A DNA stretch of 64,000 bases from Auricularia sp. M13 (lineage: Eukaryota > Basidiomycota > Agaricomycetes > Auriculariales > Auriculariaceae): NCBI GenBank assembly GCA_037042915.1, contig CM073200.1, positions 434,001 to 498,000 of the forward strand, read 5' to 3'. Under the pieces are notes generated by a model. That model was not told where the DNA came from, did not search any database, and worked only from the letters and a program-made list of their open reading frames with translations. This document shows positions 1 to 64,000 of this stretch, in pieces (positions within the stretch are counted from its first letter, which is position 1; each line of letters starts with the position of its first letter). Position numbers and translations under genes: made by a program.

Positions 1-2520
1 TGAATTGCTCCATGCACGATGTTTCGTCGCATCACAGAAGTGCTGAAAGAATGGCAGGTGTTTGGCACGTTGTTCCACGCTCGCCTGCTTGACGATATCC
101 CATTCACCGCCCTGTCTTACAAGGGAGAGGCTGAATGCGGCGTATTCAAGCAGAATATTTCCTGTGGTGACGTCGCTGCCTGCGGCCCTGGGTCATCATG
201 TCAATGGCGCAAAATGACGGAAGCAACAGGAATACTGACTTGGAACATGCATTACTCATGATAGTACCTGTTTTATCTGTACCCTCTCGCACAGGAGCTC
301 TGTTAATGTGGGTCAAATCCATAAATATTGCGTCAGACGTTCGACTCACAACTTTCCGCGATCCATTGGGACCGGTGCCTCATGAGAGTTGTCAACACTA
401 GGACGGCCGACAGACACCTGAAAACTGAAGGGCATTTTCAGTGTGAAGAATGAGACAATTGTATGCTGAAGCAGGTGTGCTTACAGTGGCTTCGACGAAT
501 GTGACGCATCGTCTTTAGTCGAAGGCCTCGATGTCTTGCTCGATTTCCGGGAGTCCGAGGATTTACTTGCGTTCCCACCGCGTGGATTGCCGCCAGGGAC
601 TGAAGAGGACGACATCGAGGATACTTGAGTTTGAGATGGGGAGAAAGCTGAGCGGCGGGCGATGGCATTATATAGTTGGTCGCAGCAGAGCCTATGACAA
701 ACAGCAGCGGTCAAAACACAAAGCGCATGGGAACATGATGCACAAGCCGGAACTTCGACGCACAACGGTAGAGGCACTGGGTGCTGAGGGTACAGCCTAA
801 ACAAAGGGATTGACTATCTATGTGTTGTGAGTGAGGCTAATCGTCCAAACATGTACAAAACACAGGACAGTCGATCCATCAAAATCCTTCAGGAATGACT
901 GCGCACCCATCTGCAAGTTCTTTGGTCCTTGGGAGGAAGTCTAGGCTCGTGAGTAATACGGCACGAACGTTCGATCACAAAATCGTGCCGCAGACGACAC
1001 CGAGAATTACTCGAAAGGTCAACACGATGGATACGCCAGCGGTCAATATGATAGTGATAATTCGTATCGCACACCAGGGTGAACTGGAAGCGGCCCGCAT
1101 CAACATGTGTAGATAAAGCTACAGTAAAGCAGGCGAAAGCCCTAACTTGGATCATGTCGGGAGACGAGATCGTTCACGCGATCATCAACTGAGTCTGGAC
1201 GCGCGGGATAGGGACGAACACCGGAGAAGCGTCTGGACGCGCGGGATAGGGACCAATACCGGAGAAGCTGTGGCTTTGAAGACGCCACTGGCAGGGAAAT
1301 GAAAAATAAACTATGTTGTCAACCTTGTGCAACTTCCAAGCAGCTGGTGAGGGTTATGCATGCCTTCGACACAAGCGCCATAATGAGAGCAGTAAGACCC
1401 TTAACCTGTGCATGACACTTGTGCAATATTAGGACGCGCTCGCCCTTGGACCTTCTGGGCGTGGCTGTTTGACTGTTGCTGGACAAAGGCTCGGCGGCCC
1501 CACGGCGAGGGAAACAACGACCTTTCTATTTGCGTCGCGAGAGGCACTTTGTGCCAGAATCCATATCAATGGTCTCAACATTGTCATTTCTCTGGGTTCG
1601 ACACACCTTGCCGTCAAGAAACCTGCAAGATCCCCGTCACTCGAAACGTACCCACAATACTGCGGGCGACCTGAAGCACGAGGTACTTCTAGCACAGTGG
1701 CATGGTAGCGAGAAGGTGGAGACGCTACAAAAGCCTGGCTAGTGACAGGCTGGGTCGAGGTGCAGTCGAGGACTGATCTGCCGCCGTGAAGTGCGCAGCG
1801 CGAGCTGGCGCAGAGCCGGCCAACAGATGGCGGTAACCTAGCACCACAGCTGTCCTTGCGCACAAGTCGCCACAGAGCGAGTCGCCCGAGTCGCCCGCGC
1901 CTACGATGCAACCCGGGTTTGAGTTACGCTGTCGTCGACGGACTCGATGGATTCGATAGCTCTCCAAGAGGGCGCGCGGCGCTCGTTGCGGCAGGCCGCG
2001 CAGCTAGCAGCAGTACGAGCCTGTCCCAAAAAATGAGTCAGGGCTATAATTTCACTTCACCAGACACACCACGCGGGAAGGACCGCGGCGGAGCCCCTGC
2101 AGCGCATGCTGGCAGCTGCCAGACAATGACCGCCCAGCGGCCGGCCGGCGCCCACGCCGCCCGCGCTTGCTAAGTAACATCCGTTTGGGGCTCACGAAGC
2201 ACAGAAGAATGCCAACGGCGCACGCGAGGCCGACGAGGAAAAGATGACATGCGGCCGGTGCTCAGGCCGAAGCACTCGGTCCCAACTAAGTCCTAAGTTT
2301 CATCCGCCGTGGAGTAACGGAGACTAAGTCCCAACATGAGTCATCGGATTCGACTGCAATGCTGTCCGGGAATCAATGTTTACCATAGACGATACGCTGG
2401 CTGAATCAAAGCAGAAATGACAGAAGCGAATGCGCTGCCCTTGACAACTGCTAGAATTTAAGGCTAGCGACAGCGCGAACTCCTGCGGTGAACAAAATCT
2501 ACGGTAAACGGAGTGTATAC
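1..2520. other. Gene-poor stretch, no gene recognised
   Basis: No open frame here resembles a known family. Two weak signs of coding lie on the minus strand. One is a 41-codon frame at 975-1100 with a strongly hydrophobic centre that could be one membrane helix. The other is a Ser/Lys-rich tail-like frame ending at 481. They might be remains of a fungal membrane protein, but no start, splice pattern or family signature ties them together. A 38-base direct repeat lies at 1193-1268. Confidence 0.5.
1193..1268. repeat. Tandem duplication, 38-base unit, two copies
   Basis: The unit starting gtctggacgcgcgggatagg occurs at 1193-1230 and again at 1231-1268. Only a few bases differ near the end of the second copy. 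It looks like a simple slippage or local duplication in non-coding DNA. Confidence 0.8.
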
Positions 2521-2545
2521 AAGGTCCGTGTCTAAGGCCTGGGGA

Positions 2546-5500
2546 TTAATCATCGAATGCGTCCTCTCCCCGGGTTTCCTTCTCCTCAATCTTCATTTGA
2601 TTGAACAAAGCATCCCGATGTAACTCGATATCCCGTAGTTGATCCTCCATTGCCCAACCAGAAGGAAATCCCTGCGGCTCTGGGTCGCGAAAGGCGCCAA
2701 GACTCTGCGCGTGATTCAGAACTTCCGAGAGCCTCGGTGCATGCTCGAATTCTAGCCAGAGCAGGAACGTCGCAAAATTGAAAGCGCCTACTGGGTCTGA
2801 AATGTCGTATGCGTTACAATTTAATTCCATGATTTGCACCTAGCATGGTAGTACTATTAGTTATAAATCACACAGCATAAGAATAGCTCACTTCGGTATG
2901 GCCGTCGATTCTCGTCGCCCATGCCATCACAACGGCGCAAATCGTTCCCTCAGTAAGAAGGCCGAATATAGGAAAGTTGAACACGAGCAGAGATGCCAGG
3001 AAGTGAACCGACGATACCAGGCACATGCGAAGTCGACTGCTATCAGCGATGTTGAACCGGATCCTTTGGACGCTGTGGACGACGATGAGCAAGGGTATTT
3101 TCAGCTCTGGATCGGTATCCCCGTGACCCCCGATTCGTGAAAGAGCGGGGGTAGCACACGGGAATTGGGTGGGGAGATCTGTCAAAGACACCATCAGCGT
3201 TACTGGGCCACTAGCTGGCCTGTACTTGCCAGTCGGCTCCTTGGTAGCAATATGGCGACCATCGGACGTGTCAGGGTACTCATGATGTACGGTAGCAAGA
3301 ATGTTATAGGTCGCTATATCGCGATCTTTCATTTCAGGCGAGGTCCAGGATGGAAGCAAGGGGACCGAAAAATCAGGGTTACTCGGGTGAGGCGTGTCGG
3401 TTAGAATAGAAGGACGCTGTCCTCCTCTGGCCAAGGGTCCAAGGGGGCGACGTAACACCATGATGTGATCGCAAGTGCCTAGGGCCGGAGCCTCGCGAGT
3501 GCGTCGTAGGGCATCTTTGAGCGTCGTCTTCCATCCAATCGTATCTGTGGCAAACCGCAATTGCGCTGCTTTGATTCGACGACGAAATTGTTTGTCAACG
3601 CCTACGAACAATCGCTCCTCGACGCCTTGTGATAAAGCTTGCCGGTCGTGTATGGACGATGAATACGGCGACGTTGCGTTCCCGGGAAGCTTAATCAGGC
3701 CGTCCACATATGTGCTTCGCGACAAGCGCAGGCGCGCGTTGGGACTGCAAAAGATTAGTTTGAGGAAACGCACACATAGCTTGTGTCCTCACACGTGGCA
3801 GATTCCATTCTGCGCCGGAGAGATGCCGAAGAGCATATCGTAGCAGTAACGATAGCGCTGAGAGGTAGAGGATAGGTTCAACGACCGTGCCAAAGCACAA
3901 ACCTGCAGAATTGTAGGCAAGCACTGTTCGAGGACAGAGGTTATCTCCGTGTTGACGAGAGCTTCAGCCTTGATATATTGCTCGTGCGGCTCAACGGATT
4001 GGCATTGGGCTTGGGAAGTCTGGAAGAGCTCTTGTTTCAGGGTGGCGAGGAAAGGGGGCACGACCGGTAGACGATCCTGTCAAATTATTCAGGACGTTGC
4101 TAATGGTGCGGGAAGCCGCCTACTGGGGATTTCCACGCATGCGGCCAGCGAAAACGGGTCGCACTTCTATAGGTCTCGAAAAATGGTAGGTGTGGGCTAA
4201 CACTGTCAAACGAAAGCAGAGGTTGCGTTCTTGGGTCCGAGTACGCTGAAATAGGAGGAAGGGAATGATACCCCACGTAACGGTCCAGCAGCCACATGCC
4301 CACCGCTGGCGGCCGCAAACCTCGAGTTTCTTTCAAGCCGATGTACCTTTGCAAGCGTCATGCCATTATAGCTCAGCTGGCAAAAGTTACTTACTGCTCA
4401 AACGAGTACGTCCTAATAAGTGCATTTGTTGAAGGGCTGAACTCACTGCAAGGATACTCAGCATATGCATGCGCAAGCACGGCCGTAATGGCACACCTCT
4501 CATCCTCGTCTCTGCATCGCGATGAGCGTCACATTCAGGCATTCTTAAAATATAGCATACCTATCGGAAGAGACCGCCGGGCTAGAAGCCAACGGGCTGA
4601 CCGTCGGGCTAGAAGCCAACGAGCTGGCGTTGAACATGATCAGTTACTGCGGCGGGACGGACAATTTGACAAGCCTTTCTGGAGTTTCCACGCCTGAGCA
4701 CCACCGGCGAACGGCTTCGTAAGACCACGTCGAGTCCGTTTGTACTACGTCGGGCTGCTGATCAGCACGCCAACGGAGGTCAGGTGTCTGCTCGATGACT
4801 TTCGACTTGCGTTGGTCGTCTTCGAAAGAATCCTTGCAAGATATTAACAGGCGCGCCAAGCATAGTGCGTGCACAGGGTCAGCAAGGCAGAAGATTCCTT
4901 GCGCGACATGAGAACAGGTCGATGTCGGCGCATGGAGAATGTGGACCTGAGGCTGTTACGGCGGGTCAGCAACCAGTCATCAAGGACGTAGACAACACGA
5001 ACAAGATGCCCATCGTCTGTCGCTCGGCCACCCAACCAACCCACGAGCACGCGGACCATGGTCGAATCATACGAGAACGATAGGCCGACTACCGGCGTCG
5101 AAATGTTCCACGCTCGGCGCTGATACAACGCGCTGCTCATACTGCTGTAGATCCTATCGCAATGGTCAACGACGAGCGCTGCAAGCAGGTGCGCTGGCGG
5201 CGCAGCAGCAAAGATACTTCGATGCATCCCGTCATGCAACGGCGCTGGCGGCCCATCGTCACACTCATACTGGATCGTGGGCGGCTTCGCCTGATTCTTG
5301 GCAAGCCACTGAGCGAGGTCTGAATTTGACGGAGTACTGCTGGTCGTACTGCTGGCATCCAGATTCGAGCCTTCGTCGGAGACAGGACGGACGGGGTTCC
5401 CTGGGATCACGTGCGAGAGCTCGGGGTGCTTAAGGGGAAGCGCAACGAGCAGGGGGATCTGCGAATACTTCTGCGCGAACCGAGCAACTTCAGCCATGGC

Positions 5501-6010
5501 AGGCGGTAGCTTGGGCATTGCAATCCACGTATCATCACTGATGTCTGAGTGAGTACAACGGAGAACGTTCGAGCGCGAAAAAGCGTACCTCAAGACAGCA
5601 CCATCGACGGCGGACGCAAGACATGTAGCCACGAGAAATTTCAGGAATGGCAACACGCGGCCGTGTGAAACGTCCTCCGCAGCCAGTTCATTGACTCTGA
5701 CGGCAACGAGTAAGACGGCATCAACGATATCAAAGAGTCGCGCGTCGAGGTCGGTGCTGGAACGAGACGGAGGCTGGGATTGACGGCCATGACTTCCGGC
5801 ATAACCAGCGGGCACAACGGAGTCCAGCGAGCTGGCCACTCGCCCTGACAGAGGCACAGAGAAACGAGCAAAGTGCTTGACCCGTTGCACAGCAGCGTCT
5901 GGAAGCGGTAGCGCGCAGATTGCAAAGACATGGCATGCAAGTGCGGGAAGCCCCACGTCGGCGAAGTTGTGGAGGACGATGTCTTGGTAATTTGGGACGA
6001 GACCAGACAT
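2546..6010 (-). pseudogene. Family copy A: decayed multi-exon gene of unknown function
   Basis: This is the partner of copy B (8721-12087) and has the same order of exon-like blocks: about 6010-4930, 4880-4561, 4352-4130, 4080-3800, 3750-2893 and 2839-2546. The start is set at 6010 (MSGLVPNYQD) because copy B begins with the matching peptide. The first block is close to 90 percent identical to copy B by eye, while later blocks drop to roughly 60 percent. The second block appears damaged: its frame meets a stop where copy B stays open, and a 27-base tandem duplication lies at about 4577-4630. A late hydrophobic segment near 2900-3000 (around PIFGLLTEG) is shared by all three copies in the window. 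No known domain is recognised. It could still be a functional divergent paralogue if the splice pattern differs from what I infer. Confidence 0.6.
4577..4630. repeat. 27-base tandem duplication inside copy A
   Basis: The motif cgggctagaagccaacg occurs twice about 27 bases apart. Copy B has only one equivalent, so the duplication arose in copy A after the two genes separated. It falls in the second exon-like block. Confidence 0.75.
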
Positions 6011-6510
6011 GGTGGGGGTAAGAGCCAACGCGAGCGATCGGCAACGCCCGGTGAGGCTGTCAAGCTTTATTATGCCGTCCGTTGTACTCCTCCCGGGTTC
6101 AATGCCTTGTGCATCTGTCGTCCATGCAGCCCTTGTGAAGTCTTTCTTGGTGCTCACGAGAGAGATAGAGACACAAGTGCGATAGAGTACCGGACCGATA
6201 CACACACGACTCTTACGATCGCGCCCTGGCGCGCGAGCTAGACGCGAAGAAGCCCACGCGCGCTGGGCCGGGTAGGCGTCTGCTCGTCGTATCTCAGGCG
6301 GGCCGGCGAGCGGCAAATCGACCAAATCAGTGAATCCGCTCAGCGAAGGCGGAGATGTCGTAGCGGTCGTCGGGCTCCACGGCTGGCACCGCTCGCGCGA
6401 CGCGCACAGCTCACGGCGTATGCGCGGGAACTGGACTCTCTACGGCGCGGAATTCGTCCGGGCGCTGCGTGAGAGTAATTAGGCTGGCCGCTCTTCGCAA
6501 TTCCGCGAAC
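6011..6510. other. Spacer between copy A and the PWP2 fragment
   Basis: The 60 or so bases upstream of the copy A start match the same region of copy B (near 12090-12150), so they probably hold the shared core promoter. Beyond that the two differ. The long open frame running upstream to 6325 is not supported by copy B and is taken as chance. Nothing else is recognised before the PWP2 remnant. Confidence 0.5.
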
Positions 6511-6515
6511 TTCCA

Positions 6516-8445
6516 ATGTCGCGCAGGCGCCATTCACCGTCGGGTTCACAATCTCAAAGGCTGCATCAGGTTTTTCCGCCGCATGTGGGACTCAGTCGAC
6601 ACTACTTCAACCAACCGGGGACAAAGGTCGTCTACAGCGCTTTCCATGCGCCGTCCAACCTCCTCGTAGTGGGCTTCAGTACCGGCGTATTCGGCCTGTG
6701 GGAAATGCCAGGCTTCACGAACCTGCACACGCTGAGCATCTCGCAAGAAAAGATCACGTCGGTCGCCATCAACCGCAGCGGCCAGTGGCTTGCGTTCGGC
6801 GCGCAGAAGCTGGGCCAGCTGCTCGTGTGGGAGTGGCAGTCGGAGTCGTACGTGTTCAAGCAGCAGGGTCACTATTTCGACATGAATACGCTCGCCTATG
6901 CGCCGGACGGGCAGAGCATCGCGACGGGCGGCGACGAAGGGAAAGTCAAAGTGTGGAACACCAACTCCGGCTTCTGCTTCGTCACCTTCGCGGAGCACAC
7001 GGCAGCCGTGTCGTGCGTCGAGTTCGCGAAGCACGGCCAGGTGCTCTTCACGGCGTCGCGCGACGGCACGGTGCGCGCGTTCGACCTGGTGCGCTACCGC
7101 AACTTCCGCACCTTCACCTCGCCGTCGCCCGTGCACCGCACTCGCCGTCGACCCGAGCGGCGAGGTTGTCGCGGTGGGCTCGACGGACGGCTTCGAGATC
7201 TTCCTCTGGTCGGCGCAGACGGCCCACGGGCAAGCTGCTCGACGTCCTTGCCGCGCACGAGGGCCCTGTCAGCGCGCTGGCGTTCTCGCCGACCAGCAAC
7301 GAGCTCGCGAGCGCCAGCTGGGACAAGACCGTGCGGATCTGGCACCCGTTCAACCGCACGCGCATCGTCGAGCCGTTCCAGCTCCCCGCCGACGCGCTCG
7401 CGTTCCGCCCGGACGGCAAGGAGCTCGCGTGCTCGACGCTTGACGGCCAGATCTAGTTCTGGGACGTTGCCAAGAGCCGCCAGACGAACATCATCGAGGG
7501 CCGTAAGGACATCTCCGGCGGCCGCAAGGCCGGCGACCGCGTAGCCGCGGCGAACAACTCGAGCACGAAGGCGTTCAACAGCATCGCGTACACGGCCGAC
7601 GGGCGCTGTCTCCTGGGCGGCGGGAACAGTAAGTATGTCGTGCTATACGATGTCCAGGGGCAGCGTCATGCTGCAAAAGTACCAGGTGTCGCAGGACCTC
7701 TCGCTCGACGTCACGCTGGAGTTCCTCGATAGCCGTAGAGAGGGCGACGAGATGGTCGACGACCGCGGCGAGGAGAGCGACCTGGAGGACCGCCTCGACA
7801 CGACGCTGCCTGGGCGTGGGCCGCGGAGACTTGTCGAAGCGCAAGTACCGCCGTGAGGCGCGCACCACCTGCGTGCGGTTTGCGCCGACCGGTCGTGCAT
7901 GGGCCGCCGCCTCTAGCGAGGGGCTGCTGGTCTACTCTCTGGATGAGAGCGTGGCGTTCGATCCGTTCGTCCTCGACATGGAGCTCACACCCCAAGCCGT
8001 CCTCGCCACGCTCGCGAAGGGCGAGCACCTCAAGGTGCTGGTCATGGCCTTCCACCTGGGCGAACGTGCGCTCATCCGGCGCGCTTACGAGGCCGTTCCG
8101 CCGTCTGAAGTCGCGCTCGTTGCGCGCCAGGTGCCGCGCGCTTACCTCCCGCAGCTCGTCCGTCTCGTCGGCGAGCATCTGAAGAGGGGACCGCATGCGG
8201 AATTTGCGTTGCGCTGGGCAAATGCGACTCTCATCGCCCACGTACGCTATCCGCGCGACCGCGCCGGCGAGTTTGCCAGCGTTTTCCGTGCGCTACAAAA
8301 GGGGCTGTTAGACTTCCAGGCGTCCGTCGCCAAGTTATGCGATGAGAACCTGTCCACTCTCGACTTCTTGCTTGACCAGCTGAACTTGAAGATTGCGAGG
8401 GACGCTGAGGCCTGCGGCTCCGAGGACAGTGAGATGGAGGAATGA
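6516..8445 (+). pseudogene. PWP2: PWP2 (UTP1) pseudogene, 5'-truncated
   Basis: PWP2 is a WD40 protein of the UTP-B subcomplex of the small-subunit processome, acting in 18S rRNA maturation in the nucleolus. This segment matches its middle and C-terminal parts: WD repeats ending in KVWN, VRAFD and VRIWHP, then the C-terminal Utp12-type helical domain ending in an acidic tail (DSEMEE). Roughly the first 250-300 residues of the usual 890-920 are missing. The match changes frame near 7137, 7225, 7660 and 7820, and there is an in-frame TAG near 7456 just before an FWD motif. No GT-AG introns would repair these shifts. It is a dead partial copy, so the working gene must lie elsewhere. It sits exactly between tandem copies A and B, suggesting it came in with the rearrangement that duplicated them. 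Confidence 0.85.
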
Positions 8446-8720
8446 TATGCTCCCCATCGTTTCAATTGCATTAGTCTCTGGAAGACTCCATGCTGCGATA
8501 TATCGCCCATCGTCGAAACCACTACTACAGTCTGGTGAGGGCTTAATTTTCTGCTTAACCGCTTTGGTAGGCAAGCTCCTAATGATACTGTCTCTTGATT
8601 CACATGTCTTTGCAAGTCGGATAGGCAGCGTGGATATTCGTGATTGTCGCAACGAAGCACGCCGGAACTGACACTGGCAAAGCCAGTAAGTACTGACTGC
8701 ATAAGCCATCTACCTAAGAT

Positions 8721-11700
8721 TTAATCGTCGACACCATCATCTTCGATCTTCATTTGCTTGGATCTCGCATCCCCTTGCCGCTTGAGATCCAGCAGTTGGT
8801 CTTCCATCGCCCAACCCGAAGGAAAATCTTGTGCCTTTGAATCGTGCCGAAGGGAAGCAAGACATTTTGTGCTGTTCAGAACTTCCGAAAGCCTTGGCGC
8901 ATGCTCAAACTCCAGCCAGAAAAGGAATGTAGCAAGATTGAAAGATCCTGCTGCGGCAGAGATGTCGTATGCGCCGCAATGTAAATCCATGAGTTGGACC
9001 TAGGCGTGGGATCATGGTTAGTTATCATTCCGTGAGTGGACTCAGCGTACTTCGGTACGGTCGTCCATTCTAGTCGCCCACGCCATCACCACGGCGCAAA
9101 CCGTCCCTTCAGTCAGAAGGCCGAATATGGGAAAGTCGAACACGAGCAGAGATGCTAGGAAATGGACCGAGGATACAAGACACATGCGAAGTCGATTACT
9201 GTCAGCGATGTTGAACTGGGTCCTCTGGACACCGTGGACGACAATGAGTAAGGGGATTTTCATGTCTGGGACAGTAGGCGCATGACTGGCGGTTGACGGC
9301 GGAGCTGGAGGGCCAGATAATGACGGGAAGCTAGGTTTGATAACCGATCTGAACTTGCCGTTGAGATCATCGGCCAGGCGAGCATTGCGCAACAGAGGAT
9401 AATCGTGGTGTACGGTGGCGAAAATATCGTAACTAAGTATCTCACGATCATGGGTTCGCGGGCTTGTCGACGATGGAAGTAAGGGGACCGGGAAATCGGG
9501 GTAGTTCGAGCTTGGAGTGCCATTTCGAAGACAATGTCTTCCTGTGCCCGCGAGCGGAGCAGGTTGGCCCACTACGATGACGTGATCGCAAGTACCCACG
9601 ACTGGTGCTTCGCGAACACGTCGTAGAGCGTCTTTCATAGACGTCTTCCATTGGAGTGTATCAGAGATAAAACGTGAGTGCGCGCCTGCAATCCGGAGTT
9701 GAAATTCTTGATCGCCGCCCCCAAATAACCGCCCCTCGACATCTAGAGATAAGCCTTGTCGGTGGTGCATCCACGACGCCTGCGATCGCGCTACCGCGCC
9801 AGTAAGCTTAATCATTTCGTCCACGAACGTACTGCGCGAGAGGTGCATATCTACGTTGGGACTACAGAAAATCAGTGTGGCACACACGAAGATAAAGTGT
9901 TCTCGCACAGATATTGCACCCCGTTCTGCGAGGTGGAGATGCCAAACAAAATTTCATAGCAATGACGATAGCGTTGAGATGTAGAAGACGCATTCAATGA
10001 CCGTGCCAAAGCGCAAACCTGCAGGATAGTAGGCAAGCACCGTTCGAGCACAGATGCCATCTCCGCGGTTAGAGCGAGTTCAGCTTCCAGAGACTGTTCC
10101 ACGAGCTCAGATTGAATCTGGTCTTGGGACAGGTCGAAGAGTTCCTGTTCCAGTCCCTGGAGGAAGGGCGGGACAACCGGTAAATGGTCCTGTAAAGACA
10201 TTCACGACGTTGCCAAGAGTAAAGAAAGTCGCTTACCGACGTCTTCCAAGCATGCGGCCAGCGAAAACGAGTTGCGTGTCGATAGGTTTCGAAGAACGGT
10301 AGGTGCGGGCGAACATAGTCGGACGCGAGCTTATCGTGAGCTTCTGGATCCGAGTACGCTGAGATGGGGGGAAGGGAATGGAACCCCACATAACGATCCA
10401 ACAGCCACGATCCTACCGCTGGTGGTGCCAAGCCTCGCGTTTCTTTCAATCCGATATACCTGTGCAAGCGTCATGAACTGCTCAGCTTGTGATGCATTGC
10501 TTACCGCTCAAAGGAGTATGTCCTAAACACCTCTGTTGACGGGCTAGACCCACTGAGAGAATACTCAGCACATCCGTGCGTGAGAACTCTCTGATTATCG
10601 CACCTCTCTTCTTGGTCACTGTCCCACGATAAGCATCACATATATATCCATAGACTAAGGCATCCTTACCTGTCGGAAGAGGTCACCGGGCTTGAAGCAG
10701 ACGGACTGGAGTGAAAGATAGTCAGCCAGTGCGACGAATGTTGACATATCAACACGCCTCTCTTGCGTGTCTACACCTGAGCGCCACTGGCGAATGGCTT
10801 CGATAAACGATGTTGATGGTGCCCGTTCCACATTGGGCTCCTGATCAGCACGCCAGCAGAGGTCGGGGGTCTGCTCGATGACTTGCGACTTGCGTCGGTC
10901 TTCGTCGAAAAATTCCTTGCAGGAGATTAGCAGGCGCGCCAAGCACAGTACGTGTACAGGTTCAGCAAGACAGAAGATTCCTCGTGCGACACGGCCCTCC
11001 GAGTTCGACTCGGTCGATTTCTGCGCTTGCAGAACGTGAACCCGAGGCTGTTGTAGCGGGTCAGAAACCGGTCATCAAGGACGAAGGCAACACGAACAAG
11101 ATGTCCACCGTCCGTCGCGCGGCCGTCCAGCCAACCCACTAGTACGCGGACCATGGTCGAATCATCCGAGAACGATATGCCGACGACCGGCGTCGAAATG
11201 TTCCACGCCCGGCGCTGATACAACGCGCTGCTTATACTGCTGTAGATCCTATCGCGATGATCAACGACGAGGGCTGCGAGCAGGTGCGTCGGAGGCTCGG
11301 TAGCAAAGATACTGCGGTGCATGGCATCATTCAGAGGGGCAGGCCTATCGTCACACTCGAAATTGATCGTGGGCGACTTCATCTGATGCTTGGCAAGCCA
11401 CTCTGAGAGGTTTGAATCTGACGGAGTACTGCTGGTCGTACTGCTGGCATCCGGATTCGAGCCTTCGTCGGAGACAGGACGGATGGTATTCTCTGGGATC
11501 ACATGCGAGAGCGGGAGTGCAACAAGCAGGGGGATCTGCGAATACTTCTGCGCGAACCGAGCAAATTCAGCCATGGAAGACGGTAGCTTGGGCTCTGCAA
11601 TCCATGTATCATCACTGATGTCTGAGTGAGTACAACGGAGAACGTTCGAGCGCGAAAAAGCGTACCTCAACACAGCCCCATCGACGGCGGACGCAAGACA

Positions 11701-12087
11701 TGTAGCCACGAGAAATTTCAGGAAGGGCAACACGCGGCGGTGTGAAACGTCCTCCGCAGCCAGTTCATTGACTCTGACGGCAACGAGTAACACGGCATCA
11801 ACGATATCAGAGAGTCGCGCGTCGAGGTCGGTGCTGGAACAAGACGGAGGCAGGGCTTGACGACCAGGACTTCCGGCATAACCAGCGGGCACAACGGAAT
11901 CCGACGAGCTGGCCACTCGCCCTGACGGAGGCACAGAGAAACGAGCAAAGTGCTTGATTCGTTGCACAGCAGCGTCTGGAAGCTGTCGTGCGCAGATTGC
12001 AAAGACATGGCATGCAAGTGGCGGAAGCCCCACGTCGGCGAAGTTGTGGAGGACGACATCTTGGTAGTTTGGGACGAGACCAGGCAT
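8721..12087 (-). CDS. Family copy B: multi-exon gene, function unknown
   Basis: The best preserved of three related genes here. The start at 12087 (MPGLVPNYQD) is supported by copy A, and the stop is at 8721. Exons I infer: about 12087-11000; about 10975-10670, with donor GTAAGG; 10459-10237, acceptor ACAG and donor GTAAGC; 10189-9910; 9861-9051, acceptor TGTAG; 8999-8721, acceptor CCTAG. The product would be about 1,000-1,100 residues. The junction of the first two exons is uncertain: both copies change frame there with poor splice borders, so it may be an atypical intron. The first exon has a Ser/Thr-rich linker about two-thirds along. The fifth has a hydrophobic stretch (SSVHFLASLLVFDFPIFGLL). 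The last is rich in acidic and aromatic residues around FLFWLEFEHAPRLSEVLN. I recognise no catalytic motif and assign no function. Confidence 0.6.
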
Positions 12088-13121
12088 ATTGGTGGTAAGA
12101 GCTAACCGAGAGCGTGCGACGGCAACGTCCGGTGAGGCTGTCAGGCTTTATTATCATGCCGTCCCTTGTGCTCAGGTATGTGCAAAACACTTCCAATGCT
12201 GTGTACGCTACAGTACAACTCTTTTGATACTGTGAAATTGACCCGTGGCGATCGGGGGCAGTGAGGTTGGCCAGTTCAATGCTACAACACGTCGATATAT
12301 ATGAGTCCTATACAAGCTCATTCCTACGTCAACCATTCGTTTCCCTCGCGATAGGGAGTGGTGTATAACTGCAATGAAGATCCATTCAGCACCGGCATGA
12401 AGGATACGCACCTGAGGCACGTGCACATCGGCAACATGTCCTCGCTTCAGTGGAGTTGCTGGACAGAGCTCGCGTTTAAGGACCTCGGCGTCGACGCAGA
12501 AGCTGAATGCGACGGCGTCCGTCCGACCGTAGAAGCCTTTCTGCCCGCTCGTTGCGATGAGCATGGAAGAGGTACGCGTTGGATTGCAGTCGAGCGATGG
12601 GTGCTCCGGGTGGAGGAACGACAGCCAGCTGGTTGGTGATTGAGGTAGTGTAAAGAGTAAGAAGCTATCGCGAAGATGTGCTGTCTCAGATGCTTCACGA
12701 GGCCATTGCGAGGCGTGAGCACGAGCAGTGCGTCGGCGTTGACCCTGTGGTTCAATTGCGTGAGACGTTGACTATGGTGTCTTCGACAACGCTGGCGGAG
12801 AATGGCAGCTGGTGGCCTAGCTCACGAAGGAGAGTTGGTATTGCAGCGAAGGGGATGGTAGGTGCCGCCGTTTGACAACGGTTGAAGTTCAACGTGGACG
12901 TGAATGAGGCCCCCCACACGGCGGGACGAGTCTCAATTACCTTCCGCCGTATCGCAAAACCACAGGCTATGGGATGTATCCCGGAGAATTACACCTTGGG
13001 GGTTGTAGTCTGGTCGTGGCCGTGGTCGTGGTCGAGGTAGCGGTAGGGAAGAGTCTTTATTTGGCAGTGTTTCCTGGTAATACAGACCAAGTCAGCCGCA
13101 GGCCATCGCAACCAGAATTCG
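12088..13121. other. Intergenic stretch, nothing certain
   Basis: It holds the upstream region of copy B (conserved with copy A over about 60 bases) and then sequence with no recognised family. A short minus-strand coding-like frame of about 38 codons lies near 12760-12875 but ends without a plausible gene context. The 200 bases before 13122 should hold the promoter and 5' leader of the next gene. Confidence 0.45.
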
Positions 13122-14429
13122 ATGGCGCTGTCCCCCAACGCGAAGGGCGTGCGCAGGCCGGCGTCGCACATGTCGCTGAAGAACCACCGCTCGTCGGCCT
13201 CGCTGCGGCCGCAGGACGACGGCGGCCATGACGACGGCGGCGGCGCGCCGGTGTCGCTCGCACACGAGCTTGCGGCGGCGCTGATGCCCGAGCCGTCGAT
13301 GACCTCGCGCCTCCTGGCGGACGAGTTCGGGCTCGAGTTCGACGAGGGCGCCGAGGGCGGCGTCGAGGGCGAGGACGACGAGCGCGGGCCCAACGGCGCC
13401 ACCGCAGCGCATCCCGACGACGACCTGCCGCTCGAGCGCGACCCGGAGCTCGACGACGGCGACGACCCGTTCCTCTCCGCCAACGGCGCGGCCGACGAGC
13501 CGGCGCCGCAGGAGCTCGACGAGGACCACCTGGAGCGGCTGACGAAGGACCTGGCCGCCACGGACGCCTTCCTGGGCACCCTGCGCCGCCTGGACGCCGA
13601 GGGCGAGGCGTCGGGTGCGCAGCAGCCGCGCGCGGGGCATGCGCGCCAGGGCTCGGTCGCGGCGGGCGGCGACGGCGCGGGCGCGACGCTCGAGGGCGTC
13701 GCGGCCGCCGTGATCCGGCGGCTGAACGACGCGGCGCGCGAGCGCGAGGGCCAGGTGCGCGAGCTGCGCGACTGCGACCGCGAGTTCCACAAGCTCGCGG
13801 CGGAGGTCGGCGGGATGGACGTCCTGGCGGAGGTCGACGCGCTCGCCGTCGTCGACGGCCTCGAGCTGCCGTCCGGCCGGCCCGCGCACACACGGCAGGA
13901 CTCGCTCGACACGCGCCTGCGCCTCGACGACCTGCGCGAGGAGGACGAGCCCGCGCAGGAGCTGGACATGCTCGAGCCGGACGAGGAGGACGAGTACGGC
14001 GCGCCGTCGCCCACGCTCAAGCGGCGGCACACCGACACCGAGCCGCCGCCGCCGCCGCTGGCGTCGAACGCGCCGCCCAGCGTCGCGCGCGCGCTGCCGG
14101 AGCTGGTGTACATGCGCACGCTGACGGGCTCGCTCGTCGCGTCGCTCGCCGCGGTCTCCGAGCACGCGCAGGTCGGCGGCGCGGGCGCGGCGGACGCCGG
14201 GCGCAAGCTGCGCGCGCTGCGCAACCGCCTCGGCGCGTGGCGCGCGGAGCTCGAGAGCGCCGAGCGCAGCACCGCGCGCATCGAGCAGTGGGAAGCCTCC
14301 GCCGCGCGCCGCAAGCTCTCCGCGCGCGGCCTGGTCCAGGCCGAGCTCTCCGCCTTCGAGCGCGTGCTCGCCGACGCGAACAGCAAGACGCAGGCGATCC
14401 GCGCGCACCCCGTCATCTCCGCATCCTAG
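13122..14429 (+). CDS. Acidic, coiled-coil-like protein of unknown function
   Basis: A single open frame of 435 codons without an intron and with very high GC. The first 45 residues are basic and polar. A short motif follows at about residues 45-75 (AHELAAALMPEPSMTSRLLA, then EFGLEFDEG). Long acidic tracts come next at about 75-125 and 280-300, with a five-proline run near 313. The last 90 residues, rich in Leu, Arg, Glu and Ala, look helical and probably form a coiled coil. There is no signal peptide and no membrane segment. The frame chosen is the one with a plausible start and balanced composition; the antisense frames are long only because GC is high. The acidic and coiled-coil make-up suggests a scaffold or cytoskeleton-linked role, but that is a guess. 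Confidence 0.7.
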   Translation: MALSPNAKGVRRPASHMSLKNHRSSASLRPQDDGGHDDGGGAPVSLAHELAAALMPEPSMTSRLLADEFGLEFDEGAEGGVEGEDDERGPNGATAAHPDDDLPLERDPELDDGDDPFLSANGAADEPAPQELDEDHLERLTKDLAATDAFLGTLRRLDAEGEASGAQQPRAGHARQGSVAAGGDGAGATLEGVAAAVIRRLNDAAREREGQVRELRDCDREFHKLAAEVGGMDVLAEVDALAVVDGLELPSGRPAHTRQDSLDTRLRLDDLREEDEPAQELDMLEPDEEDEYGAPSPTLKRRHTDTEPPPPPLASNAPPSVARALPELVYMRTLTGSLVASLAAVSEHAQVGGAGAADAGRKLRALRNRLGAWRAELESAERSTARIEQWEASAARRKLSARGLVQAELSAFERVLADANSKTQAIRAHPVISAS

Positions 14430-15412
14430 ACCCGCGTTTTCCCCGTTTTCTCGCTACAGTAGAGGATCTCGCTCTCCCCCGGATGGCAATGGCATGTTTT
14501 CATTCCACAGCTACGATACACATCACACGACATCTCGATATCTACCTATACTCTCTGTCTCGTCGCGCAGCCCGCCCCCTCCCTCCATCATGCATCACCG
14601 CGGAAACCCCCCCTGTTCTGAATCCTCATGGCCGAATGCAAAACTTGTTTCTCTGGATGTATGGCATGTTGCAATAATCCGTTTCAACTTCAGGGATTCA
14701 GAGGCTGGACTTGTGACCGAGCCAGGCTTGTAAGCGCGCGCACACAACCTTTCAGCATAATCCCAGTGACACAATGTGCACATGGACCGTCCTGTGCTCA
14801 TACAATACGCTACAGCTATGTAAACAGCTGTTGGAATAGTGCGAACCAATGAGTGGCGCGGCGGCGACAGGGCACCTCATAAAACCCAGGGACAACCATG
14901 AAACGCCTCACGGCCTAATCACACACAAACAACGAAACAATGCACGTGAGGGACACACGACCCACGCTAGACGGATCGTTCGTTCATCTTCATGTTTACA
15001 GTACATAACGGGAGTCTGAGCGCACAGCAACGGCTGGCACTCGTGTCCGAGTCGCGTGCCAGAAACAATGAGCACAGCGGTCCAGGCGGGAGCTGACAGT
15101 GACTGGAACAAGCACAGTGGCACAGCACAAGGTCGTCATTGGGCGCAGGCGCCAGAAGGTCGTAAAGAGGCAACGGCAGAGAACCTAAGGCTAAAGACAA
15201 CAAGCTGTACGCTGTACACCGGAATCCGCAGGGTCAGCACTGACGGATTCCTTCCTTCCACAATGCAAAGAGTCCAAGAAAAAGAGCAGAGGGGCCGGTT
15301 GGTATGAGATGAGAGTGAGAGTGAGACGAGAGCGAAAGCAAGTGCGAGCGCGAGCGTGAGTGTGAGTCGTGAACATGGAAAGCAGCGCGAGGGGGGGGGA
15401 GGGGGTAAAGGG
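14430..15412. other. Convergent spacer, no gene seen
   Basis: This lies between the 3' ends of the acidic protein (plus) and the F-box gene (minus), so it should hold both 3' untranslated regions. A purine-rich tract of repeated gagtgag/gagcg units runs at about 15300-15400; on the minus strand it is a pyrimidine tract just past the F-box stop codon. No open frame here looks real. Confidence 0.55.
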
Positions 15413-17010
15413 CTACCAGGCGGTCTCCCGCGCCAGCCGCTCCGCGGCGTCCTCCGCGCCGACGGGCTGCATGTGCGGCGACGCGGGCAGCGCGTTGTGC
15501 GGCGTCTCCGAGCGGCGCCACTGCCAGCGCAGCGGCTCGCCGACGGAGACGGTCAGCGTGGCGAGCGAGCGGGGCAGCGGCGGCATCTTGACGAGCATGT
15601 CCTCGATGAGCGCGCGCTGCGTCTCGAGCGACGGCACGCCGGCCGCGCCGTCGAACTCGTACGCGACGTGCAGGCTCTCGAGCGTCGGCGCGCGCGTCTT
15701 GCTCGCGGCGAACGTGTGCCAGAACTTGGCGTGCTGGTCGATTGGCGGCGCGGTCAGCGTGGGGGTCAGGACGTGGCTGGTGGGAATGTGTTGGGAATGC
15801 AACTCACACTTTCCATCTCGAACACCGGCGGCGCGGCTTCCTTGGATATTGCAGCGATTGGCGCCAGCGGGGCGAGGCCGGTTGTCGTTGGGTTGGCGTG
15901 CGCATCCGCATCAGAAGGCGGGTGCTGCGGCTCCGCAACAAGCGCCAGGTCGGCGGGCGCAGCCGGGTCGATGCGCAGGCCGAGATGCAGGACGCGGACG
16001 GCGGGCAGGGCGGCGTAGAACGCGTCGTTGTAGTGCATCGGGGCGTGGTGGGTCGTGATGACGATGTGGGTGAGCGCTGCGGCGGGGCCCATGCGCGGGA
16101 CGGCGGGGAAGAAGGTGGGGGCCTTGTAGGCGGCCTTGAACGCCGTGCGGAGGTGGGTGACGGTGTTGCGCGGCGAGAGCAGGTTGGGCGGCGCGGTCTG
16201 GTGGACGGAGAGGGTGCGGAGCTGCGGCCAGAGCTCGTCCAGCGGCGCGGGGACGTCCGGCAGGTGCAGGTCCCACTGGTCGGCGACGGCGAAGCCCGGC
16301 AGCGAGAGCGCCTCGATCGCCGGGAAGACGCGGGCGAGGTCGCGCGTGGCGTAGAACGAGCCGGCGAGCGCGAGACGGCGGAGACGCGGGAAGGTGGTGT
16401 CGGGGGCGAGCAGGGCGACGACGGCGCGCAGGACGGAGGCCTCGATGGACAGCTCGCGGAGGCTGTTTTGGGACGTGGTGAGCAGCGTTGCGAGGTGGGC
16501 TGCGAGCACGGGCAGGTTGTCTGAGACAGTGTTGAGGTGCAGGGCGCGCAGCGGCGGGAGGGTGGTGAAGAGCGCAGCGGTGTACGAGTCGACGCAGTTC
16601 ATGGTGAGGACCTCGAGGACGCGCGAGGCGCAGAGGCAGCGTACGACGTCCGGCGTGGGCCGGCGGGTGTCGCAGTTCATCTTGACGAACGAGAGCTCGC
16701 GGAGGTTGACGGCGCGCGCGAGCAGCCCGCCGACGCGCCGGCCGAGCTCGCGGATTTCGGACGCCTTGAGCCGCCGGCGCGGGTTCGACAGCGCCAGCGA
16801 GAGCACGAACTCGGCCGTCACGGGCCGGCTCTCGCACGTCGTCGTGCAGAACGCCGCCAGCGCGCTCGGCTCGACCAGGTTCACGCGCGCGTACAGCGGC
16901 CGCAGGAAGAGCCCGTGGAACGCCCGCGACACCAGCGTCAGCCGCGCCGTGTCCTGCGGCGTCAGGAAGCTCTGGATATGCAGCAGCGCGTCGTTGTCCA
17001 GCGTGTTCAT
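15413..17010 (-). CDS. F-box protein, two exons, about 507 residues
   Basis: F-box proteins hold substrates for SCF ubiquitin ligases through Skp1. The F-box is at residues 1-40, starting MNTLDNDALLHIQSFL and followed by a SRAFHGLFLRPLY stretch. The rest is Leu-rich with repeated LRxLxL-like segments, such as LRALHLNTV and LRRLALAGS, fitting a degenerate leucine-rich-repeat substrate-binding region. I start at 17010 because the F-box begins there and the upstream codons are a Thr run. The first exon is 15808-17010. The intron is 15734-15807, 74 bases, with donor GTGAGT, a branch-like CTGAC and acceptor CCAG. The second exon is 15413-15733. The intron keeps the frame. Substrate unknown; many such genes occur in mushroom-forming fungi. 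Confidence 0.85.
15734..15807 (-). other. Intron of the F-box gene
   Basis: A 74-base phase-0 intron: donor GTGAGT, CTGAC branch candidate near the 3' end, acceptor CCAG. The alternative acceptor at 15777 would put the downstream exon out of frame, which supports this choice. Confidence 0.8.
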
Positions 17011-19728
17011 CCTCGTCGTCGTCGTCGTCGGCGTCGTGGACCAGCCTGGGGCAGCAGCGCACACAGCCGGAATCGCATCCTGCCGTTTATGTACCCTCCG
17101 CCGTCGCGGAGTCGGAGATCGACAATCTGCGTTTGACACCGCTTCTCATCAGCAGTCCAACTCGATCGTTTTTTTCTTCTCACCACACACACAAAATACT
17201 CACACTCGCTGCCTCTCAGTTCTCAGACCCCCCTGCCTCTGCCCGCAGACTCTCTCCTCCCACCTGGCCTCCCCAAGTGGCGCCATGTCACCCCGCCGGC
17301 AATCACGAATTAACACAGCCCCAGTCCGCTTTCCAAATCAGCCCATTTGGCATTTCCTTCCTCCGACTCTCCGTTATTGTATTACAACCCTCGCTTGCAG
17401 TCGATTGTATTATCATCGCTCGAACGGAACCCGGAGATCCACCTGCGTAATCCGCCTGGAAACCACTGGCACCAATCTCAGTCCGAATCTCGCAGTGCAG
17501 GAACTCCCCACAACGTAGGAAGTGTGGCTGCCAGCGGATAGACTTCAGGCTTAGACTCGCAGCGCAGCGCCAGCCATTCATGAATGAAATCCTCTAATTC
17601 CTGGCAGCTTCGACTTCGTTCCGGACTGTTGCGTCGACGTGGGCTTCTCCGAATCACCTCATAAAGCAAGAATCCCAGACGCCGGCGAACGCGAAGCATG
17701 AATCCAATGCTAAGCATGGCCGACTTCCATCAGGACGCGCTGATTGAATTCTCAGCACCCAGTTGAGTCTTGCACGGCGGAGTTGCATCTCATTGGCTGC
17801 AGTGTTGAGCGCTTGAGGCTGAGCGTTGTAATTTGTATCAACAGCTACAGGATACTGTCTGTATATCTGATGGACGTTGTCGTATCCAGCAGCGGTGACA
17901 GTCACAACATCGAGCGCTCAGCGCTGAAGCTGACAGAGACTGTGGCCGCGGCAACATCATCCTGTACCTACATAAGTATTAAGATGAAACCGATCGCGTC
18001 CCACAGCCAGGAACGACCCTGCAGCTTCGAAGCGAGCCCCGCAAAGCTGTGTCCTGTGTGCCGTCTCTCCCGCGAAATGCTCAATGATACTTACTTGCTG
18101 TACCTGCGCTAAAATTCTGCCACTGACTCTGAGCAAGGCACCGCGCGCTGTGCCTCCAACGTGCGCCAGATATAAATCGACGTCGATGGTGCCTCTGATC
18201 CAACGTGTGTCCGACTCCGGTAAGTATCGACTCGGACGACGGTGCCTCCAACGTGCGTCGCATGCCCAGACGACCCAGACTTTCTTCGTCAATGTCAGTA
18301 GCCAGATTCGCGCTAGCGCTGGCGTGCACTAATGGTGGACAGTTGACGCGTTGACACCCAGGAACTAGGCCGAGTCGAAGTCAGTCCAACGTTCAGAGGC
18401 ACAGGTCATGGCGAACGAAGAGCGCTCAGAGCCCGTTTGGGGTCACCACTCCGACGGTAGTGGTAGCGGTGCCGGAGCCCGTACCGGCTGTTCCGAGCTG
18501 ATGCCGAGCTGCCGGCAGGACGCTCTGCTCGTCGTTGCGCTCGTTCTCGAGCCAATTCAGCTCTCCTTGCCCCCCGGACATCTGGATCTGACTAGCATAC
18601 TTGACTAGATGATTCATATATAAAAATATTGCTGTAATATGTCCAACAGAACATGCCCTGCAACAAGTGCCCAGCGACGCAGTTTGCTCTGTGGCTCCTG
18701 CTACCCGCATTAATAGCGCTCTTCAAATCTGACTTGTAATGTATTATTACTTTGAAAACTTCATTTGGTACGAAATTTAGACGGAAAACTGCCTGGGCAG
18801 ACACCAGCTGGCCTGCTCATCGTCCAGGGCTGCAGAATACCGCCGCCCCGCATAGCTAACGCCGTAAAGCCATTATTCAATCGAGGAAAACATTCAGCTA
18901 ACGTTTGTATGCCTTAAATGTCTTGTTTTTGTGTTGGATAAGCTCAGAGTCGCCGCCGTAAGGTCCCAAAAGTACAAATACTAGCACATGCTACATTGCT
19001 CCTTTTTTCGTCGTTATTATGAACATTTTATCATTATAAGCTCTTATATAGGCTATATACGACATATGAGGGCAGGGCGAGCTGAATTGGCTCGAGAACG
19101 AGCGCAACGACGAGCAGAGCGTCCTGCCGGCAGCTCGGCATCAGCTCGGAACAGCCGGTACGGGCTCCGGCACCGCTACCACTACCGTCGGAGTGGTGAC
19201 CCCAAACGGGCTCTCAGACTCGGAGCGAGCGCCAACGATACCTACATATGATAGGTACGTCTCCATGCATTCTTCACAATTTGCGATCAGAGGTACAACA
19301 GCAGCGTGGGCCGCGCGAACACTGTAGGCTGGGTGGGCAGCTGCCAACAGATACCGAGTCTGTCACCCACACGGGCAGTGAGCACCATTGCAGTGCCCTG
19401 TTATAACTACCTCGCAATGGTCGTTATTGTGCTTGAAGCTCGCAGCCTGGAATTGAATACGATATCGATGCGATGCACCCCCCGCGACGGGCTGCTCGGT
19501 CTACAAACCAGCTGCAAACTTACCACTCAAGGATGCTGTGAAAAATATCTGCAAGAAAGCACAGGGTGGCCATACGCCGATATCGGGCTGCAACGCTGCA
19601 ACGCTGTACAAAAGTCAGACACTTTTTTCTGCGAACAACCTGTTTCTGGATCGGATCTGCGGGCAAGAAAAAAAAGGCTAGATAGAGGAAGAAGAAAGCT
19701 GCGAGCTGCGAGTTGTGTAGACCTCTGC
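17011..19728. other. Gene-poor region with an inverted repeat
   Basis: No protein family is recognised in any frame. The first 200 bases upstream of the F-box start include a (CGT/GTC)n-rich leader and should hold its promoter. At 18151-18257 there are two exact copies of tgcctccaacgtgcg, 92 bases apart, plus a weaker third copy between them. The main feature is the long inverted repeat listed separately at 18425-19218. Confidence 0.55.
18425..19218. repeat. Foldback structure with 149-base inverted arms
   Basis: The left arm at 18425-18573 and right arm at 19070-19218 are reverse complements over about 149 bases with only a few mismatches, most near the loop-proximal end. The arms are GC-rich and the 496-base loop is AT-rich. 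No transposase frame lies inside. No convincing target duplication is seen at the borders, so it is either a foldback or miniature element with worn flanks or an inverted segmental duplication. The arms hold no recognised gene. Confidence 0.75.
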
Positions 19729-21971
<2,243 letters not shown>

Positions 21972-22046
21972 CGCGTATTACAGTTCGGAAGCCAAGTTGC
22001 ACGCAGCGGAGTTCGGACGCTTCACAGAACTTGTCCGCATTCCACA
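21972..22046. promoter_or_regulatory. 75-base divergent promoter region between U2AF and ISY1
   Basis: The start codons of U2AF large subunit (21971, minus) and ISY1 (22047, plus) are only 75 bases apart. Both genes must therefore initiate within, or share control elements in, this interval or the neighbouring coding sequence. No TATA box is evident. The 5' leaders must be very short. Confidence 0.7.
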
Positions 22047-23290
22047 ATGGTTCGCAGCTGTCGCCTTGCTTTCTGCCTCACAGACTAACGCATAATCTCC
22101 AGGCGCGTAATGAGGAAAAGGCACAGTCCATGCTCTACCGCTTCCGCGAGGCGCAGGCCGCCGAGCTCGGCCTCGGGACGCGCTCAGACCGCCGCCCGCG
22201 CATGGCCAGCTCCTGCAAGAATATGCGCGAGTGCGAGCGCTGGCGCGGCGAGATCCTGCGCGAAATATCCCGCAAGGTCGCCAAGATTCAAGACGGTATG
22301 CAATTTGGCTGAATGACACGCTGTACGCGCACTGACAACTGTATGTGCAGCTGGCTTGGGTGACTACGAAATCCGCGACCTGAACGACGAAATCAACAAG
22401 CTCATGCGCGAGAAGCGGCACTGGGAGAACCAGATCATCGCGCTCGGCGGCACGAACTACCGGCGCAACGTCGCCATGCTCGACGACGATGGCAAAGAAG
22501 TACCTGGTACCAAGGGATACAAGTGCGTTCATACTCCCAACTATTCTCCTAGGGGGAAATGTAATGATGCGCTCGCAGATATTTCGGCCGCGCAAAGGAC
22601 CTGCCCGGCGTCAAAGAGCTGTTCCAGAGCAAGAAGAAAGACCAGGAAGAGGAGAACGCCGCGTTCGCGCACTATAAAAAGTTCATGGACCAGGGGCCCG
22701 CGTATTTTGGCGACCTGGACGAGCAGAGCGGGGAGCTGCTGCCGTTTGAGCGCCAGCTGGAGGAAGAGGGTGCGCTAAGCTGCAACCTGGGATCTCATAC
22801 TCATACTGACTCCTTGGTTGCAGACTGGGAAGAAGCCTACACGAATCTGCGCGCAGTGCTGCGCCTGCCGACAGACGAGCCCGTACCGCCGTACCCATAC
22901 GCACAACGCGCACCCGTCACAGGTTCAGGCTCGGGGTCGGGGGACGCAGCCCGGGCAGACGGCAAACGCAAAGCGTCCGCTCAGGACGAAGACGAGCCGA
23001 TGTCAGAGGCGCCCGCAGAAGACTCGCAGTCGAAGCGCGCCAAAACAACAACAACATCAACAACAACGACAACAACAGCAAAACCCGACTACGACTACGC
23101 GCGCGCAGCCGCGGCGTTCATCCCGTTCCTCTCGCCCGAGGAGCTGGCGCCGCCCACGCTGCCCACGCGCGAGGAGATGGAGGGCGTGCTGCTCGGTCTC
23201 CGCAAACGCGCGCTGCTGGACGAGTATTTTGGCGGCGAAGACCAGAATGCGAATGCACAAGCGCAGCCGCAAAGTGCTGCTGCGAAGTAG
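22047..23290 (+). CDS. ISY1: Pre-mRNA splicing factor ISY1, about 341 residues
   Basis: ISY1 is a component of the Prp19-associated catalytic spliceosome. The family N-terminus is reproduced (MARNEEKAQSMLYRFREAQA), followed by the coiled-coil block with ECERWRGEI and EISRKVAKIQD, then EIRDLNDEINKLMREK and the conserved GRAKDLPGVKELF. Five exons: 22047-22049, 22103-22295, 22351-22522, 22579-22769 and 22824-23290, with GT-AG introns of 48-56 bases. Exon 1 is the ATG alone: the family sequence requires Met to be joined to Ala-Arg-Asn encoded from 22103. The C-terminal half is less conserved, with a long Thr run near residue 260 and a Gln/Ala-rich end. It ends in the spacer shared with the GFA-type gene. 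Confidence 0.92.
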
Positions 23291-23662
23291 TGCGGGTGCG
23301 GGCTGTAATGTTCAAATGTTCGTGGGTGGTATATGTTGATAGTGCTCATGTATTGCTAGTTTGCTTCGTGTGAACGGATAGGTGTTCGACATGCGCATTG
23401 TACCCAGCTGACCCGACACTACGGCCATTTCTAACGAGCCAGATTGCATCTCGGCGCCGTGTGAGACGCCATCTCGGTGCATAGACTCGTCGATGACCTG
23501 CAGGAGAGAATCTGCCATTTGGGGACACGTCGGCTGGGCAAACGCGACAAGGTTCCCCTCAACAGAAGGTAGCAACACTGCTTATTAGGTCACATTCCGG
23601 ACAGAGTCGGAGCAGATTCTGAGACTGAGATAATACAATTTTCACTGGACAAAGTCTCAGGC
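23291..23662. other. Convergent spacer between ISY1 and the GFA-type gene
   Basis: It holds both 3' ends. A minus-strand open frame of 88 codons (23312-23578) is present but resembles no family and overlaps where both 3' untranslated regions must be, so I do not call it a gene. Confidence 0.5.
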
Positions 23663-24292
23663 TCAAGTGGCAGCGGCCGCCTTTGCAGCCTCCGCGGCCG
23701 CCTCCGCTTCGTCCATCTTCGCCGTCCGCCCCTTGGCATAGAACTTCTTGATCGGCAGCTTGTTCACGTCGATGTCGTCGAACAGGCGCGAGTTGATCAT
23801 GACCACCTCCGGGTGCTCGCCGCCGAATACGCAACCGCACCTGCCAGTGGAATCATGATCAGTGAGCATTGAGCAACTAACTAGTGAGTGAGCGGCCAGC
23901 CCATCTCCGGCGTTAAATATGAGAGCAGCGCGGTGGTTCGAGTTCCCACTTACGTTCCGCAGAAGGTATACGCGATCTCGCGCTCGTAGTAGTCGTTCCA
24001 GAGCGTGTGCGATTTGAGCGTCGCCCACGAGCCCTTGGTGAACTTGATGCTTCCTGGCTTCGTGTAGCTGCGCGAGCATCATGATGAGAATTGAGATGTG
24101 CTCGGAGGGAATGCTCTCTCACTAGTTGAGCGTGCCGAGCACCGTGCAGAGGTTGCAGTTGCACGAGAGGACGTGCACCAGCTCGATCGGCACGCCGTGG
24201 TACTCGAAGCGCACCGCGCCGCACAGGCAGCCGCCCGTGCGTGTCTCCGGCTCGAAGTGGGCTGGCGGGGTCGGGATGAAACGGGCGGACAT
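23663..24292 (-). CDS. GFA/CENP-V-type zinc-binding protein, 153 residues
   Basis: It belongs to the glutathione-dependent formaldehyde-activating enzyme/CENP-V fold. Members bind zinc through seven cysteines, and many fungal members have no proven reaction. All seven are visible: C-x-C in GCLCGAVRFEY near residue 22, C-x-C-x2-C in LSCNCNLC near 43-49, and C-x2-C in FCGTCGC near 93-96. Three exons: 24123-24292 (start MSARFIPTPP), 23954-24067 and 23663-23840; introns are GT-AG, phase-consistent, 55 and 113 bases. The C-terminal 20 residues are a simple Ala/Glu-rich tail beyond the domain. No signal peptide, so cytosolic is likely. The ATG is the only in-frame one before the first Cys pair. Confidence 0.88.
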
Positions 24293-24937
24293 TGAGCAGT
24301 GATGAGTACAAACTCTTCAGGACCTGAGACTGAGGTCGAGCGGGGGCAGCTAAGTACTGGAGCTCCCAGGCTGACAGCGAGACTGTCAAAACCGTCATTA
24401 TGCTCTATGCTTGTCAGCGCTTCGAGCTGACAGAATCCTTTACGAAATCATGATGAGCACGATACCGCGACTGGGGAGCGGGTCCTTACTCATACTAAGT
24501 CTATCTTGGTAGATGCTTCGGCTGAAACACATTCATAGGTGCCGTTAACAGTTTCCGAGTAGCGACGGACCTCGTGTTCAGCGCATTGATATTCATCGAG
24601 AGGATCGCTTGCGAGCAGCCCAAATGCCACTTGAGCATGTGGTGCGCTCGGATCCACCCGGCGTGCACCTCGGAGTCTGCGAAACACCTCGACGACTACG
24701 CCTATCCGAGAGCGGGATGGAACGGCGACCAGATTTAAAGATGCTACCAGTGTCATTAGGCAGCAGGACGGACAACGATCCATGCGCGTACCACGTCCCT
24801 CAACATGAAATGTATCAATTTGTAGACAAAGTCCTTATACTATTTCAGGACCACGCTGTCTCCTGATCCGAGATAAATAGTGTCCGAGGATGTTGCCTGC
24901 CTGTAGACAGCGGTAATACAGCTTGGAATGGGCTAGC
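24293..24937. other. Intergenic stretch, nothing recognised
   Basis: Upstream region of the GFA-type gene followed by the 3' side of the kinase-like gene. A 97-codon minus-strand frame at 24490-24783 has balanced composition but no recognisable family, start context or neighbours. Confidence 0.45.
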
Positions 24938-26218
24938 TTAGGCAAGAAGGGTGCAACGAGCGTTGTTGGCCCGCAGTCCGCGACAATCCTGCGCAATCTG
25001 TTGGTGCGCTTCTGCGGCTGTCGGCCTTGACAGGGGATCCGGAGACGTCAGAGCCGTCACAAAGGTCGGAGGACTTCGAGACCATGCTCGCTCTGCGTGG
25101 GAATGAGTACAACTGGCTTCGCGGAGGCTAGTATGTAGTGTGCCACGTACCTCAACCCATCTATGCATCATGTCGCCAAACATGAATATGTCCTGTGCGA
25201 AAGGGTCATACGGCACGCTGTCCGATATCTCCGGCGCGGCGTGATTCTGCGCACGGGTACTGACCACATATGTTCGTTCGGAGAAGCTGGGAAATCTGAC
25301 CGACTCCCCAAAATCGATGAAGTAATACCGTACTGGAGCCACCGAGCGTGTTAAATGTTTTGCGTCGACGAGCTGTCCATCCTGAATGGTGAAAAAGGGT
25401 TTAGGAGGGAACCATCCCGTCGGAAACAGCTTTGAGGCGTCCATCATGATGTTACCACAGCATATATCCCTGCAAGAGATTAATGGAGGGACACAGGTTT
25501 CAGGAATTGAAACTGACCAATGTGCAACGTTATGCTCGTGCATGAACGCAAGGCCTTTGGTTAATTCGAGGAAGTAGTCCATTAATTCGCCAAGTGTTTG
25601 GAAAAGGGGTCTCAGGGGTTCGCCCAAGGGAGGGAATACAAGTATCCAGTACGCTTTGTCTCCGAGAAAAGGAGGACACAGCACGTCGAGCAGTGGACAG
25701 CAATGGTTCCGTCGGTCAGAACGCATTGGCTCTGAAGAAAAGTAGGCCGCGATATCCATTTCGTTACCCGCCACACAGCGCTTGAGCCAGACCCTGGAGC
25801 CATCTTCAAGCCTGACTGCATCTGTGCCAACTCTCGCACCGAACTGGCGACATCAGAATGGGGGCGAGGAGAGATGTGCGAAACTCACATCCATATAATA
25901 GTCGGCTGCAAAGTACGTGCCTTTGGAGGGATCCTGGACCCAAGAGGGAACCCAGCCAGGCTCGTAACGTGAGTTTAATGCGTAGCCTTGAGAAGCGAGC
26001 CAGGGTTGCCACCGAACCCAATCGTGTGCCGCTGCGGAAAGCTCCTTTCGAAAGGATACCACCTCGACCCCACACTCTCGCAATGTGAGTCAAGGTAGCC
26101 TGCTGTAAAGGTGGACCGCAGCAACTTGAATGAAGTCCTGGAGGTTGCCGGAGCAAACGAAGCTTTGCACGAACGCACGAGCTGTTGCTCTCAAGTAGCC
26201 AATATCGACCTCAGACAT
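24938..26218 (-). pseudogene. Kinase-like protein of an agaricomycete-expanded family, interrupted
   Basis: The core resembles the protein-kinase-like families expanded in mushroom-forming fungi. The N-lobe has a VWLKRC lysine motif, the catalytic-loop equivalent reads HWDICCGNIMMD (Asp and Asn kept, the loop Lys replaced by Cys), and the metal-binding motif is IDFGES; a PTAAEA motif lies near the end. Inferred exons: 26218-25889, 25843-25518, 25469-24938, with introns 25844-25888 (GTGAGT...CCAG) and 25470-25517 (GTCAGT...GCAG). A further short intron near 25090-25150 is likely but its borders are unclear. An in-frame TGA at about 26090-26092, in the leader before the kinase core, interrupts the reading, so it is either a pseudogene or starts downstream. 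It stands beside the truncated copy C. Confidence 0.65.
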
Positions 26219-26249
26219 GATGGGAGCCAAGTTGCAATCGTCGGACTTG

Positions 26250-27120
26250 GAATAATTCATCTAGTCGGAATTGGTAGCCACTAATTTGATGCACAGTGGA
26301 TCATTCACAAGTGGCCGCGCTTCACCGGCAGACACCTTGCTTGTACTTTGGTTTCTATTTCCAAGAAAGTGCTCAAGCAGGAGACCCGGAGTAGCGGGCC
26401 GGTTGTCGGAGTTTGAACAGCAGAAAAGGCGGGCTTCATTATGGGGGAGGGAGTGACCTTTCAAGCAAGGTGACTGTGAACCATCTGTGTCGGTGCTGTC
26501 CTCAGTATCCTCTCCGATGGCCTCGTTGTCAGAAAATACGCCGCCTCCTTCGGGTCCATTTGCAACGCCCACAAACTGTTGGACATCAGCCACCGTCCAG
26601 GACTCTTTCAAGTTGCAAATTCAATCCTCCATTGACTATCCTTTGCAGAGAGCACCAGCTTGGGCTTCCAACGGTCGATCGGGGTCATCCAGGATGGCAG
26701 CCAAGCGTGGAGCATGGTCGTTTTGAAGCAGGGTGAACGCGCTAGCGAGGTAAAATATGTCATAAGCACAGCAATGCTCACGGGAAGTGGACTTGCGAGT
26801 TCATCAGCATGATGTGTCGGATTAGGCATTCGGACGCACCCATCTCTGATCTCGGCGGCCCAATCCATGACCACTGCGCTGCGTGTTCCTTCAATCAGAA
26901 GGCCGAACACGGGGAAGACGAAGACACTGAGGAAGCCCAAGTATTCCGCGGTGGAGATCAAGCACATTGGTAGGCGGTTGCCATCGGTGATGTTGAATCG
27001 TATCCGCTGTCATGCAAGTGGTGGTCGACAACAACCACGGGGACAGGAAGGCTTGCGGCCAAATCATCCATGCCGCATGGCTGAGGCCAGCGGGACGGCA
27101 TACGACCCAAATCATACGTA
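26250..27120 (-). pseudogene. Family copy C: truncated relative of copies A and B
   Basis: Only the last part of the A/B gene is represented. The matching order is the IPLLIVVHG-like stretch near 27050, the MCLISTAEYLGFL stretch, the PVFGLLIEG segment near 26890 and the HAPRL motif near 26710. A longer acidic tail follows with no counterpart in A or B. Frames change between these blocks and a stop falls before the SMED motif, so it is decayed or strongly diverged. It ends at the tRNA-Ser region, so its 5' two-thirds are missing. Confidence 0.6.
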
Positions 27121-27128
27121 AAAATAAT
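27117..27128 (-). terminator. Pol III terminator of tRNA-Ser
   Basis: On the minus strand a run of five T (plus-strand A at 27120-27124) follows the tRNA 3' end within about ten bases, which is a typical RNA polymerase III stop. Confidence 0.7.
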
Positions 27129-27129
27129 A

Positions 27130-27221
27130 CGACACCAGCAGGACTCGAACCTGCGCTCCCAGAGGGAATCAGATATCAAAGTTATTCGAGTCTGACGCGT
27201 TAACCACTCCGCCATAGTGCC
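27130..27221 (-). tRNA. tRNA-Ser(CGA) with a 10-base intron
   Basis: On the minus strand the sequence opens GGCACTATGGCGGAGTGG, almost the same as yeast tRNA-Ser(CGA), and closes with ...GCAGGTTCGAGTCCTGC and the acceptor strand TGGTGTC plus discriminator G. The seven acceptor pairs form with two wobbles. The anticodon arm has stem TCAGA/TCTGA and a 17-base loop. Removing ten bases leaves CTCGAAA, giving anticodon CGA. The long variable arm CCCTCTGGG fits the serine class. CCA is not encoded, as expected in a eukaryote. Confidence 0.92.
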
Positions 27222-27255
27222 TTATTCTGAATCTGCTTGCATTGTATATATGAGC

Positions 27256-27259
<4 letters not shown>

Positions 27260-27287
<28 letters not shown>
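27260..27287. repeat. Poly(T) run: poly(A) tail of the LINE
   Basis: Twenty-eight consecutive T on the plus strand mark the 3' tail of the minus-strand LINE. The tail ends 38 bases from the 5' end of the tRNA-Ser gene. Confidence 0.85.
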
Positions 27288-27499
27288 GTGCCCTGCAACA
27301 CGACCTGTCGCATGAAATGCGTGTCGGGTTGAGATAAGCAACCCCTGAGGGGGAAGCAAGTAAAGTCCGGTGAGGGACTCCGGCGTGGTTCGCGAGATTG
27401 ATTGATATCACGATCTTGACGATTCCGGAAATGGGCAGGGGCACGCCCGGGGAAATGCGATTACGCACGCCTTGTTGAGGCAGTGTGGGACTCCAGGCG

Positions 27500-28291
27500 T
27501 TAGCTCTGTCTACCCACTAAAACCCCGGGGCTGTCGATCCAGTTCTCTGGGAACGACTGAGGGTCAATTAGACACGACCAAGTTGCTAGTACAATATGTT
27601 TCTTCAATGCCTTCTTGCCATAAATACGCCGGTTTGTGAGAAGCCTGTCTGACGTGAGGCGATCGTTGATGATGCTGAACCACTCCGCCTCCACTCTTGT
27701 CGGTGGATGTTGCCAGCCTGGCTTGTCTTCATGACCTATGACGCGCTCACAGCGGAGTGCCCAAATCAGGCGTGTGGACTCTGATAAGATGATCCGGTAC
27801 AGCCGCGAGGCACCGGCGGCCTCTCCGTCCCTGCCATGCACGTCCTTATCTACAAATCGCGCGGCTCCACACCCCAAGATGGTGCCCATCGTTAAGGTTA
27901 AGGACAGCCATGGTTGCTTCGTGGCCGCCCACGTTGCCTCTGCCAGATGCCATATCTGAGCTGCTACTGGGTCTGTACAAGACAGCAAGATGTGCTCCAG
28001 TGACTCCAACGGACCGCCATTGCAGACTCGACATTTGGACTTTTCCAGCCATTCCCCGCCCCAGTTCGCCAGAAACTGCCCGCATCAGTGCGCGTCGTGC
28101 ATCGCGCGCCAGAGGAAGGTCCGAGCTTCCTTACTGAAATCTTTGTTGTGAACAGCTCTCCAGATCTTCGCGTCCAGGAGCCGGTATTTCAGTATTTTTG
28201 CCATGTCATTTTGCGTGCGTTCCAAGTTCTCCCTTGTCCTGGTACGCTGTTCCGTACGAGTCGACTTTGATTTCCTAATAACGCGAGTCGC
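27500..28291 (-). pseudogene. LINE ORF2, C-terminal Cys-rich part
   Basis: This encodes the end of ORF2: a basic stretch, the motif KIWRAVHNKDFSKEARTFLW, then C-x2-C in KCRVCNGG followed by ESLEHILLSC, the usual C-terminal Cys/His motif of fungal LINEs. A TGA at about 28085-28087 interrupts the frame where related elements have a coding residue; CGA to TGA is the simplest explanation. ORF2 ends at 27500. Confidence 0.8.
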
Positions 28292-29052
28292 TGTTGCGAT
28301 TTGCGGCGGTGCCCTGCGTCCACGCCTCTCCCGCGTCATCATTATCGACACTCAGTCCGCATTCGCCACCCTCCACCGCCGCCCGCCGTGACGACCACCT
28401 TAGTCCCATACGCTCCGGTGACACACCTCGGGCCCTTCGGCCTCCGTTCTACACTCGCCGACGCCCCCGTCGACTTCCCCGCCACCTCGGCTAGTCCTCC
28501 ATCCACTATGGGAGGTCGCGCGCGTGCTCGGACTATGGTACGCTCATATCGGCCGCGTTCCCACGCTCAGTTGCGGTCTCGGTTTTGCCGCATTGCGGGC
28601 TCCGACCTCCGCGCTCTCGGTCTTGCCGTGCCGCGGCGCGTGCACTCTCTGGTCTCGGTCTCTTCCAGATATCCGCCTGATACCCCGATAGGCATGGACT
28701 CTAGTTTAGTATATTCCTTCCCACCTTCGCTTCGTCGCCGCTCTCGGTATTCACCCCATTCCTTGCTTCTCTGAGGTTCCCTTGCGCTGCCGACGCTCCC
28801 TCGGTCCCTCTTTTATTCATGTGTTTCCCTTCGGTCATCACTCCGGTGTTCACCCGTTCTATCCCCCATCTCGGTCCTGCCTCTATGGTGGTGTGGCTGC
28901 GCTCCCCTTGCTTCCGGTCACGCTATAGTTACCGGCTATCGCCGATCGGTGTACTCTAGGTTGGATCTTGACCGTCATATGCCCATAACATGCCTGGCCT
29001 CTCCTCCTCCTGAGTACCTCGTCTGGTCGGTCTTTTGGCGCACTCCGTGACA
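28292..29052 (+). mobile_element. Solo LTR, 761 bases, inside the LINE
   Basis: It begins TGTTGCG and ends CTCCGTGACA, with a 5-base target duplication gtcgc at 28287-28291 and 29053-29057. The LINE reading frame is continuous across it when one target copy is kept. It shares its right-hand part (around ctaggttggatct and cctcctgagtacc) with the other two solo LTRs in this LINE. A fossil of an LTR element family whose internal part is not in the window. Orientation assigned by the shared ends only. Confidence 0.82.
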
Positions 29053-29057
29053 GTCGC

Positions 29058-30548
29058 TAGGCGTTGCGTAATGTTGGCGAGAGGAATCCCAGGCGCGTCG
29101 AATTGTGCTGGCGCAAGCAGGAACGGGGCTCTCTGTGCGTCCACCTTGTCGATGCTATCTTTTGCCGCACTGACCGCATGCTCATATCCAGCGTCAGCAT
29201 CTTCTTTGCAGACGTATTGCAGGCGGGTGCAAGCTGGCTGGCTCCTCAGCATGGCCGCGGTTGTGCGATACACATCTGCGTTCTCACCGCACAACACCCA
29301 GCCTGTGAGCTCGAGTTTCTGTTTCGCTGTGGTCAGGTGTGTGATGGTCCATTTAGAGTTGACCTTAATGAGCAGCAGACGGTCCTTTGGTGCGCGCCGG
29401 GCGACATCCAGTATCGCGAGCGTAGCCGCCTGCTCGCGCGTCTGCGTATCATCTACGCCGACCTTCCTCGCGAAATCAAGGCCAAGATCCTCGCATACTA
29501 CTGCGTAAGCAGCTTTAGCTCGGTGGCTGCGTGCGGCTCTGACAACACCGCAGCATGTAGCAGTTACCTCTGGCGCCTGCTGGATGCTGGGTTCATGTGT
29601 GTTGCGGTTTTCGTCGGTTCCCTCCTCCCCTGCTGTCTCATTTCGCCGTCCCGTGGTCCTCGCACTTCATTTGGGCGCCCCAAATTCCTTTCGCCCGGCC
29701 CCGCAGCCCCTCCGTCGGCGTGTCCTATCGGTCTCCCCGCTCGGCGAGCGTTTCGGTCTCTTCCCAGGAGAAGGGTAATACGACGGGATGTTTCTGGTTT
29801 GGTTGGGCTCTATTTATCCCGGGTTTCCTGTCTCGCCGAGGACACCCCGGCAGTCTCTCTTGGCTTGATCTGTGGCGCCCGCGTGACACCTGGTCGGTGG
29901 CGCAATTGGTCCGCGGGCCCCCTCGGCCTTGATTCCGTAGTATATATACCTGGGCCGGAGCCCCCTCTTGTACCTTAGGTTTGGTCTGGTCTATCATACC
30001 GCTTATCCACTCCTCCCTCTCCTCACTCATCCCTACCCCTCGGGCGTCGTCTCGGAGAGTGATATAGCAGTCACCGTGACAATGTGTGCCTGCCGGATAT
30101 CCATTTTCTGGAGGCGGACCGTCTGGGAGAACACGCAGTTCGTCTGTGAACACTCTCGCGTATAGCTCAGGGCAGCTGGGCTCCGGTACTGCGGCGTCAA
30201 AGGTAACGGGCTGCGAGAAGAGCGCTGTGTGCACGTTGTGCTCAATATCTGCGTCTTGCAGGTAGTTCGAACGGTCAACATTTCTGCAGCCCGGCCTCCA
30301 TTTTTTGCGTAGTGAGGCAACGATAGAGCGAGCCATATTTTGACAGAGGTGTGGATGGTCGCATCCCAAGGTCCTTTGATATTCACAATGCAGACATATA
30401 CAGTTGTTATTAGGAATATGTACTGGGTCTCCATGCCCTTCGCCGTCGTCAATATCGTAACATAAGATGGCGTCTTGGACGGACACAACACGGTGGTTTC
30501 AATGGAGGCACTGGACTACTGGCCCTGAGTGGTGCTGAAGAAGCAATG
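29058..30548 (-). pseudogene. LINE ORF2, RNase H-like region
   Basis: This follows the reverse transcriptase and includes a Cys-rich stretch (CICLHCEYQRTLGCDHPHLC) and then an RNase H-like fold around REQAATLAILDVARRAPKD and VNSKWT. The positions expected to hold catalytic acids appear as non-acidic residues, so the domain may be inactive; this rests on alignment by eye. A TGA at about 30499-30501 breaks the frame. It is split by the solo LTR at 29600-30081, across which the frame continues. Confidence 0.7.
29600..30081 (+). mobile_element. Solo LTR, 482 bases, inside the LINE
   Basis: Begins TGTTGCGG, ends CACCGTGACA, target duplication atgtg at 29595-29599 and 30082-30086. It is related to the other two solo LTRs through the terminal motifs and the taggtttggtctggtctat block, but much shorter. 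Contains a TATA-like tatatatacc near 29941-29950. Confidence 0.85.
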
Positions 30549-30553
30549 CGTCG

Positions 30554-31577
30554 TGTTACGGTGCGCGGCGATCTTGCCCATACGCCGCTTCCGTTGGATC
30601 TCTTTCGCCGCTTCACCCGCTCCGTCGGACCGATATACCCGTTCCGCATGGCTCTCCGGACCGCTGGCACCTCGGCTACCTTCTCTCGGCGTCACCGGAC
30701 CCCTGTCAACCTCGGTCCTTGGATGCGACGCGCTATTGCCATTGTTGTCGATCACCGCTGCGTTGGTTTCCAACCAGCGTGTAGCCGTTCGTCGGTCCGT
30801 CTCCTCGGCGTCACATTACGGCCTACACCTTCGGAGATGCCGCACACCACACCTCGGGTATTGCCCTGCATGGCCGGTGTGCGCTGGGAGTACAGGTGAA
30901 GCTGCAACGATCGTGCCGACGTACATCCTTCACCCTCTGTCCCCTGGATGCTCAACCGCTCCGGCACCTCGGACCTCGGCCGCCACACTCTCCTCGGTCC
31001 ACGCGCGGCATGGTCCACGGTCCGGAGGCTGTCCGGATGGAGTGGGAGTGTTTATTGTTGGGTGGTGCGCTCGTACCTCGCTCGCTGACGCGTTGCGCTC
31101 GCTGCTGCGCTCGCCATTGCGTCGGCGCCTTTCGCCCCCGGTGTCCTTGCATGTATGCATGCAAGGACACCTCGGTCTGTCTCGGATACCCGCCCGATAC
31201 CCTCCATAGGCACGGACATCCTTTATCCCCTTCGTCCGGAGTCGTTCTGCGCCTTCGGCGCGACGCTTCACTCTTTCTTGACCCTCCCTTGACTCCCTTT
31301 ACCCCCCATTGCTTCCACTGGCTCCCGATTACCCTCGGTGACTTCTCCGATGCCTTTCCCATCGCCTCCGGACCTCTCTTTGGTGTTGGTTGGCTTCCTT
31401 TGTTGTCCGGAGCGTTCGGATCCGGTTTGCCTCCGATCGGACTATATGTACTGGCGATTGCCCTCGGATGTACCCTAGGTTGGATCTGGTCTATTATGTG
31501 TTCGACCTTCCCCTCCTGAGTACCCTTCCTGGTCGGCTACGCCTCCTGGTCGGTGGTGTATGCAGCACACCGTGACA
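30554..31577 (+). mobile_element. Solo LTR, 1,024 bases, inside the LINE
   Basis: Begins TGTTACGGTG, ends CACCGTGACA (ends are inverted repeats), target duplication cgtcg at 30549-30553 and 31578-31582. The longest of three related solo LTRs in this LINE. The plus-strand open frames inside it are chance. Confidence 0.87.
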
Positions 31578-33125
31578 CGTCGTGTTCCGAGCTGTACCAC
31601 ACAGGTGCGAGGCGTCGTGCTTCCTTGCTGATGAGGGTTGCCGCAATGCTAACGCCATGCTTTTTACCTGCCTTGTACATCATCTCCAGCTCGAGAGGAA
31701 GGCCTGCTTGCGTATTTTCACGGCAACCTGCTCGCTCGGTACGTCGCTTTCTTTCCATCGAGCGCCATGACTGCATGAAGTAGTTGGACAGGATGTGAGT
31801 GTCGCCGTCCAGCTTGTCTTGCCATTCCAAGGTGAGCGAGTGGCAGAGGATCTCATCTGCTACAAACGCCCACGTGGGACGCTCACTCGGCAGCTTCAGA
31901 TACTCTCGCGCCCATACCAAGTATATGGCTTCATTTCGGGCTTCAAGATCCAATATATTCGCACCGCCCATATCCTTCGGGAGGTACAGGGTTTCGGCAT
32001 TCACGGTATGTTTCTTGTATTCCCAGAAGAAATCGAGCTCGAGTTTTACGAATCTTTTTAGAATATCTGGCGGCATCCCTTGCGCTGCTGTAAGGTATTG
32101 TGTCCCTCCGCCGACGTGTGCCTGATTCAGCCGTCCATCGTCGGGTGACGTTCGTCCCATCTCATGAGTTTGTCCGCTGTCTTCTTGAACACTTTCTCCC
32201 AGGTATCATCGTCCCTAGCGTCGTTTCCTGCCCAGGCGCCAAGGATTCTCACAGTGTCTCCATCGTCAGCTATTCGTACAGTCTCAGGTAAGCACCTGTG
32301 GTCCGGGGAAGCCCTCCTATCCGTTCTGAAGCGTTCGCGGAATTCAGGAGTGCCAATGGGAATACACTCGGTTTTGGCGACATTGAACTTCGCTCCCGCG
32401 GCTATGCACCAGGTGCGCAAGATGCCATCTAGCTTTGCGAAGTCGTCTTCCTCTGACATATAGACATTTGTATCGTCGGCAAAAAGTGTCGCTATGAGCG
32501 GACTTCGCATCCCGGGAATGTCAAAGCCTCGTAATTCCCCGGACTCTCGCAGCATGGCGGACAACGGTTCGATTGTAAAATCGAACAGGAGGCAGCTCAA
32601 AGGGTCCCCCTGACGAACACCTCGGGTAACACGGTAGGGTTTGCTCAGCACGCCATTCAGCATCGCTCTGGTCTGAGCATATTTGTACAGGTTTTCGACC
32701 GCTTTGACGAAGAGCTCAGGGAGACCGAAGCGCAGCAGAACTCTGAAGAGGTAGTCATGCATGACCTTGTTGTAGGCTTTCTCTTGATCGAGTGAGTAGA
32801 TCGCTCCATTTTTTCCAGTCTTCTCGCCGTAGCTGACCATCAACCTCACCAGTTTTGTCGTGTCAGTAATTTGACGGCCTTTGACGAAGCCGCTCTGTGC
32901 CTTGTCTATCATCGATGGCGCGATGGAGCCAAGCATATCGGTGAGCAACTTGGTAAAGAGCTTGTAGTCTGTATTGAGCAAGGTGATAGGTCTGTAATTC
33001 GCGACGTCTGATTTGTCACCCTTCTTGTACAAAGGACAGAGCCACCCATCTGCGAAGGTCGAGTCTTCAATCAACCCGTATTCCTGAATATCGCGGAACA
33101 GTAGTGTGAATACATGTACAATGTT
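31578..33125 (-). pseudogene. LINE ORF2, reverse transcriptase
   Basis: Reverse transcriptase of a LINE. Motifs in order: DGWLCPLYKKGDKSDVANYRP near the N-terminal side, QSGFVKGRQI, LDQEKAYNKV, GVRQGDPLS and the catalytic box LFADDTNVY. It ends where the solo LTR begins and continues on its far side. Its upstream part lies beyond Gypsy-1, at 41732-42457. This stretch itself is fully open, so decay of the LINE is mild. Confidence 0.9.
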
Positions 33126-33841
33126 TGTTAAGCCTGCTGTGCCTTGGGGGTTTGGTTGCAAGGATAGTCGAACGTCCGGGCGCAGAGAACACTCGAACGA
33201 ACAACTAGAGCCTTCGGTGCGTTATTGAGCACACCGGCTACGTCGAGTAGCACGACCGAAGGGACCGCGAGCAGCAGAGGACTCAGACGAGTAAGTCGGG
33301 CGAGGGAAGAACCCAGAGGCGAAGTCGAGAGAGGGAGAGATAGAGTGTGCGAGGGGCACGACTATGTCGATTTCGTAACTGGGGAGCTAGATACAAAGTC
33401 GAGGGTCTTTTATACCTGGGGAGATGATCCGATGTACTCGGAGTGTATCCTAGAGACGAAGGAGAGGGGCCTCAGATCAATAGAGATCGTCGTCATCGGC
33501 CGATAGGATGAGTAAGAGCGAGTGGGTAAGGTATCGGGGGATCGGGCGAATGACGAGAGGCGAATGACTAAGACGAGTGGAGCGAACCGGATATGAACAC
33601 TATCGATACAGTAGGGACAAGGCGAGTTAGGTGGATGTATGCGAGTAAGGAGAGAAGCTAGAGAAGTGAGGGAGAGGTCTAGAGATAGAGGACGATGAGG
33701 AGAACATATCCCGAGCATATGAACACGAGGGGAGATAAGCCGGGTATTCGGGAGCTTGACCGAGTTGACCGAGTGACGTAGAATGACGCCGAGTGATGCC
33801 GAGAGCACGTGAGGTCCGCGGACCGGGGCACGGGCGTAACA
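33126..33841 (-). repeat. Gypsy-1 3' LTR, 716 bases
   Basis: Runs TGTTAAG...GTAACA on the plus strand. It carries a minus-strand TATA box, TATAAAAG, at 33407-33414, in the right direction for the element's own transcript. Matches 41011-41726. Confidence 0.93.
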
Positions 33842-33890
33842 GTATCCCCCCTTTACGTCCTGAGCCCACGAAGGACTGCAGCAACGCAAG

Positions 33891-35275
33891 GTGAATACGA
33901 AAAATGAGATAGCACGCACTCGAGTCCGAATGGGGCCAAAAGATCGGGTCGGGTCGGAACGGGTCGGACGCAGATTAAAAGTGGTTGGGTCGGGAGTTGA
34001 ATCGTCGAACCACTCTTGTCTTCTGCCCGCCGCCCACCATGCCGCGATACGAATCGCTCGAGGACGTCGCCGCGCGCACGACCGCAAGACCGTCGGCGCC
34101 GTCATGAGGTCGCTCGAGGACGACCCGACGATGGAGGCGCTGATCGCAGCGCACGAGGACGCGGCGGACGCTCGGCGGCCTGCAGCAAGAGGCCGTCGAC
34201 GAGGAGGACCTCGACGCGATCGAGGCGTTCAGCGCGCGCAGGCGCCAGGCGAAGGCCGAGCTGCGCCTGGCGGCGCAGCGACGCTCGGGATGCTGGCCGA
34301 GCGCGTGGCCAAGATCGCGGCGGACGCGGGCGCCAAGGCGACGAAGAGCCAGGCGTCGCCGGCGAAGGCGCCGACCACGAGCACGAAGGCGCCGGCGAAG
34401 GACGCGAGGGAGACCGAGTCGCCGCCGAAGAGGCGGAAGGCCATGGAGGTATGGGTCGAGCTCCCGCGATTGCGGGACGTTGCTAAGGTGCGCTTATTTT
34501 GCAGGTCGAGAGCGCGAAGACGACTCAGGCGCCGCGCAAGGTCGCGCCGAAACCCGCGCCGGTCGCGGTCGCTCGCTCGCCGTCGCTCGGGGCGGGCGAG
34601 ACGCTCGAGGACGACGACGAGGTCGAGGAGCTCGCGAGCCCGGTGGCGCCGGCCGCGAAGCCCAAGCCCAAGCCCAAGCCGCGCGCGGGCGGCAAGTTCA
34701 CGGATAGGTGGCCGGAGGTGCCGTACGGGACGCGGTTCCCGAGCCAGGTGAGTTTTTTGGTCGTTCGTGTTTTGCTCGCCAGGACTGACGACGAGTAGTG
34801 CGAGGCCTGCGTCAAGCGCGGCGGCCAGTGCGTTCGAGCACACCGCTCGAACACGTGCACCGCGTGCAACCAGAGCCGCGGCAAGTGCACGCACTCGGGC
34901 AAGCCCTTCGTGCCGCGCGGCGAGAAGAGGGCGGCGTCGCCGAGTGCGTCGCCCGAGCGCCCCAAGAAGGTGCGGATCGTCGAGGGGACGACGCTGGGGA
35001 CGCGGGCGGCCGAGGATCGCGCGAAGACGGCCGAGCACCGCAGGGTCGTGGAGAACCACGCCCTGTGGACGAACAATTCGGTCCACAACATCGAGCGGAT
35101 GTTGTACCGGATGCTGCAGTGGCAAGCGCAGCAGTTCGGCCAGTCGATCGACGATTCGATCGACAATCCGTTTTCGAGCGAGGAGGAAGAGGAGGCCGAG
35201 GAGGAGGTCGAGGAGGAGTCCGAGGAAGAGGACGAGGAAGCGGTCGAGGAAGCGACCGAGGACGCGGACGAGTAG
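33891..35275 (+). CDS. Gypsy-1 antisense accessory region with Zn2Cys6-like cysteines
   Basis: It lies between the end of pol and the 3' LTR and reads opposite to gag-pol. Three open stretches are separated by short gaps with GT...AG ends. The first two are rich in Lys, Ala and Pro. The third begins with six cysteines spaced C-x2-C-x6-C-x8-C-x2-C-x6-C (near 34800-34890), the spacing of the fungal Zn(II)2Cys6 cluster though without its usual basic residues. Helical sequence follows, then a long Glu/Asp tail ending at 35275. A region of the same plan occurs in Gypsy-2. Function unknown; DNA binding is an inference from spacing. Start not fixed. Confidence is for the region being a real accessory gene. 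Confidence 0.6.
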
Positions 35276-35395
35276 GCGATAGGATAGAGTAGTAGCGGGT
35301 GCGACCAAAGTCGCCCAAAATGTAATAAATGGCTGTTTCTTGGAATCGAGTAAAAAGCGAGTGAGCGAAGAAATAGCGAGTGAAAAAGCGAGTGC

Positions 35396-38300
35396 TTAGA
35401 TGTTTTCGAATTTCTTGAGGATCTGCTGGAATTCTTGATAACTACCGGGAGCGCTGGGATTTGCAGCATAGAAGTCTTGAACTGCTTCCTGCGCGTGTTC
35501 GAGATTTTCGGAGCCCATCTCGGTGGTCTCGGGGTCGTCGGGAGTGCCGATGTGACCGATCCAGCGAATGCGAAAACGAAGGCGCGAGTGACGATGGCGA
35601 TTGTCGATGCGTACGCTGAGTACTTCGAGCTCGTACTCTTGCTCGCCGTCGACGACGACGGGCGGAGGAGGTTCTTGACGTTGACCGGGGAACGCTTCTC
35701 GAGGGTGGGGTTCGAGTTGCGAGACGTGAAAGACCGGGTGTACGCGAGCGAGGTAGTCGGGTAGGCTGAGGGTGAACGATTGCGAGCTAGGTTGATCGAC
35801 GATCGGGAACGGGCCTAGGTAGCGATCGGCGAGTTTGCGAGTGGGCTGCGTCGTCTTGATGTGTTCCGAGAGGACGTAGGCCATGTCGCCGACCTTGAAG
35901 TCAGGCGGGGGAGTGCGTCGAGCATTCGCAGATGCAGTGTAACGTTTCTGAGCGGCAGCGATCTGCTCCTTCAGGACGTCCTGCAGTTCGTGGATGTCGA
36001 CAGCGAAGTCGCGGGCGCGAGCAGAGGCAACGTCGCGCTCGGGGTAGACGGAGATGTTCGGGTGAAAACCCTTGTTGGCGAAGAAAGGCGAGACACCAGT
36101 CGAGTCGTTCGGGGTGTTGTTGTACGTGAACTCGGCGAGAGGGAGTAGCTCGGACCAGTTGTCCTGCTCGTAGTTGCAGTAGAGACGGAGGTACTGCTCG
36201 AGCGTCTGGTTCGTGCGTTCGACTTGACCGTTCGCCTCCGGGTGGTGACCCGAGGTGAAGTGCATGGTCATGTTGAGGAGCGAGCCGAGTGCGCGAAAGA
36301 AGCGGGAGACGAATTCGGAGCCGCGGTCGGTAGAGACGTGCGAGGGAGCGCCATGTTTAGCGAAGACGTGGATGAGGAAGAGACGCGCGAGTTCTTCGGA
36401 GGTGATCTTGCCCTTGGTCGGGACGAAGATACCCTGCTTCGAGAGGCGATCAATAATGACGAGGATCGCGGTGTAACCGTTGGACTCAGGGAGTTGTTCG
36501 ATGAAGTCCATCGAGATCGAGTCCCAGTTGCGAAGCGGAATCGGGAGGGGTTGAAGTCGACCGTACGGCTTGTGTCGTCGAGGTTTGCTGCGCCCACAGG
36601 TGACGCATGCCTGGACGTAGGTACGAATCGAGTCGCGCAGGTCGGGCCAGTAGTACTCGCGGGCGACCATCTTGAGTGTCTTGTTCTGACCCGGATGGCC
36701 AGCGAGCGGGTGATCGTGCTTTTCGCGAAGGATACGAAGGCGACAATCGAGAGCGTTCGGTACGTAGATCCTGCCCTTGAACAGCAAGAATCCATCGTCC
36801 GAGGCCGACCAGTTGATCGCGTCATCGGTGCCGAGTTTCGAGCGAATGTCGAGAGCGAGTTCGTCCGAGTCGTACGAGGCGCGAATGTCATCCCGAATGG
36901 ACTGAGTGTCCATGATCGTGGCTGCGCGAAGGAAAGTCTCTTCAGCATACGTCGCGCGAAGGGAAGCGGCGAACTGTTCGAAGTAAAAACAGGTCGGAAG
37001 TTCTGCGGGTTTGCGCTGGCGTAGCCACCATCCCCCTTTTGAGATAGACGTCGTGGCGGCGAGTGAGAGCATCGGGTTTGCCGCCGAGTCGACCGGGTCG
37101 AAAGCGAATGAGGAGGTTGAAGGTAGAAAGGTACTCGGACCAGCGAGCTTGCCGACGAGTGAGCATCTTCGTGGTAGAGAAATACTCGAGGTTCTTGTGG
37201 TCCGTGACGACGTCTATTGGGGTCTCGGCCCCTTCGAGGTAGTGTCGCCATAGCTCGAACGCCTCCTCGAATATCGCGAGTAGCTCCTTGTCGTGCGTGT
37301 CGTAGTTGAGCTCGGTGGGAGTGAGCGTGCGCGAATGGAAAGCGACGGGGTGAACAGAGCCGTCCGGGAGGACGTGCGAGAAGATCGCCGCGATCGCGTA
37401 GTCGGAAGCGTCAGTCTCGACGACGCGAGGAAGAGCGGGATCGAAGTGGTGAAGGACGGGAGCGCAAGTGAACGCCTTCTTGAGCTCGTTGAACGCAGCG
37501 AGGCATTGCGGAGTGAAGTTCCACGTTGCGGTCTTTCGAGTGAGACGAGTGAGCGGGACGACGATATCGGAGTAGTCGTAGATGAATCGTCGATAGAAGT
37601 TCGCGAAGCCGAGGAACGACTGGATGTCGCGAACGTTGCGAGGAACGGGCCACTCGAGGAGGGTGGCAATCTTCTTCGGGTCCATGCTGATGCCCTCGGG
37701 GCTGATGATGTACCCGAGGTACTCGATGGTGTTAGCATGGAACTCGCACTTCTCGGGCTTACAGAAGAGGTCATTCTCCCGTAGCCGTCGAAGGACCTCT
37801 CGAACGTGTTCCTCATGCTTCGAGGGATCGTCCGAGTAGATGAGGATGTCGTCGAGGTAGACGGTGACCGTGACGTCGAGGAGGTCGGAGAAGATGTCGT
37901 TCATGAAGCGCTGGAAAGCGGCTGGAGCGTTCGTGAGACCGAAAGGCATGACGAGATACTCGTAGGTGCCGTAGCGCGTTCGAAAGGCAGTCTTCCACTC
38001 GTCGCCGGCCGCGATGCGAACGTTGCTGTATCCGACACGAAGATCGAGCTTGGTGAACTTCTTGGCGGTGCGAAGGCGGTCGAGCGTGGACGAGATGAGC
38101 GGAAGCGGGTACTTGTCCTTCCGAGTGATCTTGTTGAGCCCACGATAATCGACGCATAGGCGAAGAGAACCGTCGGCCTTCTTGACGAAGAGAACCGGGC
38201 GCCACCCGGGGACGACGAAGAGCGAATGTGTCCTTTGCTGAGGTTATCCTGAATGTACTCCCGAAGCGCGCGAGTTGCTCGGGCTCGGAGAGCGAGTAGA

Positions 38301-39111
38301 TCGGACCGGATGGGAGAGGCTTGCCTTCTTCCATGTCGATCTTGAGATCGTACGGCCGATGTTCAGGGAGTCGATTCGAGGCCTCCTTTGAGAAGACGTC
38401 GAGGAACTCGTGATAACACTCGGGGATGCCTTCGCCGGTTTCCGAGGCCGGGTTGGCAGACGCAGAGCGAGCGGGCACCGATGGATCTCGAATGTAGATG
38501 GCCGAGACCATCGAGCCGCGAAGTCGACGAGAGGTGTCGAAGGCTGCGGCGCCGATGATCTTGATGTCGACGCGAGCAGCGGCCGCGCGAAGGGCGGTTT
38601 CGTCCATCGGCGGTTCGGGAGGCAGAGTACGTGGCGCGGGAGGAGGTGACGACGGAGTCGGAGGATCCGAGTCGAGCGAGAACCCAGGGACGAAACCCGA
38701 GGGATCCGAGGGCGAGACACGAGTGGGGAAAGAGATGCGGTGATGGAACCAGTCAATCCTAGGATTGTAGCGGGCCAACCAGCGGTATCCCAGCACTGCA
38801 GAGCAAGTCGGATCTAGAGTGGTGAGGAGGAAGTTGATGATCATCGAAGTTCCGCAAGGGAAGCGGACGGGAAGCGACACGTATTTGGAGATAACACCGC
38901 GATAGGAGCCGTCGAAGAGCCGAAGGCGTAGCGGTTGATCGAGAGACTTTTGAGGGAGTCGAAGACTCTCGGCGAACTGAGTATCGAGGAACTGATCTTC
39001 GGAGCCGGAGTCGACGAGTGTGCGAAAGGATGGGACAGCGTCGGAGGAAAGGACGACGATGAGAGCGTCTTGATCGGTGAGCGCGGCAGCGTTCAACCGA
39101 GTGTAAGGCAT
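35396..39111 (-). pseudogene. Gypsy-1 pol (protease to chromodomain)
   Basis: Parts in order from the right: aspartic protease (TLVDSGSEDQFLD), reverse transcriptase with the [11 protein letters not shown] box, RNase H ([13 protein letters not shown]), integrase with an HHCC-type zinc finger (DHPLAGHPGQNKT, CVTCGRSK) and the DDE core, then a chromodomain near the C-terminus (RIRWIGH). Family: Ty3/Gypsy chromovirus. Looks broken in a few places. Confidence 0.88.
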
Positions 39112-39158
39112 CTTGGGCTTGACGCAGTTGGCCCTAGATGCCCGTGGGGAACTGCCCG

Positions 39159-39482
39159 TTAGTTTTTCGCTTCCGCCGGGGCAGAAGCGGCGGCGCCCGA
39201 GGGAGCGGGAGCCGGCGTCGAGGAAGTCGCGGGTTGAGCCTTAGCGGCGCGACCCTTCGACTCGCGATTGTGAGCGGCCTTGCGGCACTCGGACGCGGTG
39301 TGGCCGGCATGGCCACAGTAGAGGCAGAGGTTGTTATCGAGGCGACGGCGTCGCTCGGCGTCGTTGAGCTTGCCGTTCGAGTTGAGGTTCTTCGCGACGT
39401 CGTCCTTCGACTTGGTCGTGGTCTTCGAAGATGAGCAGGCCGAGGTCGAGGACTGACCCCTCGAGTTCGAGTGGTTGTTCGA

Positions 39483-39513
<31 letters not shown>

Positions 39514-40978
39514 GAGCGCGCGTTGGACTTGGTGTTCGATCGGGAGCCCGATTGAGGCGTCGCGGTCGAGGTGGTCTTCTGCGCTTTACGGGGTTCGTTC
39601 GCGTGCTCGAGAGCTTGCTCGTCCTTATCGATCCAGTAGTTGGCGTCGATGCTAAGAGCGAGCGCAGCGAGTGGCGTCAGAGAAGCCGGGCGTTGAGCTA
39701 CTTGAGCAGCGAAGACAGATTTGATGCGGCGAGGTAGAATTGCGAGGCGAGTGCAGCGTCGTCCCAGCCGAGCAGTTTGGCGTATTCGTCGAACTGGAGC
39801 TTGTAGCGGGCGACCTTGCCGTTGTCGGCCATTTGCAGTCGTCGAATCTTGACTTCGGCGCGTTCGCGTTCGTTCGTGACGCCGAAGGTGATCGTGAGTT
39901 CGTTCTTGAATTCGTTCCAGTCTTCGAGGAACTCGTAACCGGGAGGCGGATTCGGGACGAGAGGAACGTAGCCGCCCCACCATTCCTTCGCCCGACCCGA
40001 GAGATAGGTCGCGGTGAAGAGAATCTTCTCGCGGGACGTCTGGTACTTCCGAGGGTTGGCGAGGAAGTAGGTTTCGCAGTCGATGAGGAATCCGCGAAGT
40101 TTGTTGGCGTTTTCGCCGTCGAATTTGTCGGGTTTGGCGGCGTCGATGCGAGAACCGCTGTCGCGGTCGACGAAGTAGACACGAGGGACGTTGTCGTGTT
40201 GATCGTGGAATTGTCGTTCGCGATCGACGTCCGAGTCGTAGCCGTCCGACGGAGGGTCAAAGGGAGGTCCCGGGGGACCAGGAGGATCGTTACCGCCACC
40301 ACCGCCTCCACCGCCGCCACCTCCGGGAGGAGGGTTCGGAGGATGCGAGCCGTGCGAGTGGTGCGAGTGGTGCGAGTGGTGCGACGAGGGCGAGGGAGCA
40401 CCTCGATGACCACCACCGCCGCCGCCGCCTCCGCCGCCTCCGCCTCCACCGCCGCCACCTCCGCCGCCTCCTCCGCCACCCCCGCCGCCACGCCGGGGCG
40501 TGTTAGGGGTGCCGGATGGGAAGAAGCCGCGGAACGATGAGGAGTGCTGCGAAAAGCGAGGAGTCGAGCGAGAGCCGGTGTACGGAACTAGCGCGAGAGG
40601 GTGTCGAGAGCCGAGCGAGTGAGTCGAGGGATGCGAAGGCGATCGCGTCGTGCGACTTGAGGGAGGGTAGGAACCGCTCGGGTCCGCGCGTAGTGTGGAC
40701 TGGGCCGGCGAGAAACGCGAGGTGTGAAGCGAGCCGGAGAGAGTGTGTTGCGAGAGGATTTCGTCATCATCGTTCGGCGGTTGCGAGTGCCGAGATGATC
40801 CGAAGCGGCTAGTGCCCGACATCGAGACTGATGGCGAAGGCGTAGCCGGCTGAGGAGGTTGTTGGTCGCGAAGACGAGCCTGACGACGGGCTTCGCGAAG
40901 GATAGCGTCGGGGGAGTCGAGTAGAGGATGAGGTTCTTCCTGGTTTCTTCTGAGATTCTGTCGAGTCCCAAAGGCCAT
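39159..40978 (-). pseudogene. Gypsy-1 gag
   Basis: Capsid-type protein: an N-terminal disordered part with long Gly and His tracts (the plus-strand ccgccgcc repeats at 40280-40495), a gag domain around WWGGYVPL, and a CCHC zinc knuckle, C-x2-C-x4-H-x4-C (CLYCGHAGHTASEC). Starts about 35 bases inside the 5' LTR. Broken in about one place. Confidence 0.85.
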
Positions 40979-41010
40979 ACAACTCGAGCGGAGCTCGAGT
41001 TACGAAATAC

Positions 41011-41726
41011 TGTTAAGCCTGCTGTGCCTTGGGGGTTTGGTTGCAAGGATAGTCGAACGTCCGGGCGCAGAGAACACTCGAACGAACAACTAGAGCCTTC
41101 GGTGCGTTATTGAGCACACCGGCTACGTCGAGTAGCACGACCGAAGGGACCGCGAGCAGCAGAGGACTCAGACGAGTAAGTCGGGCGAGGGAAGAACCCA
41201 GAGGCGAAGTCGAGAGAGGGAGAGATAGAGTGTGCGAGGGGCACGACTATGTCGATTTCGTAACTGGGGAGCTAGATACAAAGTCGAGGGTCTTTTATAC
41301 CTGGGGAGATGATCCGATGTACTCGGAGTGTATCCTAGAGACGAAGGAGAGGGGCCTCAGATCAATAGAGATCGTCGTCATCGGCCGATAGGATGAGTAA
41401 GAGCGAGTGGGTAAGGTATCGGGGGATCGGGCGAATGACGAGAGGCGAATGACTAAGACGAGTGGAGCGAACCGGATATGAACACTATCGATACAGTAGG
41501 GACAAGGCGAGTTAGGTGGATGTATGCGAGTAAGGAGAGAAGCTAGAGAAGTGAGGGAGAGGTCTAGAGATAGAGGACGATGAGGAGAACATATCCCGAG
41601 CATATGAACACGAGGGGAGATAAGCCGGGTATTCGGGAGCTTGACCGAGTTGACCGAGTGACGTAGAATGACGCCGAGTGATGCCGAGAGCACGTGAGGT
41701 CCGCGGACCGGGGCACGGGCGTAACA
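41011..41726 (-). repeat. Gypsy-1 5' LTR, 716 bases
   Basis: The same as the LTR at 33126-33841 as far as I compared. Minus-strand TATAAAAG at 41292-41299. Confidence 0.93.
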
Positions 41727-41731
41727 ATGTT

Positions 41732-42457
41732 AAAGCCGCGCGCGTCGGAGAGCTGATATTCGGCCTCCAGCTCCTTCCAAAGCTCGTGGATCATACCGTC
41801 GGTCCCAGCAGCTTTACCGCACGGGGCGAGCTTTAGCGTAGCTCTAACCCTGTCCTCGGTGAGCAGGTTGCCGAGTTCTCCCTCGTTTGCAGCTTCGCAT
41901 GGCCTGATGAACGTTAAGACTTCCGCTATCTTTTGCTCGCGAACTACTGAGTCTGGGTGGATATCTTTGTCCTGTAGGGTTGCATGATGCGATTGCAGAA
42001 CATCTACCATTTCGTCAGTGCTCGATACATAATCGTCTCGCGGCTCAGCCTCAGCTTCTTGCTCTCCGTCGTCCAGAGATGGTGTTGGCGTCCGAGGCCT
42101 GCCCGCACGTCTGGTGCTCAGGCGGTCCTCGACTGGTCTTGTGTCACGGAGAAAGGGTACAACGTCTGCTTTCTTCTCGTCGCGGCCGAGTTTGAACCAT
42201 TCTGCACTGCCAGTTTCATGAAGCAACCGGCGCTTCGCTCGCGCTCTTTCCTTCTGTCTCTTGCGTTGCCATTTGGAGAGCATTTCAATGCGGTCCTCGA
42301 GCGCGGAGATCTCGAAGGGCAAGTCTTCCCTCGGAAATTCGCCTTCTGCTGCGCGTTGGAGTATTGACTCCCTGTCTTTTTCTAAGGCCTTCAGAATCCT
42401 TTCATTTTTCTGGCCTTGGATGCACGCGTGATGACGAGCTCTTTGCCCTATCTCTGC
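41732..42457 (-). pseudogene. LINE ORF2, linker between endonuclease and reverse transcriptase
   Basis: An open, charged, helical stretch of ORF2 isolated between Gypsy-1 and Gypsy-3. It contains the motif APCGKAAGTDGMIHELWKEL, the standard start of the LINE reverse transcriptase domain. The frame joins the endonuclease part (61503 upward) across Gypsy-3 and the reverse transcriptase (33125 downward) across Gypsy-1. Confidence 0.85.
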
Positions 42458-42871
42458 TGTAAGCTACGGAAACTGTTAGGTCTTAGGTAGCTTGCGTAAA
42501 TAGAGTCTTTCGCTTTCGGTTTAGCTAAAGCTCGTGTCGTGAGTTGCTCAAGTTCTCCAATTGCAAAAGAGCTGCCCTAAATGGGCCAGCAGAGAAGTCC
42601 TTAAATACATCTGAGAATCCAACGAGTCATTTACCTAATCACTATCTACTGAGTCAGAGGTGAGTCTCTCCAAGTCACACTGAGGTTGGTGAGTCGGTGA
42701 ATGACTGCTGAATGAGTCTCAGGTGCTATTTCCGGTTCTCAAGCGAATTACAAGGTGTTTCAACGTAGGGTAAGTCAATTAAAAGGTGAATGACTTGTCT
42801 GCCGCTGCGGGACGAGCCCGAGAGCGGTCAGATGCTGACGCGGGCGGTCGAGTCACGCGGCGCGCATGACA
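42458..42871 (-). repeat. Gypsy-3 3' LTR, 414 bases
   Basis: Matches 61084-61497 with at least two single-base differences. Confidence 0.92.
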
Positions 42872-42907
42872 CACGCCCTCCCGGCCAGCAAGCTGCTGGA
42901 CGAAAGC

Positions 42908-45900
42908 CTACACGGCGATGTCGTGGTCGTCGACGTTTGACGCAGTAGCCGGCGCCAGTCCTAGACCAGCGACACCTTCGGCGAGCCCGTTCCCAGTAGT
43001 GGCGCCGGCGTCGCTGATCATATCGTAATCGTCCTGTTCGTCTCCGTGCTCCCAACCGTCACTGTCGTCTGGGAGCGGCGTTGAAGCCGCGACCGTGGTA
43101 GGCCCCGAGCCTGGCGCACTGAGCGCCGTGAACGAATACGGTCCCGGGATTCCAAACGCCGGTGCTGTGAATGCGGAGGTCATCGCCGGGGCTGGCGTTG
43201 ACTCACGCATGTTGACGTCGCTCGAGTGCGAAGCCGAAGTGCCAGCGCCGTTGCGCGGGTGGAACGAGGGTGCGCGCCGCGGAGGCGCAAAACCGCGCCG
43301 AGCGCCGCCTACGACGTGTAAGACGAGCAGCATGATGCAGAACATTAGCCGCGTACCGCGGCGACCGACGCCATTGTTGCGCCGAAAGTACCAGGACCGC
43401 GGCGTCATGCTCTGCGCCGAGCGGGCCGTCGCCTGGACTTGAGTAGTGTGGAGCCGCGCGACCGTCGCGTCGTGCTCAAGAATAATCTTGAGCGCCGCGA
43501 CGGGGATGTTTAGCTTGTCGTTGTCGCGTTCCTGCTGGATCTGCGCTGCGTGTTCCTCATCGCGCTGCTTGGCGCGCTCCGCGGCCTGAGTACGCCGCAC
43601 AAACTCCTGGTCAATAGCAGCATTGCCCTGCGAAGCCAACACCGCATGCGGATTGTACGCGTGGAAGGCGTCGTAGTGCGGAGGCGCGTGGCCAGGGAAG
43701 TCCGCGCGCTTGGTCATCGCGCGACGGATCCCATCGGCCCACGCGCAGCAGACGAGAAACGCCAAGTCGTCGAAGTTGGGCGGCTTGTTATAGACCATAT
43801 TGGTGTGTGTGGTGGAGCGCAGCTGCCCATGAGACCAGAGCTTCGAGCTTTTATACCGTTTCCTTGCTGTTATCCGCTGCAGCCGTTGACGCAAGTGTCC
43901 TGCCGGGAATACAGCAGCCGCAGCGACTGCTGTGTCGCCGCGACTGGACAGCCTCGGAATGCCAAATTTGCGGTGCTGGTCATACCCCATGAGGTCGCAG
44001 TAGTTCCCAAAAGCAGGATCATCCTGCACTGCCGCCAATGACTCCTCGGAAATGTGCTTATCGTTCCATTTCACATAGAATATGAATGAGTCACCGGATT
44101 TCTTGAAGCCCACTATCTCGTCAATGTGACGCGACGCGCGTTCCAACGGCAGGGTTGTGATACTGCGCCAAGATCGAGCAGGAAAACGCGAGTCATCGTT
44201 CTCGACGTATGGCCTCAGCAATTCGGCATGAAACACATCGTGAATCCTTCTCCGCAGCATTTCCCTGGGTAGCTCGAGCCTGTAAGAGGCGCCCGGAGCC
44301 ACGACTTTGAGGATGCTAAAGGGGCCAATATATTTTGGCACGAACTTGCGTTTCAACGATTTAGGAATTGCCAGGTTTTTTGTACTCAAGTAGACTTTAT
44401 CCCCCTCTGCAAAGCTGGCTGGTCGATGGTGCTTATTTGCCTGAATCGTCTGGTCTACGCGTGCTGCGATGATGGCATCATGGGCACTCATGACCGTTTC
44501 ACGCATGCTTTCCGCGAAGCGTTGCACGCCGGGATACGCCGGTGGTCTGTCCCAAGTTACTGCGTTCGGGTTGTACCCATAATTCATGAAGAATGGGCTA
44601 AACCCAGTTGTTGTAGACGTTGCCGAGTTTAGTGCAAATTCAATGGCTGGAAATTTGCTTGCCCAGTCTTTCTGGTTTTCGCCAATACACTGACGTACCA
44701 TCTGCCCGATGGTCCGATTGGCGCGCTCCGTCATACCATCCGTCTGAGGATGATAAGCTGTAGACATGCGTAGCTTTGCTCCCGTAAGCTCGTGAAGCCG
44801 CCTCCAGAACGGACTCGTGAACAGCACATCGCGGTTGCTAACTATGGATTCTGGCATGCCATGTAGCCGATAGACGGAGTGGAATAGAACCTCCGCCATA
44901 TCGTGTGCAGTATATGACGTTCTTGCTGGCACCAAGTGTACCATGGCCGAGAATAGGTCTATTATGGTGCAGATACGGTCGTATCTACCATGCCGGGCCT
45001 GTGAGACCGGCAACGGACCCACAAAGTCTATGCCAATCATTTCCCAGGGCCTTGTGGGTACTGGTAACGTCTGCAGCAACCCCATAGGGGCCTGCGTATT
45101 GTCTTTGCTCGTACGGCAAGTATGACAAGAGTCCACATAGTCCTTAACATCCTGCACCATTTTCTTCCACCAAACCTCCTCTCGGAGGTATGCGAGTGTT
45201 TTGTAGGTGCCTAAATGCGCCAGAATACTATGTGCCTGATCAATCAATACCTCACGTATCTTTTGACCTTTTAACTCGACGTCGGGGATGCATAGAAGCT
45301 TCTTAGGCGGCGATCCGTATAGTGTGAAGATCAACTCCTCGCCCTCCGGCCCCGACACTTCAAAGTTCTTGAACTGAATTGGTGCGCGCAAAACCTTCGC
45401 AAAGAACGAGTCCGAACCATATCTGCCCTGCAGATCACTGTGTAGCTGTATGGCCGGACGCTGCTGTGATATGATTGTGGCTAGTCCCGGTGCTGACACG
45501 TCGCCAGCGCCGGCCGACGAGGGTGTGTCGTCGATGCCCGACCCCCCAGCGTCTTCGTCTGACGTTGCAACCTCATGTTCATTCACGGCCGGTCCAAATT
45601 CATGTTCAATGACGGCCGATCCAAATTCATGTTCACTTTCGGACGATTCCGATTCTTCCAAATTAGAATGCTCCGGTGTCATGACATCATTCCGTCTCGG
45701 GTTCCTGAGCCGAATCTCTGGAACTGGCGGACCCTTCTCTCCGCGGATTCGCGCCGACCGTCTGGGCGCCCGCTGCAAATCTTCAGCTTCGTCTGATCCA
45801 CTCTGCTGGCGCAGCTGAGTGGCTGAGAAGAGTACAGCACGTCCGACGAACACAGGCGCGGATATGGGAACCATGCCGTCGTCGTCCTCATCCGAATCCT

Positions 45901-46166
45901 CTGAGTCTTCCGGCTCGGCTATGAGCTCGCCGGGCGTTCTGACGGTTCCAGGCTCGTCCTCTTGGTAGAGTCTGGAAAGCCCATCGGCGAGAACGTTGTC
46001 CACACCTGGAATATACTCGATGGTGAAATCAAACTCGTTCAGGACGTGCAGCCAACGCATTTGCCGTTGGGACAATTCCTTCTGTTTCATAAAGTGGATT
46101 AACGCTTTATGATCTGTGCAGATTCGGAACTTCACACCATGCAACATGGGTCGAAACCTTTTGAGA
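42908..46166 (-). pseudogene. Gypsy-3 pol, part 3' of the Gypsy-2 insertion
   Basis: It starts within RNase H, continues through a long acidic linker, then the integrase HHCC finger (HSILAHLG, CHTCRTSK), catalytic core motifs (IGIDFVGPLP, HPQTDGMTERANRT) and a chromodomain-like segment (FIFYVKWND). After that comes an extension of nearly 300 residues with a charged coiled-coil-like part and one hydrophobic segment (LMFCIMLLVLHVVGG) near 43340, ending at 42908. The extension is not part of the usual chromovirus pol. Confidence 0.87.
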
Positions 46167-46171
46167 GACTC

Positions 46172-46775
46172 TGTTACGATCGTGCCCTCTCGGATCAAGG
46201 GGAGATCCGCAGAGCCCGCGTCGGAACTAAAAGGCGGACACGGCGGACCACAGTGCGTTATTGAACACACCGGCACACGCGAGTGAAGGTCAGGGCGGAA
46301 GTCGGAGAACGGGCGGAACTCAACAAGCGGAGCAAGTGAGCTCCGATAGCGGAGTCCGTCAATCGGGTTGGGACTTGAGGACGAGAGCGAGTCTAGCGGA
46401 TTGCGGAAGTGAGAGGATCGAGTTTGATTTCGAAACTGAGGTATGGTACAAGTAGACGGGAGCTATTTATACTAGAGCGGGATAGAGAGCGGAACAGAGA
46501 CACATCAGTCGGAACAGGATCTAGAATATTCCTATGACGCATGTGTGCTGCGGAAGTGACGTAGTGCCTACGTGGAACTGACGTGGCGTAGAATGAGAGA
46601 GAACGAGATAGAGGGAGAGAATGAGATAGAACAAGATAGAAGCGGAAATCGGAACAGGCGGAGATCACGGAGAGCGGAACGGATATACAATCGGAGATCA
46701 CGGATTACGGAGCGGAAATAAAGCGGATATCAGATCGGAGGCAAACGGAGGCAAACTGGATGCATGGGCGTAACA
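46172..46775 (-). repeat. Gypsy-2 3' LTR, 604 bases
   Basis: Minus-strand TATA box TATAAATA at 46464-46471. Matches 54271-54874. Confidence 0.93.
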
Positions 46776-46984
46776 GTATCCCCCCTTTTAGGACCTGAGC
46801 CCTCGAAGGTCGGAATTCCGCTGGCGGATTTTGTTTGGCGGAAATCGGAATTCGAAGTGAATTTGCTGGGTCGAGAAAGTGGGATTGAGTTTGGCCCGAA
46901 TTATTTTGGTCGCTTTGGTCGCCCAAGTATATAATGCGACGGTCGGACTTTGGAGTGGAAAACAACTCTTGTCCTTTGACCATC

Positions 46985-48331
46985 ATGTCGAGGATGATCG
47001 AGACTCGTCCCGAGGACGCGTGGTTCGACGAGTCGACACGTCTCCAGGCCGCGGGCCACGCCGCCGAGATCTTCCTTCTCAAGAAGGCCGGCGTCAGGCG
47101 GGCGGAAAACGAGGTCGACCAGGCGGCCTTGGAGGATTTCGTCACGCGCGAGTATTACCAGACGGGCGCCACCCGCTTCGAGGAGCTGGTGTCGGATCTG
47201 CAGGTGCAGGTCCTTCGTCGGAACTCGGCGGAGAAGGTTTTGGAGCAGATCGTCGTGTCAGACAAGGACTCCGCGGCCGTGGTGCGCTTCAAGGCGGAGG
47301 AGCGGAAGATCGCGGAGGATACGCTCCGCGACGTCAAGGGACTCCTGTCGGAGTACATGGAGGACCTCGACAAGATTGTCAGGTTGGTGCGCAAGGATTG
47401 GGAGGAGCACGTGAGTCGGATTTCGGAATCTTGAGTGGTGGTAAACTGATTTTGCGAATAGTTGCCCAAGTTCCGCGCCGACTACGCGGCCGCGCAGGCG
47501 GAGATTGCGGCGGAAGCGGAGCGGAAGAAGGCGGAGGAGGAGCAGGGGAGCCCGGCGGAGGACGCGGGCGAGACTCTTGAGGGCGACAAGCCCGACATCG
47601 AGCCGCAGGCCGGCGCGGCGGAAGAGGAGGAGGCCCTTGGGGCGAAGGGCGAGCCTTTCGTAAGTAGCGTCGGCTTTCGGATTTCCGCGTCGGATTTGAC
47701 ACCGGAGTAGGCGACCAAGTGCTCGCGTTGCGCTCAACGCGACATCGAGTGTGTGCGGCGGATCACGAATTCGTCGCGCACCACCAAGAGCTGTTACGCC
47801 TGCATCAAGGGCAAAAAGGACTGCTCGCACAACCCGGGCAAAAAGTCGAAGGCGGTCGTGGTGGCGGAAAAGGGCGGAGCAGCGAACGCTGCTCCGAAGC
47901 GGAAGAGGAAGACGGTGAGTGCGGAGGAGGTTACGTCGGACGACGAGGTGGAGATCGTCGAGACGACGAAGGGTGCGAGGGCGGGTCCGGCGGCGGCTCA
48001 GGCGGCGGGCCCTAACTTGGTGGAGGTGCTCCAGTCGCTCACGACGGCCAACCGGTGCGAGGCGGACAACATGGCGGGCGTCGCGGCGGCTTTGGCGAGG
48101 ATGGAGCCGTTGGTGAGGAGGATCGCGGATGCGATGGAGCGTCAGGCGGATGCGTTGGAGGTCCGCAACGCGATTGCGACAGGCGGACCGGCGGAGGTGG
48201 ACGACGAGGGCATACGCGTCATCTCCAGGGAGCGGTCAAAATCCGCTCCGCTGGGAACGAAGCGTTCTCGCCCCGAGTCCGGCCCAAGCGGACCTTTGCC
48301 CAAGAAACCTCGTCCTGACGCGAAGAAATGA
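46985..48331 (+). CDS. Gypsy-2 antisense accessory gene with Zn2Cys6-like cysteines
   Basis: It reads opposite to gag-pol and sits tail to tail with pol, starting about 210 bases from the 3' LTR. Three open stretches are separated by two gaps of about 50 bases with clear intron ends (GTGAGT...TAG and GTAAGT...TAG). The first is helical and charged, the second Ala/Glu-rich. The third opens with six cysteines spaced C-x2-C-x6-C-x12-C-x2-C-x6-C, followed by a basic KRKRK stretch, a helical part and a basic end that could be a nuclear signal. Total about 414 codons. Gypsy-1 has the same plan with little sequence identity, which argues for long-term selection. Function unknown; a DNA-binding or regulatory role is inferred. 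Confidence 0.72.
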
Positions 48332-48648
48332 TCTCGGAAAACGACTTGACAACATGTAAAATGTAGATAGCGAAATTTGTTGTCGGAAATGGAAGCGAAG
48401 TTAATGGCGGAAAATGAGGTCGGAAAACGAAGAATGACTTGACAATGAGTGACTGTTGATAACGCGTGAGTTTGTCGGGAGTGACTGTGTCGGATTTTGC
48501 TGTCGGAAGTGGATGTCGGGATAGGAGTGATTTGACTTGAAAGAATGTGGTCGGTATTGTCGGAAATCGAATGAGCGGACTTGAAGGTCGAATAGCGGAA
48601 ACGGGAGGCGGAAACGATGAGCGGAATTTAGGAGACGGAGGCGCGACT

Positions 48649-51600
48649 TCAGCGCTGGATGTACGAGAGGAACATTTCGTACGACCCAGGCTGATTGGGG
48701 TACTGCTCGTGGAACTCGCGGATTAGGTCGGGAGAATGTTCACATTCGGTCGCGGGAAGTTCTTGGACTTCGTCGTCTTCGCCGTCATAGCCTTTCCACT
48801 TGACAGTGTACAGGAGCTTGACTCGGCGGCGATTATCGATGCGAGACGAGAGGATTTCCGACACCTCGTACTCTGTTTGTCCGTCGACAATGACTGGCGG
48901 AGGCGGATCTTGATGCCGACCCTCAATCTCATCGGGGAAGAATGGCTCGAGCTGCGAGATGTGGAAGACGGGATGAATGGCGCGGAGATAGTCGGGGAAC
49001 TCGATGGTGTAGGACTGCGGACCAGGTTGAGCGATGACCTTGAAAGGGCCAAGGAAGCGTTCGGCGAGTTTCTTGGTCGGACGAGTAGTCCGGATGTGTT
49101 CCGCCAGGACGTAAGTCTTGTCTCCGACCTTGAGGTTCGGAGGCGGAGCTCGTCGGGCATTGGCGGAAGCGGAATAGCGGGACTGCGCATGCGCGATCTG
49201 CTCTTTGAGGGCGGATTGCACTTCGTGGATGTCGACAGCGTAGTCACGCGCACGAGCGGAAGTGATGTCGCGTTCGGGGTACACCGTCAGGTTCGGATGA
49301 TGACCCTTGTTGGCGAAGAACGGAGAAATGCCCGTCGAGTCGTTGGGCGTGTTGTTGTAGGTGAACTCCGCTAGCGGAAGAAGCTCGGACCAGTTGGACT
49401 GCTGATAGTTGCAGTAGATGCGGAGATACTGCTCGAGAGTCTGATTGACGCGTTCAACTTGTCCGTTCGCCTCAGGATGATGTCCGGAGGTGAAGCGCAT
49501 CTTAATGTTGAGCAGAGTTCCGAGGGAGCGGAAGAAGCGAGAAACAAACTCAGAGCCGCGGTCGGAAGCGACGTGGGACGGGGCTCCGTGCTTGGAGAAG
49601 ACGTGCATAAGGAAAAGGCGGGCCAGCTCTTCGGAAGTGATTTCGTCCGTCGTCGGAATAAAGATGCCTTGCTTGGAGAGGCGGTCGACAATGACGAGGA
49701 TGGCGGTAAAGCCGTTGGATGCGGGGAGCTGTTCGATGAAGTCCATCGAGATGGCGTCCCAGGGACGGTGCGGAATAGGAAGCGGTTGAAGACGTCCGTA
49801 GGGCTTGTGACGACGAGGCTTGTTCCGTCCGCAATTGACGCAGGACTGGACGTATTTCCGAATGTAGATGCGGAGATCGGGCCAGTAGTATTCGCGGGAA
49901 ACGATCTTGAGAGTCTTGTTCTGGCCAGGATGTCCGGCAAGCGGATGATCGTGCTTGTCGCGGAGAATTCGGAGGCGGAGATTCGTCGAGTTCGGAACGT
50001 AGATGCGGTTCTTGTAGAGAAGGAACCCATCGTCGGATTTCGTCCAATCGCGTTTGTCGTCGGAACCCAGCTCAGAGATGACTTCTTGAGCGAGTTCGTC
50101 GGCGTCGTAGGCGGAGCGGATGTCGTTGTGGAGCGTCTCGGTGTCCATGAGAGCCGCAGCACGGAGGAAGACTTCCTCAGAGTAGGTAGCGCGTAAAGAA
50201 GCGGAAAGTTGGTCGGAAGTGAAAACAGGGCGGAAATTCTGCGGATTAGCACCGGCGTAGCCGCTATCCCCCCTTTTAAGATAGACGTCGTAACGGCGGG
50301 TTAGAGCATCGGGTTTCCCACCAAGACGACCGGGGCGGAAGCGGATTAGAAGGTTGAAAGCGGAAAGGAACTCCGACCAGCGGGCTTGGCGTCGGGTTAA
50401 CATCTTGGTAGTACTGAAATACTCCAAGTTCTTGTGATCGGTTACGACGTCTATTGGGACTTCAGCGCCTTCAAGGTAATGTCGCCAGATCTGGAAGGAC
50501 TCGAAGATGGCGAGAAGCTCCTTGTCGTGCGTGTCGTAGTTCAATTCCGTCGCCGTGAGCGTGCGGGAATGGAAAGCCACAGGGTGGACTGTTCCGTCCG
50601 GTAGGACGTGCGAGAAAATGGCGGCAATAGCGTAATCCGACGCGTCGGTTTCGACGACGCGCGGAAGAGTCGGATCGAAGTGGTGGAGAACGGGAGCCTT
50701 GGTGAAGGCGGATTTGAGCGTCTCGAAAGACAGTTTGCAGGCGGCGTCGAAGTTCCAGTGGGCGGATTTGCGGGTTAGACACGTAAGCGGAACAACGATG
50801 TCGGAATAGCCGTGCACAAAACAGCGGTAAAAGTTGGCGAAGCCGAGGAACGACTGGATGTCGCGAACGTTGCGCGGCTGAGGCCACTCGAGGATGGTGG
50901 TGACCTTCTTCGGATCCATGGAGATGCCGTCGGTTCCGATGATGTAGCCGAGGAACTCAATCTTTTCCGCGTGGAACTCGCACTTCTCCGGCTTGCAGTA
51001 GAGGTCGTGCTGGCGGAGTCGGCGGAGAACTTCGCGGACATGTTCTTCGTGCTTGGACTCGTCGTCGGAATAGATGAGGATGTCATCGAGGTAGACGACT
51101 ACGGTGACGTCGAGTAGGTCGGAAAAGATGTCGTTCATGAAACGTTGGAATGCGGCGGGAGCGTTGGTTAATCCGAAGGGCATGACGAGGTACTCGTAGG
51201 TTCCGTAGCGCGTGCGGAATGCGGTCTTCCACTCATCGCCGGCGGCGATGCGGACATTGGAATATCCGACGCGGAGATCAAGCTTGGTGAACTTCTTCGC
51301 GGTGCAGAGTCGATCCAACGTGGAGGAAATGAGCGGGAGCGGATACTTGTCTTTCCGCGTGATCTTGTTAAGTCCGCGGTAGTCGACGCAGAGGCGGAGG
51401 CTACCGTCAGCTTTCTTGACGAAGAGGACCGGAGCTCCGCCCGGTGACGAGCTAGAGCGGATATGGCCCTTGGAGAGATTCTCCTGAATGTACTCGCGGA
51501 GCGCGAGCTGCTCGGGCTCCGACAGAGAATAGATCGGACCAGAGGGGAGTGACTTGCCCTCCTCCATGTCGATCTTGAGGTCGTATGGGCGGTGTTCCGG

Positions 51601-52356
51601 CAGGCGGTTAGACGCCTCTTTGGAGAACACATCCAAGAAGTCGTGATAGGCTTCGGGAATGCCTTCTCCGCTCTCGGACGCCGGGTTGGCGGAGGCGGAC
51701 CGAGCGGAACTAAGCGGGTCTCGAATATAGATGGCGGAAACCATCGAGCCCCGCATGTGGCGGACATAGTCGAAGGCCGCCGCGCCAATAATCTTGATGT
51801 CGACTCGGGCGGCAGCGGCGCGGCGCAGTTTCGTCCATCGGAGGTGTGGGCGGAACAGTTGGCGGAGATGGGTCGGAAGGAGACGCGTAAAACGCGGAAC
51901 AGAGTCGCGACCGGAAGAGGATTCCGAGTCGTCCGCAGAGAACCCAGGAGCAAAGTCGTGGGTTGCCGTCGGAGAGATCCGCGTGTTGAACTCGATGCGG
52001 CCGTTAAACCAGTCAATCCGAGGATTGTAGCGGCGTAGCCAGCGGTGTCCTAACACGGCGGAACACGACGGGTCGAGCTTGGTAAGCAAGAAGTGGATGA
52101 TCATCGGGGTTCCGTTCGGAAAACGGACGGGTAGGGTCACAAAGTGGGTTATGAGCCCTCGAGAGGATCCGTCGAACAAGCGCAAGCGGAGCGGATGATC
52201 GAGCGGAAAGCGCGGAAGTTTGTATTGATCAGCAAAGCCAATGTCTAAGAACTGGTCTTCTGATCCAGAGTCAATGAGAGTGCGAAATGTCGGAACAGGG
52301 TCGGAAGAAAGGGGTATGATGAGTGCGTCTTGCTCGGTGAGTGCGGCGGCATTCAA
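48649..52356 (-). CDS. Gypsy-2 pol, one open frame of 1,235 codons
   Basis: Order: aspartic protease (TLIDSGSEDQFLD), reverse transcriptase with [11 protein letters not shown], RNase H ([13 protein letters not shown]), integrase with an HHCC finger (DHPLAGHPGQNKT, CVNCGRNK) and DDE core (HPEANGQVERVNQT), and a C-terminal chromodomain (YTVKWKGYDGE). Typical of chromoviruses, whose chromodomain is thought to steer insertion to marked chromatin. It is in a different frame from gag. Confidence 0.93.
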   Translation of the reverse strand: MNAAALTEQDALIIPLSSDPVPTFRTLIDSGSEDQFLDIGFADQYKLPRFPLDHPLRLRLFDGSSRGLITHFVTLPVRFPNGTPMIIHFLLTKLDPSCSAVLGHRWLRRYNPRIDWFNGRIEFNTRISPTATHDFAPGFSADDSESSSGRDSVPRFTRLLPTHLRQLFRPHLRWTKLRRAAAARVDIKIIGAAAFDYVRHMRGSMVSAIYIRDPLSSARSASANPASESGEGIPEAYHDFLDVFSKEASNRLPEHRPYDLKIDMEEGKSLPSGPIYSLSEPEQLALREYIQENLSKGHIRSSSSPGGAPVLFVKKADGSLRLCVDYRGLNKITRKDKYPLPLISSTLDRLCTAKKFTKLDLRVGYSNVRIAAGDEWKTAFRTRYGTYEYLVMPFGLTNAPAAFQRFMNDIFSDLLDVTVVVYLDDILIYSDDESKHEEHVREVLRRLRQHDLYCKPEKCEFHAEKIEFLGYIIGTDGISMDPKKVTTILEWPQPRNVRDIQSFLGFANFYRCFVHGYSDIVVPLTCLTRKSAHWNFDAACKLSFETLKSAFTKAPVLHHFDPTLPRVVETDASDYAIAAIFSHVLPDGTVHPVAFHSRTLTATELNYDTHDKELLAIFESFQIWRHYLEGAEVPIDVVTDHKNLEYFSTTKMLTRRQARWSEFLSAFNLLIRFRPGRLGGKPDALTRRYDVYLKRGDSGYAGANPQNFRPVFTSDQLSASLRATYSEEVFLRAAALMDTETLHNDIRSAYDADELAQEVISELGSDDKRDWTKSDDGFLLYKNRIYVPNSTNLRLRILRDKHDHPLAGHPGQNKTLKIVSREYYWPDLRIYIRKYVQSCVNCGRNKPRRHKPYGRLQPLPIPHRPWDAISMDFIEQLPASNGFTAILVIVDRLSKQGIFIPTTDEITSEELARLFLMHVFSKHGAPSHVASDRGSEFVSRFFRSLGTLLNIKMRFTSGHHPEANGQVERVNQTLEQYLRIYCNYQQSNWSELLPLAEFTYNNTPNDSTGISPFFANKGHHPNLTVYPERDITSARARDYAVDIHEVQSALKEQIAHAQSRYSASANARRAPPPNLKVGDKTYVLAEHIRTTRPTKKLAERFLGPFKVIAQPGPQSYTIEFPDYLRAIHPVFHISQLEPFFPDEIEGRHQDPPPPVIVDGQTEYEVSEILSSRIDNRRRVKLLYTVKWKGYDGEDDEVQELPATECEHSPDLIREFHEQYPNQPGSYEMFLSYIQR

Positions 52357-52421
52357 CCGAGTGAATTTACGTCTCTCGGAGTTGACGCAGTCCGGTCGAG
52401 AGACGGCGGCGGGACTGCCGT

Positions 52422-54239
52422 CTAGTTTCCCTGCTTGCCGCCCTCAGCAGAGGTCGGAGCAGCGGAAGCGGAAGGGGACGCGGAGGCGGAAGTCGCAGCA
52501 GCGCGGCCCTTGGTTTCGCGGTTGTGGGCCGCCTTGCGGCACTCGCTGGCCATGTGTCCAGATTTTCCGCAGTACATGCAGAGTTTCTCCTTTATGCGCC
52601 GTTGACGTTCCTCCTCGGTGAGGTTACCGGATTTGTTGAGTTTTCCGGTCAGGTCGGGGGCGGAGGACTTCTTGGAAGACGGCGCGTTGGAGGTTGAAGA
52701 AGCGGATTTCGTAGCGGAAGACGAAGACTTGTGCGAAGAGGATTGGGTTGAAGCGGAGGACGACGTAGACGGCTTGGGCTTCTTGTGCTGATGCGAAGGG
52801 TTCTTGTCCTTCTTGGTGTCGGAAGACGAGACGGACGTCGAGCTGTCGGCATTGCGTTTGATGGTGATACCGGCGTTCCGCTGGTTGCGGTCGATACTGA
52901 GAGCCCAGGCGCGGAGGACCGTGAGATCCGTCGGGCACGGAGCAATCTGGTCGCCCATGACTTTCTTGATGCGGTTCGGAAGTCCGGCGTAGAATTTGTC
53001 GGCAAGGACGAGTTGATCGTAACCCGACGCGCGGGCAAGAGGCTCGAAGTCGATGGCGTACTGGGCGACCTTGTGGTCTTCCGCCATCTTGAGTTTTTCC
53101 AGCTTCTCCACGGCTTCGTCGCGCGGGAAGCGGACTCCGAAGACTGCGTTGAGCTCAACCTTGAATTCCGGCCATGAGCGGAGGAACGACGGCGGATTTC
53201 CGTCGAGGAGGAGCTCAATGTACGCCTCGTACCAAGTCCGCGCTTTTCCGACGAGGTAAGACGCGGCGGTAACGATGCGGGCGTGATGCGACTCGTAAGT
53301 GGACGGGTCGCCGAGGAAGTAGTTCTCGCAGGAGGCAATCCATCCCCGGAGTTTGTCGGATTTGGTGCCGTCATACTCATCGGGGTCGCGAGTCTTGATT
53401 TTGCGGTGCGGACGATGGGCGGCAATGGCGTCTCTGTACATGTTGCGGAGACGTTCGCGGTCCACGTCCGAGTCGAAGTCGGGAGGGCCGCCAGGGGGGC
53501 CTGGAGGTCCGGGAGGTCCAGGAGGTCCGCCAGCTCCGCCGCCACCCGGCGGACCAGGAGGTCCGGGCGGAGGTGCGATACTTCCGCCAACAGAGTCGCT
53601 GGGATGCGGGTGCGGAGGTGAGCCCGAAGGCGTATGGTGACTGGAGTGGTAGCTGGAGTGGTGGCTGGAACCTGGAGGTCCGCCGCCGCCGCCTCCGCCA
53701 CCTCCGCCAGGTCCGCTACCGTGAGAGGAAGGCGGATTACTGGGGTGAGACGGAGGTCCGCGCGGGGCGGAATGGATGCAAGACGAATGGAGAGAGTGCG
53801 GATTGGCGTGGCAGAACGGATTGTAACAGCGCGGGTGTGGGACCGACGCTATGGAGGTTGCGGACGAGTCTCGGGACGGTGGCAGTTCAATGAACCATGG
53901 TCCGAGGTTTTCCTGCGACGGCGGCGGTGCGCGCGGCAGTGACGGGGTTGGGGTCTGCGAGCTCGGAGGTGCGGTCCCTGATCCCGGCCCGGGGTTCTCG
54001 GACCCTACGGGGTTGCCGAGGTCGTCGAAGTCGTCCGGGTGAATGGATGCTGATCCGAAAAGCGACATTGTCGGAAGTGGGGTTAGGGTGGAGAGTGTGG
54101 ATGTTGACGGAGTTGTCGGAACAGCTGGTTGCTGTCGGCGTGTGCGATTGGCTTCGCGGATGAGGCGGTCAGGCGAGTTGACTGGTTGCGCAAGTGATTG
54201 AGCGTTGTTTCGGATTTGACGTCGGGTGCCACTGGCCAT
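52422..54239 (-). CDS. Gypsy-2 gag, about 605 codons
   Basis: A disordered, Pro/Gly/Ser/His-rich N-terminal half, a gag capsid-type domain around ENYFLGDPSTYESH, a Ser-rich linker, and a zinc knuckle C-x2-C-x4-H-x4-C (CMYCGKSGHMASEC) near the end. The start is about 30 bases inside the 5' LTR. Confidence 0.9.
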   Translation of the reverse strand: MASGTRRQIRNNAQSLAQPVNSPDRLIREANRTRRQQPAVPTTPSTSTLSTLTPLPTMSLFGSASIHPDDFDDLGNPVGSENPGPGSGTAPPSSQTPTPSLPRAPPPSQENLGPWFIELPPSRDSSATSIASVPHPRCYNPFCHANPHSLHSSCIHSAPRGPPSHPSNPPSSHGSGPGGGGGGGGGGPPGSSHHSSYHSSHHTPSGSPPHPHPSDSVGGSIAPPPGPPGPPGGGGAGGPPGPPGPPGPPGGPPDFDSDVDRERLRNMYRDAIAAHRPHRKIKTRDPDEYDGTKSDKLRGWIASCENYFLGDPSTYESHHARIVTAASYLVGKARTWYEAYIELLLDGNPPSFLRSWPEFKVELNAVFGVRFPRDEAVEKLEKLKMAEDHKVAQYAIDFEPLARASGYDQLVLADKFYAGLPNRIKKVMGDQIAPCPTDLTVLRAWALSIDRNQRNAGITIKRNADSSTSVSSSDTKKDKNPSHQHKKPKPSTSSSASTQSSSHKSSSSATKSASSTSNAPSSKKSSAPDLTGKLNKSGNLTEEERQRRIKEKLCMYCGKSGHMASECRKAAHNRETKGRAAATSASASPSASAAPTSAEGGKQGN

Positions 54240-54270
54240 ACAACTCGAGAGTGCTCGAGTTTCGAAATAC

Positions 54271-54874
54271 TGTTACGATCGTGCCCTCTCGGATCAAGGG
54301 GAGATCCGCAGAGCCCGCGTCGGAACTAAAAGGCGGACACGGCGGACCACAGTGCGCTATTGAACACACCGGCACACGCGAGTGAAGGTCAGGGCGGAAG
54401 TCGGAGAACGGGCGGAACTCAACAAGCGGAGCAAGTGAGCTCCGATAGCGGAGTCCGTCAATCGGGTTGGGACTTGAGGACGAGAGCGAGTCTAGCGGAT
54501 TGCGGAAGTGAGAGGATCGAGTTTGATTTCGAAACTGAGGTATGGTACAAGTAGACGGGAGCTATTTATACTAGAGCGGGATAGAGAGCGGAACAGAGAC
54601 ACATCAGTCGGAACAGGATCTAGAATATTCCTATGACGCATGTGTGCTGCGGAAGTGACGTAGTGCCTACGTGGAACTGACGTGGCGTAGAATGAGAGAG
54701 AACGAGATAGAGGGAGAGAATGAGATAGAACAAGATAGAAGCGGAAATCGGAACAGGCGGAGATCACGGAGAGCGGAACGGATATACAATCGGAGATCAC
54801 GGATTACGGAGCGGAAATAAAGCGGATATCAGATCGGAGGCAAACGGAGGCAAACTGGATGCATGGGCGTAACA
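54271..54874 (-). repeat. Gypsy-2 5' LTR, 604 bases
   Basis: Differs from the other LTR at one site noticed (gcgcta versus gcgtta near 54357/46258). Minus-strand TATAAATA at 54563-54570. Confidence 0.93.
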
Positions 54875-54879
54875 GACTC

Positions 54880-57800
54880 TACAATTGCTAGTAGTTCTCT
54901 CTCATGGACCGGATAGTTCTGTTGCGCGCTATTCAACTTAGCGCTCCAGAACGTAATTACCCTAGCCGTAGCCAGATCGTTGCCCTGACTAATGTACCCG
55001 CTTGCACCCGTGAGGGAGGCGTCGGTTATGAGGTTAACCGGACCGGCGGACATTGAATAGTCAATAGCATGCCGGCGCCGATCGCGGTGCTTTTGCACGA
55101 TGTCTTTTACCAGATCAAACGCGCGCTGGTGCGTATCGTTCCATATAAACGGCTTCGTCGAGCCAACCAACGACGACAAGGTGCCCATGGGCACCCGTAT
55201 CCCTTGGCAATCATTGGCCAAGAAGCCAACGGCGCCAATGAACGACATCAGCAATCCCTTCGACGTCGGTGTCGGCCAGGCTACCACTTTGTCTACCTTA
55301 TGTGGGTCCATTTTTATGCCGTCCTTGTCTATAACATGGCCTAGAATCACCAGCTCCTCAGCAAAGAGTTGCATCTTGCTCGGGTTGAGGAAGAACTTCT
55401 CCCTCCGGAGGACGTCAAATATCTGTAGTAAGTGTTTCTCATGTTCTTCCGCTGTATCCGAGTAGACGATAATGTCGTCTAGATATACGTCCATGAAGAC
55501 CCCGATGAACGCTGCGAAAATATGATTCATAAGAGTTTGGTACGTGGCAGGAGCGTTGCAATCGTCAATTTGCATGACCAAGCTTTCCAGCGTTCCATCC
55601 GGCGTATTGAACATTGTGCGCGGCACATGCTCGGGTTTCACCCGGATTTGTTCGTACGCGTCCTTGCCATCTATCAGGCTGCGAAACGGGTGTTTGACGA
55701 CGTTTCGCAAGATTTCCTCGATATCCGGTAGCGGCGCTGCGACCTTTACGGTGTTCTCATTCCTCCGCCGCGTGTCTATGACAGTGCGTATCTTGATCTG
55801 TCCATCGGGTGACTTTGGCTTAGGAATTATTAACAGGGGACAGCATGTTCCCCCGGCCGAGTACCGCCAACGCCCGGTCTTCAGGTAATCCAACTTCTTC
55901 TTTATCCAAAGCGGCCGTAAGGCCTCCGGACAGCGTGACGGTCGGTAAGGATAAATGGCTGACTCGTCTTTCAGAGGGATTTCGTGATTGAGGGCGCGTA
56001 GAGGCGGCAACGGTGTGTTCGCCGCCTCCTGGAACAAGTCCTCAGCGGCCCGGAAGACTCTGGTGCGTATGTTGTCTATCCGCTCCGTTTCAAGCCGTGC
56101 CATAGCTGACTGTAATACCAGCATTGCTTTTCCCTCAAGGGGCTTGGACTCGGTGCTCCCAATCAACACGCGCGTGGGGTTCAGCCCGATCAGGACCGAG
56201 TGCTGCCAAAGAAACGGCGTCCCCAATACTATGTCGTACGAGTCTATATTCGCGACATCCCAGGTGCGTTTCTCATTTATTCCTTGGTAGCGGAACTGCG
56301 TCTCACACTCTACGTTGACCTTAGAGCGTGATCCGACGATTGCCAACTGTAGGTCAAGTGGTTGCGCCTTAGGTTTGCACGGCACCCGCAGCTGGTCGGC
56401 CAGGGTAGTCGACATGAAGTCGGTGAGTGAGCCCGAGTCTATTAATGCATTGCAGCGTTGATCATTTACAAACACATACACAGTTACGGGCATAGGGAAC
56501 AGACGCTCATCGTGCTTTACTCGCATACCGCCCTTCGGAATGGCATGAACGGTGCGTTCACTCACTCTCCGACTCGAGTCCGAGCTCAAGTCGGCGGACC
56601 TTGTCGCTTGAGAGGATACACGCGCCGCGGCGCAAATTGGCCGTGGCGCGGCGGCGGCGAAGGCGCCTCTCGCGCCACGGGCGGCGCGGGTACTCAACGA
56701 TGACGCAGTCGTCGTCGCCGTACTCGGGCTCGTCGTCAGCCCCGTCCGAGCTCGTGGTGATGAGCGAGTTCGCGCTAAAGAGGCTGCTTGCGCGCTCCGA
56801 CTCGTCCAAGTCGGGGCGAGCGTCGACGGTGCGTCGCAGGTTCTCGCCCGAGTCGCCCGAGGCTGAGCTGCTCCGCGAGGGTGCAAGGAGCGTGGGCATG
56901 TCGCCGTAGGTGACCTCGGACTCAGGCTCGCTCGAAGACTGGGAGGGGGCGGACGGTCGAGGAGTGCGCCCATCGCGAGCGTCCCCAGGTCCGTAATCCC
57001 CTGAAATGTCCTCCATGAGAGCAACCCGCTCATCGTCGCCTCCATTGCCCGCAGACCCTTCGCTGTCGCTATCTGAAGCGAAATGGCGGAGTGGCTCATA
57101 CCCGGGCGCAGGTGCGTACGCGCTCCATACGTCTTCCATGGAGATCGGCTTATCGAGTTCATCAGGGCGGTAGCGGGCATCTCGGGAGAACACGCGCGCG
57201 CGGCGCAGGGCGATATATTCCTGCCATTCTCCGCGGCGCGTGACGGCTCGAGCGGTAGGTTCCATTGGCAACTGCCAGTCGACGAACCAGTCTGACGCGA
57301 AACTGATGCAGCGCGTTTCCTCCCGAGCCATCTACCGCGCTCATCAGCGGTGCTCGTGGTGCGACTCGCTGTAAAACGTACCAGGGTGCCTGGGCGGGGC
57401 GAGAGCTCCGCACGGCGGAGAACCTCAGCGAGGGTGATGCCGTCGGTGAGCTCAGCCGGGGTGAGCTCGTAGCAGGTGCCGTAGAGCTGATCGCGGACCC
57501 ACAGCTCGTCGCTGTTCGTCTGCAAGAGCCATCGGTCCGTCTCGTTCCCTCCATATTCAGCCAGGTCACCGATTGACCGCACCACAGCCCAGTTATCGCC
57601 AATGCGAGTGAGGGCGCCCAGGATGGGTTCTACGAGCGGCGACGCGGGGTTCCGGACGCGGAAGACGCGCCCCAGGTCACTCGTATGGATGCCGAGATGG
57701 CGAGCGACCGCAGCGCCCACGTCCACGCCCAGCGGGCTGAAAGCCGAGACTGGGAATTCCAGCTCGCACTCGCGAACCTCGTCGTAGGCGACGAGGTATT

Positions 57801-58584
57801 CGGGCATAATGTCGGGCGCGTCGCTGTCGCCGGCGGTGACGATGTGGAAGCGAGCGCCGGGGACGGCAAAGCCGCGACGGATTGCGGTGAGAGGATGGTG
57901 CCAGTTGTCAAGGCAGGCGCGGAGCTGGGCACGACGGATTTCGATGCCTTGCGCCTCTGGCGCAGCGAGGTGGACGGCGGTGCGGACGTAGTTGGTAAGT
58001 CCATCCCAATTGAACAACGTGCTCATCACGCACACCGCGGCAGAGGGCAACGACTTTAGTTGCCTTCTCACCTTGGGCTTATGAGGCTTCCCCGTCTGTT
58101 CGATCGTGGGAGCGTTCTGGGTGAGCCCGGCAGCCGCAGCTCGTACTCCGGGTTTCCCGGAGCGTTTCGCGTGCCTACACTGACTCGATTCGTGTCCTTG
58201 CTCATGGCAGGTGTAGCATCGCTTCTGCACACGGTGCTCGGCCATCTGCTGACGCGTCAGTCGTGCTCCTACGGCGAGCGAGGATATGTTTTCTGCCGTG
58301 CGATCGCGACGCGACCTGACTCCAGCGGGCCTTGATGCAGCCAGACTGGCGGATTGTGGCTGGTGAGCACGGCTTCCCCTTTCTTCATCCGCAGCTGATT
58401 CACGCGTAGAATCGCCGCGAGGGGCCCAGGTTCGAGTGCCATGCGATGCGTGAGTACTTCTATTCAGGGTCGCGCGTCGGCGTTCCATGCGCTTGCGTTC
58501 CTGTTCTCGGCGCTCGACTCGATAGGCATAGTACACTAAGGTGTTCAAAGACTGTACTCCTGCCGGAGACCTTTGTCCAACCAA
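54880..58584 (-). pseudogene. Gypsy-3 zinc knuckle to RNase H, part 5' of the Gypsy-2 insertion
   Basis: From the right: a basic stretch, a CCHC knuckle (CYTCHEQGHESSQC), a region of unclear role, an aspartic protease-like motif (ALIDSGSLTDFMS), reverse transcriptase with YLDDIIVYSD, and the start of RNase H (LITDASLTGASGYI). Gypsy-2 landed within RNase H. Fossil element; broken in about two places here. Confidence 0.85.
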
Positions 58585-61025
58585 TATAGCTTGATGTAGT
58601 CATCTACCCCGTCCCAGAATATCCGCTTAATTGACGTAGCGTCAATATCAGCGTAACGGATGGCCAAGTTCTCAAGATCCTTGGCATAATCTTTTACAGG
58701 GCGTCCCTTCTGAGTGGCCGACATTAATTTCTCGCGCAGGTCTTCGCGGAAACTGGCCAGGAAGCAATATTCATACAATTCTTGGTAAACCTTCTTAATA
58801 CTCCAGCTACTCTCTTGAAGTGAAACGTGCTTGGTATACCACACACTAGCTTTTCCCTTGAGAGCATGTTGGAACATTTCGACGGCATCTGTGCCCTTGA
58901 GGCCGTGAGAACGGGCAAACAAGTTCCATTTGCTAATAAATGCCTCGTACGTATCGTAATCATCGAGGCCACTGTACGTGGGCATGGGGATCTTCAAGTC
59001 ACGCAGTATCTTCTGCTTTCGAAGCTTTCGTTCCTTACGACGCTTGCGTCGGCAGCGGTGTCTGCGCCTGGAACTGCTGGAGATGCCCGAATCGCCGGAG
59101 GACGAGCTCGAGTCGCTGCTCCCTGACGAGCTACTGCTATCGTCCGAGCTGTCCGAGCTACTGCCATCATCTGAAGTGCCAGGGGAGGATCCTGAGCTTG
59201 AACTACTGCTAGAGCTAGAGCTGCTAGAGCTAGGTTCATCACTACTCTCTTCCAGTTGTCGCAGCTCGGCCTTTCCAAGTCGCCGGGATAACAGACCCCC
59301 CGGCGGAGGAGCTGACGCGGCACGGTCTTTCCGTGTCTTCTCCATCTGAGGGTCGCCCGGACGTGGGAGTACCAGATCCTCTCTCCTGAGGCGACCCTGA
59401 GACTTCTTGTCGTGCTTCCTATCTTGGACATCACGCTTCGATCTGCGTGCATCCGGCCGCAGCGCGTTGTGGCGGTGCTTACTCCGCACCTTGTCCTCAT
59501 CCCGTTTCGCTCTGCCGGTCGATTCGTCACCACGCGCATGACCGCCTGCCGCTGCTTCCCCTGATGCAGGTGCAGGTCCCATCGGACCGTGGTGCTCAGG
59601 GGCTGCAACTTGGGCGTCCTGGTGCAGTCTAGACGGACTGGCTACGGGCGACTTGACTATTTCATGCTCACTCGGCGGTCTATGGATACTGGCGCGCGAT
59701 CCTGGGCGCTGCAGGAGGGATACGGCATCCCAACGAGACTCGGGCTGTGCTGTGAAATACCGGGTCTGCGTTCTCCTCGGGCCGATCTTCGTGCTCGTGA
59801 CTGGTCGTCCCCAACCATTGAACAGCTGGCCATAGTGCGGGTCGAACACCAAATGACTCTGCTTTCGGTCGTCAGGCACATCCCCCGACTCAGGAATGCG
59901 CACAGCCGAGCTTGCTGATTGTGAGGCTATGCCCTGCCGCCAGCTGTCTATCCGCGATGTAACTTGACTCGGTGCTCTGGACCGGGTGACTTGCGGACTC
60001 TGGATATTCGAAATCAAAGGAGTTTCCTCGGCTGGCAAGGTAGCTTTCCGAGGACTCAGCTGCCCGCTCCAGGAGGATAGGGCAGGCCGCGGAGGCGTGG
60101 CCTCCAGCAAGATAGCTGACCGGCCGGGCGACAACACCAGCCGGCTGACGACGTCTTGCGAATCGGTGACCGTTTGCGCGGTCGCCTTCAACTTCTGATG
60201 ATTAGGTGGCTGCTCGGGATTCGGTTGAACTGAATCCGTGGAGCGCGTTGGAACCGGCGCGTGCGTCTCGTGCGCCGAATCTGTTCCCATTCTGGACTCC
60301 GGCAGCTCGACCGCCGCCGGATCCGCTAACTCACCGGTTGCTCGCCCATCCGCGGGCGTGGAATGGACGTCGGGCAGCCCGAACGTCACGAATCCAGGTG
60401 GGTGACTTGTGTCTTGGGGAGGATAACTACGGGGAACTGAAGGTCCCCGGTGTCCCCAGCTTTCCTTTACAGGGGTCTCGAATTCGGGAAAAACGCGCTC
60501 ACTGGCGTTCTCCGTGTCGTGCACACGGGCAATAGGCCGCTGAGTCGTAGTATCCTGACTCGCGCCCTCCGCTCCTGGTGTGCAGGACCCTACAGGCGAA
60601 AAGAACTCGCCCTCCGCTTCGTTCTGCGGGCTAGGGATAGTAAAGGTGCGTGACTCCTCTTTCCATTGCTGAGGAGTCTTGGTAACAAAATACCCGTCAG
60701 CGTCGCGCTCCAAGTGCGCAGGGATCGCTGGCGGGAGCGTGGGCCGTGGCGCGACAATTCCGGGCGTGTACCCGGTCTCATGACGCACAGCCGCCGTTAG
60801 GCGATCTGGCGTCTCATGCGCCCAGCCGCCTGGCAGCGAGAAACTGACCTGCTCTCGCAGGTCCTCGGGTTCCTCGGGGATCACAGACGCTCTAGAGAGC
60901 GGTCTGCTATCCCTGCGAACGGTGCCGCGACGTGTAACCGTCGGGGTGATCTCTCCTTGACGGAGAGGAATTTCTCGGGTAAAGTGAGTTTTCTTCTTTG
61001 GATGGCCTATCCCAGAAGAACTCAT
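58545..61025 (-). CDS. Gypsy-3 gag, about 826 codons
   Basis: An unusually long gag: about 560 disordered, charged residues, then a Ser/Asp-rich tract (about 60 residues near 59090-59260), a basic RRKRRKERKLRKQK block, and a C-terminal gag domain around YDTYEAFISKWNLFARSHG and KASVWYTKHV. Start near 61025, about 58 bases inside the 5' LTR. Confidence 0.85.
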   Translation of the reverse strand: MSSSGIGHPKKKTHFTREIPLRQGEITPTVTRRGTVRRDSRPLSRASVIPEEPEDLREQVSFSLPGGWAHETPDRLTAAVRHETGYTPGIVAPRPTLPPAIPAHLERDADGYFVTKTPQQWKEESRTFTIPSPQNEAEGEFFSPVGSCTPGAEGASQDTTTQRPIARVHDTENASERVFPEFETPVKESWGHRGPSVPRSYPPQDTSHPPGFVTFGLPDVHSTPADGRATGELADPAAVELPESRMGTDSAHETHAPVPTRSTDSVQPNPEQPPNHQKLKATAQTVTDSQDVVSRLVLSPGRSAILLEATPPRPALSSWSGQLSPRKATLPAEETPLISNIQSPQVTRSRAPSQVTSRIDSWRQGIASQSASSAVRIPESGDVPDDRKQSHLVFDPHYGQLFNGWGRPVTSTKIGPRRTQTRYFTAQPESRWDAVSLLQRPGSRASIHRPPSEHEIVKSPVASPSRLHQDAQVAAPEHHGPMGPAPASGEAAAGGHARGDESTGRAKRDEDKVRSKHRHNALRPDARRSKRDVQDRKHDKKSQGRLRREDLVLPRPGDPQMEKTRKDRAASAPPPGGLLSRRLGKAELRQLEESSDEPSSSSSSSSSSSSSGSSPGTSDDGSSSDSSDDSSSSSGSSDSSSSSGDSGISSSSRRRHRCRRKRRKERKLRKQKILRDLKIPMPTYSGLDDYDTYEAFISKWNLFARSHGLKGTDAVEMFQHALKGKASVWYTKHVSLQESSWSIKKVYQELYEYCFLASFREDLREKLMSATQKGRPVKDYAKDLENLAIRYADIDATSIKRIFWDGVDDYIKLYWLDKGLRQEYSL

Positions 61026-61083
61026 ATTACTCGAGTAGGATTTAATTAATTGTAATTAGAGGGTGTATACGAACTCAAAAAGT

Positions 61084-61497
61084 TGTAAGCTACGGAAACT
61101 GTTAGGTCTTAGGTAGCTTGCGTAAATAGAGTCTTTCGCTTTCGGTTGAGCTAAAGCTCGTGTCGTGAGTTGCTCAAGTTCTCCAATTGCAAAAGAGCTG
61201 CCCTAAATGGGCCAGCAGAGAAGTCCTTAAATACATCTGAGAATCCAACAAGTCATTTACCTAATCACTATCTACTGAGTCAGAGGTGAGTCTCTCCAAG
61301 TCACACTGAGGTTGGTGAGTCGGTGAATGACTGCTGAATGAGTCTCAGGTGCTATTTCCGGTTCTCAAGCGAATTACAAGGTGTTTCAACGTAGGGTAAG
61401 TCAATTAAAAGGTGAATGACTTGTCTGCCGCTGCGGGACGAGCCCGAGAGCGGTCAGATGCTGACGCGGGCGGTCGAGTCACGCGGCGCGCATGACA
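61084..61497 (-). repeat. Gypsy-3 5' LTR, 414 bases
   Basis: Partner of 42458-42871. Confidence 0.92.
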
Positions 61498-61502
61498 TCT
61501 GC

Positions 61503-62474
61503 TTTCCATTCCGACCAGAGGTGCTGTATATTTTGGTTTGGATCTCTCGGCGCGTTCGCCAGCTCCTCGATTTGCTGCTCAAGTATCTTTCCGCGCTCTA
61601 CAACTTCCTTCATGAAGCTCCTGATTCGCAAATGCTTCAGACCCAACGACCATCGACCTGGGCCGACGAAGGGCATGGCCGGGTTTACAATATTTACCTA
61701 TACTGGTAGGTGGTCGCCGTTAGGACACCAGCTATTCACGTACTTGATCTTCCAGTTTCTGCTCGCCATGAAAATGCGTTCGGACACGTATATTCGATCA
61801 CACCGGGCGAATAAGTCAGAGTTGGGCTTGTGCCAGGTCGGCGCAAACTTGCGCGGGTGCGTCTCTTGCCATCCATCGACCATTCTCAGCCACGCAGTTA
61901 GTTCCTGAAATTTGGCAGACATGTCCGCGTCAAGAAGGTGCGCAGGGAACCTATTGCTCGTGGATTCCACCATGTTGAAATCCCCGAGCATGCAGTGCGG
62001 TCTAGGTATGTCGCTCCATCTTTGCAGCATCTCTCTGATCTCTGTCCAGAATTCACGGTTCTCCTGGTGGTCATTGGGCGCATATACCGCGAGGATACTC
62101 AAGCGCTGGTTTCTATGCCAGTCGATGCTCATGACTATGGCTTTGCCAGGGACCAGAACCCACATCTTCGCGTCCTGTGTTCGTACAAGCCTTTTGTTCA
62201 GCACGATGCCAACCCCTCCGCGGCGCGTATCTTTTTCTGGGTCCGGTGAGCACAAGAGTTTCAAGTCCTTATGCTCATTGTTGATTTTATTTACCATTCC
62301 TTCGGACAGATGTGTTTCCTGTACTGCTAATATACCAACTTTTCGCTCTCGGAGTTCTCTTGCTATCGCCCACCACTTGCTCAGATCCCTGTGGTCGTGA
62401 CTCCTGCCTCGCATATTTTGGCTCTCAAGGCGTAAGTGAGCCTTGGTTTTGAAGACGGACGTTGATTTCGACAT
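61503..62474 (-). pseudogene. LINE ORF2, endonuclease domain
   Basis: Apurinic/apyrimidinic-type endonuclease that nicks target DNA for priming. Motifs: ESQNMRGR at the N-terminus, VQETHLSEG with the catalytic Glu, ILAVYAPN, and CMLGDFNMVES with the Asp/Asn pair. The expected final His motif lies near GDHLPV. I put the ORF2 start at 62474 (MSKSTSVFKTK). The frame runs on past 61698 with one apparent shift before Gypsy-3 and resumes at 42457. Confidence 0.87.
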
Positions 62475-62594
62475 CTCTATGCGAAGGAAGGGTTCGCGCG
62501 TGTTCTGACCTCGTCTAGGGAAAATGCGGGCGCGGTCAGGGCATCTGCTCGTACGCTGGCGGCATCCTGATCCAGGCCGCGCGTCCGGTGGTGG

Positions 62595-64000
62595 TCATGG
62601 CGTTCTTTCAAGAGGAAGCTCAGGTGGTGGATCCTGCGTAGCTCTCGGTGGTGTATTCCTTCCTGGCTCTTGCACAATCTCATCTACCTGAGCCCTTGGG
62701 CAATTCCTATCGTCGTCATCAACAAACTGATCATTATAAGTGAATCTAGTTTCAGAGCCAATGGGGATATTGGGGGAGGAAAAAGGGTGGTCAACATTCT
62801 CTACATTGCGCTCGTTTGCGTCTTGGTTCGTATTGCGCTTGTTTGCATCTTGGGTTCGCCGTTCGCGTCCGTTTGCTCGCGCAAGCTCCTACCCAGCGGT
62901 TGTGTGCTCACGCTCGCCCTACAAAAGTCGGAGGCAAATGCATGTTCCGAGGTTTATCCGAAAGAGCGGGTGAGGTGAGCACACGAACCGCTGGCAAAGA
63001 TTGATGTCACGTCACGCTCGCCTCTTCAGCTGAAACGACTTTTCCCTCCCAAAGGCCCGTTTTAGCGCTCAAATCAACTCCCATGAGCTCCCATATGCGT
63101 GCTGAGTGCTTGTCTGAAGTTGCATGCCTCTAGGTGCGATATTCTGGCCGTCCGGATATACATCCGAACGGTCCGGTTCCGTGCTTTTTGCTCGTTTAGC
63201 ACCATCCCACGGCCCTTTGAGCCCAAAGATGGTCCCAATCAACAAGAACAGGGCTTAAGAGTGCCTATATGCCAGTGGGAATGAAGGGGAGGAGAGGTCA
63301 TGGCTGCAGAGCCAGCGTGACGTGACAACAATCTTTGCCAGCGTTTCAGGTCCTCGACTCGCCCACTTTCGGATCTTCGGCCCGCAGATTTGACGCTGCC
63401 TCCGACTCCTCATAGTAGAGTCGAGGACCCAAACGCTGGGTAGGAGCTTGTTGCTCGCGGTGATCACCACCCGCGGCCCCAGAAACCTCCCCGCCCGCTG
63501 CTGCCGCCTCTGCCCCTGCGGCCGCCTCGACCTCCACGCCCTCCGCGTCCTCCGCTGCCACGCTGTACGGGCGCGCCGCCGCGTCCGCTCGAGGCTTGCT
63601 GCCACTGGTCGTCCTCCTTCGACTGCTTCGTGATGCGTTCTTCGCGGCGGATACGGATGGCCTCCGGCCACGCGGGATGGTGCCAGATGGGGCAGATGCG
63701 GGCGTGGTGGTCGTGCTCGTAGCAAATGGAGCACTCGTAGGGGTTCTTGCTGAGGTCGCGCCGCGCGATGCGGCCGTATTCTCTGAGGTCGAGCTCGTCG
63801 CTGAGGAGAGTCTTCGCCCACTGCTCGTGGAGCCAGGGCGCGTCGAATACACTGAGGAAGTGAACACTGAAGCTGAATTCGGGTTTCCCGTAGCGAGTCT
63901 TGCCTTCCCAGACGCGAATGTCAATGGATGCCTGGACGAGCGCGAGCGACCAGGGCTCGAGATTGCCGCCTCCCCAGACCTTCGCTTTGTTGGACCGGAT
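62595..64000 (-). pseudogene. LINE ORF1, 3' part, interrupted by a miniature element
   Basis: Enters from beyond the window. Around 63700 it has C-x2-C-x4-H-x4-C (CSICYEHDHHARIC), followed by an Arg/Gly-rich RGG run at about 63470-63570, as in nucleic-acid-binding ORF1 proteins. A TGA at 63464-63466 ends the run, but the same frame continues on both sides of the 569-base miniature element (62882-63450) to a stop at 62595, with Asn/Arg-rich and acidic sequence. So ORF1 originally extended to 62595, about 120 bases before ORF2. Assignment to ORF1 rests on strand, position and motif order. Confidence 0.7.
62882..63450. mobile_element. Mutator-like miniature element, 569 bases, in LINE ORF1
   Basis: Terminal inverted repeats of 17 bases (CAAGCTCCTACCCAGCG) at 62882-62898 and 63434-63450 are exact. 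The flanking 9-base target duplication ttgctcgcg at 62873-62881 and 63451-63459 is exact. Nine-base duplications are typical of Mutator-like elements. Looser inverted similarity extends about 136 bases into each end, and each end can itself fold into a hairpin of about 20 pairs. No transposase frame, so non-autonomous. Confidence 0.85.

What the first reader, a model, noticed from the sequence alone, without database searches (positions are those of the whole stretch)
46985..48331. Spliced, antisense Zn2Cys6-like gene in a chromovirus
Gypsy-2 carries, opposite to gag-pol and next to its 3' LTR, an uninterrupted three-part gene with clear intron ends and six cysteines in the spacing of a fungal binuclear zinc cluster, plus a basic KRKRK stretch. 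Ordinary chromoviruses have only gag and pol. A retroelement that encodes its own candidate transcription factor on the opposite strand could control LTR activity or silencing.
Basis: partly seen in the sequence, partly recalled or inferred. Interest (0 to 1): 0.8.

Follow-up and report, generated by a model that had tools for sequence, protein, structure and literature searches.

The report
Retroelement's own antisense DNA-binding-like gene
A family of fungal jumping genes carries, on its opposite strand, a conserved gene for a zinc-cluster-like protein, and the two subfamilies examined are each filled with their own short repeated DNA word that this protein may recognise.

Summary
It is conserved: at least 50 copies of its cysteine exon lie in this 52-Mb genome, and 42 of the 43 found near a reverse transcriptase are antisense to it. 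Gypsy-1, a relative in the same window, has a homologue. Coding changes show purifying selection. Precedents are brtn of Botrytis Boty elements and plant Retand/Grande antisense ORFs, so this is a new variant of a known kind. PF00172 does not match; Zn2Cys6 kinship rests on cysteine spacing, a low-confidence model whose only five structural hits (none significant) are Gal4, Pho7 and Put3, and a weakly similar transposon protein that does match PF00172. New here: Gypsy-2 is saturated from LTR to LTR with [GT]CGGA (23/kb against 2.6-4.3/kb elsewhere), also at synonymous sites of gag and pol, whereas Gypsy-1 carries CGAGT/GCGAA; four control elements share no strong word between LTR and pol. Best reading: an element-encoded factor recognising its own family's words, comparable to VANC anti-silencing proteins of Arabidopsis VANDAL elements. 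Expression, splicing and binding are untested.

The parts
46172..54874 (-). Gypsy-2 chromovirus, whole element (gag-pol on - strand)
   Evidence: LTR pair, TSD GACTC both sides; domains
46172..46775 (.). 3' LTR of Gypsy-2, dense in [GT]CGGA words
54271..54874 (.). 5' LTR of Gypsy-2
46780..46789 (-). polypurine tract (AAAAGGGGGG on -) next to 3' LTR
   Evidence: read; role inferred
46928..46935 (+). TATA-like TATATAAT, 57 nt before the ATG; candidate core promoter of the antisense gene, the same in 4 of 4 copies aligned
   Evidence: function inferred
46985..47410 (+). antisense gene exon 1
47411..47461 (+). intron 1, 51 nt, GT-AG (donor GT in 3 of 4 copies aligned; AT in copy C12)
47462..47659 (+). 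exon 2 (acidic linker)
47660..47710 (+). intron 2, 51 nt, GT-AG (4 of 4 copies); the last intron lies just before the cysteine cluster here, in Gypsy-1 and in the non-element homologue
47711..48331 (+). exon 3: six-cysteine cluster 47720-47824, KRKRK, predicted long helix, basic tail
48332..48648 (.). non-coding stretch between antisense gene and pol, CGGAA words
48649..52443 (-). pol (RT, RNase H, integrase, chromodomain), open; [GT]CGGA words in excess of synonymous shuffles
52422..54272 (-). gag frame, open
33126..41726 (-). Gypsy-1, relative of Gypsy-2 (74.7% identical DNA over 3840 columns, mostly pol); LTRs 33126-33841 and 41011-41726 identical, TSD ATGTT; carries CGAGT/GCGAA words instead
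34039..35275 (+). antisense gene of Gypsy-1: exon 1 34039-34448 (frameshifted in this copy), introns 34449-34504 and 34748-34798, exon 2 34505-34747, Zn exon 34799-35275

Best explanation
SHOWN (in sequence, one genome): this lineage of chromoviruses carries a conserved protein-coding gene on the strand opposite to gag-pol, between pol and the 3' LTR, coding for a protein with a six-cysteine cluster, a linker and a predicted long helix; both introns are predicted from GT-AG ends. SHOWN: each of the two subfamilies in the window is enriched along its length for its own short word, pol coding sequence included. INFERRED: the protein is a Zn2Cys6-type nuclear DNA-binding factor, made from its own promoter just inside the 3' LTR, that recognises those words and so marks DNA of its own family. 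It would open or activate the LTRs and counter host silencing in a family-specific way (as VANC does for VANDAL elements; like HBZ in place and splicing). Dense words over the whole body would let it coat the element; a different word in each subfamily would keep it off host genes and off rival elements. The antisense introns would survive retrotransposition because the sense genomic RNA cannot splice them.
For: Copies: 4 of the Gypsy-2 type, 46 Gypsy-1-type Zn exons at E<1e-38, 3 of them with stops. Of 51 Zn places checked, 43 lie within 12 kb of an RT hit on the expected side; 42 of these 43 are antisense, 26 of 43 at 2385-2412 nt; 41 of 52 RT hits of at least 80% identity have one within 1-8 kb, against 1 of 32 more distant RT hits. 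dN/dS 0.20-0.32 in 6 of 6 Gypsy-2 pairs; 0.026-0.462 in the 47 of 66 Gypsy-1 exon-3 pairs printed. With substitutions moved only among sites of the same trinucleotide context, so few nonsynonymous changes occur in at most 20 of 2000 replicates in 13 of 13 pairs tested (all 6 Gypsy-2 pairs, 7 chosen Gypsy-1 pairs). Gypsy-1 and Gypsy-2 proteins: two-sequence BLASTP E 3e-10. Foldseek: 5 of 5 PDB hits of the Gypsy-2 model are Zn2Cys6 domains. Words: 23.1/kb in Gypsy-2 against 2.6-4.3/kb elsewhere in the window; pol 79 against 38.8 expected and gag 31 against 13.4, 0 of 500 synonymous shuffles each, with excess on the other strand too; Gypsy-1 pol lacks them and has CGAGT/GCGAA. Best word shared by LTR and pol: z 8.5 (Gypsy-2), 4.9 (Gypsy-1), 2.2-3.4 in 4 controls. 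In five LTR relatives (60-76% identical) the words stay numerous though most places change.
Against: No PF00172 match for 8 of 8 members scanned; Foldseek E-values of 0.54-3.5 are not significant, and the second model gives Gal4 only at E 9.9, behind an unrelated chain. C3-C4 spacing of 13 in Gypsy-2 is wide. Word and protein co-vary in only two subfamilies, and the Gypsy-1 words lack the CGG that Zn2Cys6 proteins usually read (recalled). Over all 1024 words the LTR-pol correlation is 0.28 and 0.22 for two Gypsy-2 copies but 0.11 for Gypsy-1, hardly better than a control (0.03-0.10). One LTR relative (L030, matched over 114 nt only) shows little excess: GCGGA 0, CGGAA 2. In the LTR the words lie almost all on one strand, which DNA binding does not need. 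The Gypsy-1 word GCGAA was chosen from pol itself, and in the Gypsy-1 gag piece the gene-strand excess is absent. 9 of 12 Gypsy-1 copies examined, the window copy with identical LTRs among them, and 2 of 4 Gypsy-2 copies lack a fully open spliced frame; copy C12 has also lost the intron-1 donor. No expression, binding or methylation data.
Confidence: 0.46

Rival explanations
1. The words act in RNA: the sense genomic RNA is full of UCCG words that the element's own Gag (or the antisense protein as an RNA-binding accessory factor) uses to pick its own RNA for packaging or export. The antisense gene is then a separate regulatory function.
For: In the LTR the words sit almost only on one strand (CGGAA 11 against 0 for its reverse complement, GCGGA 15 against 1); gag has a CCHC knuckle (by eye).
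Against: In Gypsy-2 gag and pol both orientations exceed synonymous shuffles by about twofold, as double-strand recognition predicts (in Gypsy-1 pol only the gene-strand orientation does); four control gypsy elements, which must also package RNA, show no strong shared word.
Confidence: 0.22
2. The antisense gene is real and nuclear but has another job (for example steering integration or binding host chromatin), and the words come from a family-specific mutation bias, such as errors of the element's own reverse transcriptase.
For: The words run through the whole Gypsy-2 element irrespective of function, stop at its ends, and are not kept at fixed places.
Against: The RT stretch of Gypsy-2 and of most Gypsy-1-type copies is 91-94% identical in protein, yet the words differ; a mutation bias would not easily make a five-base word twice as common as expected while the protein stays constant.
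Confidence: 0.2
3. What matters is the antisense transcript: it pairs with the genomic RNA and feeds RNA silencing or self-limitation; the protein is incidental.
For: The review PMC7264820 raises this for plant elements (passages read); sense and antisense RNAs would overlap over the whole gene. Many copies have broken frames.
Against: Fewer nonsynonymous changes than context-matched chance in 13 of 13 pairs; +21, +3 and +6 exon indels in copies C7 and C12; six cysteines kept in 12 of 12 Gypsy-1 and 3 of 4 Gypsy-2 copies.
Confidence: 0.06
4. Chance open frame in GC-rich DNA.
For: Long shadow frames exist on the other strand (325 aa at 47258-48235), and in exon 3 alone one minus frame that shares the wobble base scores almost as constrained as the gene frame.
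Against: Homologues in about 50 copies and a non-element homologue with an intron at the same place, selection tests over all exons, a +1 indel of copy C7 that falls inside intron 2.
Confidence: 0.02

Closest known systems
Boty / brtn of Botrytis cinerea (Zhao et al. 2011, Virology 417:248; paper not held, title and citations seen)
   Same: Fungal chromodomain gypsy element with an extra antisense gene between pol and the 3' LTR (passages of PMC7264820 and PMC4227169)
   Different: Ascomycete; no zinc cluster, introns or word array mentioned in the passages that I saw; BRTN sequence not at hand, so homology was not tested
Plant antisense aORFs: Retand TRP28, Grande gene23, RIRE2, PvRetro13 (PMC11963269, PMC7264820; passages read)
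   Same: [quoted passage not shown] Grande gene23 is read from a promoter just upstream of it
   Different: TRP28 or SMC domains where any is known; Retand elements are not chromoviruses; 'intron' and 'zinc' have 0 occurrences in either main text
HTLV-1 HBZ (recalled; an HTLV antisense promoter in the 3' LTR is mentioned in PMC7264820)
   Same: Spliced antisense gene read from the 3' LTR end, coding for a nuclear regulator
   Different: bZIP, not zinc cluster; a retrovirus of people
VANC of Arabidopsis VANDAL DNA transposons (PMC5735166, abstract and passages read)
   Same: TE-encoded protein and short motifs that pile up in its own family and differ between related families
   Different: DNA transposons; the motif lies in non-coding DNA, often as tandem repeats; binding and demethylation were shown by experiment
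Fungal Zn2Cys6 transcription factors (PF00172; Gal4, Pho7, Put3)
   Same: Six-cysteine order, cluster-linker-long helix layout in the model, only structural hits
   Different: No profile match; C3-C4 spacing 13 in Gypsy-2; carried by a retroelement

Membership tests
Antisense additional ORF between pol and 3' LTR (aORF-3R type) | Open frame antisense to gag-pol, between pol and 3' LTR | tested here: met
Antisense additional ORF between pol and 3' LTR (aORF-3R type) | Present in most copies of the family and conserved | tested here: met
   41 of 52 close RT hits have the Zn exon within 8 kb; dN/dS below 0.5 in the pairs printed
Zn2Cys6 binuclear cluster (PF00172) | Profile match over the curated cut-off | tested here: not met
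   0 of 8 members at E up to 10 (HMMER's filters drop most weak hits); 2 of 8 match Copper-fist at best E 0.96. A transposon protein (L019) does match (21.4 bits, cut-off 21, best stretch 13 residues) and pairs with the Gypsy-2 cluster at two-sequence E 4e-4
Zn2Cys6 binuclear cluster (PF00172) | C-x2-C-x6-C-x5-12-C-x2-C-x6-8-C (pattern recalled) | tested here: inconclusive
   Gypsy-1 x8 fits, Gypsy-2 x13 is one too wide
Zn2Cys6 binuclear cluster (PF00172) | Fold | tested here: inconclusive
   5 of 5 Foldseek hits are Zn2Cys6 domains but E 0.54-3.5; second model weaker, 1 of 2 hits; pdb_via not available
Zn2Cys6 binuclear cluster (PF00172) | Binds two zinc ions and DNA | not testable with these tools
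   needs purified protein
VANC-like anti-silencing system | Family-specific short motif accumulated in the element | tested here: met
   (strong for Gypsy-2, weaker for Gypsy-1)
VANC-like anti-silencing system | Motif changes together with the protein | tested here: inconclusive
   two subfamilies only: CGGA-type and CGA-type words
VANC-like anti-silencing system | Protein binds the motif and removes silencing | not testable with these tools
   no binding or methylation data
brtn | Sequence homology to BRTN | not tested
   sequence not at hand in the collections used
HBZ-like antisense bZIP | bZIP domain | tested here: not met
   no bZIP match in Pfam for exon 1 or exon 3; exon 2 was not scanned

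The most novel reading that the evidence does not exclude
A retrotransposon family that writes a family-specific short DNA word over its whole body, including synonymous sites of gag and pol, as a self-recognition code for a DNA-binding protein that it encodes itself on its antisense strand: a self/non-self (anti-silencing) code of a fungal LTR element, analogous to but independent of VANDAL/VANC.
Probability: 0.37. Interest if true: 0.88.

Novelty: new variant of a known kind. Interest (0 to 1): 0.7.

Why it matters
How transposons escape host silencing without waking every other transposon is, as far as I know, open in fungi. Here the candidate protein and its candidate targets sit in one element, the targets can be counted in sequence, and two subfamilies carry different words, so the idea can be tested by simple binding assays. 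It also suggests that synonymous sites of a retroelement polyprotein are under a constraint unrelated to the protein, and gives a solo non-element homologue that may be the source or the domesticated offspring of the gene.

Tried and rejected
Direct PF00172 membership: no hit. PDB by sequence: only chance-level hits, best E 0.19. Viral contigs: 63 pattern matches, 0 confirmed. No other fungal genome was within reach (the genome has no relatives held), and the prokaryote and metagenome collections were not searched, so conservation is shown within one genome only. Antisense genes in other gypsy lineages: 3.1-3.2-kb stretches beyond the RT of 11 distant elements have no such cysteine pattern; they were placed by distance from the RT and may miss a longer element. 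Three weak hits were read: C1:9395615 is a homologue (L055); C5:1398380 aligns at single-locus E 5e-7 but lacks the cysteine pairs; C1:2230985 gave no alignment. Fixed spacing of CGGA pairs (Gal4-like dimer sites): no clear peak by eye. Conservation of word positions between LTR relatives: 9 of 21, 6 of 25, 4 of 21, 8 of 24 and 8 of 25 kept, against 0.40, 0.28, 0.33, 0.25 and 0.25 for other 4-mers, so places are hardly favoured. Rows dropped: one search used 84 of the 151 RT places counted (the best-matching ones) and 51 of the 59 Zn rows (second fragments and weak hits left out). Controls: 4 elements, with LTRs shorter (284-414 nt) than those of Gypsy-2 and Gypsy-1; 284-nt pieces of the Gypsy-2 LTR still reach z 3.7-7.9.

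Full report
OBSERVATION. The three-exon frame is there as described: exons 46985-47410, 47462-47659, 47711-48331, all in phase 0, two 51-nt GT-AG introns, 414 aa. It lies in a complete chromovirus (46172-54874, TSD GACTC, LTRs one mismatch apart) opposite to open gag and pol frames; pol carries RT, RNase H, integrase and a chromodomain. The gene begins 209 nt inside the 3' LTR; a TATATAAT stands 57 nt before its ATG and a polypurine tract next to the LTR (read). The six-cysteine pattern occurs in the window only here and in Gypsy-1; 0 of 60 shuffled windows and 0 of 2000 shuffles of the gene contain it.

A FAMILY TRAIT. The own genome (52 Mb, 14 contigs) holds four copies of the Gypsy-2 gene and 46 Gypsy-1-type Zn exons at E below 1e-38, three of them with in-frame stops (counts are lower bounds). 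Of 51 Zn places compared with 84 RT places, 43 have an RT within 12 kb on the expected side; 42 of the 43 are antisense to it, 26 of them at 2385-2412 nt. 41 of 52 RT hits of at least 80% identity have such a gene within 1-8 kb. Of the other 11, four have one 14-39 kb away in the expected direction (one of these, on C7, is split by a nested insertion). Only 1 of 32 more distant RT hits (45-58% identity) has one within 8 kb, and its Zn place (C11:1577137) is 95% identical to the Gypsy-1 type. In the three control elements whose LTR pairs I found, pol homology ends 165 nt before the 3' LTR (L047, L023) or the open frame ends at the LTR (L042).

SELECTION. dN/dS is 0.20-0.32 for six of six pairs of Gypsy-2 copies and 0.026-0.462 for the 47 of 66 Gypsy-1 exon-3 pairs printed. 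With substitutions moved only among sites of the same trinucleotide context, the observed number of nonsynonymous changes or fewer is reached in 0, 6, 0, 20, 0 and 1 of 2000 replicates (Gypsy-2 pairs) and 0, 0, 0, 4, 1, 0 and 2 of 2000 (seven chosen Gypsy-1 pairs). Between Gypsy-2 copies, exon indels of +21, +3 and +6 keep frame, intron 2 has a +1 in copy C7, and the non-coding stretch has +4, +2, +1 and -1. The exceptions are a 1-bp deletion in exon 1 of C12 and a 347-bp plus a 1-bp insertion in C11. C12 has also lost the intron-1 donor; the window copy and C7 are open throughout. Against: in exon 3 alone one minus frame that shares the wobble base scores nearly as low as the gene frame (51, 106 and 34 against 7, 30 and 36 of 2000), for copy C11 slightly lower. 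For the window copy against C12, pol has 70 changes in 3795 nt (42 synonymous) and the gene 71 in about 1240 nt: the gene has diverged more than pol.

ANATOMY OF THE PROTEIN. The Gypsy-1 and Gypsy-2 proteins match at two-sequence BLASTP E 3e-10, with the last intron just before the cluster in both. In 12 of 12 Gypsy-1 copies aligned, both introns keep GT and AG and all six cysteines are kept (L041 has a stop inside the cluster). In Gypsy-1 the phase-0 intron abuts the first cysteine codon. A gene with no close copy in the genome, C1:9395168-9396008, has the same cluster, an acidic tail and an intron at exactly that place. Its match to the Gypsy-1 protein is E 1.6e-7 when only that locus is searched, but 0.05 and 0.004 in the two genome-wide searches. 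Gypsy-2 element DNA and pol find nothing in C1:9390600-9401000, and the flanks share no repeat. The element captured a host gene or the host kept an element gene; direction unknown. AlphaFold2 on exon 3 (8 sequences): mean pLDDT 61.7, cluster 66-80, linker mostly under 50, helix 103-157 at 78-95; the only five Foldseek hits in the PDB are Pho7 (twice), Gal4 (twice) and Put3, E 0.54-3.5. The Gypsy-1 model is weaker: two hits, one of them Gal4 at E 9.9. PF00172 does not match. A Zn protein of a Tnp2-like DNA transposon in the same genome does match it (21.4 bits against a cut-off of 21) and pairs with the Gypsy-2 cluster at two-sequence E 4e-4. I therefore say 'Zn2Cys6-like', not 'a member of PF00172'.

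WORD ARRAYS. Looking for CGG-type sites, I found that Gypsy-2 is saturated with [GT]CGGA: 23.1 per kb on the antisense-gene strand (6.0 on the other) against 2.6-4.3 in the rest of the window, with edges at the LTR ends; the C12 copy has 21.9. LTR: GCGGA 15 (expected 2.0), CGGAA 11 (1.6), with reverse complements 1 and 0. The words were defined on the LTR; tested on pol against synonymous-codon shuffles that keep protein and codon usage, they number 79 against 38.8 on one strand and 22 against 10.5 on the other; in gag 31 against 13.4 and 17 against 8.6; 0 of 500 shuffles each. The homologous pol pieces of Gypsy-1 have no excess (7 against 9.2 and 7 against 12.3) but are rich in CGAGT/GCGAA on the gene strand (18 against 6.4, 25 against 10.8; 0 of 500), not on the other (8 against 6.7, 5 against 3.8); the body of Gypsy-1 has 13.4 per kb against 3.0-4.1 elsewhere. 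GCGAA was picked from pol itself; CGAGT came from the LTR and on its own gives 8 against 4.1 and 12 against 4.4. In the Gypsy-1 gag piece the gene-strand excess is absent (9 against 7.4), the other strand has 11 against 4.7. The best word shared by LTR and pol reaches z 8.5 in Gypsy-2, 4.9 in Gypsy-1 and 2.2-3.4 in four control elements; the overall LTR-pol correlation is 0.28 and 0.22 in two Gypsy-2 copies, but 0.11 in Gypsy-1 against 0.03-0.10 in the controls. In five LTR relatives at 60-76% identity, 4-9 of the 21-25 aligned CGGA words are kept, about as often as other 4-mers or slightly more, yet the total stays at 13-26: density is maintained while places turn over. A sixth, remote relative (L030) shows little excess.

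HOW IT MOST LIKELY WORKS. Shown: gene, conservation, arrays. Inferred: transcription from a promoter just inside the 3' LTR, splicing, zinc binding, recognition of the words. A family-specific DNA-binding protein whose targets cover the whole element suits anti-silencing or self-activation. In Arabidopsis, VANC proteins bind short motifs that pile up in their own VANDAL family and change between families, and induce loss of methylation throughout the elements (PMC5735166, abstract and passages). Excess in both orientations in Gypsy-2 gag and pol favours double-stranded DNA; the one-sidedness in the LTR, and in Gypsy-1 pol, leaves room for an RNA-level role (first rival). Broken or missing frames in 9 of 12 Gypsy-1 copies (in two of the nine exon 1 is not in the stretch fetched) suggest action in trans or partial decay; this is not explained.

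KNOWN OR NEW. [quoted passage not shown] original not held), maize Grande, rice RIRE2, Silene Retand (PMC11963269: 97% of clusters with TRP28, predicted to bind DNA). Term searches inside PMC3248453 (LTR retrotransposons in fungi), PMC3411680 and PMC10799480 found 'antisense' in none of them. Library searches returned no paper, and the listings of 55 (8 of 8 listed) and 78 (12 of 55 listed) show no zinc-cluster antisense gene in a basidiomycete gypsy by title or abstract start. Hence: new variant of a known kind, with an unusual and testable word array.

Noticed in passing
C7:3354324-3363939 (L019, L053, L018) and 56 matching stretches in the genome: A DNA transposon with a Tnp2-like frame (PF02992 E 5e-4, below its cut-off) and 351-bp identical ends carries a second Zn-cluster gene family (passes the PF00172 cut-off) on the same strand; related copies form a regular array at about 3.46-kb spacing at C3:2501583-2512502. 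Whether all copies sit in such transposons was not checked.
   Followed up: partly
C1:9395168-9396008 (L055 569-1408): Two-exon homologue without close copies and without Gypsy-2 pol or element DNA around it, about 25 kb from a contig end and near an nSTAND/NB-ARC-type gene; intron exactly before the first cluster cysteine.
   Followed up: partly
window 34039-34448: The Gypsy-1 copy with identical LTRs has a frameshifted exon 1, and part of this damage is shared with other copies, yet exon 3 stays constrained; why a broken gene still spread is unexplained.
   Followed up: partly
window 42458-61497: Gypsy-2 sits inside another gypsy element (414-bp repeats 42458-42871 and 61084-61497, 99.5% identical) and splits its pol.
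   Followed up: no
window 2583-6089 and 8740-12173: Direct repeat of about 3.5 kb at 75% identity.
   Followed up: no
C12:163297 element (L023), pol: A control gypsy pol has its own mild excess of CTCGG/TCGGC over synonymous shuffles (z about 5) that its LTR hardly shares (TCGGC z 2.0).
   Followed up: no
C4:3058403-3058747 and C11:2277500-2287490 (L028, L027): Older, broken relatives of the Gypsy-2 type whose antisense gene pieces are only 27-38% identical while the LTRs are about 60-75% identical and still rich in CGGA.
   Followed up: partly
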